NCBI GenBank assembly: GCA_947044405.1
Contig: CAMRHE010000197.1
Location: 434,001 to 498,000 of the forward strand
Reading direction: 5' to 3'
Source of the DNA: Leptodactylus fallax
Taxonomy: Eukaryota; Chordata; Amphibia; Anura; Leptodactylidae
DNA: 64,000 nt
Made by a program: the position numbers and the translations under genes. The notes below the pieces were generated by a model that saw only the letters and a program-made list of their open reading frames with translations, was not told the DNA's origin and made no database searches. Shown in pieces: positions 1 to 64,000 of this stretch (its first letter is position 1; each line of letters opens with the position of its first letter).

Positions 1-2117
1 AAGCCTGTTCCCACCCATTGCAGAGTTTATCACTTAAAAACATGTAACAAATCCTCCCTAATTCTTCAGCAAGGATTTCAACAAGCCCCATAGCAAAAAG
101 TTTTGCTACAAATCTGACACATATCTTACAATCCTGTATAAATTTAGTGTCATATTTGCTAGAGACACCTACACTTATTCTGAAACATTCATTTCCACCT
201 TTGCAAGTGAATTACCACCAGTTATCTTGTTTATTTTAGAGCTATGGTTGTATTATAGTCTGGCTGGGCTACTCAACACATACAAAAATAACATATAGAT
301 ATATAATGTTAGATATCACATGCTTAACAGCCTGCAAGGTTGCTTGGTTTACAACACCCACTTTAATATGTATGCACAGCATCTAGCCCAATACATAAAG
401 CTTAACAGAAGGTACTGTACAGGTCTTTTGCTTTCCAGGAATCTGTAGATTTACCTGCTGGCAGTAAAGCACAAGTGATCTTATCCTGTTGAGAGTCAAC
501 CTGCTGCAGAAAGTGTCACCTACTGACCACAGTCAGCTTCAGGAAGAAATCCCTCTTCTCAACTTCCCCTTCTGCTAGTGCATGGCCCCTCCTCTAATAT
601 GTAGCCAGTGATACTGCTGCTTTCCACAAGTTAATGTTTAGCTCAATGGCTGACTCAGCCCCTTCCCCATACAGAGAGCTGAAGCTCCAGACAAGATGAA
701 TAATGTCCATACCAAGAATTGAATAAATGTTATGCATTGTGATGATACTTTTATTCTGAGGCCACATGACATGCGGAGTCTTTAAGAAGTGAATCTCATA
801 CAAGTAGAAATGAAAGATGTGTGTCATTTATTTTCTATGCAGAACTGACATTTTGTCTCACAAGACGTTACATGAGATATCATTTAATTAAAAAAAAAAA
901 TCTAAGCGTGCACAACTAAAAGAAATTGCTGCAGTGAAAGAAATCCAGCAGTGCTCCATCTTTTTTCCGCCTGGTTTCTGACGATTTTATACTGAAATCG
1001 ATGGAGAGAAAAGTCTTACTTGCAGGACTTTTCTCTCCGCCGATTTAAGCAGAATCTTGGTAAATGAGTCACAGGGAGGTTGGCGTTGTGGCCAAAGTTT
1101 CTGTGTAGCCCTGGCTTAATATAAATATATAGCAACTAAATATGACTGCATACTATGCACTTGCAATGATTTGTATGGAAAGCGCCTCCATACTCAGGCC
1201 AAAAAATATGGTCCATGTGTTTGCTGTGTTTTCCAATCTAACCACAGCTTCTGTGAACTGCAATTACAGCATCATAGTTCAACTGTCCTGCACTCAAACA
1301 ACTGAAAGATATGTGTCAGCTCACGTCCTTGGTGCTCACGTACCTATAAACATATTGTTCATAGCAACTCCACCCACTCATATGTTACACCAATACTTAA
1401 AAACACAAGCAGCAATATGAAAAGCAATATAAGACAAACAATTAGGTCTCAAAAATTAAAGGGACTCTACCACCTTCATTAAGCACATGCTACCACTGTG
1501 TTGCAGAGAACATTACAGTGATAAACATCATATCTTTGTTATGTATGTCACTTTTGTAGATTTGGAGAAAAACAACTTTGAAGTCTTATGCAATTGAGGC
1601 AGTTGGTGCACTGGGGGTGGGCCTTCAGCTCTCTGAGCCCTGCTCTTGTTGCTTAGGTAGGATGTGTTATATCATAGGCGTGGGAAAATCAACTCCCACT
1701 GTAAGGGATGGTGCAAGCAGAGGTGGTAGGGGCCTGCACTACACACTAAAATGTGTTTTGTAAAACTTTCCTGGAATGCTGCATAATGGCAGGGAATACA
1801 ATTCTCTCTCCCAAAATTGGGCCATCTTAAACATGCAATTAAAGGGGTCCCCATTGGAGAAATGTTAAGGGCTAATAAAAGTTGTTTTTCTTTGGCGGTA
1901 TTTAAACAAGAGGTATCACACATAACTGCTACACTAAAAAAACAACTATATCCAATGATGAATAGAGAAAAAGCAATTAGCGGGAATTGGTATTGTAAGA
2001 CATTAATCCAGGCAGAATCCAAAACCAGTAATAAAATACAGTGATGAGACCTATGTTTGTCACCATGTTTTACTGTCTAAATATTTACCTATGCTAAATG
2101 AGGATGATAAATGACAG

Positions 2118-2118
<1 letters not shown>
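1..2118. other. no gene seen; scattered repeat fragments
   Basis: No supported gene. Reading frames here are short and show no family signature. A small hairpin lies at 995-1047: arms 1003-1015 and 1026-1038 are exact inverted copies around a 10-base loop, and the flanks also partly pair. A stretch starting near 1456 (TTAAAGGGACTC) looks like the end of a TTAA-type MITE, but I cannot find its other end. Confidence 0.5.

Positions 2119-2154
<36 letters not shown>
2119..2154. repeat. (TA)n microsatellite, left flank of LTR element
   Basis: Pure TA dinucleotide run directly abutting the 5' LTR. A matching TA run follows the 3' LTR at 10401, so the element inserted into an existing TA microsatellite. 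The target duplication therefore cannot be delimited beyond 'an AT-alternating word'. Confidence 0.9.
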
Positions 2155-2157
<3 letters not shown>

Positions 2158-2590
2158 GAGAGTATGAACCTAGAGGGCGCTAGGGAGCGACCCAGGCAAG
2201 CCCTGAAAAGGCCCTCAGCCACACCTTTGGGTGGGGCGTGTATCTCCAGAAGGCTGGAGAAACCTGCTTGGAGCAGGAAATGGTGGACCAGCCTAGGACA
2301 GAGAGGCAGTCTGTCCCAGAGGGCTTGGATCCAGAGAGGACTTACAAAGACTAAGTCAGGCTCTTATTGCCCCAGAGGCTAGTTAGGGACTCAAGGAGTC
2401 AGTGAGTGCCCTAACTGTGGCATAGGTTTTTTTTGTTGTTTTGTTATGTTGCAGTTAAGCTAAATAAAGCCCGTTTATTTTACACTTGGACCGTCTGAAA
2501 GCAATCTTTCCGGCGCCCAGTACCATGAACCACCACTGTCCGGACCAGGAAAAGCCGCCATTTTGAGTCTAATTCCCCCAAGCTGTAACA
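2155..2590 (+). repeat. 5' LTR
   Basis: About 436 bp, near-identical to 9966-10400. It starts TGTGAGAGTATG and ends CTGTAACA. An AATAAA polyadenylation signal lies at about 2463, followed by a T-rich stretch, as expected for the R region. No TATA box is obvious. Confidence 0.9.
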
Positions 2591-3041
2591 TATGGTGGAG
2601 AATCGCGCGCATAAAGAGATCCACGCAAGTCCTGGAAGACAAGTGGTTTGTGATTGCAGTACTGCAAAGTGTGCATTGTGGCCTACAGCTGGAAGAAATC
2701 TGTGATTTCAACTTAAGAAACATAGCAAGGTGTTTGTAAAACTCTGGAAGAGGAATCCAGGGAATGGACTTTGTGTATACTGTGGCACAGAAGTCTATAA
2801 AGTGCTTGCTGATTTCAAGAAAATAAGCAATGTGTGTAGAAGCTGGATATTGCAAACAGTCTATGTGAAAGTCTATGGTGCCATGTTGGTGTTTTCTGTG
2901 GAAGACAGAAGAAAATGCTGGTTGTTGTAGTGCCACATAAGTTAACTGTTTGAATACATGTGACTGCAGAAGATAGCAAAAAGTTGCTGCTGGTTGAACC
3001 CAAGGTTGCTGTGGAATATTGTGTAATCTTGTTAGTAAACC

Positions 3042-3818
3042 ATGGGCAAGAAAAAGAGAATTTCAGCTTGTAAAAAAGCAGAGAAGTCATGCACAGGTTT
3101 ATTAGTGCAGCAGTCTGAGTGCAGAGAGACACAAAACCCGGAACAGATCATGTGGAGTGCAAGTAAAGATAATGTGTTGCATGATGGTGACTCAGTTTTT
3201 CTAAAGCACCTCTGTTCTATGAATGAATATGTCCCTGTTGACTGTACTGGAGTGCGTCAAAGCGCCAAAGATGAAAATATTATGGTGCAGCAGCTTCAAG
3301 ATGAGATTAAAACCATCAGGTTCATTTATGAAGATGAAATATCTGATTGGAAATGGCAACTTGAGGTATCAGAAAAAGAGAACCTTAAGTTAAAGAAAGA
3401 GCTTGAAACTGTAAAGAGTTCATATCCTAGTCATTGTGAAAATGTGGTACTGGGTTTGCCTGGAATGGACTGTGTCACTAAGAAGGAGTTTGCTGATATG
3501 AAATGTGCTCTAGCTAATAAAGTTGTACAGAGCGTAAAGCAAAAGCAAGTGCTTGAGAAGCAATTGCAGGATTTAAAGGAGCAGAATGTCCAAGACTCCA
3601 TTGCCAAAGAGAGTGTCATTGAAAAAATAAGAGATGACCTTGAAACTGCTAAACGTGAGAGAAGTGAATTTTTGCAGTGTCAATCAGAATGTTTGGATGA
3701 ACAAGTCAGGAAGTGTGAAGAACTTTCGGCTGCATTAACGGACAAAGAAAATGAAATTGCAGAGCTGAGGAAGCATGTGTCTGACCGAGAGAGTGATTTA
3801 GAATCTGTGGTGGAAGAG
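3042..3818 (+). pseudogene. captured coiled-coil ORF, 5' part (interrupted)
   Basis: This is the first part of the LTR element's internal reading frame. It starts at an ATG in good context (aaaccATGGG) about 450 bp after the 5' LTR. The N-terminus is basic (GKKKRISACKKAEK). From about residue 80 it is a charged heptad-type coiled coil with few prolines. It stays open for 256 codons until the Penelope-like element at 3810, whose sequence supplies an artificial stop (TGA at 3819-3821). The frame evidently resumes at about 7057. I do not recognise the N-terminal 100 residues. There are no introns, as expected for sequence that passed through an RNA stage. What is seen: an open frame and coiled-coil composition. 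What is inferred: that it is the front of the same protein as 7061-9562. Confidence 0.75.
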
Positions 3819-3871
3819 TGAAGAAATCAGGCAATACCTTTTAGAGGCTAACTGAGTATATTTATAAGTAA

Positions 3872-3903
3872 GCTTTCAGGAGTACTCGCTCCCTTCATAA
3901 GAC
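3872..3903 (-). ncRNA. hammerhead-ribozyme-like motif, core damaged
   Basis: On the minus strand the left pLTR reads CTTATGA, a short stem, then GAAAGC. The copy in the right pLTR has the canonical CTGATGA. The G-to-T change in the invariant core predicts loss of self-cleavage. Confidence 0.6.
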
Positions 3904-4168
3904 ATGGTGTGATACAAGAACTGAAAATTAACAGATTTTTATACACATGGTTTTCAAAGCATTTTAGAGTCCTTAAAAAAAATTGCAATCTAAGTAGAGA
4001 AGTTATTTACAACAGGTCAAAAAAACAGTCTGGAAACTTGTGGTGCGTGACGGAGGGATCAGTAATTCTTGCTGTTATCTGTTTGCTATCAGGAGGTGAT
4101 TTGTGTCCCTCACAGTTCATGCATAGTTTGATTTGAAGCTGGCATGAATATTGAGTTCAGTTCATGGT

Positions 4169-6829
4169 TCAAACATAGTGTGACATGAAGCTGGCATGAA
4201 TATTAAGTCCAAATTGCAGAGTTTGAAATTTTTGCATAAATTTGTACTCCATTTCTTTCCTTTTCTCCTGTGTCTTAAAATGTCCCATTAAAACCACAAC
4301 CCACAAATCTTCAATAGAGTGGTTTTCTCCGGAGAAATGTGCGGCCACTGGGAGATCTGTTCTGCTGTTATTAATGGTGGATCTGTGTGAGTTCATTCGT
4401 TGACTGAGTCTCTGCCCTGTTTCCCCCACATAGAGGCCTGTGGTGGGACATTGCACACACATTATGAGGTACACCACATTGGAAGACCTGCAGGAAAATG
4501 TCCCCCTAATTCTGTGCACCTGTTGTGACTGTGGGATAGGTACACTGTCAGCGGTGTGGATGTGCTTGCAGGTCATGCACCTTTTATGTAGGCAAGGTGA
4601 GGTGCCATTTTCAGTTGGGGCCTTCAGGGCACTCCGGACGATAATGCGCCTCAGGTTTGGTGGTTGTCGAAAGGAGAGGGGGGGACTGGAAATATGTCCT
4701 TGAGTCTGTTGTCCCTATGTAGGACAGGTTGGAGCTCCTTGGCAATCCTTCGTAGGATCTCCAGCTGTGGGTTGTAGGTGACAACTAGGGGCACTCGGGC
4801 ATCTTTCTGGGTCTCTCTATATGTGAGCAGACTGTCTCTGTTAATGGCTGCTGCTTTGTTTAATTGGTTGTCTGTCACTTTTGGTTTGTATCCCAATCTG
4901 AGAAAATTCATCCTCAGATCCAAGAGGTGTTTGTCCAGGTCTGTTTTGTCGGAGCAAATACGATTGTATGGTATAGCCTGGCTGTAGATTATAGATTGTC
5001 TTGTGTGCTTGGGGTGGAAGCTGTCGTTTCTCAGGTAGGCCGTTCTGTCTGTGGGTTTGTGGTGTATTGATGTGAGTAGCCGGTGGTCTTTAATGTATAT
5101 TGTGGTATCCAGAAAGTGAATTTCACTCCCTGAATAGCTAAGTTTAACGTTGATGGTAGGGTGAAAGTCATTGAAGTCATTATGGAATTGAAGTAGGGCC
5201 TCCTCACCTGCAGTCCAGATGACAAGGATATTATCGATATAACGAAGGTAAATCATAGGTTTGGTGGCGCATGTTGATAAATATGTTCCTTCCATTTCTG
5301 CCATAAAGAGATTTGCATATTGGGGTGCACATCTGGTCCCCATTGAAGTTCCCATTCGCTGTAGATATAGATCCTCTCCAAAGGTAAAATGGTTGTGGCT
5401 AAGGATGAATTGTATGAGCTGCGTTACTGGTTCTGTTGGGAGGTTTTGTTTTGCCAGGTGTACCCGACATGCTGCAACTCCATCCTTGTGGGGAATGTTG
5501 GTATACAGGGATTCCACATCCATGGTGGCCAAAATGGTACCCTCAGGTAGAGGGCCCAGGGCATTCAGTTTGTTAAGAAGGTCAGTGGTGTCCTGGATAT
5601 AGCTTGGAGTATCCCTGACAAGGGGTTTTAGGAGATTTTCCACCCAACCTAAGATGTTTTCTGTCAGTGTCCCAATGCCAGAAATGATAGGCCTCCCAGA
5701 GTTGCCATCTTTGTGTATCTTTGGGAGCATATAGAAGCAGCCCGACCTGGAATCTTGTGGGATAAGTCCTTTTACCTGATTCTGGATCTGGACTGGAAAC
5801 TCCTTGATCATACTCTTTAGTTCTTTCATATAGGCCTTCTATGGGATCACTTCCAAGTTTGGAGTAATGGATGGGATTTGACAGTTGCCTGTTTGCTTCC
5901 TGGATATAGTCTGAGGTGTTCATTATGACTATTGCGCCCCCTTTGTCAGCCGGTTTTATTATTATATCCTGATTTTCTTTCAGTGAAGTAATAGCCTTCT
6001 GTTCCTGCAGGGTTAGGTTATGCACCTGTTTCTTTTGTTTCTCCAGGATTTCTGATTTTACTTTGCTTCTGAAACAGTCAATATATTTATCCAGTGCTGC
6101 ATTAGCTCCAGGGCGTGGGGTCCAGGTAGATTTTTTGGTAGGATTCCTTATGGGCTGTTCCATCTCAGAGTCGCTGCTGTATGGAAGGTGTTTGTCATAA
6201 AAATATTCCCTTAATCTCATTTTTCTGAAAAACTCCTCCATATCATTGCAGAGTTGGATATGGTCAGTGTGTGCCGAGGGGCAGAAGGAGAGACCTTTGG
6301 AGAGAACTGACATTTCGTGTTTGTTTGGCTCATAAGAGGAAAGATTCACAACACAGCTTTGCTGAGCTGGGCTAGTATTTGCGGTTGTAGTAATGAGGCC
6401 TTTTTGTCTCAGTCTGTGGAGCTTTTTCTTTTTGTTGTTAATAAGCATATCCTGAAGTTTCCAGTAGTATGTGTGGAGTTTGGCCTTCATTTCCTCTGTG
6501 TCATTAGCCAATGATGATTTCAGGGCCTGTATCTCTTCCTGTGTTCTTTTTTTGTTGTTATAGGAAATTTTTATTATATTGTTCCGCAGCCTTTCAGATG
6601 TCCGAATACATAGTTGTTCTGCATATCGGCTGTTGTAGGTGTTCCGGGTTGGGTTACGTAAATTGAAGCCTTTTGGGATGAGTCTCTCCTTTTTGCATTT
6701 TGTTAAGAAGAAGATGTCGCTGTTGAGTTGTGCAAGTTTCTTAAGCCGGTTTTTCAGTTCCATTCTTTTGCGGTACATTGTGGTATCTTTCAAGTTGATA
6801 GCAGTATGATGTTGTACCGTGTTAGCCAT
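4169..6829 (-). pseudogene. PLE reverse transcriptase + GIY-YIG endonuclease, broken
   Basis: One PLE polyprotein split over three frames. The segment 6829-5582 (probable start MANTVQHH at 6829) carries the N-terminal region with the PLE-typical phrase IIKPADKGGAIVIM. The segment 5829-4651 carries the RT fingers/palm (MLPKIHKDG, RPIISGIG, ATMDVESLYTNIPH, GTSMGTRCAPQYANL). The segment 4660-4169 carries the GIY-YIG nuclease (VVYLIMC, then LYVGETGQRLSQRMNSH). At least two frameshifts are needed, one near 5820 and one near 4680 in a C/G homopolymer. The catalytic YIDD box reads YIDN (AAT at 5230-5232), removing one metal-binding aspartate. This copy cannot encode an active RT even if the frame were intact. 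Confidence 0.88.
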
Positions 6830-6899
6830 TGAAAGTAGTGGAAGAGTGAAGAAATCAGGCAATACCTTTTAGAGGCTAACTGAGTATATTTATAAGTAA

Positions 6900-6931
6900 G
6901 CTTTCAGGAGTACTCGCTCCCTTCATCAGAC
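6900..6931 (-). ncRNA. hammerhead ribozyme motif in PLE pLTR
   Basis: Minus-strand core: CTGATGA, a stem II of about four pairs (AGGG with TCCT), then GAAAGC. PLE terminal repeats are known to carry hammerhead ribozymes, so this is expected for the family. Unlike the 3872-3903 copy, the CUGAUGA core is intact. Confidence 0.65.
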
Positions 6932-7056
6932 ATGGTGTGATACAAGAACTGAAAATTAACAGATTTTTATACACATGGTTTTCAAAGCATTTTAGAGTCC
7001 TTAAAAAAAAATTGCAATCTAAGTAGAGAAGTTATTTACAACAGGTCAAAAAAACA

Positions 7057-9562
7057 GACATTGCAGCCAGAGCAAAACTTGCATGCACTAAAGCAAGTTT
7101 GCCTAAATAGTGAAGTCAACGAATGGCGGAGCAGAGCTGGAGTTCTGGAACAAAGAGGAATGGAACTCAAAGCTAGAATATGTAGCCTGGAGAGGGCGCT
7201 CTCAGGATCTTGTGAAGATAATGAGAAGTTGTCTGTTTTGGTGCAAAATAAAGACAAAGAATTGATGGAGATGTCGTCTGTCCATGCTCAGAAAGTGCAA
7301 ACCTTACAGGAGAGTCATAAAAAAGTAGAGACTCAACTTCAAGAGCTGCAACTAAAAGTCACAGAAGGGGACAGGTTTCAAGCAGAGCTGCTAGACAAGG
7401 CAAATAGACTACAGGTGGAATTGGATAATGTCACAGGGCTTCTGTCTCAAGCAGACAGCAAGTTTATCAAACTTTCCAAAGAGTTGTCTACACTAGAATC
7501 TCAGCTTCAGGACACTCAGGAACTTTTGCAAAAAGAAACTCGTCAGAAGCTTGACCTTAGTACAAAACTAAAACAAATGGAAGATGAGAAAAATGGTTTC
7601 CTTGAGCAACTAGAGGAAGAGGAGATAGCAAAAAGAGATTTGACAAAGCAGATTTCAACACTACAGGCTCAGGTGACTGATATGAAGAAAAAAATGGAGG
7701 ATAATATTGGGTCCTTGGACTCTGTTGAAGAACTAAAGGAAAAGTTGCAAAAGGAGCTAGAAGCTACAAATCAACGGTTTGAGGAGAAGGTTGCTGCTTA
7801 TAACAAACTTGAGAAGATGAAAATTAGACTGCAGCAGGAACTAGAAGATGTAGGTGTAGATCGTGATCATCAACGTCGGATGGTGTCAAATTTGGAAAGG
7901 AAACAGAAAAAGTTTGATCAGCTGCTTGGTGAAGAGAAGACTCTTTCTGCTAGATATGCAGAAGAACGTGACCATGCTGAAGCAGGGGCCCTTGAATTGA
8001 AGGCCGAGTTAGAGAGGCTCAACAAGCAACTGCACACTGAAATGGAGGATTTGGTTAGCTCCAAGGATGAAGTTGAGAAAAACCTGGAATCTGTGCAGAT
8101 ATTGTATGAGAACAAAGCTAATGCTTATGACAAGCTGGAAAAGGCCAAGAGAGAATTGGACCTCCAGGTAGAAGACATGAGGATTCAATTTGAGGGAAAC
8201 TTGTCTAATTTATCTACTGAGATTGTAGATTTAAAAATGCTTGTTGCTAAACTAAAGGTGCAAGTGAACAAGCAGGAGGAAATCAAGGAACATCTGGAGT
8301 TTCAGATGGATCAAGTGAAGCGCAAGTCAGAAATAAAGTTGGAAGAGCGCACTTTTCAGATTGAACAGTTAAAAACCAAAGTGGAATCTAAAAAAGAAGA
8401 ATTGGATCGATTGCAGCAGTCTTTATCCAATACTGAACAGTCGGCATCTGCACTATCTTCAAAGCTGGCAGCACTAGAAGATGAGAGAGACTCGCTGCAG
8501 AACCTGTTAACCTCTAAAGAATCAGAGCTGTTATCCCTGAAAAATGTGATTCAAGAAATAGAATCTTTATTCAACCAAGAGCAAGATAAGAGAGCCACTG
8601 AGATACGGGACTTGAATGAAAGACTTGACAAAAAGTCTGCAGATGAGCAGAAGCTTTATCAGAAGATGTTGGAGGATCAATCCAATATAATTCAGGGAAC
8701 AGTGGGGGAAGCAGAAAATATTATCCAGGATGCTGACCTGACAAATGTTAGAAGAACATTGCAGAATATCCTAGAATTAGGAGGCGTAGTGGATAAAGAG
8801 ATGGCATCTACATCTGCTGCCATAGAAGATGTCAGGAAGATTGAGGAAGTTCTGCAAGTTGCAATAGCAAAAACTGAGATGGAGGCTGTGCAGAAAAATG
8901 TGGCAGTGAAGAAAGTTCCGGAACTGGAATCAGAGATTTGTGCGCTACAGAAGGCGATAGAATTGAAGAAAGCTGCCAGCATAGAGGCAGAGAAAGCAGA
9001 ACCATTAAGGCAGCCAGAACATGTAATCCAAAAGCATCTGGGTGCTGACAGAAAAAACTGTGATGGTGAAAACTTGGTATCCCAGTCCTCCGGTGTTAGC
9101 ACAGGGAATGAAAATAACTTGAAGAATGTTGAGATGATGATGTCACCAGCTCCTGTACTGTCAGAAAGGAGTTGGCACGAAAATTCTTGTAATTTATCAC
9201 AGCACCGCAACATGCCTCCAGAAAGTTATGGGTATGAGAAAGAGGAGGTTAGACTAGAGTGTGGAAGTGGTTCTCCGGCTGCGGTACAAGTGTGGAAGCA
9301 ATATACAGAAACCATTCCAATATATGATGTGGCAGTTGTTAAAGACATATCAGAAAATGTAGTTCAGCGTGAGCTATTTTGTGAGGGTGTACTGTATGGC
9401 CCTTGTGCAGAAGGAAAAGATATTGCAGTACAGAGCTTGTGTATCTCAAACAAAGAGGAGAGCAAGCAGCCTATGTCTCCTAAACTTCTAAGCCGTGATG
9501 GTGATGGCAAGGTGAAGGTTACAGAAAAGGTACCCATGAAATATTCATACTCTAGACATTGA
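7057..9562 (+). CDS. captured chimera: myosin II rod + HIP1-like coiled coil
   Basis: About 833 codons without introns, ending TGA at 9560-9562. There is no ATG at the left edge (first codons ACA TTG CAG), as expected for the continuation of the frame begun at 3042. Counting from TTG at 7061, residues 100-400 match vertebrate non-muscle myosin II heavy-chain rod: [18 protein letters not shown] (117-134), [52 protein letters not shown] and [16 protein letters not shown]. Compared with myosin, about 20 residues appear missing near residue 310. Residues 450-610 ([38 protein letters not shown]) resemble the coiled coil and pre-THATCH region of HIP1/HIP1R. The C-terminal 220 residues are unrecognised and non-coiled. 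No myosin motor, no RT. If expressed it would be a cytoplasmic coiled-coil protein. Frame integrity suggests recent capture or selection. Confidence 0.8.
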
Positions 9563-9951
9563 TGTGCATGAAGTACATGTTGGTTGGTCTCTGAGCTCCT
9601 GTGGATTCGTCATAGGAGAAGATGAAGATTCTTGCGGCTATTCACTAGATGAATCGAGGTCATGCAATGGGATGGCTGAAGACTGTAGCGAGAGATGTGA
9701 TGAAGATGATGTGATCCACTGTGTGGCGAGTTGTGAAGGTGATGAAGCGGAACTTGCCTTTGCACGGAATGGCCAGGATCTTGGCGTGGCATTTAAAGGG
9801 AGGAGAGAACTGAGAACTCGATGGAGCGGTATTCGGAAGAGGAGACCGCCAGATGGGGACATCTGGAGAGACATGGGACAATTGTATAGGATTGAAGAGG
9901 GACGGTGACATATGTCTTGTCCCATTGTAGCTCACCCCATGGGTAGTGAGC
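9563..9951 (+). other. 3' internal region of LTR element, unknown
   Basis: Between the coiled-coil stop and the polypurine tract. A 114-codon frame (9564-9908) is open and acidic, then basic, but resembles no family I know and could be chance. It may be untranslated or a remnant of the parent element. Confidence 0.35.
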
Positions 9952-9965
9952 TGAGGGGGAGGGTA
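9952..9965 (+). promoter_or_regulatory. polypurine tract
   Basis: The tract gagggggagggta lies immediately before the 3' LTR, the expected priming site for plus-strand DNA synthesis. It supports reading 2155-10400 as an LTR element, not a host gene flanked by chance repeats. Confidence 0.75.
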
Positions 9966-10397
9966 TGTGAGAGTATGAACCTAGAGGGCGCTAGGGCGCG
10001 ACTCAGGCAAGCCCTGAAAAGGCCCTCAGCCACACCTTTGGGTGGGGCGTGTATCTCCAGAAGGCTGGAGAAACCTGCTTGGAGCAGGAAATGGTGGACC
10101 AGCCTAGGACAGAGAGGCAGTCTGTCCCAGAGGGCTTGGATTCAGAGAGGACTTACAAAGACTAAGTCAGGCTCTTATTGCCCCAGAGGCTAGTTAGGGA
10201 CTCAAGGAGTCAGTGAGTGCCCTAACTGTGGCATAGGTTTTTTTGTTGTTTTGTTATGTTGCAGTTAAGCTGAATAAAGCCCATTTATTTTACACTTGGA
10301 CCGTCTGAAAGCGATCTTTCCGGCGCCCAGTACCATGAACCACCGCTGTCCGGACCAGGAAAAGCCGCCATTTGGAGTCTAATTCCCCCAAGCTGTC

Positions 10398-10400
<3 letters not shown>
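9966..10400 (+). repeat. 3' LTR
   Basis: About 435 bp, TGTGAGAG to GCTGTCACA. It carries the AATAAA signal at about 10273. Differences from the 5' LTR are scattered transitions plus one T-run length change. Confidence 0.9.

Positions 10401-10437
<37 letters not shown>
10401..10437. repeat. (TA)n microsatellite, right flank
   Basis: TA run continuing the microsatellite split by the LTR element (left half at 2119-2154). Confidence 0.9.
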
Positions 10438-10439
<2 letters not shown>

Positions 10440-12177
10440 GTGCTTCTCTTCTAGGCGAGCACCTACACTTGATTTTCTTCTTTCACCAAGAATATTGTAC
10501 AGCAAACAGTACTCTAATACATGGATAAGTTCCAAAGATTGCAAACAATAGATGTTCCTGTTGCCAGTTTGTTGTACAAACTGATTCCATTGCCTCCAAA
10601 ATATATGGAGCGGTAACAAAAATAAATAGTTTCAATTAGGCTGGGACCCAACATTGCGAAAACGCTGCAGCAAAAAAAATGCTGCGTTTTACAGTACCTG
10701 CAAAGTGGATGGGATTCTGACTAATCCCATACACACATTGCAGAAAAACCGTCACGTTTTTGTAAATTGCAGCATGTCAATTTTACCTACGGAAATGCTG
10801 GCATTTTCCATATAGGTATAATATGCACAGAAAATCCTCAGAGGAAAATTCTGCGGACTTTCTGTGAAAAAGAGCTGTGGAAAAAAACGCGATGTGTTTT
10901 CATTGTGCTCTTTTTGGCAGCACTTTTTGGATGTGGCTTGCTGTGTGGAGCGAAAATGGGAGGACCTTTCTCTTACTGCACATTAGGCCTGGCTGGAGAA
11001 AGGTAATTGTGAGCATGACTGTGTAAGGTTGTGAAGCAATACATCTGCAGTAACTAACTTTGGTCAGTAGGTGGCAGCAAAGTAAGAAACTGCCCATAAG
11101 TATTAATGTAATTAATGTAAATATTGTTCTAGGGTTCAATGTCTGAATATAGATAATTACTATAACGTGTTGGACTTCTAGAAGTATGGCAGTGCGCTAG
11201 GATTGCAGTTTTGATGCCTCCCACTGGAGATAGGGAACTGCATCATCACCCAGCAGGAAACAGGAAGGGAGGGGTGGTGTGCAGAAGGTTCTGAAACTGA
11301 AAACCTGAGGTGTGCTGGGGTGGAGAGAGCTTTGTGCTGGATGGAGGCCTGAGCTGAGCTGACTGCAGGTGAAGTCTTGGTGCTGGCGGAGGACTGAATT
11401 CTAGGACACAGTGACCGTGGTGCTGGCTGAGGACGGAGTCAAGACACCCCTGAAGCACAGAAGATAAAGTAGCTACATAAAGTGAAGGCCTCAAGGACTT
11501 GTGAGTACGACTTGGCCGCATCTAGATAGACCATGTGGTGGTAGTTATATAAGGGACTCTTACGCTGACACCTTATCATTGGAGAGACTGGCCTATCTTT
11601 TAAGTGTTGCACTACAGGGAGCTGGAGCAAGGCCTATAACTGTACTTGAAGGGGAAGACAGCATTTGCCTGTGGATTACAATTTAACCATTGGATTACAA
11701 ATAGTATTGCGCAATACTTAGGGTGCACCCCGACGAGGGACCGATCCAGGAAAACCACGTTCTCAAAGGACTTGAATCCATTACCTGTTTAAGTAATTGT
11801 GGGAACTAAGGGGTATAGTATTAGTTTGCTGCAATAATCTGTTCCATAGCATTATGTATTTTTTCTCTCTGTTTATACCTTGATGCATATTTTCCCAGAT
11901 CTCTCTTCATTGCTTTACTCAGTAAACATTGTTATGGGAATTAAAATGGTGTGTGTGTCTGTGTGGCATCGTGTACCTGCTGAACCTGTGGGCCCAGCCC
12001 TTGGTCCTTTTTCAACTGGTGGTGGATGGCGCTCCCATTCACTTCGATCACTACACAGGCTGCAGTCAAGTCATTTTTGCTTCATGGGATAACCCCTTTA
12101 ATTGTAACACTTGGTATGTAGTGTACAAGGTAGATTGTCTTCTCTATCAGCTGTCTTATTTTGGATACACTACATGT
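10438..12177. repeat. no gene; degenerate MITE-like repeats
   Basis: No gene seen. The stretch 10640-10880 resembles the palindromic repeat found at 22592-23160 and 41528-42105 (shared phrases ctgcagcaaaaa, gcagcatgtcaatt, ctgcggactttctgtg). GGATAACCCCTTTAA at 12087-12101 looks like the right end of a TTAA-type MITE. The rest is unassigned. Confidence 0.5.
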
Positions 12178-12236
12178 AAGTTGAAAACTAACAAGTAAAG
12201 ATAAAGGTGGAAAAATTGTTGTTCAACCCTCTGAAA

Positions 12237-12671
12237 ATCTCAAAAACAAAAAATAATGAACAACTAAAGTTTAACTTTTAATCAATGATATACACATAAA
12301 ACAAGGGGGCTCATTTACTAAGCCATCCATATAAAGCACAAAGTGAAGAACTAAGTCTACATCCAGTAAACAAGATCCACAGAAATTGGTTGTACTATTC
12401 CCCGTTAGGGATTCTCATTTACACTCCCACATATTAATAGATCGTTTTACCGTGTCTTATTTGAAAAAAATAAGCTATTCAATTCTGGCTATCATCCATA
12501 TTCATTCACAAATCACTACCAAATTGAATACTACTACTAAATATCAGATATCACGGACCTACGACTAGTAAAATAACCATCAATACAACTAGCGCTAAAT
12601 CAGCTGCATAGATGTTATAAGATGTCATAAACCAATATGCAGCTCCTCATTGCTACCTTATTAACACACTG
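12237..12671 (+). repeat. PLE left inverted arm
   Basis: Reverse complement of 16482-16916 with few differences. Examples: 'gcagctcctcattgctaccttatt' versus its complement at about 16487, and the (act)n-like tract near 12530 versus 16610. Confidence 0.85.
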
Positions 12672-12976
12672 AGGCAGATATCTCATCCTCAGATCAGGAG
12701 TTATCTGATCAAGAGAGACCCCCAGTGAGAACAAGATATACTAATATCATGGTCATTATCTACGCGTACAAACTTGATTTAATCAGGCCCTAGAAATAGG
12801 GGACGTATAGGAAGAGGGGTTCCATCTGGCAATATTAATAACCGGGGGGGGTTTTTAGCCAGAGGAGCAGCCATCTCGGATTATCTACTCCAAGACAGGA
12901 GGGAGTAGGAAGTGTATCAGATACTTATCAAGTTGTCAATTTATCCGATTATTCTCTTACATCTAGTGAGTTATCG

Positions 12977-15207
12977 TTGTTGAGTCGGGGTCTCTCCTTT
13001 GTCCCTACCACCAAGTTTGATTCTTTTAACTGGGTGAAAGATATTCATTTGTTTATTCATAAGTTAAAGTGGAAAAAATATTTTATCTTACAACAACAAA
13101 GACAAGTACAGGAACTTAATATTGCCTCAGAAGACATACAGGTGCATAAAGATTTGATGTCCCTATTACAGGAACAAACTAGACAAATAGGTGAGGGTCC
13201 TTTTTCTGATCTAAGACCCACATCTACTAGAATGGCTCCTATAGGTGACGGCACAGTACTGGATGTCTTTCTTACGGTTGTTACAGATAAATTACGCCAC
13301 TTACATCAAAGGTTTAATGATAACCTCTCTGATGAAGAAAGAACAGCACTTATGAAATTAAGTAGAAATGAACAGATAATTATCAAACCCTCAGACAAAG
13401 GAGGTAATGTGGTGGTCTTGAATAGGGACCACTACGTTGATATATGTAAAAATATTCTTAAGGATACCACTGGATATAGACAACTTAGAAATAATCCTAC
13501 GGTTGAATTCTCCAAGGTATTGAGAGAAATTTTAGAACCAGCTAAAACCCAGCATTTGATTACCGAAGATGAGTATCAATTCCTTCTTCCACAATATCCT
13601 CAGGTTGCTACTTTTTATTGTGTCCCCAAATTACATAAAGGTACTGACCCATTAAAAGCCCGCCCGATAGTTTCGGGAATAGGGAGCCTCACTCAGAATG
13701 TCAGCTTATATTGTGACCAGATTTTGAGGCCATTCGTGGCTTCTTTACCATCTTACGTCAGAGACACCACGGACGTATTGCTTAAGTTGGAGGGAATAGT
13801 ATGTGAGCCTGGTACTTATTTGGCCAGTCTAGATGTTGAGGCTCTCTACAGCTCCATCCCGCATAATAAGGGCTGTGAGGCTGTGGAGAATTTCCTCGAC
13901 ACTAGGGGTATTCAATATGCTGGACACAATAAGTTCACTATTTCCCTTCTTAAATTTGTGTTGGAGCATAATTACTTTACATTTGATCAAACATTCTTCC
14001 ACCAGCTCAGGGGAGTTGCTATGGTGAGCCCTTGTGCACCTACTTATGCTAATCTCTTCCTGGGCTGGTGGGAGCGGTCCGTGGTGTTCTCTGAACGTCT
14101 AGAGCCACGGATGGCCTCAGCTATTATCTGGTTGCAATATATCGACGATATATTGATTTTATGGCAGGATACACCAGAACGGTTTGAATTGTTGGTGGCA
14201 GAATTGAATCAGAACGACTTTGGACTATTTTTTACATATGAAATACAAGAGACTTCCATCTCTTTTCTGGACCTTCAAATCACAAAGCAGTCCGATGGAA
14301 CATTACAGACAACGTTATTTAGAAAAAAGACGGCCACCAATAATTTATTAAGATGGTCAAGCTGTCATCCAAGGCCATTATGTAAGGTATTCCACGAGGA
14401 CAGTACCTTAGAGTGAGACGTAATTGCTCCGAGGCGGCAGAGTTCAAAAGAGCGGCAGATGACCTGAGGGAACGGTTTATATCTCGTGGATATCCGGATT
14501 CTATTCTTAGGGAGGCTTACCATGTTGCAAGGACAAAAAATAGACAAACTTTATAGGTACCCAGAGTGCGTGAAACATCCTCAGCAACACGTATTATTGG
14601 GACTTTTGACAATGCACATCATGAAGTCAGACAGGTATTGCAAATGTATTGGGGCATCCTCAAAATAGATCCGGATGTTGGGGACCAGGTGGGGGATTTT
14701 CCGCAGATCACATATAGAAGAGGCCAAAATTTAAGGGACCATCTAGTACACAGTCACATGCCACCACTAACATCTAACCCTACGTGGCTGAGCACGAGGC
14801 ATCTTGTGGGAACATATAGATGTGGTAGCTGTCGGGCCTGTGATCTTGTAAATGTATCCAAATTCTATACGAATATACACACTGGTAACCAATATTCCAT
14901 CAGGGCCAAAGCGAACTGCCGTACAAAAGGGGTCGTTTACTTATTGTCATGCATATGTGGTACACAATATATTGGGAAGACGCTACGGGAATTTCATTGA
15001 CGCATGCTAGAACATGTGGCTGATATTAATAGGAAGGAGGATACTTCAGTAGCAGTCCATGTAAACAATCTGCATGATGGTAATCCAACTTCGATTAAAT
15101 TTCAAGTGCTTGAAGTGGTCACACCACCAATTAGAGGAGGAAATTTTGACAGGAAACTATTACAAAGGGAGTCTACTGTAGATGGATTTTTAGATTACAA
15201 ACCATGA
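12977..15207 (+). pseudogene. PLE RT + GIY-YIG endonuclease, decayed
   Basis: Coding similarity begins upstream of 12977 (in-frame NLSDYSLTSSELSLLSRG), so the true start lies further left past a G-run. The 12977-14416 frame holds IIKPSDKGGNVVVLN, PKLHKGTDPLKARPIVSG, LASLDVEALYSSIPHN and the intact catalytic YIDD at 14138-14149. A frameshift near 14385 moves the frame. A TAG near 14551 and a TGA at 14998-15000 (CGA-to-TGA type) interrupt the rest. The GIY-YIG domain (GVVYLLSCICGTQYIGKT) lies at about 14928-14980, and the C-terminal tail ends at 15205. The RT catalytic residues survive, but the gene is dead through at least three lesions. Confidence 0.88.
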
Positions 15208-15228
15208 AACCCTTTGGATTAAATGATC

Positions 15229-15438
15229 AGTTATCCTTCCATTCTTTTTTATGAGTGGGTGACTCCACAAATATTGGAGTATCATCTGGTATTTTTCATA
15301 TACACCCATCTATATATCCGCATGGTATACATCAGCTATCCTTCTATTCTTTTTTGCGAGTGGTTGATTTCACAAATATTGGAGTATCATCTGGTATTTT
15401 TCATATACACCCATCTATATATCCGCATGGTACACATC
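15229..15438 (+). repeat. 105-bp tandem duplication in PLE 3' region
   Basis: Two head-to-tail copies with period 105 (acaaatattggagtatcatc at about 15268 and 15373), downstream of the endonuclease region. Confidence 0.85.
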
Positions 15439-16019
15439 ACATCCCCAGGCCTAATGAAGGGTAGGGAGGCCTATTGTCTTTAGGGGAGATTTGTGATCTA
15501 TGCTGTTGTTAAGGATGGTTATGTCCTTTTAGAGTACGATGGTGATCTGTAATTTATGCTGCTATTAAGGATGGTAAGGTCCTCTATAGAACAAGGGAAG
15601 TAAGGGTGCATTCCAGGGGATGAGTGGTTGGTAATCTTCATATCCACATTTATTATGTGGGGATTAGTTCCATCTATGATTGGACATAATGTCATACTCG
15701 CATATTTCTGTTATCCTCCGGGCGGTGTGTATGTATACATATTAATTAGACAGATGTAATAGCTCCAGGGTATTCTTGCAACCTAGATCTATGCATTTCA
15801 CCTAGGAGCCTTTTCATGTTCATGCAGACAGTCTAATAGTAATTTGAGTATATATTCCTGTTGGTGATCATTGCTATTCCATTAATATACCTCTATATCA
15901 TAGGCAAAGGTATAGGTTGGCGTCTGCTACGCTGATTTTCACTTTAGTTATTTACCCTGGTTTATATGGGCCGCTGTAGTCTCCTTAACATGCCGAACGA
16001 TGGTGTCGGCTTCCTAACC

Positions 16020-16200
16020 CCGTCCTCTGCTGACGCTGGTGCATCGTGATTGGTCAGCGGGACCTAGCGGAGGGGTGTGTCTACCTCCTCTGACGCTGGG
16101 CGCCGCTGTCCAATAGCGTTTATGCATGACGGGGGGGGCGTTTCTTAGCTCTGCAGTCTATTTAAACTTCACAAGATGGCGGCCGCAATAGCGGTCATAC
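16020..16200 (+). promoter_or_regulatory. GC-rich promoter-like segment in PLE
   Basis: Contains an inverted CCAAT box (gattggtcagcggg, about 16048), a direct CCAAT (tccaatagcg, about 16110), a weak TATA-like tatttaaac (about 16159) and a YY1-type site (aagatggcggcc, about 16173-16184). This arrangement resembles 5' promoters of retroelements. It sits downstream of the coding region but upstream of the ribozyme motif and right arm, so in a tandem copy it would drive the next unit. Confidence 0.55.
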
Positions 16201-16308
16201 CAGTACCGGCGCACAGGTGTATGTGGTGTCACTAGACGGTGGCCACGTACTATCCGTTTGTATAAGTCCTCTTATCATAGCAGAATATTGCAAAATAGTT
16301 GATTATTA

Positions 16309-16348
16309 TCCCCTGATGAGCTGTATTATTAAGTGAAACGCGTAGGGA
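16309..16348 (+). ncRNA. hammerhead-like motif, second PLE lineage
   Basis: TCCC, CTGATGA (16313-16319), a weak three-pair stem II, GAAAC (16335-16339), then gcgTA and GGGA. Stem I pairs TCCC with GGGA around the expected UA cleavage step. Stem III is minimal, as in PLE hammerheads. Folding strength is doubtful because stem II is short and contains a G-U pair. Confidence 0.6.
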
Positions 16349-16481
16349 GTGGTTGGTAAAGCTATTGGGAGGCATTAGGAGATGCTAGTGGTTGCTTGAC
16401 CTTCTTATACATATATAGATGCTGCTAGTCGCTCTCTGGATACATTAAGGGAATAGCTATATCAGTTACTGGCAGGCAGTG

Positions 16482-16916
16482 TGTTAATAAGGTAGCAATG
16501 AGGAGCTGCATATTGGTTTATGACATCTTATAACATCTATGCAGCTGATTTAGCGCTAGTTGTATTGATGGTTATTTTACTAGTCGTAGGTCCGTGATAT
16601 CTGATATTTAGTAGTAGTATTCAATTTGGTAGTGATTTGTGAATGAATATGGATGATAGCCAGAATTGAATAGCTTATTTTTTCAAATAAGACACGGTAA
16701 AACGATCTATTAATATGTGGGAGTGTAAATGAGAATCCCTAATGGGGAATAGTACAACCAATTTCTGTGGATCTTGTTTACTGGATGTAGACTTAGTTCT
16801 TCACTTTGAGCTTGAGCTTTATATGGATGGCTTAGTAAATGAGCCCCCTTGTTTTATGTGTATATCATTGATTAAAAGTTAAGTTTTAGTTGTTCATTAT
16901 TTTTTGTTTTTGAGAT
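16482..16916 (-). repeat. PLE right inverted arm
   Basis: Inverted copy of 12237-12671. It ends exactly at the 13-bp target duplication. Confidence 0.85.
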
Positions 16917-17324
16917 AAGTTGAAAACTAGAATCAAGGAACTCATTTATGTACCCGTCTGGCTGTATCTTATCCGTCTAATGTTGAAAAATATTTTTCTC
17001 AGGTGTACAGACAATGGGGCTAATTCATTAAGACTGGTGTCAGGAGGGCGGTGTAAGGCAGGAGCAGACAAGGGGTGTGATTCTGAGCTCTGACACTGGC
17101 TGCCTCTGATTGGAGCTCTGAATCACGCCCCCTGCCTGACACTGCCCTTCTGACTTTACAGAGTTTAAATAGCACAGTAGGCATCAAAACTACCTGTGCT
17201 TGTTGGGAACGGATTTGGTTAGAGAAAGAATTACAACTGTGCTGGAATCGGTAGAGCGGCACCTATTAACAGATGCTAATAATATAAATCAGTACAGTAC
17301 TGAAATATTCTTTCTTCTCCTAAT

Positions 17325-17435
17325 TTAAGCTTTAATAATTGTTTTCCCCGTGTTCTCTCAATTGAGCATTCTAAAGAATCTGGCCGGCATGTTCTCAAAA
17401 CCTTTGGTGATGTGTTCATGATATTTTACCTTACC
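17325..17435 (-). pseudogene. decayed duplicate of PTGR1-like last exon
   Basis: The 111-bp segment is homologous to the last coding exon at 52513-52623. It has the same acceptor (AATAG before GGT), the same length and the same final TAA. The protein reads [17 protein letters not shown], but an in-frame TGA (17358-17360) replaces the GGA codon, and other residues differ (ARFFRMLN versus TGFLGMLN). Homology continues into both flanks (about 17285-17540 versus 52485-52730), so this is a genomic duplicate, not a processed copy. A Tc1 element inserted just upstream at 17570. I found no other exons of this copy. Confidence 0.85.
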
Positions 17436-17569
17436 CTATTGGAAAATAAAACTAACAGCATGTTAGTTTTCATATGCAAAATTAACAACTACAATTTAGC
17501 TTCTGAAAACTGCATGAAGTCCAGACATTATCAATAAAACTCAATAATGAATAGTAAGTATCTGAAGTA

Positions 17570-19218
17570 CAGTCATATGAAAAAGTTTGGGCACCCCTAT
17601 TAATCTTAATCATTTTTAGTTCTAAATATTTGGGTGTTTGCAACAGCCATTTCAATTTGATATATCTAATAACTGATGGACACAGTAATATTTCAGGATT
17701 GAAATGAGGTTTATTGTACTAACAGAAAATGTGCAATATGCATTAAACCAAAATTTGACCGGTGCAAAAATTTGGGTACCCTTATCATTTTATTGATTTG
17801 AATACTCCTAACTACTTTTTACTGACTTACTGAAGCACAAAATTGGTTTTGTAACCTCACTGAGCTTTGAACTTCATAGCCAGGTGTATCCAATCATGAC
17901 AAAAGGTATTTAAGGTGGCCAATTGCAAGTTGTTCTCCTATTTGAATCTCCTCTGAAGAGTGGCATCATAGGCTCCTCAAAACAACTCTCAAATGATCTG
18001 AAAACAAAGATTGTTCAACATAGTTGTTCAGGGGAAGGATACAAAAAGTTGTCTCAGAGATTTAACCTGTCAGTTTCCACTGTGAGGAACATAGTAAGGA
18101 AATGGAAGACCACAGGGACAGTTCTTGTTAAGCCCAGAAGTGGCAGGCCAAGAAAAATATCAGAAAGGCAGAGAAGAAGAATGGTGAGAACAGTCAAGGA
18201 CAATCCACAGACCACCTCCAAAGAGCTGCAGCATCATCTTGCTGCAGATGGTGTCACTGTGCATCGGTCAACAATACAGCACACTTTGCACAAGGAGAAG
18301 CTGTATGGGAGAGTGATGCGAAAGAAGCCGTTTCTGAAAGCACGCCACAAACAGAGTCGCCTGAGGTATGCAAAAGCACATTTGGACAAGCCAGCTTCAT
18401 TTTGGAAGAAGGTCCTGTGGACTGATGAAACAAAGATTGAGTTGTTTGGTCATACAAAAAGGCGTTATGCATGGCGTCAAAAAAACAGAGCATTCCAAGA
18501 AAAACACTTGCTACCCACTGTAAAATTTGGTGGAGGTTCCATCATGCTTTGGGGCTGTGTGGCCAATGCCGGCACCGGGAATCTTGTTAAAGTTGAGGGT
18601 CGCATGGATTCAACTCAGTATCAGCAGATTCTTGAGAATAATGTACAAGAATCAGTGACGAATTTGAAGTTACGCCGGGGATGGATATTTCAGCAAGACA
18701 ATGATCCAAAACACAGCTCCAAATCTACTCAGGCATTCATGCAGAGGAACAATTACAATGTTCTGGAATGGCCATCCCAGTCCCCAGACCTGAATATCAT
18801 TGAACATCTGTGGGATAATTTGAAGCGGGCTGTCCATGCTCGGCGACCATCAAACTTAACTGAACTGGAATTGTTTTGTAAAGAGGAATGGTCAAAAATA
18901 CCTTCATCCAGGATCCAGGAACTGATTAAAAGCTACAGGAAGCGACTAGAGGCTGTTATTTTTGCAAAAGGAGGATCTACTAAATATTAATGTCACTTTT
19001 CTGTTGAGGTGCCCATACTTTTGCACCGGTCAAATTTTGGTTTAATGCATATTGCACATTTTCTGTTAGTACAATAAACCTCATTTCAATCCTGAAATAT
19101 TACTGTGTCCATCAGTTATTAGATATATCAAATTGAAATGGCTGTTGCAAACACCCAAATATTTAGAACTAAAAATGATTAAGATTAATAGGGGTTCCCA
19201 AACTTTTTCATATGACTG
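17570..19218 (+). mobile_element. Tc1-like DD34E transposon, apparently intact
   Basis: TA target on both sides (17568-17569, 19219-19220), long terminal inverted repeats of about 210 bp (cagtcatatgaaaaagtttg at the left end, its complement at the right end), and an open transposase gene between them. Confidence 0.93.
17923..18990 (+). CDS. Tc1-like transposase (DD34E)
   Basis: The 355-codon frame is open to TAA. It has an N-terminal paired-like double helix-turn-helix (about residues 20-130) with a GRPRK AT-hook-type linker at 74-78. The catalytic triad is D168 (WTDETK), D259 (QQDNDPKH) and E294 (SPDLNIIEHLW), spacing 34, with the glycine box [11 protein letters not shown]. It would cut and paste the element at TA dinucleotides in the nucleus. 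The start is uncertain: the first ATG gives about 18 residues more than typical family members, and the conserved part begins near SKQLSNDLK. All catalytic residues are present, so it could be active. Confidence 0.88.
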   Translation: MQVVLLFESPLKSGIIGSSKQLSNDLKTKIVQHSCSGEGYKKLSQRFNLSVSTVRNIVRKWKTTGTVLVKPRSGRPRKISERQRRRMVRTVKDNPQTTSKELQHHLAADGVTVHRSTIQHTLHKEKLYGRVMRKKPFLKARHKQSRLRYAKAHLDKPASFWKKVLWTDETKIELFGHTKRRYAWRQKNRAFQEKHLLPTVKFGGGSIMLWGCVANAGTGNLVKVEGRMDSTQYQQILENNVQESVTNLKLRRGWIFQQDNDPKHSSKSTQAFMQRNNYNVLEWPSQSPDLNIIEHLWDNLKRAVHARRPSNLTELELFCKEEWSKIPSSRIQELIKSYRKRLEAVIFAKGGSTKY

Positions 19219-21054
19219 TATATATACAGAAAAAAATTGCCTTGGTGTAAACTTTAAAGATCTCTCTTGACATTTTAGATTTTAAAACTTCTTAACCCCA
19301 TAACTTTTTTTTTTTTATTTTTCCGTTCACAGAGCCATATAAGGACTTAATGTTTGCGGAAAAAATTGTTCTTCATAATGGTTCCATTTATTATTCTGTA
19401 CAATGTCCTGGGAAGCTTGAAAAAAATTTAGAATGGGGTGGAATTGGAGAAAATGTACATTTATGCAACTTTCTTATAGGCTTCATTTTTATGGCATTCA
19501 CTTTGCTGCCACAATGACATGTCACCTGTATGCTATGGGTCAGTACACTTTCGGGGATACCAAATTTATAAAGTTTTATTTAGGTTTTAACCCCTTAAAA
19601 AAATCCAAAACTTTGCAAAAAAAACTAAAACATTTTTCTTAAAATCGCCATATTCTGACATAGGGTGTCATTTTTGTGGGGCCAGATGTTTTTTTTTAGT
19701 TATATTATTTTGGGGAATGTCTATAATAATAACAATAATAATAATAATAATAATAATAATCTTTACTTATATAGCGCCAACATATTCCGTAGCACTTTAC
19801 AAATCAGAGGACACATGAACAGACAATATGAGACATTACAATGAGACAAAGAAATAAACATATCAAACAATAGGAGTGAGGGCCCTGCTTGCATGAGCTT
19901 ATATTCTATGTGAATGTCTATTGCTTTGATACATTTTTATTCAAATTTTTATAAGAGGCGAAACACGAAAAAATGGTGGTTTGGCTCTTTTGATTTTTTT
20001 TTTCCCGCTATGGTGTATACCGTATTGGAAAAATATTTTTATAAGTTTGTAGACTGGGTGTTTTCAGACAAAGGGCTACCAAATGTGTATGTGTTTCACA
20101 GTATTTAAGTAATTTTATATATGTATTCTAGGGAAAGGGGGGGGGGGCGATTATAATTTTTAATTCCTTATTTTTTTTTTTTTTACTTTTTTTATTATTG
20201 CTGTAATTATAAGACCAACTAAGGGTCTTGAACCCTAGGGGGTCTGATCACTGATGCAATGCATTACAATGCTAATGCATTGCTAATTACTGGCATTTGT
20301 ATTACAGGCTGCTCTATGCAAATAATACAAATAAATGAGAGACAAGCTGTGGTAGTACGGCAGAAGTCGGGTTAAAATGGTATATTGTGTAACTGCATTT
20401 AAAATATGGTATGTTCTATAGACACCTGTATGTTCTGATTAACACTTTAGGGACAGAGAATAGTTTTCAGGTGACATATAGCTTTTTGTTCCCAGAGGTA
20501 CCAAAACAATAGAAAACCTCCAAAATTGACCCCATTTTGGAGACTACACCCCCAAGGAATTTATCAAAGGGGTATAATGAGCATTTTAACCCCACAGATG
20601 TTTCATAGAATTTCTCCCCACATTTTTAGGAGTTAATTTGGGCACCCACAATTTGTTGAGTAATTTTTTTAGAGTTCATAAACACCCTACAGGTGGATAT
20701 AAACCAATCTTTGGGCAGACAGCAGGGCGCAGAAGGAAAGGTGCAACATTGAGCTTTTGGAGACCAGATTTTGCTGGATCTGTTTTTATGTTTCATGTCT
20801 CATTTAGGGCCCCTAAATTTTAAGTTGCTATTTTTTCCACAATTACTGTATGCTTTTTCAGTGCCCATCATATTGTGCCGAGGTTATGTTATCAGAGATA
20901 TACAACCCTTACATTATCCCCAACTTGTGCACTTGGCAAAGCTCAGTAGGGAAATAATACCATGCCTATTTTGGTGATGTTTAGCAATTTTTGTGACAAA
21001 AGACCATGATTTGCTCCACCTTTGTGAATATTTCATAACTTCATAGCGCCTAGA
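19219..21054. repeat. no gene; degenerate interspersed repeats
   Basis: No gene. The stretch 19722-19810 is an (ATA)n run followed by a reverse-strand copy of an interspersed repeat (atagcgccaacatattccg) also present at 30925-31077 and 52947-52995. The stretches 19270-20180 and 20450-20830 resemble parts of 43000-43740 and 45735-46700 (accccattttggagactac, ttgggcagacagcagggcgc). Confidence 0.5.
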
Positions 21055-21647
21055 CAGAGGCGTAGCTAGCAGGGGGGTAGAGGGGGGCGGCCGCCCAGGG
21101 CCCACTGACTTTTTGGGGCCCACCCCGGGGCCGCCATTAATACATCCTTTATTACTAACTAGATCGGTGTCTGCAGACACCAATCTAGTTACAATGCTTC
21201 CTGGTGCTTAACTGTCTTGTAAACCGCAAGCCAATACAGGCCTGCGGTTTACAAGACCCCGAGACCACAGACCGATGTCGTCTTCTAAGCACAGGCGGCG
21301 CGATGACGTCACAACATCGCGCCGCCCGCGCTCAGACACAAACGTCATGCGCGTGGACAGGAAGGAAGCGGCGGCGGCTCCGTTCATCAGCATCGCAGGT
21401 AGGTGAGTATGATTTTTTTTTTTGTGGGTATATTAATAGAATAAGGGGTGGTTAGGAGGGGGAAATCTAACTATAAAGGGAGGATTCATTATGGAGCATT
21501 ATGACGATGGGGGGTCATTTATATAAGGGATATTAGGGGGTATTATGAATACAAGGGGGGAGGTTATTTATATAAGGGGCCATTAGGGGGCATCATTTAT
21601 ATTAGGAGGCATTATGAACATAAGGGGGTGGTCATTGATATAAGGGG

Positions 21648-22490
21648 CAGTGGCGTAACTAGGAATGGCTGGGCCCCAAGGCGAACATTTGACATGGGGC
21701 CCCCCCAAGCCACCGCCCCAACCCCCCCCCCCCCAAGCCACCGCCCCCCCCCCCCCCCCACACACACACAAACCGCATTCCTGTGCACACGGTATTATGT
21801 CCCATAGTGGCCCCTGCACACGGTATTATGCCCCATAGTGGCCCCTGCACACGGTATTATGTCCCATAGTGGCCCCTGGACACGGTATTATGCAGCATAG
21901 TGGCCCCTGCACACAATATTATGCCCCATAGTGGCCCCTGCACACAGTAGTTTGCCCCATAGTGGCCCCAGCACACAGTAGTTTGCCCCATAGTGGCCCC
22001 TGCACACAGTATTATGCCCCATAGTGGACCACCCATGAACGATTATTATATTCTGGGGTCTTTTCAGACCCTAGAGTATAATGATCGGAGACCCAGGGGA
22101 GGATAGAAACATAGAAAACACTGCAACTTACCTCTTCCTCGCTCCGGTGAACTCCCGTGCGCTACTTCGGCCATCTTCAATGTCGGACCGGATCTCGCGC
22201 GATCCAGGCCGGTGTCGCGACGCATAATGACGTCGGCTGACGTCTGGGACGTCACCAAACAGGCCCGAAGCCTGCGGAGCGGCGGAGAGGTGAGTTACAG
22301 TGTTTTTTATGTTCGCTCACCTCCCCTGGGCCCCCGATCGTTGTACTCCGGGATCTCAAAAGACCCCGGAGTATAACGATAGCAGCGTTTGTGGGGTTCG
22401 CGGTAGCGACTGCCACAGGGCTCCGGGCCCCGTAATGTTCCGGGCCCTGTGGCAGTCGCTACCACTGCTACCTCGGTAGTTACGCCCCTG
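21648..22490 (+). mobile_element. hAT MITE nested in the larger hAT element
   Basis: CAGTGGCGTAACTAGG at the left end and TAGTTACGCCCCTG at the right end are inverted. They are flanked by an exact 8-bp duplication ataagggg (21640-21647 and 22491-22498). The homologous position in the 40-42 kb copy is uninterrupted. The interior holds a degenerate tandem array (21780-22030). No coding capacity. Confidence 0.92.
21780..22030 (+). repeat. ~33-bp tandem repeat
   Basis: About seven units of the type gcacacggtattatgccccatagtggcccct inside the nested hAT MITE. Confidence 0.85.
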
Positions 22491-22591
22491 ATAAGGGGTC
22501 ATTAGAGGTGCAGTATTTATGTCAGGGTGAATTGGGGATAATATGAGGGTCAATTAATTTAATTAAAGTTGCACTTGCACCTTATTAAGAC

Positions 22592-23160
22592 TAAGGCCCC
22601 AAGTAGCGGGCTGCAGCAAAAAAAGCGCTGCAGGAAAAACCGCGGCGGTAGTGTGTTTTTTCCAGCAGCACTTTTCACAGAAGGTCTGCAGGGGTTTCCT
22701 CTGTGGACTTTCTGTTTTCAAAACACCTAAATGGAAAACGCCAGTGTTTCCATAGGTATAACGGACATGCTGCAATTTCCAAAACCGCAACGGTTTTGGA
22801 AATCTCAATGTGTCTGCTGCACGTATTTTTCCACAGTGTGTGGATGGGATTTGCTAGAATGTTGAGGTTTTTTTCAGTGGGTTTTCGCCACATGGAGCCC
22901 CCATCCCTACTTTGCAGTAAAATATGCACAGCGGATAATCTGCGATTTCCAAAACAGTCAGTGTTTTGGAAATCGCAGAATGTCAATTATACCTACAGAA
23001 ATGCTGGCGGTTTCCCTATAGATATAATTGAAGCAGAAAGTCTGCATAGGAAACCTCTGTGAACTTTCTTTGCAAAGTGCTGCTTGAAGAACCACGATGC
23101 GTCGCCGCCGCGGTTTTTCCCGCAGCTCTTTTTTGATGCGGTACGCCACATGGGGCCTTA
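22592..23160. repeat. palindromic MITE (taaggcccca ends)
   Basis: Imperfect long palindrome with ends taaggcccca and tggggcctta. The arms carry repeated phrases such as ctgcagcaaaaaaagcgctg and gatttccaaaac. The same element at the same place in 41528-42105 shows it was part of the hAT copy before amplification. A cut-off copy is at 56221-56335. Confidence 0.75.
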
Positions 23161-23403
23161 GCCTTTCCAGCTCATTTTTATTGATGATCTATCCTCAGAA
23201 TAAAACATCAATAAGAGATAAGTGATTCCCCACTGATCAGCTGTATGAGGGGTCCATGGCACCTGTTTATATCATACACTGTCTGTTTATAGTGACCATG
23301 TGATGTAATTCCAGCCTTGTCACATAGACATGTATAGGACGAGGCTGTAGTTACATTACATGGCCGCTATGAGATGAATGACACTATGTAAACAGAGAAG
23401 GAG

Positions 23404-24734
23404 TCAACGTGTCGATGGTGGCATGCATCTTTCCACAGACTGAAATAACCAGGTAACGGTCCACATACTCCAACACATGGCAATATAATCAGGGACAGCT
23501 TTCCTAGAGAAATAATGGTGGCTAGTTATCCTCCATCGATGTTGAGAATATGCCATCACTTGGCGAAACACCGTGGAATGCACTAAATGACACAGAAGCT
23601 TGGTTAAGTTGCAGAACTGCCAGATGACTGGGCACATATTGCTGTTTCCTGAACACACATACCATTATGGATGACTGATGTTGGCAAGGAAAAGGAGGAA
23701 TAGAAGGAGTAGGAGAAAGAGTCATTGTCGATGATAACGACGACCATGTGCTAGGTGTAGATGTGGCCTGCCTGCAAGGAACATTATGGGGAGAAGAAGT
23801 AGGATGGTCTTGCTCACTTCCCCTGCTAGTACCACTGCCAAGTTTATTTTGCCAAATAAGATGGTGATGCCTTTTCATGTAAGTACATAGAGATGTAGTT
23901 CCTAAATTTGTTTTTGCACGGCCATGGCTAAGTTTCTGTTTTCAGATCTTCCCCATTGTCATGGATTTCTCATTTTGCAATGTAGAAAAAAATTCTCACA
24001 CAGGGGATGAGTATGTGTATTTGCTGCCACCAACACCAGCAGGAGCGGAAATGGGTCTACCTCTACCCTCACCAGTGCCCCCACCCCATGAGCTTCCCCT
24101 AGGTCTGGACTTTCTGGATGTTGGGCCTATGCCTGGAATTATTACTATCACCACTGCCACCTCCATCTGATGTCACCTTGTCACTCTGACCCAGTTGCCA
24201 CCTCCTATCTGCAAAAGAAACATCATCATTGGCAATGTCATTGTCTTGACCATGGGATTCCTGCACACCCTCATAATTTCTACCTCCAAATTTCCACCTA
24301 GTTTCCCTACAAGAATGACTACCAGTAGTAGTACCACACTCCCTGCCAGTACTAACTCCACCAACAAAAGTCATTTCTTCTTCCTCTACTTGCAAACAAT
24401 GCTGATTGTTCTCATCCAGCTCATCAAAAAGAGGAGGAAAACTGCTTTGACTAGAAGAAATAGATTTCTCAGAAGGTGCCACATGACTACCAGAGAACTC
24501 TGTCAGTGAAGAAGATGGAGATATGGTTGACAGTCCGGAAAGGCGCTGCAGTAAACACACACATAATGACATCACATGTCCTTTGCTGAGGCCGCTAATT
24601 GTGACTTCTGCAAATAGACAACAATGGACCGGCAGGACCAGAATGCGTGGAGAGGCACCAGAGTACTGGGGAAAAGTGAGCATGATTTTTTTTTTTTTCA
24701 CCTCCACCAACCCCTTTAAGAGAAAAATTTTCAC
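23404..24734 (-). pseudogene. decayed BED-finger hAT (ZBED-like) transposase
   Basis: On the minus strand, 24734-24099 is open and encodes a serine- and acid-rich region. Next comes a degenerate BED zinc finger at about 24020-23860: SPV*EFFSTL, then AKTNLGTTSLCTYMKRHHH. A tryptophan codon has become TGA and a zinc-binding cysteine codon has also become TGA. After a serine/threonine/proline-rich stretch, a frame change leads to SHHYFSRKAVPDYI (about 23520), resembling the conserved (R)xYFSRKxIP motif of hAT transposases. The catalytic core is absent. It is a dead fragment that begins where the 21055 hAT element is cut off. Confidence 0.7.
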
Positions 24735-24951
24735 TAACAGGACTGATTTTGTCAGTAAATATCATATTAAACACTCTGTGGACAGTTACAGATCAAAATG
24801 CTCTATTGTACGGTATCATTGCTCTTTTGCTTGTATGTTTATGCTTGATTGTATTAATATTGTATATTTCTGTATATGCTATTAATTCATACCTACCCAC
24901 TTGGGTTATTAAACATATAAAATTCCACAAAGCCTGCCAGTTCATTTTGCT

Positions 24952-24996
24952 CTGCACTGACGAGGGACAAAAATCCCGAAACAGCGCTATATGCAG
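24952..24996 (+). ncRNA. type I hammerhead ribozyme, copy 1
   Basis: Stem I CTGCA pairs with TGCAG (24992-24996). Core CTGACGA at 24957-24963. Stem II GGGA/TCCC with loop CAAAAA. Then GAAA at 24978-24981. Stem III is tiny (CAGCGCTA), and the cleavage site follows the UA before TGCAG. All invariant core bases are present. Confidence 0.85.
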
Positions 24997-25262
24997 ATAA
25001 ATGAAATTGGCTTGGCTAAAATCCCTTTTGCTGTCTCAAGACTCGGTGAGTCAAAAGGAAATTGAGGATCTGTTACATCCAACAGAGGGCGCATGAGCTC
25101 CCAGCTCCTTTCCCATAATGCCTTGTGATATGTAGATGCTTAGTAGAGGGCGAAAGGCAATTTAAAACTCTACACACCTTCACTGGTGCTCTCCTCAAGA
25201 AGAGATGTCTCTGTCCATAACCCACTCATTGCCTCCCACAAAGCCAGCCAGTTCATTTTGCT

Positions 25263-25307
25263 CTGCACTGACGAGGGACAAAAATCCCGAAACAGCGCTG
25301 TATGCAG
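25263..25307 (+). ncRNA. type I hammerhead ribozyme, copy 2
   Basis: Same 45-nt motif as 24952-24996. Stem III here is CAGCGCTG, self-complementary, which suits a dimer-type active form. All core bases are present. Confidence 0.87.
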
Positions 25308-25434
25308 ATAAATGAAGTTGGCTTGGCTAAAATCCATTTTGCTGTCTCAAGACTCGGTGAGTCAAAAGCAAATTGAGGGTCTGTTACATCCAACAGAGAG
25401 CGCATGAGCTCCCAGCTCCTTTCCCATAATGCCT

Positions 25435-26854
25435 ATTGCAAAACAGACAGACAAAATTAGATTATTGCCAATTAAAGGGTTAACTCCTATGATTTCTATC
25501 ACTAATCTGCCTTTAATTCATTAAATATGTTTTCTAATTCTCCTACTCCTAAAATTCTCTAGCTGTATTGCATCCCTTACTTCCACCATCACTGAAATGC
25601 CTTGTGTTCTAGCCCACAGCACCTTATATACTGTAAACATCAGTATATACTACAACATCAGCACTGTAAGGTGTCCACCTACCACTAACTATTGGCTGAC
25701 TATCTGTCAGCTGATGTCAGGTGATACTAATATGTCACAGTGACTTAGGCACGTGTGTCTTCCACATGTGGCAGTAACCATTTTAGTTAGGCCAGTTGCA
25801 GACGACCATGCTGCAACCAGCCTGCCGTGAATTAAAAGCACGGGCGGCACACGGGAAACACGGGAGAAGAAAACTGCAGCATGTCTTACACTTGAGGATT
25901 GGAACCTGCAGCATGTCAATTATTGCTGCAGATTCTGCAGCAGTTTTTAACCTTTGCAATGCAAAGGTTGAAAACCACTCAAGTCAGAGAGATTAAACCA
26001 GTGTCAAAAACCAGACATTTTTTGCTGTGGGTGGGTCCGCAGAGGACATCCCACAGTGAAACACATAAAGCAACTTTCATGTATTGATTTATGTGGAGCT
26101 GCACAGGGACCCAAATTGGTGAGAGGGCCCTTTTTGTCACAGTAAGAGGGCGTTCACACTACCGCTGGTGACCGTCAGTAGTGTCCGTTGCTATTGTTCG
26201 TTACAAGATTTTAGCAACGGACACTAGCTAAACCATCACAAATCCTTTAAAATTTCCATTCATTTCATTGGGATTTTACCTTGTGTCCATTAGTGACCTT
26301 TAGTGTCTGTTATACACCCAATCCGTCACAAAATTATTAGACACCATGGCGCTCGGCGTGCCCATGTCATCTCTGAGACCCAAACATAGACCTCAGTGGT
26401 AACCCCAGGCGCATGATGTTACAAAAGTGTGCCAGACGCCGCAAGGAGGAAGACAAGAGCTCCAGGTGACACGAGGAGGCCAAGAAGGGGTAATGGAAGG
26501 TGAGTATAAATGTTATTTTTATTTATCTCATCTCCCCTGGGCCTCCATCTAGTATACTCTGGGGTCTGAAGAGACAATTAGGAATAGGATCAGTACAAGT
26601 CGATTCGCACATCTTTACTTACTATGTTTTCTAAAACTCATTTAACAAAATGTGTTACTGAAATCGGTTCATTGAAATTTACTTTTCTATGGTAAAGTTT
26701 CAGTTGTTCATTGAATTAGTTCTTAGTTTAGCTCTTCATTCTTCAATGAATTTACATTGTTTTTTTTGTTGTCTTCTGTAATAATATATCATGCTGCAAC
26801 AGTTTAACCAATTGCAGAAGTTCGTGGTAACTCTGCTACATCTGTCTGTATATA
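25435..26854. repeat. no gene; MITE-like remnants
   Basis: No gene. The stretch 25790-26000 shares ctgcagcatgtcaatt with the palindromic MITE family. The stretch 26150-26560 contains a gggcgttcacactaccg start and a ctcccctgggcctcc-type repeat also seen at 22320 and 34050. Confidence 0.45.
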
Positions 26855-27572
26855 CAGTTGTGCTAAAAAGTTTACATACCCCGGCAGATTTTTTGTTTTT
26901 TTGGCCTTTTTTCAGAGAATATGAATGATAACACAAAAACTTTTTCTCCACTCATGGTTAGTGATTGGTTGAAGCCATTTATTGTCAAACTTCTGTGTTT
27001 TCTCTTTTTAAGTCATAATGACAACCAAAAACATCAAAATGACCCTGTTCAAAAGTTCATATACCTCAGGTCTTAATACCGTGTATTGCCCCCTGTAACA
27101 TCAATGACAGCTTGAAGTCTTTTGTGGTAGTTGTGGATGAGATTCTTTATTTTCCCAGATGGTAAAACTGCCCATTCTTCTTGGTAAAAAGTCTCCAGTT
27201 CCTGTAAATTCCTGGGCTGTCTTGCATGTACTGCGCACTTGAGATCTCCCCAGAGTGGCTCAATGATATTGAGGTCAGGAGACTGAGATGGCCCCTCCAG
27301 AACCTTCACTTTCTTCTGTGTAGTCAATGACAGGTCAACTTGGCCTTGTGTTTTGGATGTTTGGTGTTGAACTTTTGAACAGGGTTATTTTAATGTTTTT
27401 GGTTGTCATTATGATTTAAAAAGAGAAAACACAGAAGTTTGACAATAAATGGCTTCAACCAACCACTAACCATGAGTGGAGAAAAAGTTTTTATTTTATC
27501 ATTCATATTCTCTGAAAAAAGGCCAAAAAAACTAAAAATTTGCTGGGGTATGTAAACTTTTTAGCACAACTG
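26855..27572 (-). mobile_element. internally deleted Tc1-like element
   Basis: Inverted ends CAGTTGTGCTAAAAAG (26855) and CTTTTTAGCACAACTG (ending 27572), with inner arms matching over more than 100 bp. Only 718 bp long: most of the transposase gene is deleted. Confidence 0.88.
27073..27327 (-). pseudogene. Tc1-like transposase C-terminal remnant
   Basis: Encodes SQSPDLNIIEPLWGDLK and the C-terminal tail to NTRY, i.e. only the region around the catalytic glutamate. Both catalytic aspartates and the DNA-binding domain are gone. Non-functional. Confidence 0.85.
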
Positions 27573-27586
27573 TGTATGTATATATA

Positions 27587-27875
27587 CAGTGCCTTACGAA
27601 AGTATTCGGCCCCCTTGAACTTTTCAACCTTTTGCCACATTTCAGGCTTCAAACATAAGGATATAAAATTTTAATTTTTTGGTGAAGAACCAATAACAAG
27701 TGGGACACAATCGTGAAGTGGAACGAAATTTATTGGATATTTTAAACTTTTGTAAAAAATAAAAAACTGAAAAGGGCGTGCCAAATTATTCAGCCCCCTT
27801 AAGTTAATACTTTGTGGCACCACCTTTTGCTGCAATTACAGCTGCAAGTCGCTTGGGGTATGTCTCTATCAGTTT
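27587..27875 (-). mobile_element. Tc1 end fragment, cut by hammerhead repeat array
   Basis: Matches the left end of the intact element at 43758-45384 (cagtgcctt to tatgtctctatca) for about 285 bp, including the last codons of a transposase. It then breaks off at the start of the tandem hammerhead array. Confidence 0.85.
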
Positions 27876-28414
27876 TGGACAAGAATCTCTCACATTGAGG
27901 AGAGCACCAGTAAAGGTGTGTAGAGATTTTAATTGCCTTTTGCCCTCTATTTAGCATCTACATATCACAAGGCACTATGGGAAAGGAGCTGGGGAGCTCA
28001 TGCGCCCTCTATTGGATGTAACAAATCCTCAATTTGCTTTTGACTCACTGAGCCTTGAGACAGCAAAAGGGATTTTAGCCAAGCCAATTTCACTTATCTG
28101 CATACAGCGCTGTTTCCGGATCGTTGTCCTTCTTCAGTACAGAGCAAAGTGAATTGGCTGGCTTAGTGGGAGGCAATGAGTGGGTTAGGGACAAGAATCT
28201 CTCACATTGAGGAGAGCACCAGTAAAGGTGTGTAGAGATTTTAATTGCCTTTTGCCCTCTACTTAGCATCTACATATCACAAGGCATTATGGGAAAGGAG
28301 CTGGGGAGCTCATGCGCCCTCTATTGGATGTAACAAATCCTCAATTTGCTTTTGACTCACTGAGCCTTGAGACAGCAAAAGGGATTTTAGCCAAGCCAAT
28401 TTCACTTATCTGCA
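27876..28414 (-). repeat. tandem hammerhead-bearing repeat array, inverted orientation
   Basis: Reverse-strand copies of the 24930-25434 unit, again about 1.7 units with period about 312 bp (ggagagcaccag at 27899 and 28211). The left unit includes the ribozyme. The right unit stops just before it, where a PLE 3' end begins. Confidence 0.85.
28098..28142 (-). ncRNA. type I hammerhead ribozyme, copy 3
   Basis: Minus strand: CTGTA stem I, core CTGAAGA, stem II GGA/TCC with loop CAACGA, GAAA, CAGCGCTG, TA, TGCAG. The core is intact. One stem I wobble pair and one mismatch at the base of stem II. Confidence 0.78.
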
Positions 28415-28797
28415 CTACACTATGTATGAACCATGAACTGAACTCAATATTCATGCCAGTTTCATGTCACACTATGTATGAACTGTGAGGGTCACAAATC
28501 ACCTCCTGATAGCAAACAGATAACAGATCCCTCTGTCACGCACCACAACTTTCCAGATTGTTTTTTGACCTGTTGTAAATAACTTCTCTACTTAGATTGC
28601 ATTTTGTTTTGGTTTTTTTTAAGGACTCTAAAATCCTTTGAAGACCATGTGTATAAAAATCTGTGAATTTTCAGTTCTTGTATAACACCATGTCTGATGA
28701 AGGATGCTTGTACTTCTGAAAGCTTACTTATAAATATACTCAGTTAGCCTCTAAAAGGTATCGCCTGATTTCTTCACTCTTCCACTACTTTCAACAT
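28415..28797 (+). mobile_element. PLE 3' end (pLTR) fragment
   Basis: Reverse complement of the left end of the PLE at 3810-4190, ending gaagaaatcaggc-type sequence in inverted form at about 28797. 5' truncated, no coding sequence. Confidence 0.85.
28692..28723 (+). ncRNA. hammerhead motif in PLE fragment
   Basis: CTGATGA (28694-28700), stem II AGGA with TTCT, then GAAAGC (28718-28723). Same position in the pLTR as 6900-6931. Confidence 0.62.
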
Positions 28798-29220
28798 TAT
28801 ACTAGTATGTATAGCGGTCGGGGAACCACGCTTTCCGCGACCACTATCATAGTGGTCTGGGGCCCGGCCATCTCCAGCTGGCCACGGGCACCATACCCCA
28901 CCGGGCCCGGTCGTGGTCGCACCCCTTGCAACTGCGATCGTTACGACACTGGTCAGGGGCCCGATCGAGATGGTCAGGATCCTGATCGGGCCTCTGACCA
29001 ATGCATCTGCATTGGCAACATGAGAACTAATAGTCGGGGCTCGGGGCCCACCGATGGATTCACCGGTTCCCCGGTGGGCCAGTCTAACCCTGGATATAAG
29101 GGTCTATCACTATGCATAATTGTCTGCATCTGGTGCGTTGTCTGTTTTAGTATTTTGAAGGCGGTGCCACACTTCCTCCTGGGATAGACAGGCGACATTT
29201 AGTGGAGAATTTACATTACC
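28798..29220. other. GC-rich patch, function unknown
   Basis: Markedly GC-rich (ggggcccggccatctcc, accgggcccggtcg) compared with AT-rich surroundings, with several short inverted words (ggggcccg, cgatcg, gatcctgatc). A 126-codon frame (28807-29187) is open, but its composition (T/G/P/D-rich) looks like a by-product of GC content. I recognise no protein or repeat family. Confidence 0.35.
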
Positions 29221-29572
29221 CCTATTCATGTCACTGGTCACTGGATTTTCCAGTGTACAGAAAGTAGAGAAGAATGCAATTAATCTATCTTAGATCTGTC
29301 TTTTCCTTATCCTCCTCCACAATTACACCCAGATTATTTTTGAGAGATCCCACATTGTCTGCTTTCAGTTTCTTATTATTTATGTTGCTGAATAATAATT
29401 AGGGATTCTTTTTATACTTCCCTTGGCAATTATTCTCTTTACCTCAATCTTTGTTACCTTTATTTGTCTTTTACACATTATTTTTTTTTTATAATTTTGT
29501 AATGCCACATCATTACCACATCATTCCAACAGACTTACAGTATTACCATAATTTTTCACTGGTCCTATTTAA

Positions 29573-30082
29573 AGAGGACCTTTCACGTCCTCATGTATAT
29601 GCGGTTTTACATACCGCTAGAAAGCAGACAGCGCACTGAATTCAGCGTACTGTCGGCTTTCCCATTATATGCCCCGGGGCTGGAGATATCGGTGGTCTAA
29701 ATTTCATCGTTCATTGTCAGAAGGGTGTTCCTGACACTCTAGCTGCACTGTGAGGAACGCCCTCCCTGACTGTGCTCGTTCATAGCCCTGTACTGGGCGG
29801 GGGCGTTCCTCACAGCTCAGCGGTATCACTGGGCGGTAAGGAACGCCTCCTCTCTCTGTCCTCGTCCATAGCCGAGTACTGTCAGAGGGGGCGTTCATTA
29901 CAGCCCAGTGATGATGCTGAGCTGTAAGGAACTCCCCCCCCGTATAAGTCTATGGACTAGTACTGTCAGGGAGGGCGTTCCTCACAGTGCAGCTAGACTG
30001 TCAGGAACGCTGAATTCAGCGCTCTGTCGGCTTTCTAGCGGTATGTAAAACCGCATATACATGAGGACGTGAAAGGTCCTCT
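29573..30082. mobile_element. TTAA foldback MITE
   Basis: Bounded by TTAA at 29569-29572 and 30083-30086. The arms AGAGGACCTTTCACGTCC and its complement extend inward for about 60 bp, with further inverted pairs inside (gaacgccccct-type). A homologous copy is at 40976-41520. TTAA target use recalls piggyBac-type MITEs such as the Xenopus T2 family. Confidence 0.85.
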
Positions 30083-30086
30083 TTAA

Positions 30087-32116
30087 GATGTTTTTCAAAA
30101 TGTCCTATTTACTTTGTGTTCCTTTCACTTTGAGAATATTGGTCCACATATACTAAGGCAGATGTGCCTTGAAAATGGTCAAAAATGCGCCTCAACAATT
30201 TTTGGTGTACTGTGACGAATCTCAGCCACTGTGCTCCATTCGCCACTATTTTAGACAGTGGGCAGAGCGAGGCAGAAGGCTGGTGTGAGTTATACCACAA
30301 ATCTACGCCAATCCCTGACTGCAACCAGGTGCAACTCCATGCACTAGAATTACTAAGAGGCCTGAGCATCTTAGTAATCCTAGCGGGTTGTGCGCCTGGT
30401 GGGGAGTTAATTAAGAGTGGCATAAGAATTACCAGTCTTAATAAATTCCTCCCATTTTATGCTGCTAAGATCCTCTTAGCTGGTGACAATTGGCCTTCCT
30501 GAAGTTTGGTGTTTTTGTAAAAGTAGAGAATAAAAGCCGGTTCCAGCATCCAGAAATTTAAATAAAATATAACTTTTAATTCATGTAAAATTTAAAAAAA
30601 AGGTAACAACAGTTACATGAGAAGAGGATCCGTAACCAATCCTACGCGTTTCAGGGCGTCTAGCCCCTTAGTCATGGCTTGGTGTTTTTGTACCCTCTCT
30701 GCTAAACATCTTAAAAACGTATTATGTTGTGGTCATTATTACCTAGCTAACCTCTACTTTTGACAATGTCTGGTCCATTTTTCAGAATTAGGTTTAAAAG
30801 TGCCTCTTGTTGGGTCCTGCACTAATTGTGAAAGGTAATTGTCTTTTATTACTGTCAAAAACCTATTACCTTTGTTGGACCTGCAGGTTTCTGCCTCACA
30901 ATTTATTTCTGGATAATATCATAGATTGTAAGCCCTTGCGGGCAGGGCCCTCTAGCTCACTGTGCCAGTTGGTCTCTGTTAGCATTATCTGTTTTGTATA
31001 TCTGGTGTACCGTATGTAAATCCGCAAATGTAATGCACCGTGGAATTAATGGTGCTATATAAATAAACAATAATAATAATATAAATAGACAATAATAGCT
31101 GAAATTCCCTATAAGAATGAATTCATGATGTTTTGTGGCCTCATCAATTTGTCTTATTAGTAAATTTTCAGCTTTTTTCCATTATTTTTAGGGACTTGTA
31201 ACAAACCCGTTTAAGTATTTTATTATTTTTTTTTATCCCTCCCTTTATTTCCACCCATAGAGACTCAACATTTTCCTTTCAGATGTCATCAGGTAGGACA
31301 GTCTTAAAGAGGTTTTCCCACCTCCCTCTCTCAGCAGTTTGCCTGCTGTCTCTTCTTCTCACTTCCTGTATTCTTCAACAAGCTGGTTTCGGCTTTGTCT
31401 ATTTGATGGACAGGACACTTTGAAGTACCCCAGTAGATAAAGACATTGCCTTTACCATGAGAGATTATTTATTATGATTACTAGAAATCTATAATAATGC
31501 AGATCAAATAATATGCAAAGGAAATGTACAGTATATTACATTACACAGGTTTGTATAAAACCGGTTGTCTAAACTCTTAAAATAATAAATTTTATTAATA
31601 CAAGTTAAAAAGGTTACAATCAAACCCAACAATTGTGTACCTCAATGTGGCATAACAGGTTACCTTCCCAATAATGCTTGAAGAACAGAGGAGAAATCCC
31701 AGTCATATAATTATATGTACCTGGGTAATTGGCCTAGCTAACTCTTCTCCTTGGAAGGAATAATTGGTTTATAACTGAGGTGCATCCATTTGATGTTTTT
31801 TTTAAGGGTGCTCTCTTTTTAAACCATAAAAAACCTAGGAATATCCACAGGTAACTGTAACATCAACAACCGTCACTAACAACCAGTGTTGATCTAGGTA
31901 GAGTATCAGTGTCATGTATTTTAATGACTCGCATATTTCTTCTAAATGGTCTTATTATGTACTTGTAGAATACATAGTGAGGCAAAATTTGAGACTAATC
32001 ACTAAATTCTAACTGTCCTCTGGGTAGGTCTATTACTCTCTTTACTTCATGCACTTCATAATATTTGGTGCTATAAAGTGTAAGAGTACTACTTTATGCC
32101 CACAGTTGCCCATCTA
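30087..32116. repeat. no gene; PLE-relic and SINE-like repeats
   Basis: No gene. The stretch 30632-30672 (minus) reads CTAAGGGG, stem, CCTGAAACGCGTAGG, a degenerate hammerhead-like PLE relic. The stretch 30925-31077 is a dispersed repeat (agattgtaagcccttgcggg to gctatataaataaa) ending in an (ATA)n tail, common in frog DNA and LINE/SINE-like. CTTAAAGAGGTTTTCCC at about 31303 may be a TTAA-MITE end. Confidence 0.55.
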
Positions 32117-33683
32117 CAGTCATGGCCAAAAGTTTTGAGAATGACACAAATATTATATTTTCACATGATCTGCTGCCCTCTGGTTTTTATGTGTGTTTGT
32201 CAGATGTTTTTATCACATACAGAAATATAATTGCATTCATATTATGAGTAACAGAAGCTTATATTGACAGTTAGAATGAGTTAATGCAGCAAGTCAATAT
32301 TTGCAGTGTTGACCCTTCTTCTTCAGGACCTCTGCAATTCTCCCTGGCATGCTCTCAATCAACTTCTGGACCAAATCCTGACTGATAGCAGTCCATTCTT
32401 GCAGAATCAATGCTTTAATTTTGTCTGAATTTGTTGGTTTTTGTTTGTCCACCCGTCTCTTGATGATTGACCACAAGTTCTCAATGGGATTAAGATCTGG
32501 GGAGTTTCCAGGACATGGACCCAAAATCTCTATGTTTTGTTCCCTGAGCCATTTAGTTATCACCTTTGCTTTATGGCAAGGTGCTCCATCATGCTGGAAA
32601 AGGCATTGTTGAGCGCCAAACTGCTCTTGGACGGTTGGGAGAAGTTGCTCTTGGAGGACATTCTGGTACCATTCTTTATTCATGGCTGTGTTTTTAGGCA
32701 AGACTGTGAGAGAGCCGATTCCCTTGGCTGAGAAGCAACCCCACACATGAATGGTTTCAGGATGCTTTACAGTTGGCATGAGACAAGACTGGTGGTAGCG
32801 CTCACCTCTTCTTCTCCGAATAAGCTGTTTTCCAGATGTTCCAAACAATCGAAAAGGGGATTCATCAGAGAAAATGACTTTACCCCAGTCCTCAGCAGTC
32901 CACTCCCTGTACCTTTTGCAGAATATCAGTCTGTCCCTGATGTTTTTTCTGGAGAGAAGTGGCTTCTTTGCTGCCCTCCTTGAGACCAGGCCTTGCTCCA
33001 AGAGTCTCCGCCTCACAGTGCGTGCAGATGCACTCACAACTGCCTGCTGCCATTCCTCAGCAAGCTCTGCACTGCTGGTAGCCCGATCCCGCAGCTGAAA
33101 CACTTTTAAGAGAAGGTCCTGCCGCTTGCTGATCTTTCTTGGGCGCCCTGGAGCCTTTTTGGCACCAATGGAACCTCTCTCCTTGAAGTTCTTGATGATG
33201 CGATAGATTGTTGACTGAGGTGCAATCTTTCTAGCTGCAATACTCTTCCCAGTTAGGCCATTTTTGTGCAGTGCAATGATGACTGCACGTGTTTCTTTAG
33301 AGATAACCATGGTTAACAGAAGAGAAACAATGATGGCAAGCACCAGCCTCCTTTTAAAGTGTCCAGTGGTGTCATTCTTACTTAATCATGACAGATTGAT
33401 CTCCAGCCCTGTCCTCATCAACACCCACACCTGTGTTAATGGAGCAATCACTGAAACGATGTTAGGTGGTCCTTTTAAGGCAGGGCTGCAATGATGTTGA
33501 AATGTGTTTTGGGGGATAAAGTTCATTTTCTAGGCAAATATTGACTTTGCAAGTAATTGCTGTTAAGCTGATCACTCTTTATAACATTCTGGAGTATATG
33601 CAAATTGCCATTAGAAAAACTGAAGCAGTAGACTTTGTAAAAATTAATATTTGTATCATTCTCAAAACTTTTGGCCATGACTG
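32117..33683 (-). mobile_element. Tc1/mariner DD35E element, copy 1 (Traveler-like)
   Basis: 1567 bp, TA-flanked, with short inverted ends (cagtcatggccaaaagtttt and its complement). It contains an uninterrupted transposase gene. The twin at 49084-50650 has the same length and near-identical sequence in the opposite orientation. Confidence 0.93.
32294..33343 (-). CDS. Tc1/mariner transposase, DD35E
   Basis: Open for 349 codons, ending at TGA or TAA just left of 32294. The likely start is the internal ATG at 33310 (ACCATGG context, MVISKETRAV), giving 338 residues. The upstream ATG at 33343 only adds a hydrophobic leader. N-terminal HTH pair, GRPRK at 66-70, catalytic D160 (FSDES), D252 (QHDGAPCH), E288 ([11 protein letters not shown]). 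The D252-E288 spacing is 35, not the 34 of classical Tc1. This matches the DD35E group described from vertebrates as Traveler (recognition, unverified). All catalytic residues are present. Compared with the twin it has changes such as KRQDLL for KWQDRL and GPCPGN for GPWPGN. Confidence 0.9.
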   Translation of the reverse strand: MLAIIVSLLLTMVISKETRAVIIALHKNGLTGKSIAARKIAPQSTIYRIIKNFKERGSIGAKKAPGRPRKISKRQDLLLKVFQLRDRATSSAELAEEWQQAVVSASARTVRRRLLEQGLVSRRAAKKPLLSRKNIRDRLIFCKRYREWTAEDWGKVIFSDESPFRLFGTSGKQLIRRRRGERYHQSCLMPTVKHPETIHVWGCFSAKGIGSLTVLPKNTAMNKEWYQNVLQEQLLPTVQEQFGAQQCLFQHDGAPCHKAKVITKWLREQNIEILGPCPGNSPDLNPIENLWSIIKRRVDKQKPTNSDKIKALILQEWTAISQDLVQKLIESMPGRIAEVLKKKGQHCKY

Positions 33684-34189
33684 TAGATTAGTTACATGCC
33701 ATTCCTGAACACAGTGTGGCTCTATGATATCATCAGCTCTGAGGACTGATTGAGAGTCCTGGCTATCGGTATTTGTCAGACACTGTGTTCATGGGTATCT
33801 ATTTTGTTGCACCTGTGATTGGATGTTAGTGGTCACATGGGGTGTGCTGAAGTCATAACGCTGGGTTAATGCATCAGGGCATCAATGCCCCCACGTGACC
33901 GCTGAGGTCAATTCACAGGCCTCAGTGATCATCCCAGGGGCGCATGATGTCATAAGAGGCCTAAAAGAACATAGGGTGACCACAGAATGCCGCGAGGATG
34001 CCCAGAAGAGGTGAGGCAAGGTGAGTATGAGTGTGTGCCATTTTTCCTCACATCCCCTGGGCCTCCACTTATAATACTCTGGGGTCTGAGCAGACCCCAC
34101 AGTACAATAATTCAATGAAACAAATTGGGGAGATGAACTTCACAAATATTCATTGAAACGAATATTGTGGGGTTCGCTTATCTATACTA
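33684..34189. repeat. no gene; dispersed repeat remnants
   Basis: No gene. The stretch 33885-34115 resembles 26380-26580 (ggcgcatgatgt, cccctgggcctcc, actctggggtctga). Nothing else recognised. Confidence 0.45.
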
Positions 34190-35115
34190 ATGAAGTGTTC
34201 CAGCCACTGAAGCATTATACTGTGTGGGGCCACTGTGGAGCATTAGTCTTTGTGAGACTACTGTGGAGCATTATACTGTGTGGGGTCACCGTGGAGCATT
34301 ATGCAGTGTGGGGCCACTAATGAGTATTATATACTATGTGGGGCTACTGTAGAGCATTATACTGTGTAGGGCCACTGTGGAGCATTATACTGTGTGGGGC
34401 CACTGGATCTTTAAACTGTGTGGGGCTACTGTGGAGTATTATATACTGTGTGGGGCTACTGTGGGGCATTCTACTGTGTGGGGATATTGTGGAGCATTTT
34501 ACTGTGTGGAGACACTGTGGGTATTATATGCTGTGTGGGACCACTGTGGAGTTTTATATTCTGTGTGGAGCTACTGTGAACATTTTACCGGTCTACAGCG
34601 CTGTTTTGTGTATAGCGCTGCTAAGTAATCCAACCCTCTCCATAACCCTGCCCCCATATGACCAAAGCCCCGCCGGGCCGTGGTGCAAAAAAGGTTGGGG
34701 ACCACTGGTGTAGAGTATTATATACTGTGTGAGGCCACGGGAGCATTATGCTGTGGGGGGCCACTGTGGAGTATTAGACTGTGTGGAGCAACTATGGGGC
34801 ATTATAGCGTGTAGGGCCACTGTGGAGCATAATACTGTGTGGGGCCACTGTGGAGAATTATACTGTGTGAGGCTGCTGTGGAGCATTATACTGTGTGGGG
34901 CTACTGTGGAACAATATATTGTGTGGGGCCACTGGAGCATTATGCTGTGGGGGGCCACTGTGGAGTATTAGACTGTGTAGAGCAACTATGGGGCATTATA
35001 GCGTGTAGGGCCACTGTGGAGCATAATAATGTGTGGGGCCACTGTGGAGAATTATACTGTGTGAGGCTGCTGTGGAGCATTATACTGTGTGGGGCCACTG
35101 TAGAGCATAATACTG
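34190..35115 (+). repeat. minisatellite, ~28-30 bp unit
   Basis: More than 25 degenerate units of the type gtggggccactgtggagcattatact. A higher-order repeat is visible: about 34735-34905 is repeated at 34922-35095. Reading frames over it are low-complexity artefacts. The same motif recurs at 55012-55140. Confidence 0.92.
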
Positions 35116-37004
35116 TGTGATGGCAGAATAGAATAAAAGGCAGAGAACCGTGCTAAAAGGCAGAATAAAAGAAAGACTACAGCAGAATAAGAGGCAGAAT
35201 ACAGGTAGGGACATTTATTAAGCATAGCTAAATATGGTAGAGGGGAGACCCCCACAAAATTATCATCCAAAAGTGGGTCCTACCTTCAGAAAGTTTGGGA
35301 ACCGCCATCACTTGTTCAATCCGAAATATATCTTGTACCTGAGCCACCTGAACCCAAAACAAAATGAGTCTTGAGATGTTTGCCCATCTCTATTTAAAAG
35401 GAATGTATGTAAGATTTTCATTTATTAAAAACAGATTGTGAAATACACCACTTTTTTAAATCTCTTTATTGGCTGTCATCCTGCCTGAGCTTCTCCTTTG
35501 CTCTGTTAACAGTATTTTAGTGATATGTTTTTTAGTATAGTCATGATCATAGGCAGCAATAGACTGAAGCTGACTCATTGAGGACTATTGGAGAGTTTTC
35601 TAGATATGCTCTATGCAGGGAGGGGAGGTGATAAACTGTGACACCATCTATATACTATATACTATAGGTATTATCTGTAGAGGTGTGAACTTCTATTGTG
35701 ATCCTATCTGTTTTGTTTGTGATGTAAATGAGGTCATTTCTGCAATAAAAAACCCCTTCAGAATTAGCAAGTGTAAGGATATGGTCACACAGAGAAAGTT
35801 GTCTCGGATTTGGGGGCAGATTCCACCCAGGATCTGCTTCCCATTGTTGTCAATGGGAGGCAGAGATTGCAGCAGGATGCTGAAAAATTAAGCATCCTGC
35901 TTGATCTTGCCGTGGATTCCGCAGCTCGAGACTCCCTTCTGATTAGGCCCATTCATCTGTTACTCAGTCAGAGGCAGGAATAGCTCTCAATACAGAAGCA
36001 AGGGAAAGAATAAATAGATGCAGGATTTCACAGAAAGGAGACAAAATGTGTTAATAAAGTATATTACAAAATGTATTAATGACACAAATACAGCTAGAAA
36101 ATTAATAGTTGACCAAATGTTTAGTCACGCTTTAAGTGATATGCCTCAACTACTATTATTCACCAAGTAAAGTATGCTGTAATAGTGCCCATGACATTTT
36201 TGTGACAGTTTTTGCTGCATGTAAAAATTATATAGATTCCCCACATTGTGGAAAAACTGCTCCTAGATCTTTTTCTTCTGAAGTCCTAAATAGTACAGAA
36301 CTGCCAATATGATACTCAGATGGAGGTTTCCCTCTCCTCAAGAGCATTATCTTACAAATAGCCTGGTTCTGTTTCAATTAAAGTCAATGCTGAGGGATAA
36401 ACTAAAAGCTGCTTTCTGTCAGAAGTCCATCAGCTCATTGTTTAAACAATTCCCCCCAGCATTAACTGGGAGAATATAAAAATCCCCACTAAAACACTTA
36501 ATAAATTAATCGTTAAATAAATAATTTTAACCCCTTCAAGACAGAGCCTAAAAGTACCTTCGTGACCAGGCCTCATTTTTTGAAATGTGAATGTGTCACT
36601 TTATGTGGCAATAACTTTAAGACGTGTTAACTTACACAAGTGATTTTGAGATTGTTTTTTCTTGACTCATTGTACTTCATGTTAGTGGTAAACATTGATC
36701 AATATTTTTGTATTTATATATAAAAAAATTGGAAATTTGATGGAAATTTGGAAAAAATATCACAATTTTCAAAATGTGAAATGCTCTGCTTTTCAAACAG
36801 ATAGTCATACCACCCAAATACATTAATAAATATTATCTACCATATCTCTGCTATATATTGGCATCATGTTTTAATCGTCCTTTCATTTATTTTGGACATT
36901 AGAAGGCTTACAAGTGTAACAGCGATTTTCCAGATTTACAAGAAAATTTCCCAAACTAATTTCTCAGGGGCCACTTCAGTTCTGACGGGGATTGTAAAGG
37001 CCTA
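35116..37004. other. no gene seen
   Basis: AT-rich DNA without recognisable coding sequence or strong repeat structure apart from the minisatellite edge. Confidence 0.5.
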
Positions 37005-37892
37005 CAGTGGGAACGGAAAGTATTCAGACCCTTTTAAATTTTTCACTCTTTGTTTCATTGCAGCCATTTGCTAAAAGCAAAAAAAGTTCATTTTATTTCT
37101 CATTAATGTACACTCAGCACCCCATCTTGAAAAAAACAGAAATGTAGATATTTTTGCAAATTTATTAAAAAAGAAAAACTGAAATATCACATGGTCATAA
37201 GATCCTCCTTGAGATGGTTCTACTCCTTCATTGGAGTCCATCTGTGTTTAATTAAACTGATTGGACTTGATTAGGAAAGGCATACACCTGTCTATATAAG
37301 ACCTCACAGCTCACAGTGCATGTCAGAGCAAATGAGAATCATGAAGTCAAAGGAACTGCCTAAGGAGCCCAAAGACAGAATTGTGGCAAGGCACAGATCT
37401 GGCCAAGGTTACAAAAGAATTTCTGCAGCACTCAAGGTTCTTAGGGGCACAGTGGCCTTCATAATCCTTAAATTTAAGAAGTTTGAGACGACCAGAACCC
37501 TTCCTAGACCTGGCCGTCCAGCCAAACTGAGCATTCATGGGAGAAGAGCCTTGTTGAGAGAGGTAAAGAAGAACCCAAAGATCACTGTGGCTGAGCTCCA
37601 GAGATGCAGTAGGGAGATGGGAGAAAGTTCCACAAAGTCAACTATCACTGCAGCCCTCCACCAGTCGGGGCTTTATGGCAGAGTGGCCGAAGGAAGCCTT
37701 TCCTCAGTGCAAGACATATGAAAGCCCGCATAGAGTTTGCCAAAAAACACATGAAGGACTCCCAGACTATGAGAAATAAGATTCTCTCGTCTGATGAGAA
37801 GGTTCACTTTTCAACAAGACAATGACCCTAAGCACACAGCTAAAATAACATAGGAGTGGCTTTGGAACAACTCTGTGACCATTCTTGACTGG

Positions 37893-38077
37893 TCTCGTGC
37901 ATGGAATGGAACTTCTTCTTCCTCATGGAGCTCACCATGGACAGTATCCTTCTATCGCCCACCACCTGCACTGGTTCCAGTGGGCTCCCCAGGACAGAGC
38001 TGGCCCTTCTAATCAGCTTGTCAAGTTTATTTCTATCCCTGGTTGATATACTGCTCCCCCAGCAGGCCACTACGAAG
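37893..38077 (-). pseudogene. LINE ORF2 C-terminal fragment, copy 1
   Basis: Minus-strand protein ACWGSSISTRDRNKLDKLI then SSVLGSPLEPVQVVGDRRI, the C-terminal tail of a fish/amphibian non-LTR retrotransposon ORF2 (L2/CR1- or Rex1-like, clade not certain). It is embedded in the Tc1 element. Confidence 0.75.
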
Positions 38078-38587
38078 ATTTAACTTTTTGGCATTAATTC
38101 TAAGCGGTATGTGTGGAGAAAACCAGGCACTGCTCATCACTTGCCCAATACAATCCCAACAGTGAAACATGGTGGTGGCAGCATCATGCTATGGGGCTGT
38201 TTTTCAGCTGCAGGGACAGGACGACTGGTTGCAATTGAAAGAAAGATGAATGCGGCCAAGTACAGAGATATCCTGGAAGAAAACCTCTTCCAGAGTGCTC
38301 TGGACCTCAGACTGGGCTGAAGGTTCACCTTCCAACAAGACAATGACCCTAAGCACACAGCTAAAATAACAAAGGAGTGGCTTCGGAACAACTCTGTGAC
38401 CATTCTTGACTGGCCCAGCCAGAGCCCTGACCTCAACCCTATTGAGCATCTCTGGAGAGACCTGAAAATGGCTGTCCACCAACGTTCACCATCCAACATG
38501 ACGGAACTGGAGAGGATCTGCAAGGAAGAATGGCAGAGGATCCCCAAATCCAGATGTTAAAAACTTGTTGCATCATTCCCCACTAGT

Positions 38588-39627
38588 TCCACTAGTAAAT
38601 TGTTAATGCTGTTAATTATTACTATTATAAAATATAACCCCATTTAAAAAAAAAATACCATTATTTTGTAAATGACGGCGCTGTTTGAGAAATTGATTTT
38701 TAGTTATTTCAGCATGCATAAGATTTTTTGTTCAAGCAAAATAAATAATAAATAATAAAAAAATGTAAAATTGTTAAAGAACTTTGTATAATTTCATAGA
38801 ACTAGAGTATGCAACAATTCACTGTTTGGCCTCTGCTATACAGCCGTTCCTACATGTTATTCAAGTAGCATAATGCAATTGTTTTGTGATTCCAGCTGCA
38901 TACCAGCCCTGAACCAAAGTTCATAACATTCCATACGATACGATAAGGACACATAAGATAAGTCAGACTCGACATATAAGATCCAAAAATAATGAATCAT
39001 TAGTCTCCAGCACAGGTATATGTGTATCAGTTATAGATGGTATTCAACACAGTGACATTCATATGTGCCAAAGTGATATGTGTCTCATTTACACAAAGCA
39101 GAAAATAATAATAATATTAGTCCTTTAATAGTCCCACAATGGCGAAATTCAGTGTGTTACAGCAGCAAAGATAAGCATATACAAATACAAATACAACATG
39201 TACAGGAATGTTCCAAGGTAAGAGGCATTACATTGATAGTAGACAGGCAGATAAGAAGTAGCAGGGGGGGGGGGATTTAACAGGCAGAAAGATATTTCAG
39301 TTCTCTGTGTGTAATTATCTCCGCTTAAGTCGGTGTTGGTTGTACAGCCTAACCACGGTGGGGAGGAAAGACTTCTGATAGCGCTCCTTCTCACACTTAG
39401 GGTGGAGCAGTCGGTCACTGACAGTACTGTCCAGTGCGATCACGGTCTCGTGCATGGAATGGAACTTCTTCCGCATGGAGCTCACCATGGACAGTATCCT
39501 TCTGTCGCCCACCACCTGCACTGGGTCCAGTGGGCTCCCCAGGACAGAGCTGGCCCTTCTAATCAGCTTGTCAAGTTTATTTCTTTCCCTGGTTGATATA
39601 CTGCTCCCCCAGCAGGCCACTACGAAG
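38588..39627 (-). repeat. dispersed block with LINE 3' end, copy with empty Tc1 site
   Basis: Homologous to 48845-51449 from tccactagtaaattg to ccactacgaag. The minus strand of 39102-39627 encodes LINE ORF2 C-terminus (to LLHPKCEKERYQKSFLPTVV), then a 3' UTR and an (ATT)n-type tail. Position 38812-38814 (ctagag) is the unoccupied site into which the DD35E element inserted in the other copy. Confidence 0.8.
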
Positions 39628-40121
39628 ATTTAACTTTTTGGCATTAATTCTAAGCGGTATGTGTGGAGAAAACCAGGCACTGCTCATCACCTGCCCAATA
39701 CAATCCCAACAGTGAAACATGGTGGTGGCAGCATCATGCTATGGGGCTGTTTTTCAGCTGCAGGGACAGGACGACTGGTTGCAATTGAAGGAAAGATGAA
39801 TGCGGCCAAGTACAGAGATATCCTGGAAGAAAACCTCTTCCAGAGTGCTCTGGACCTCAGACTGGGCTGAAGGTTCACCTTCCAACAAGACAATAACCCT
39901 AAGCACACAGCTAAAATAACAAAGGAGTGGCTTCGGAACAACTCTGTGACCATTCTTGACTGGCCCAGCCAGAGCCCTGACCTCAACCCAATTGAGCATC
40001 TCTGGAGAGACCTGAAAATGGCTGTCCACCAACATTCAACCTGACGGAACTGGAGAGGATCTGCAAGGAAGAATGGCAGAGGATCCCCAAATCCAGATGT
40101 GAAAAACTTGTTGCATCATTC
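39444..40121 (+). repeat. second copy of LINE-piece/transposase block
   Basis: Near-identical to 37891-38579 (LINE piece, junction gaagatttaactttttgg, then transposase C-terminal half). The two copies are 1.55 kb apart and diverge at catcattcc, exactly where the hAT element is inserted in this copy. Confidence 0.88.
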
Positions 40122-40975
40122 CAAAGGCGTAGCTAGGGGTTCAGCACAGGGGGGCGAACATGTCCAAGTGGGTCCCCAACTTGGACATGTTTGTATACCG
40201 ATACTATCAGTATACGGTGAGCGTATAGTGGTATATAGCGGCTCTACACAGGTCTCTGCAAACAATTTAGGCGAATACAGGGCAGTAGCATTTAGTGACT
40301 TACCGGTGACGTCTCTGACTAATCCTTCACATTTCCCATCTCTTTCATGTGGACGGCCATGACCACTTCTTCCAGTCTCTGTAAAGTTTGCAAGACAGAC
40401 ATCTTTGGCTCCTCACTTTTCCAGGCACCTGACCCACATTGTCCTCACCTGCACAAAGCCCCCATCCTGCTGCTACCCCAATTATAATATATATAATATA
40501 ACCCCCTATAATGAATAATACCCCCAAGTGTATCTTTAAGTTAATAACTTCCCTGTGCACCCCTTTAAATAGTGCCCCTTATTAATAATGCCCCAGATGT
40601 TTCCTAATTAAAAAGGAAAAAAAAGGGAAAAAAAAATATTGGGGTTCCAATACCCCGGACCTCCAGGATCAGCTGTTTGAATGAACCATGGTACCTGTGT
40701 AAGCGCCGTGACCCCTTCTCTGTTTACATAGTGTCATTCTTTTCATAGCGGCCATGTAATGTAACTACAACCTCATCTTATATACGTCTGTGTGACAAGG
40801 CTGGAATTACATCACACGGTCACTATAAACAGACAGCGTGTGATATACTGTAAACAGGCGCCATAGCCCCTTCATACAGCTGATCAGTGGGGAATCACTT
40901 ATCTCTTATTGATGTTTTATTCTGAGGATAGAACATTAATAAAAATGAGCTGGAAAACTCCTTAAAGAGGACCTT

Positions 40976-41520
40976 TCACGTCCTCATGTATATGCTGTTT
41001 TACATACCGCTAGAAAGCCGACAGCACGCTGAATTCAGCGCACTGCCGTCTTTCCTGGTATGTGCCCCGGGGCTGGAGATATCGGCAGTCTTAGTTTCAC
41101 GGTTTACTGTCAGAAAGGTGTTCCTGACAGTCTAGCTGCGCTGTGAGGAACGCCGTCTCTGACAGTTCTCGTTCATAGACTGAGGGGGTGTTTCTCACAG
41201 CTCAGCGTTATCACCGGGCAGTAAGGAACGCCCCCTCTGACAGTACAGGGCTATAGACGAGTACAGAGAGGGGGCGTTCCTTATAGCCCAGCGATGACGC
41301 TGAGCTGTAAGGAACGCCCCCCAGTACAAGTCTATGAACGAGAACTGTCAGGGAGGGTGTTCCTCACAGCGCAGCTAGACTGTCAGGAACGCCCTTCTGA
41401 CAGTAAACCGTGAAGCTAAGGCACATACCGGGAAAGCCGGCAGTGCGCTGAATTCAGCGTTCTGTCGGCTTTCTAGCGGTATGTAAAACAGCATATACAT
41501 GAGGACGTGAAAGGTCCTCT
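40976..41520. mobile_element. TTAA foldback MITE nested in hAT
   Basis: TTAA at 40972-40975 and 41521-41524, same family as 29573-30082. Absent from the homologous hAT copy near 23165, so it inserted after that family had spread. Confidence 0.88.
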
Positions 41521-41527
41521 TTAAGGC

Positions 41528-42105
41528 TAAGGCCCCACGTGGTGTCCTGCAGCAAAAAAGAGCTGCGGGAAAAACCGCAGCAGCGAAGCATCGCGGTTTT
41601 TCCTGCAGCACCTTGCACAGAAAGTTCGCAGAGGTTTCCTCTGCAAACTTTCTGCTTCAATTATATCTACAGGAAAACCGCCAGCATTTCCGTAGGTATA
41701 ATTGACATGCTGCGATTTCCAAAACTGCGTCTGTTTTGGAAATCGCAGCGTTTCCGCTGCACATATTTTACTGCAAAGTGGGAATGGGGGCCACATGTGG
41801 CGAAAACCCACTGAAAAAAACCCGGCTTTTTACATCTAGCAAACCCCATCCACACATTGTGGAAAAATACGTGCAGCAGATGCACTGCGATTTCCAAAAC
41901 CGTTGAGGTTTTGGAAATAGAAGCATTTCAATTATACCTACAGAAACATTGGCGGTTTCCATATAGCGGTATTGAAATCAGAAAGTCCACAGGGGAAACC
42001 TCTGTGGACCTTCTGTGAAAAGTGCTGCGAGAAAAACCACAATGTTACCGCTGCGGTTTTTCCTGCAGAGCTTTTTTTTTCTGCAGCCCGGTACATGGGG
42101 CCTTA
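41528..42105. repeat. palindromic MITE (taaggcccca ends) in hAT
   Basis: Counterpart of 22592-23160 in inverted orientation. Internal phrases such as gatttccaaaac and aaagttcgcagaggttt recur in both arms. Confidence 0.75.
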
Positions 42106-42959
42106 GTCTTATTAAAACCCAAGTGCCACCTTAATTTAATTAATTGACCCTCATATTATGCCCCTGATTCACCCTGACATAAATACTGCACCTCTAATGG
42201 CTCCTTATATAAATAACCTCCCCCTTGTATTAATAATACCTCCTAATAACCCTTATATAAATGACCCCCCATCGTCATAATGCCCCCTAATGAATCCTCC
42301 CTTATAGTTATATTTCCCCCTCCTATCCACCCCTTATACTATTAATATACCCACAACTAAGCTAAAAAAACAAAAACAAAAGTCATACTCACCTGCGATG
42401 CTGATGAATGGAGCCGCTGGCGCTTCCTCCCTGTCCACGCACAGGACGTCTGTGTCTGAGCGCTGCTGGGAAGCAGACATCGTCTGTGGTCTCGGCGTCT
42501 TGTAAACCGCAAGCCTGTATTGGCTTGCGGTTTACAATACTGTTAAGTGGCAGGTTACGTTTTAACTAGATCGGTGTCTGCAGACACCGATCTAGTTAGA
42601 AATAAAGGATGTATTAATGGCAAAAATTCAGTGGGCCCGGGGCAGCCGCCCCTCTACCCCCCCCACTAGCTACGCCTCTGCATCATTCCCAAGAAGACTC
42701 ATGGCTGTACTAGCTCAAAAGGCTGCTTCTACTCAATACTGAGCAAAGGGTCTGAATACTTATGACCATGTGATATTCCAGTTTTTCTTTTTTAATAAAA
42801 AAGCAAAAATATCTACATTTTTGTTTTTTTTCTGTCAAGATGGGGTGCTGAGTGTATATTAATGAGAAATAAAATGAACTTTTTTGCTTTTAGCAAATGG
42901 CTGCAATGAAACAAAGAATGAAAAATTTAAAGGGGTCTGAATACTTTCCGTACCCATTG

Positions 42960-43757
42960 TATATATTAGAAACCCCCATGAATCACTCCATTTTCAAAAC
43001 TGCACCCCTCAAATAATTCAAAACAGCATTTGGGAAGTTTGTTAACCCTTTATGCATTTCACGGAAATTAAAACAATATGGAGGTGAAATTTAAACATTT
43101 CATTTTATTCAATAATACATTCATTTAGCCCTAAAATTAACACACTCACAAAGGGTTAAAGGAGAAAATGTATCTCACAGTTTGTTATACAATTTCTCCT
43201 GAGCACAGAAATACCCCACATGTGGGTGTAAACTGATGTTTGGGCACACATCAGGGCTCAGAAAGGAAGGAGCACTGCGCTTTTTAGCTTTTAGAGTACA
43301 GATTTAGAGTGATTTTCTGGACGCCATGTTGTTTTGCAGAGCCCTGGTGGTGCCAGTAAACTGGAATTCCCCAAGAAGTGACCCCATTTTGTAGGGGCAA
43401 TGTTAGAGTCTCTACAAATGTGACATGGCGTCCAAAAACCAACAATCTAAATCTGTGATCCAAAAGTACATAGCGCTCCTTGACATCTGCACCCTCCTTT
43501 GTGTCAAAGCAGCAGTTTATACCCACATATATGACACTGTTGTACACAGGATAACATACTTAGCAACACCATATGTTGGTATAAACTGCTGTTTGGGAAC
43601 AGCTGGGGACAGAAGGGAAGGAGTGCTATTATGGTTTTTGGAGCACAGTTTGGTTTATGGAAATCATGCCACTTTTGCAGACCCCCTGAATTGTCAGTAA
43701 AGTAGAACCCGCAGACATATAAATCCTTTGTGGGGTGTACATTCCAAAGTAGGATTA
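42960..43757. repeat. foldback repeat region
   Basis: No gene. The stretches 43200-43480 and 43420-43740 partly mirror each other (ggacgccatgttg versus acatggcgtcc; agcagtttatacccacatat versus tatgttggtataaactgctg). Related to 45735-46195 and 20520-20830. Confidence 0.6.
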
Positions 43758-45384
43758 CAGTGCCTTTCGAAAGTATTCGGCCCCCTTGAACTTTTCAACC
43801 TTTTGCCACATTTCAGGCTTCAAACATAAGGATATAAAATTTTAATTTTTTGGTGAAGAATCAATCAAGTGGGACACAATCGTGAAGTGGAACGAAATTT
43901 ATTCAATATTTTAAACTTTTGTAAAAACTAAAAAACTGAAAAGTGGGGCGTGCCAAATTATTCGGCCCCCTTAGGTTAATACTTTGTAACGCCCCCTTTT
44001 TCTGCGATTACAGCTGCAAGTCGCTTGGGGTATGTCTCTATCATTTTTACACATCGAGAGACTGAAATTCTTGCCCATTCTTCCTTGGAAAACAGCTCGA
44101 GGTCAGTGAGGTTGGATGGAGAGCGTTTGTGAACAGCAGTTTTCAGCTCTTTCCACAGATTCTCGATTGGATTCAGGTCTGGACTTTGACTTGGCCATTC
44201 TAACACCTGGATACGTTTATTTGTGAACCATTCCATTGTAGATTTTGCTTTATGTTTGGGATCATTGTCTTGTTGGAAGATAAATCTCCGTCCCAGTCTC
44301 AGGTCTTTTGCAGACTCCAACAGGTATTCTTCCAGAATGGTCCTGTGTTTGGCTCCATCCATCTTCCCATCAATTTTAACCATCTTCCCTGTCCCTGCTG
44401 AAGAAAAGCAGGCCCAAACCATGATGCTGCCACCACCATGTTTGACAGTGGGGATGGTGTGTTCAGGGTGATGAGCTGTGTTGCTTTTACGCCAAACATA
44501 TCGTTTTGTATTGTGGCCAAAAAGTTCGATTTTGGTTTCATCTGACCAGAGCACCTTCTTCCACAAGTTTGGTGTGTCTCCCAGGCGGCTTGTGGCAAGC
44601 TTTAAACGAGACTTTTTATGGATATCTTTGAAAAATGGCTTTCTTCTTGCTACTCTTCCATAAAGGCCAGATTTGTGCAGTGTACGACTGATTGTTGTCC
44701 TATGGACAGACTCTCCCACCTCAGCTGTAGATCTCTGCAGTTCATCCAAAGTGATCATGGGCCTCTTGGCTGCATCTCTGATCAGTGTTCTCCTTGTTTG
44801 AGATGAAAGTTTAGAGGGACGGCCGGGTCTTGGTAGATTTGCAGTGGTCTGATACTCCTTCCATTTCAATATGATCGCTTGCACAGTACTCCTTGGGATG
44901 TTTAAAGTGTGGGAAATCTTTTTGTATCCAAATCCGGCTTTAAACTTCTCCACAACAGTATCACGGACCTGCCTGGTGTGTTCCTTGGTCTTCATGATGC
45001 TCTCTGCGCTTTAAACAGAACCCTGAGACTATCACAGAGCAGGTGCATTTATACGGAGACTTGATTACACACAGGTGGATTATATTTATCATCATCAGTC
45101 ATTTAGGACAACATTGGATCATTCAGAGATCCTCACTGAACTTCTGGAGTGAGTTTGCTGCACTGAAAGTAAAGGGGCCGAATAATATTGCATGCCCCAC
45201 TTTTCAGTTTTTTATTTTTTTACAAAAGTTTAAAATAACCAATAAATTTCATTCAACTTCACAATTGTATCCCACTTGTTGATTCTTCACAAAAAATAAA
45301 AATTTTATATCTTTATGTTTGAAGCCTGAAATGTGGCAAAAGGTTGAAAAGTTCAAGGGGGCCGAATACTTTCGCAAGGCACTG
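43758..45384 (-). mobile_element. Tc1-like DD34E transposon, apparently intact
   Basis: 1627 bp, TA on both sides (43756-43757, 45385-45386), inverted ends cagtgcctttcgaaagtatt and its complement. TIR homology extends about 200 bp inward. A truncated relative is at 27587. Confidence 0.93.
43976..44995 (-). CDS. Tc1-like transposase (DD34E), full length
   Basis: 339 codons, the usual Tc1 length, starting MKTKEHTRQVRD and ending GGVTKY. Double HTH N-terminus with RPGRPSK linker at 56-62. Catalytic D152 (WSDETK), D243 (QQDNDPKH), E278 ([11 protein letters not shown]), spacing 34. Glycine box [11 protein letters not shown]. No stop or frameshift seen. The start is chosen because it is the first ATG and gives the family-standard N-terminus. 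Probably a recent arrival and potentially active. Confidence 0.92.
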   Translation of the reverse strand: MKTKEHTRQVRDTVVEKFKAGFGYKKISHTLNIPRSTVQAIILKWKEYQTTANLPRPGRPSKLSSQTRRTLIRDAAKRPMITLDELQRSTAEVGESVHRTTISRTLHKSGLYGRVARRKPFFKDIHKKSRLKLATSRLGDTPNLWKKVLWSDETKIELFGHNTKRYVWRKSNTAHHPEHTIPTVKHGGGSIMVWACFSSAGTGKMVKIDGKMDGAKHRTILEEYLLESAKDLRLGRRFIFQQDNDPKHKAKSTMEWFTNKRIQVLEWPSQSPDLNPIENLWKELKTAVHKRSPSNLTDLELFSKEEWARISVSRCVKMIETYPKRLAAVIAEKGGVTKY

Positions 45385-45386
45385 TA

Positions 45387-48300
45387 TCAAGTGGGGTAGC
45401 GAGCATTTTTAACCTTTGAGCATTGCATTCATTTAATTTCCAGAATGGAATGCGTGGCTGATAACAAAAAGTGAAAATTGCAATTTTTCCATAGATACGC
45501 CATTTCAGTGCCCGATGTGCCCAACTTGTGTCAGCAGACACAAACACTCCAAAAACTGGTAAGTGGGTATCCTGGACACAATAGCTTTTGGAGCATTCAT
45601 CTCTGATACAAGCCGGGCACAACATATTACGCACTAAAATGATATACAGTATTCCTGGAAAAATTGTCATTTTCACCATCAGCTGCGTATTCATTTCTGG
45701 AAAATAAATTAATGCAACACTTTGGGGTTAAAAATGCTCACTGTACCCCTGGCTGAATTCCTTCATGAGTGTAGTTTCCAAAATGGGGTCACGTTTCAGG
45801 GGATTCCGCTTTACTGGCATTTCAGTGTTCTGCAAAAGTGTAATGGCATCCAAAAACCAAACCATCTAAATATATGCTCCAAAAACCAATATAGCGCTCT
45901 TTCCCTTCTGTGCCCAAACAGCAGTTTATATCTACATATGACATTAAGTACGTTATCCTGGGTACACCAGTGTCATACATGTGGGCATAAACTGCAGTTT
46001 GGGCACACAGCAGGGCGCAGAAGGGAAGGAGCGCTATGTGGCTTTTGGAGCGCAGATTTAGATGTTTGGTATCTGGATGCCATGTCATGTTTGCAGCGCC
46101 TCTAAAGTACCAGTAAAGTGGAATCCCTTAGGGAATGACCCCATTTTGAAAACTGCACCCCTCAAAGAATTTATCAAGGGGTGTAGTGGGAATTAATATC
46201 CCAGGCGTTACTGCACAACGGATGGTGAACAGCGATTATGTAAGTTGTGCGGAGCACATTGGGAACACCAAATTCCCTACTATTTCCCCAGTAGCTCCTA
46301 CGATGGGGGGTCACTCTAGGGGTCACTTCTGGTGTCTTTTCCCTTGTAAGCTCTAAATTTGAGGTGTCTCAGCTTATACATTCCCTTCCTGCCGCAACCA
46401 GTTTTGTTCTAATGATTTGGCGATTTTGGGGTTTTTTGTCTTCACATTGTACAAGCTATATTTTCTTTATTTTTCTGGTGATATGAGGGCTTGTTGTTTG
46501 CAGGGTGAGATGTATTTTGTACTGTAATTATATAATTTCTGGGTGCCTATAACTTATTGATTAAATTTTATTAACTCTTTCTTGGTGGATTAAAAAAAAA
46601 AAAATATCCATTCTGGCATTACTTTTTACCTTTTAATGTTTTTTCCGCACAGCGTACAGTATAAGTAACATGCTACCGTTATTCTGCGGGTCAGTATGAT
46701 TATGGCTATACCTAATATATATTGTTTTTTTTATGCGTTACTAGTTTTGCAGAACAAAAACCCATTTGGGGAAAGAAATCAATTATTTTTGCATCGCCAT
46801 CTTCTGAGATGTGTAGCAATTTTTTTTTTTTGGTTGACAGTTGGTTGAGAGCTTATTTTTTGTGGGACGATCTGTGCTTTTTATTGGTACTGTTTTTGTT
46901 CACTTTTTATAGCATTTTTTTAAGGTGAGATGGCAAAAAATCATTATTTCCTTGCTTTATTAATTTATTTTTTTTTTCATACACTTCACTTTGGTTTTTT
47001 TCAACTTTTTTTTTTTTTTTCTACTGATGTCCCACTAGGAGACCTAAGCCAGCGATACACTGATCGCTGGTTCAGCACTATAGACTACAATATACAAGTA
47101 TTGCAGTCTATAGAGGAAGTCAGTGCTATGCAGACTTCCCGGCAGGATCAACCAGGTAGTGGGGGCTCCAGGCAGCCTGGGGTCACTTGCCAGACCCCGG
47201 GCTGCAGAAGATACATATGGGCACCCCCCCGATCTCGCCACGGGGGGTTACATTTGGCATGGCAGAATCCAAGCTTTGACCGCGGCATCCAAGGGGTTAA
47301 AACCCCCCGATCAGAGCTTAGCTCCGATGGGGGTTGAGAAGCAGGTTGTTAGCTGTCAGTTACGGCTAACACCAGCTCCCGATACCGCCCACGGGCAGGC
47401 GGGCCACTAATATCAGGGAAAGTTTGTTACTTCAACAAACTTACCCTGATATGGGGGCTACATGATCGGGACCTGAACCTATGAGGTCCTGATCATGTCT
47501 CCGTGAACACCAGCAGCTATTAGCGCTGTGTTCACAGAGCTCCTGTCCCATGGGGAGACCCGATCCCCAATTTAGCAGGATCAGTATATAAACTGCACAA
47601 AGCCCAGCAAGAGCGTTTATATACAGTGGGCGGTCACGAAGCAGTTAATTAATTAATCAATCAATCAAATAAGGAGCTGGTACGGTATCCCCATGGGCCC
47701 ACATCCGTTAATACTCCTGAGGACTCATTCATTCTTCTATAACCTTCATTAACCAAACCCCTTATAAAGGTCACCTCCCTTTCTGCTCAAGACTAATCCT
47801 GTAAAAGGGTCTCCCAGGTTGACATTTCTGAAAAATGTTGCTTTTAAACAATACAGTGAAACTTCTTGAAGCCAGCCACTCTAATTTGCACAGAAAATTT
47901 CAGGGAAAAAAAAATATAAAAATGCAAGTTGGGTAATGAAGTCCACAAACATGTACAGGACCCAAAAATACAAATAACAATGAAGAGCCCAAAATTGTGT
48001 ATTTTATGTTTGGCATTACACCTGCATGTTACACAGAACCAGGCCTAGACTAGGACTAATAAAACACACAAGTTGCTGGAGTTCATACACGTAACTATAG
48101 GTGAACCCCTTTCTTAACTTCCTTGGTGAAAGATCCATTTTCTAATAAAGATGCTCCCATAATTCTTGTTTCCATCCATAGGCAGATTGGGAGCTGAAAG
48201 TGGCCCTGGAAAAAAATCTAAAACTGGCCCCATTTTATAGGCAGACTGAGTACAAGTAGGCTGAGTCAGCACAAATAGATGGGGCCAGCTGCCTTACATG

Positions 48301-49083
48301 GAGGGAGAGGCAGTAGTCCTATGTAAAATACCATAGGACTGCTGCCTCTTCCTCCATGTTAAGCAGACCTGTGTAAAATTACTGTACACAAGACTGCTTT
48401 ACATGTAGTGACAGGTAGCAGTCCTATGGTATTTAACACAAAAAATGTGATAATTCCACTTTCTGTAAAACATCACTATTATTTTTGATGGAAAAAGAAG
48501 TGTGACTTTGAGGGTCCAATGCCATGCAGATCTGTTTACAAAAGCTTTCCATGTAGGAAAGGGACCATGAACTACAAGAGGTCTGGCATAAAGGGGTTGT
48601 TCCATCAAAAGAGAAAGATATGCAAATGAGATACTAAGCGATAGGTATTGTTTTAGTGCTGTGGATTTGTTACTTTGGACAAAGATAATCTCTAGGCTCA
48701 GATCACAAGTCAAAGTGTAACCCTCACAGTCTACAGGACTATAAAAGGACATAAGAAGGTGTTACTGATGAAAGAATAAGTCATTGTGCTTTGTATAAAA
48801 GTAAAGTATCCTTGAACTTAGATACAAAAACATCAGCATAATGCTCCACTAGTAAATTGTTAATGCTGTTAATTATTACTATTACAAAATATAACCCCAT
48901 TTAAAAAAAAAGGAAGGGCGAACCATATTCCGATACCATTATTTTGTAAATGATGGCGCTGTTTGAGAGATTGATTTTTAGTTATTTCAGCATGCATAAG
49001 ATTTTTTTGTTCAAGCAAAATAAATAATAAATAATAAAAAAATGTAAAATTGTTAAAGAACTTTGTATAATTTCATAGAACTA
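45387..49083. repeat. no gene; large palindrome and hairpins
   Basis: No gene. The stretch 45735-46195 is an imperfect foldback centred near 45965 (gcccaaacagcagtttatat versus ataaactgcagtttgggcac). The stretches 47411-47453 (atatcagggaaagtttgtt with its complement) and 47462-47498 (catgatcgggacct with its complement) form strong hairpins. The latter region resembles degenerate frog repeats. Between 47640 and 48840 nothing is recognised. Confidence 0.55.
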
Positions 49084-50650
49084 CAGTCATGGCCAAAAGT
49101 TTTGAGAATGATACAAATATTAATTTTTACAAAGTCTACTGCTTCAGTTTTTCTAATGGCAATTTGCATTTACTCCAGAATGTTATAAAGAGTGATCAGC
49201 TTAACAGCAATTACTTGCAAAGTCAATATTTGCCTAGAAAATGAACTTTATCCCCCAAAACACATTTCAACATCATTGCAGCCCTGCCTTAAAAGGACCA
49301 CCTAACATGGTTTCAGTGATTGCTCCATTAACACAGGTGTGGGTGTTGATGAGGACAGGGCTGGAGATCAATCTGTCATGATTAAGTAAGAATGACACCA
49401 CTGGACACTTTAAAAGGAGGCTGGTGCTTGCCATCATTGTTTCTCTTCTGTTAACCATGGTTATCTCTAAAGAAACACGTGCAGTCATCATTGCACTGCA
49501 CAAAAATGGCCTAACTGGGAAGAGTATTGCAGCTAGAAAGATTGCACCTCAGTCAACAATCTATCGCATCATCAAGAACTTCAAGGAGAGAGGTTCCATT
49601 GGTGCCAAAAAGGCTCCAGGGCGCCCAAGAAAGACCAGCAAGTGGCAGGACCGTCTCTTAAAAGTGTTTCAGCTGCGGGATCGGGCTACCAGCAGTGCAG
49701 AGCTTGCTGAGGAATGGCAGCAGGCAGGTGTGAGTGCATCTGCACGCACTGTGAGGCGGAGACTCTTGGAGCAAGGCCTGGTCTCAAGGAGGGCAGCAAA
49801 GAAGCCACTTCTCTCCAGAAAAAACATCAGGGACAGACTGATATTCTGCAAAAGGTACAGGGAGTGGACTGCTGAGGACTGGGGTAAAGTCATTTTCTCT
49901 GATGAATCCCCTTTTCGATTGTTTGGAACATCTGGAAAACAGCTTATTCGGAGAAGAAGAGGTGAGCGCTACCACCAGTCTTGTCTCATGCCAACTGTAA
50001 AGCATCCTGAAACCATTCATGTGTGGGGTTGCTTCTCAGCCAAGGGAATCGGCTCTCTCACAGTCTTGCCTAAAAACACAGCCATGAATAAAGAATGGTA
50101 CCAGAATGTCCTCCAAGAGCAACTTCTCCCAACTGTCCAAGAGCAGTTTGGCGCTCAACAATGCCTTTTCCAGCATGATGGAGCACCTTGCCATAAAGCA
50201 AAGGTGATAACTAAATGGCTCAGGGAACAAAACATAGAGATTTTGGGTCCATGGCCTGGAAACTCCCCAGATCTTAATCCCATTGAGAACTTGTGGTCAA
50301 TCATCAAGAGACGGGTGGACAAACAAAAACCAACAAATTCAGACAAAATTAAAGCATTAATTCTGCAAGAATGGACTGCTATCAGTCAGGATTTGGTCCA
50401 GAAGTTGATTGAGAGCATGCCAGGGAGAATTGCAGAGGTCCTGAAGAAGAAGGGTCAACACTGCAAATATTGACTTGCTGTATTAACTCGTTCTAACTGT
50501 CGATATAAGCTTCTGTTACTCATAATATGAATGCAATTATATTTCTGTATGTGATAAAAACATCTGACAAACACACATAAAAACCAGAGGGCAGCAGATC
50601 ATGTGAAAATATAATATTTATGTCATTCTCAAAACTTTTGGCCATGACTG
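49084..50650 (+). mobile_element. Tc1/mariner DD35E element, copy 2 (Traveler-like)
   Basis: 1567 bp with the same ends as 32117-33683. The pre-insertion sequence ctagagtatgc survives at 38812, so this insertion duplicated exactly TA. The copy is apparently intact. Confidence 0.94.
49424..50473 (+). CDS. Tc1/mariner transposase, DD35E, copy 2
   Basis: 349-codon frame. The favoured start is the ATG at 49457 in ACCATGG context (MVISKETR). D160, D252 and E288 (numbered from the upstream ATG) are present, spacing 35. It differs from copy 1 at only a few residues (I71T, R74W, L77R, V102G, C278W by eye). The changes at 74-77 fall in the DNA-binding region. Either could mobilise both copies. Confidence 0.9.
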   Translation: MLAIIVSLLLTMVISKETRAVIIALHKNGLTGKSIAARKIAPQSTIYRIIKNFKERGSIGAKKAPGRPRKTSKWQDRLLKVFQLRDRATSSAELAEEWQQAGVSASARTVRRRLLEQGLVSRRAAKKPLLSRKNIRDRLIFCKRYREWTAEDWGKVIFSDESPFRLFGTSGKQLIRRRRGERYHQSCLMPTVKHPETIHVWGCFSAKGIGSLTVLPKNTAMNKEWYQNVLQEQLLPTVQEQFGAQQCLFQHDGAPCHKAKVITKWLREQNIEILGPWPGNSPDLNPIENLWSIIKRRVDKQKPTNSDKIKALILQEWTAISQDLVQKLIESMPGRIAEVLKKKGQHCKY

Positions 50651-51449
50651 TAGAGTATGCAACAATTCACTGTTTGGCCTCTGCTATACAGCCGTTATTA
50701 CATGTTACTCAAGTAGCACAATACAATTGTTTTGTGATTCGAGCTGCATACCAGCCCTGAACCAAAGTTCATAACATTCCATACGATACGATAAGGACAC
50801 ATAAGATAAGTCAGACTCGACATAAAAGATTCAAAAATAATGAATCATTAGTCTCCAGCACAGGTATTTGTGTATCAGTTATAGATGGTATTCAACACAG
50901 TGACATTCATATGTACCAAAGTGATATGTGTCTCATTTACACAAAGCAGAAAATAATAATAATAATAGTCCTTTAATAGTCCCACAATGGTGAAATGCAG
51001 TGTGTTACAGCAGCAAAGATAAGCAGCTACAAATACAAATACAACATATACAGGAATGTTCCAAGGTAAAAGGCATTACATTGATAGTAGACAGGCAGAT
51101 AAGAAGTAGCAGAGGAGGGGGGGGATTTAACAGTTAGAAAGATATTTCACTTCTCTGTGTACACAGCCTAACCGTGGTGGGGAGGAAAGACTTCTGATAG
51201 TGCTCCTTCTCACACTTAGGGTGGAGCAGTCGGTCACTGACAGTACTGCCCAGCACTATCACGGTCTCGTGCATGGAATGGGACTTCTTCTTCCGCATGG
51301 AGCTCACTATGGACAGTATCCTTCAGTCACCCACCACCTGCACTGGGTCCAGTGGGCTCCTCAAGACAGAGCTGGCCCTTCTAATCAGCTTGACAAGTTT
51401 ATTTCTATCCCTGGTTGATATACTGCTCCCCCAACAGGCCACTCCGAAG

Positions 51450-52512
51450 AAGATGGCTGATGCCACTACCAAGTTGAAGAAAGTGGTATATCACGTATAT
51501 ATAGCCATAGAATTAGTCATTAATAGCATCCAAGAAATGACCCAAAAGTATATAATGTCCAATAAGGCTAAAAAAATGGTTACTTATTCATCCATTCATC
51601 CCATAAATGTCTCCTCCCATCCCACCTGTACCAGAAGCTGGTCTCCCACATGTCTGTGGGTTAACAATGGCTATTTAAGGAGTCAACCCGCCTCCAGTTA
51701 CATCAGGCTGCTTTGTGTAAACGAGACACATATATCTGTTTAGTCCATATAAATGTCACTGTGTTGATTACCATCTATAACTGATACACATACTGTATAT
51801 CTGTGTTGGAAACCTATGATACATTTTGTTTGAGATACACAGTATCTTGTCGAGTCCGACTAAATCTATGTACATCCTGTGTCCTGGTTTTTGTTGTTGA
51901 TCAGTTGTCACTCATTATAACACTCCTAGCGTCTACTACCTAGGGAAAAGTCTACACCCGCTAATGAACAAACTAACCTGTGCTTGGGTAAACCATCTCA
52001 GACTCACTGGAGCAGCCTGCAGTTAGTGACTAATTTCTATCTCCAAAAAGGTCATCTACTTAGACTTTCATTATTAAAGGGGTTGTCTAGGATAAAATAG
52101 GAACTAACCCCTAAACTAAACCCCCTCCCCCCACCTAACTTCTAATTTACTTCTATTAAAAAAAAATCTATAATTACCCATATCCTTGGGGTGGTCATGT
52201 GACCACCCCAGGGACACTTTCTGATAATCTGGTGACGTTCAGTTTCACCACTTCCGAAACGGAACGTCACCAGTTCTCTTCCCCCCATCAATACTTATGT
52301 GTCTTCCTGTCCAGAAACGGCTCCTCCCCTCTTCCTCTAAGCAAGCATTTCCTCTCAGGGTCACATGTGCAGTAGAGGAGGCATATTGGACCTGATATTC
52401 ACTAGTCAAAAACAAACCAAACATTAGGAGATGATATTTATTTCACAAAAGCAGGGATGACTTGAAGGCAGCTTCACATAAATCAGTACAGTACTGAAAT
52501 ATTCTTTCTAGT
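51450..52512. repeat. no gene; foldback arm and TTAA-MITE start
   Basis: The stretch 51715-51895 is the inverted arm mentioned above. TTAAAGGGGTTGTC at about 52076 is a TTAA-MITE left end followed by two hairpins (52182-52211, ccttggggtggtcatg; 52230-52274, ctggtgacgtt arms). Its right end is not identified. No coding sequence until the exon at 52513. Confidence 0.5.
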
Positions 52513-63164
<10,652 letters not shown>

Positions 63165-64000
63165 CTGAAAGATGAAGGGTACATTAAGTATACACATCGT
63201 TTTCATCGCAAACTAATGACATCATTTAATATTCTATGCAATGCACTGGGCCATTTTCATATGAGTTTATTTATACTGCATGCATTGTGTTGTAAGAATG
63301 ATATAACCTATATTCTGCTGGTCATTACAATCACATGGTCACCATGTTTTATATAGTTGTTTTCATGTTGGTCTCCCGGCTGCCATGGAGGCCAAATGGG
63401 AGACGATCGGAGGGGGTGGATTAAAGTAACAAAACCCCTCAGGTACTGTGGTCACATCTAACCACATCACCTGAGGGGTTAAGTGCCTGTGACCAGCAAA
63501 GTCTCCAATTTTTCTGATAGCAGACACAAGTCTCTGCTGTTTGACACTGTGCAGACATGCTGCCCTCTCAGCTCCTGAGCGGACATCATATTTAAAGTAC
63601 CAATACCAGTTTTCCATGCTATTACGGTAGAAGTTGGGTTAAGGTAGCAAGAATTACATCTGCTGTAATACAGATGTTGGTACTTTAAACACTGTGCCCA
63701 CTCAGGACATCTACTGTAATTGTACAGCAGATGTAGGCACTTTAAATATGGTGCCCACTGAGGAGCTAAGTTTCTTCTCTGTTTCACCTCTCAAAAATAT
63801 TTAAATAATAAGGGTTCTATACGTCACACATTCCCTAAAATGGTATCAATAAAACTACATCTTTCCTGTAAAAAAAAATGCACCTTAAACAGTTCCATAC
63901 AAGGACAGTTTTGTATTTAATCAATATTGAAGAAAGTTTTCAAGTATAACAAAGAACAGTTCAGGAATCATAGTCTAATGAGCCTAAAGAGCACAGATAA
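63165..64000. other. intron, no gene seen
   Basis: Upstream intron of the ptgr1-like gene. A hairpin (aacccctcaggt at about 63433 with acctgaggggtt at about 63468) and two related ~90-bp words (63600-63690, 63700-63780). I found no further exon. Confidence 0.5.

What the first reader, a model, noticed from the sequence alone, without database searches (positions are those of the whole stretch)
2155..10400. LTR retroelement whose cargo is a captured cytoskeletal coiled-coil gene
Two LTRs, a polypurine tract and TA-repeat flanks define the element. Its interior has no visible gag-pol but encodes a ~1100-residue intronless coiled-coil protein containing non-muscle myosin II rod sequence. Gene capture by LTR elements is known from transforming retroviruses and plant elements. 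A vertebrate LTR element devoted to a myosin-derived coiled coil is, to my knowledge, undescribed. A self-assembling coiled-coil protein could act in place of, or interfere with, particle assembly or transport (speculation).
Basis: partly seen in the sequence, partly recalled or inferred. Interest (0 to 1): 0.9.

Follow-up and report, generated by a model that had tools for sequence, protein, structure and literature searches.

The report
Retroelement carrying a multi-gene host chimera
A retrovirus-like mobile element in an animal genome seems to have lost its own genes and to carry instead a long reading frame fused from pieces of several host genes (a myosin rod, a clathrin adaptor and probably an RNA-binding protein), which was later broken by another jumping element.

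Summary
Confirmed: one LTR element at 2155-10400. Its LTRs differ by 9 substitutions and 1 indel, with a primer-site position and a polypurine tract just inside and TA repeats just outside. No gag-pol was found in the frames scanned.

Corrected: a Penelope-like element (3807-7057) splits the frame into 259 and 833 residues, and the cargo is more than myosin. Piece B runs MYH9-type rod, HIP1/HIP1R clathrin-binding coil and THATCH start, a second MYH9 piece out of order, then an hnRNP U-like SPRY in the next frame. The myosin core is 72% identical to MYH9 (68% with gapped ends); MYH9-MYH10 is 69%. Piece B has no stop where neutral drift of that size leaves about nine.

Best reading: a non-autonomous LTR element made by repeated capture of host mRNAs, like maize Bs1. 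Single-gene capture by vertebrate ERVs is published; I saw no multi-gene animal case in the listings of ten searches. Copies could not be counted: the genome search did not complete and the protein database was off.

The parts
2120..2154 (.). (TA)n tract, left flank / target
   Evidence: only two (TA)8+ tracts in the window, 2120-2153 and 10402-10437
2155..2590 (+). 5' LTR, TGTGAG...TGTAACA
   Evidence: 97.7% identical to 9966-10400
2593..2610 (+). primer-binding-site position, TGGTGGAGAAT..., two bases inside the LTR; tRNA-Ala suggested from memory only
   Evidence: tRNA identity recalled, not tested
2591..3041 (+). leader without a long reading frame on the plus strand
   Evidence: three-frame translation; no plus-strand frame of 80 aa or more
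3042..3821 (+). piece A of the reading frame, 259 aa (255 before the insert's repeat), heptad pattern from residue 76, source gene not identified
   Evidence: heptad signal 0 of 1000 shuffles for residues 76-255, 277 of 1000 for 1-75; no convincing Pfam or PDB match
3807..7057 (-). Penelope-like element inserted in the reading frame: direct repeats 3807-4028 and 6835-7057, RT and GIY-YIG in separate minus-strand frames
   Evidence: RVT_1 and GIY-YIG; repeats differ by 2 substitutions and 1 indel
7061..9562 (+). piece B of the reading frame, 833 aa
   Evidence: 500 shuffles of the same bases give at most 148 open codons
7271..8194 (+). MYH9-type rod segment (residues 71-378 of piece B; myosin-9 1232-1542)
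   Evidence: PDB 9syu E 7e-91; 161 of 223 identical in the gap-free core, 199 of 294 over all aligned residues
8255..8497 (+). HIP1/HIP1R clathrin-binding coiled coil
   Evidence: PF16515 54.3 bits, cut-off 28.8, E 1.8e-14; PDB 2no2 (HIP1) E 7.2e-4
8774..8863 (+). stretch like HIP12 (= HIP1R, start of its THATCH domain; both names recalled)
   Evidence: PDB 1r0d E 2.1e-4
8834..8998 (+). second MYH9-type segment (1079-1133), upstream in MYH9 but downstream here
   Evidence: PDB 9syu E 4.6e-6; all 6 sequences listed are myosin II heavy chains
8999..9559 (+). rest of piece B, source unknown apart from its last residues
   Evidence: no Pfam match at E 1 and no PDB match at E 1; no heptad signal for residues 651-833
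9540..9812 (+). hnRNP U-like SPRY segment in the frame next to piece B's
9953..9963 (+). polypurine tract GAGGGGGAGGG, followed by TA
9966..10400 (+). 3' LTR, TGTGAG...TGTCACA
10401..10437 (.). (TA)n tract, right flank / target

Best explanation
A non-autonomous LTR retroelement (ERV- or Gypsy-like, class undetermined) whose interior was replaced by spliced host mRNA sequence. During reverse transcription inside particles made by an autonomous partner, the enzyme switched templates repeatedly between the element RNA and co-packaged host mRNAs (MYH9, HIP1 or HIP1R, a SPRY gene most like HNRNPU, and perhaps a further coiled-coil gene for piece A). The result was one chimeric reading frame between a retained leader with primer site and a retained polypurine tract and LTR. 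The element then moved in trans for long enough for its frame to diverge strongly while staying open. It inserted into a TA repeat (a few million years ago under assumed rates) and was later broken by a Penelope-like element. SHOWN: element anatomy, host-like segments and their order, open pieces, later insertion. INFERRED: template switching, help in trans, a single joined frame before the insert, selection on the protein. Most likely role of the protein: a coiled-coil oligomer that favours the element's own spread, for example by bringing its RNA or the partner's particles to actomyosin- or clathrin-linked sites (weak, about 0.25).
For: LTR pair, primer-site position, polypurine tract and single-site TA flanks. 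MYH9 source: at 70 sites where MYH9 and MYH10 differ, the element agrees with MYH9 at 35, MYH10 at 11 and neither at 24. HIP1/HIP1R. Second MYH9 piece out of order. SPRY, hnRNP U-like. Constraint: the element changed 27 of 153 sites that MYH9 and MYH10 share; neutral drift to that level leaves on average 9.5 (kappa 2) or 8.6 (kappa 4) stops in 833 codons, with none in 1 of 1000 and 0 of 1000 runs; the 27 changes are milder than neutral ones (mean BLOSUM62 0.37 against -0.27 and -0.21; 1.8% and 4.4% of runs reach it). Mechanism precedent: template switching between LTR element and cellular mRNA (passages of PMC5408686).
Against: One copy only; no second copy, partner element or transcript could be sought. 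The constraint test uses solved-structure proteins (human, recalled), starts from the element's own codons, counts host-lineage changes too, and would also be passed by selection before capture (a host retrogene). Absence of new prolines in the core is not significant (7.8% and 6.5% of neutral runs). Heptad core positions are not better conserved than others (a 0.76, d 0.75; f 0.81, c 0.75, g 0.72, e 0.67, b 0.59). Piece A's source is unknown. A keratin coil also matches the HIP1-like region weakly (E 0.0074).
Confidence: 0.7

Rival explanations
1. Passenger cargo: the chimera was captured in one or a few aberrant reverse transcription events and has no function. Its divergence reflects a fast-evolving source gene or an error-prone viral phase before insertion.
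For: Capture of host gene fragments by plant LTR elements is well documented (PMC13317346 passages). LTR divergence alone predicts only 1.3 stops in piece B since insertion, none in 28% of runs, so the open frame says nothing about the time after insertion.
Against: No stop in 833 codons despite 28% difference from MYH9 in the myosin core, and mild substitutions. The plant review also reports negative selection on most of about 1,235 rice genes it ascribes to LTR capture.
Confidence: 0.3
2. A host chimeric retrogene (MYH9-HIP1-HNRNPU) existed first and evolved under host selection. The LTR element captured it whole in one step.
For: Explains the open frame and divergence with a single capture; not excluded by any result here.
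Against: Out-of-order MYH9 pieces around HIP1/HIP1R sequence need several joins in any case. No such gene known to me (recalled, not searched in a protein database).
Confidence: 0.15
3. A defective transforming-type retrovirus that transduced growth- or trafficking-related host genes and became endogenous once.
For: Retroviruses that capture host mRNA usually lose part of their coding domains (section 15 of PMC4299795).
Against: Known transforming viruses keep parts of gag or other viral genes (recalled); none found in the frames scanned. Large divergence from the donor does not fit a recent capture.
Confidence: 0.1
4. Chance assembly: a LINE-made retrocopy lying between two unrelated solo LTRs.
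For: None found.
Against: Primer-site position and polypurine tract lie exactly inside the LTRs; TA target sequence only on the outer sides; three host sources between them.
Confidence: 0.02

Closest known systems
Maize Bs1 (LTR element with segments of three host genes; PMC13317346 passages)
   Same: LTR element whose hybrid reading frame is built from segments of three different host genes
   Different: Plant; other genes; here most captured parts are coiled coil and the frame is later split by a Penelope-like element
Crocodilian CrocERV29 (KIT-ligand) and CrocERV31 (nectin3) (PMC4299795 passages and section 15)
   Same: Vertebrate ERV carrying captured host mRNA; nectin3 ORF about 76% identical to the host protein; purifying selection reported
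   Different: One host gene each, and viral genes largely kept (nectin3 is at the expense of env); here several genes and no gag-pol found
LTR-mediated retroposition in animals (Tan and coworkers, seen only as cited in passages of PMC5408686)
   Same: Template switching between LTR element and cellular mRNA
   Different: There described as a way to make retrocopies; here a complete LTR-to-LTR element with several donors
Penelope-like elements (definition recalled; RT plus GIY-YIG)
   Same: RT plus GIY-YIG and direct terminal repeats at 3807-7057
   Different: A later insertion, not part of the LTR element

Membership tests
LTR retroelement | two near-identical LTRs beginning TG and ending CA | tested here: met
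LTR retroelement | primer-binding site just inside the 5' LTR | tested here: inconclusive
   TGG-type site in the right place; tRNA match recalled, not tested
LTR retroelement | polypurine tract before the 3' LTR | tested here: met
   GAGGGGGAGGG at 9953-9963; 14 purine runs of 11 or more lie in the element, but only one other is as G-rich (4669, inside the later insert)
LTR retroelement | target-site duplication | tested here: inconclusive
   4, 6 or 8 bp fit inside a TA repeat
Autonomous ERV or Gypsy element | gag-pol | tested here: not met
   no such domain in the three plus-strand frames scanned; the RT present lies on the minus strand with a GIY-YIG frame, inside the insert; leader not scanned
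Non-autonomous LTR family | further copies and a partner sharing the LTR | not testable with these tools
   no further LTR copy in the window; the genome search did not complete
Bs1-like multi-gene transduction | segments of several host genes in one element, without introns | tested here: met
   absence of introns is inferred from continuous protein similarity in an open frame
Bs1-like multi-gene transduction | hybrid frame transcribed and translated | not testable with these tools
   no expression data held
ERV with captured gene under purifying selection | dN/dS below 1 | not testable with these tools
   no donor or copy DNA; only an indirect stop-codon and BLOSUM test
Penelope-like element (insert) | RT with GIY-YIG endonuclease and direct repeats | tested here: met

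The most novel reading that the evidence does not exclude
A vertebrate mobile family that gave up all viral genes and lives on a protein assembled from host parts: a myosin II rod for filament assembly, a HIP1/HIP1R clathrin-binding coil and an hnRNP U-like SPRY. This protein would steer the element's RNA or a partner's particles through the host's own transport machinery, so that the frame evolves as a selfish gene.
Probability: 0.25. Interest if true: 0.85.

Novelty: new variant of a known kind. Interest (0 to 1): 0.62.

Why it matters
If confirmed, it is an animal counterpart of maize Bs1: an LTR element that shuffles pieces of unrelated host mRNAs into one long frame and keeps it open through large divergence. 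It would make testable whether a retroelement can persist on a wholly host-derived protein, and how often template switching among several mRNAs creates new multi-domain genes in animals.

Tried and rejected
Copies and relatives. LTRs, leader, pieces A and B and the tail against the window: no copies beyond the element itself. Piece B against IMG/VR: 6 pattern matches, none confirmed. An LTR 35-mer in IMG/VR: 0 matches. Piece B against GTDB species genomes: 50 pattern matches, none confirmed. These collections are viral and prokaryotic, so the negatives say little about animal genomes.

Piece A: searched whole and in part. Only weak coiled-coil-type matches, none trusted (best Pfam TCO89, E 8.4e-4, under its cut-off).

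Retrocopy between two solo LTRs: rejected on primer-site position, polypurine tract and outer-only TA tracts.

Selection signals that did not come out: heptad core not better conserved, proline avoidance not significant, post-insertion stops uninformative.

Paper searches: in the titles and abstract starts listed I saw no multi-gene host chimera in an animal LTR element. Searches returned nothing; one search returned one unrelated paper; some searches listed only 15 of 22, 15 of 40, 12 of 56 and 12 of 17 papers. The library holds open-licence papers only. Papers asked for but not held: PMC2899935 and doi 10.1101/gr.204925.116.

Full report
WHAT IS THERE. The finding names one LTR element at 2155-10400, and that is right. 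Two copies of a 435/436-bp repeat lie at 2155-2590 and 9966-10400. They differ by 9 substitutions and 1 indel (97.7% identity). Each begins TGTGAG and ends ACA. Just inside the 5' LTR stands TA followed by TGGTGGAGAAT; just before the 3' LTR stands GAGGGGGAGGG followed by TA. The outer ends touch TA repeats, and these two are the only tracts of eight or more TA units in the 64 kb. Two unrelated solo LTRs would not have a primer-site position and polypurine tract on their inner sides and the same repeat on their outer sides only. The duplication of the target cannot be measured in a TA repeat (4, 6 and 8 bp all fit). That the primer site would suit tRNA-Ala is from memory. With assumed substitution rates of 1-2.5e-9 per site and year, the LTR difference of 2.1% would mean roughly 4-10 million years; the rates are assumed, not tested.

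THE INTERIOR. On the plus strand there is a 451-bp leader without a long frame, then a frame of 259 residues (piece A, 3042-3821), an interruption, a frame of 833 residues (piece B, 7061-9562), and a 114-residue frame (9564-9908). The interruption is a Penelope-like element (name from recalled definition). Between direct repeats of 222 and 223 bp (3807-4028, 6835-7057; 2 substitutions and 1 indel) the minus strand carries RVT_1 (E 1.7e-9) and GIY-YIG (E 5.8e-7) in separate frames. None of the three plus-strand frames (A, B, 114 aa) matches a retroviral gag, pol or env family; the leader was translated but not scanned.

SOURCES OF THE FRAME. Piece B, in order. (1) Non-muscle myosin II rod: Pfam Myosin_tail_1 E 5.5e-89; best PDB match myosin-9, residues 1232-1542, E 7e-91; 15 of the 16 PDB sequences at E 1e-3 or better are myosin heavy chains, the other is HIP12. 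In a gap-free core of 223 residues the element equals MYH9 at 161 (72.2%) and MYH10 at 137 (61.4%); MYH9 and MYH10 equal each other at 153 (68.6%). Over all 294 aligned residues, gapped ends included, identity to MYH9 is 67.7%. At the 70 core sites where MYH9 and MYH10 differ, the element sides with MYH9 at 35, MYH10 at 11 and neither at 24. (2) The clathrin-binding coiled coil of HIP1/HIP1R: PF16515, 54.3 bits against a cut-off of 28.8, E 1.8e-14; PDB HIP1 (2no2) E 7.2e-4, with a keratin coil at E 0.0074 behind it. In the scan of whole piece B this family matched one stretch only, residues 400-479, not the myosin part. (3) A stretch like HIP12 (HIP1R; start of its THATCH domain, names recalled): PDB 1r0d, E 2.1e-4. 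(4) A second MYH9 piece, residues 1079-1133, E 4.6e-6; all 6 sequences listed are myosin II. It lies upstream of (1) in MYH9 but downstream here, so the order is scrambled. (5) About 180 residues without a match. By eye, the last residues of piece B resemble the hnRNP U stretch just before this, so the similarity passes from one frame to the other. Piece A has a heptad pattern from residue 76 (0 of 1000 shuffles reach its signal; residues 1-75: 277 of 1000), but its source is unknown. By the same test, shuffles reaching the signal in piece B were 43 (residues 1-84), 0 (85-310), 1 (311-400), 0 (401-560), 74 (561-650) and 765 (651-833) of 1000 each.

CONSTRAINT. Random mono-nucleotide shuffles of piece B have at most 148 open codons in 500 trials; observed 833. 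More telling, the element changed 27 of 153 sites that MYH9 and MYH10 share. When piece B was drifted neutrally to that level, it held on average 9.5 or 8.6 stops (kappa 2 or 4), and runs without a stop were 1 of 1000 and 0 of 1000. The 27 changes are milder than neutral ones (mean BLOSUM62 0.37 against -0.27 and -0.21; reached in 1.8% and 4.4% of runs). Against this: no new proline arose, but that happens in 7.8% and 6.5% of neutral runs; the heptad core is not better conserved than other positions; part of the change belongs to the host lineage; the drift was started from the element's own codons; and selection may have acted before capture. Since insertion, only 1.3 stops would be expected in piece B anyway (28% of runs have none), so its present openness says nothing about function at this locus.

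MECHANISM. Best account: a defective LTR element moved by a partner's proteins acquired spliced host mRNAs by repeated template switching in the particle. This process is described for LTR elements and cellular mRNAs, with several switches held to be possible in theory (passages of PMC5408686). Loss of part of the viral coding domains is the usual cost of capture (section 15 of PMC4299795). The frame was then probably kept for its protein. What that protein did is open. A rod that can oligomerise, joined to clathrin-binding and SPRY parts, could help trafficking of the element's RNA or particles, or could interfere with the host counterparts; no result here tests this.

COMPARISON. Maize Bs1 carries segments of three host genes (passages of PMC13317346). 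Crocodilian ERVs captured KIT-ligand and nectin3, the latter about 76% identical to the host protein, with purifying selection reported (passages and section 15 of PMC4299795). Host gene transduction by ERVs and LTR elements is said to be reported occasionally in diverse animals and plants (passages of PMC6431247). The present element works like Bs1 in what is probably a vertebrate. It differs from the crocodilian cases in having several donor genes and no gag-pol found. That the window is from a vertebrate is inferred from MYH9-type myosin and several Tc1-type elements; the species is not known. In the listings of ten paper searches (some cut short, open-licence library only) I saw no animal LTR element with a multi-gene host chimera in place of gag-pol.

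LIMITS. The genome search did not answer in eight tries, and the protein database was off.

Noticed in passing
12977-15000: A second RT-bearing frame on the plus strand, by eye Penelope-like (RVT_1 E 7.2e-5, under its cut-off; the following frame matched no GIY-YIG in Pfam), without DNA similarity to the insert inside the LTR element at E 1e-10.
   Followed up: partly
32113-33686 and 49081-50654: Two Tc1-type transposon copies, 99.2% identical and in opposite orientation, both with open 349-residue transposase frames.
   Followed up: partly
17923-18990 and 43976-44995: Open Tc1/Sleeping Beauty-type transposase frames of 355 and 339 residues.
   Followed up: partly
58696-59834: A stretch with long overlapping open frames on both strands, G+C-rich by eye, runs into a Tc1-type DDE_3 remnant.
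   Followed up: no
28417-28557: 86% match to one end of the Penelope-like element at 4029-4181, a further fragment of that family.
   Followed up: no
9540-9562: The hnRNP U-like similarity passes from piece B's frame to the next one (by eye); whether that is decay or was part of the working element cannot be told from one copy.
   Followed up: partly
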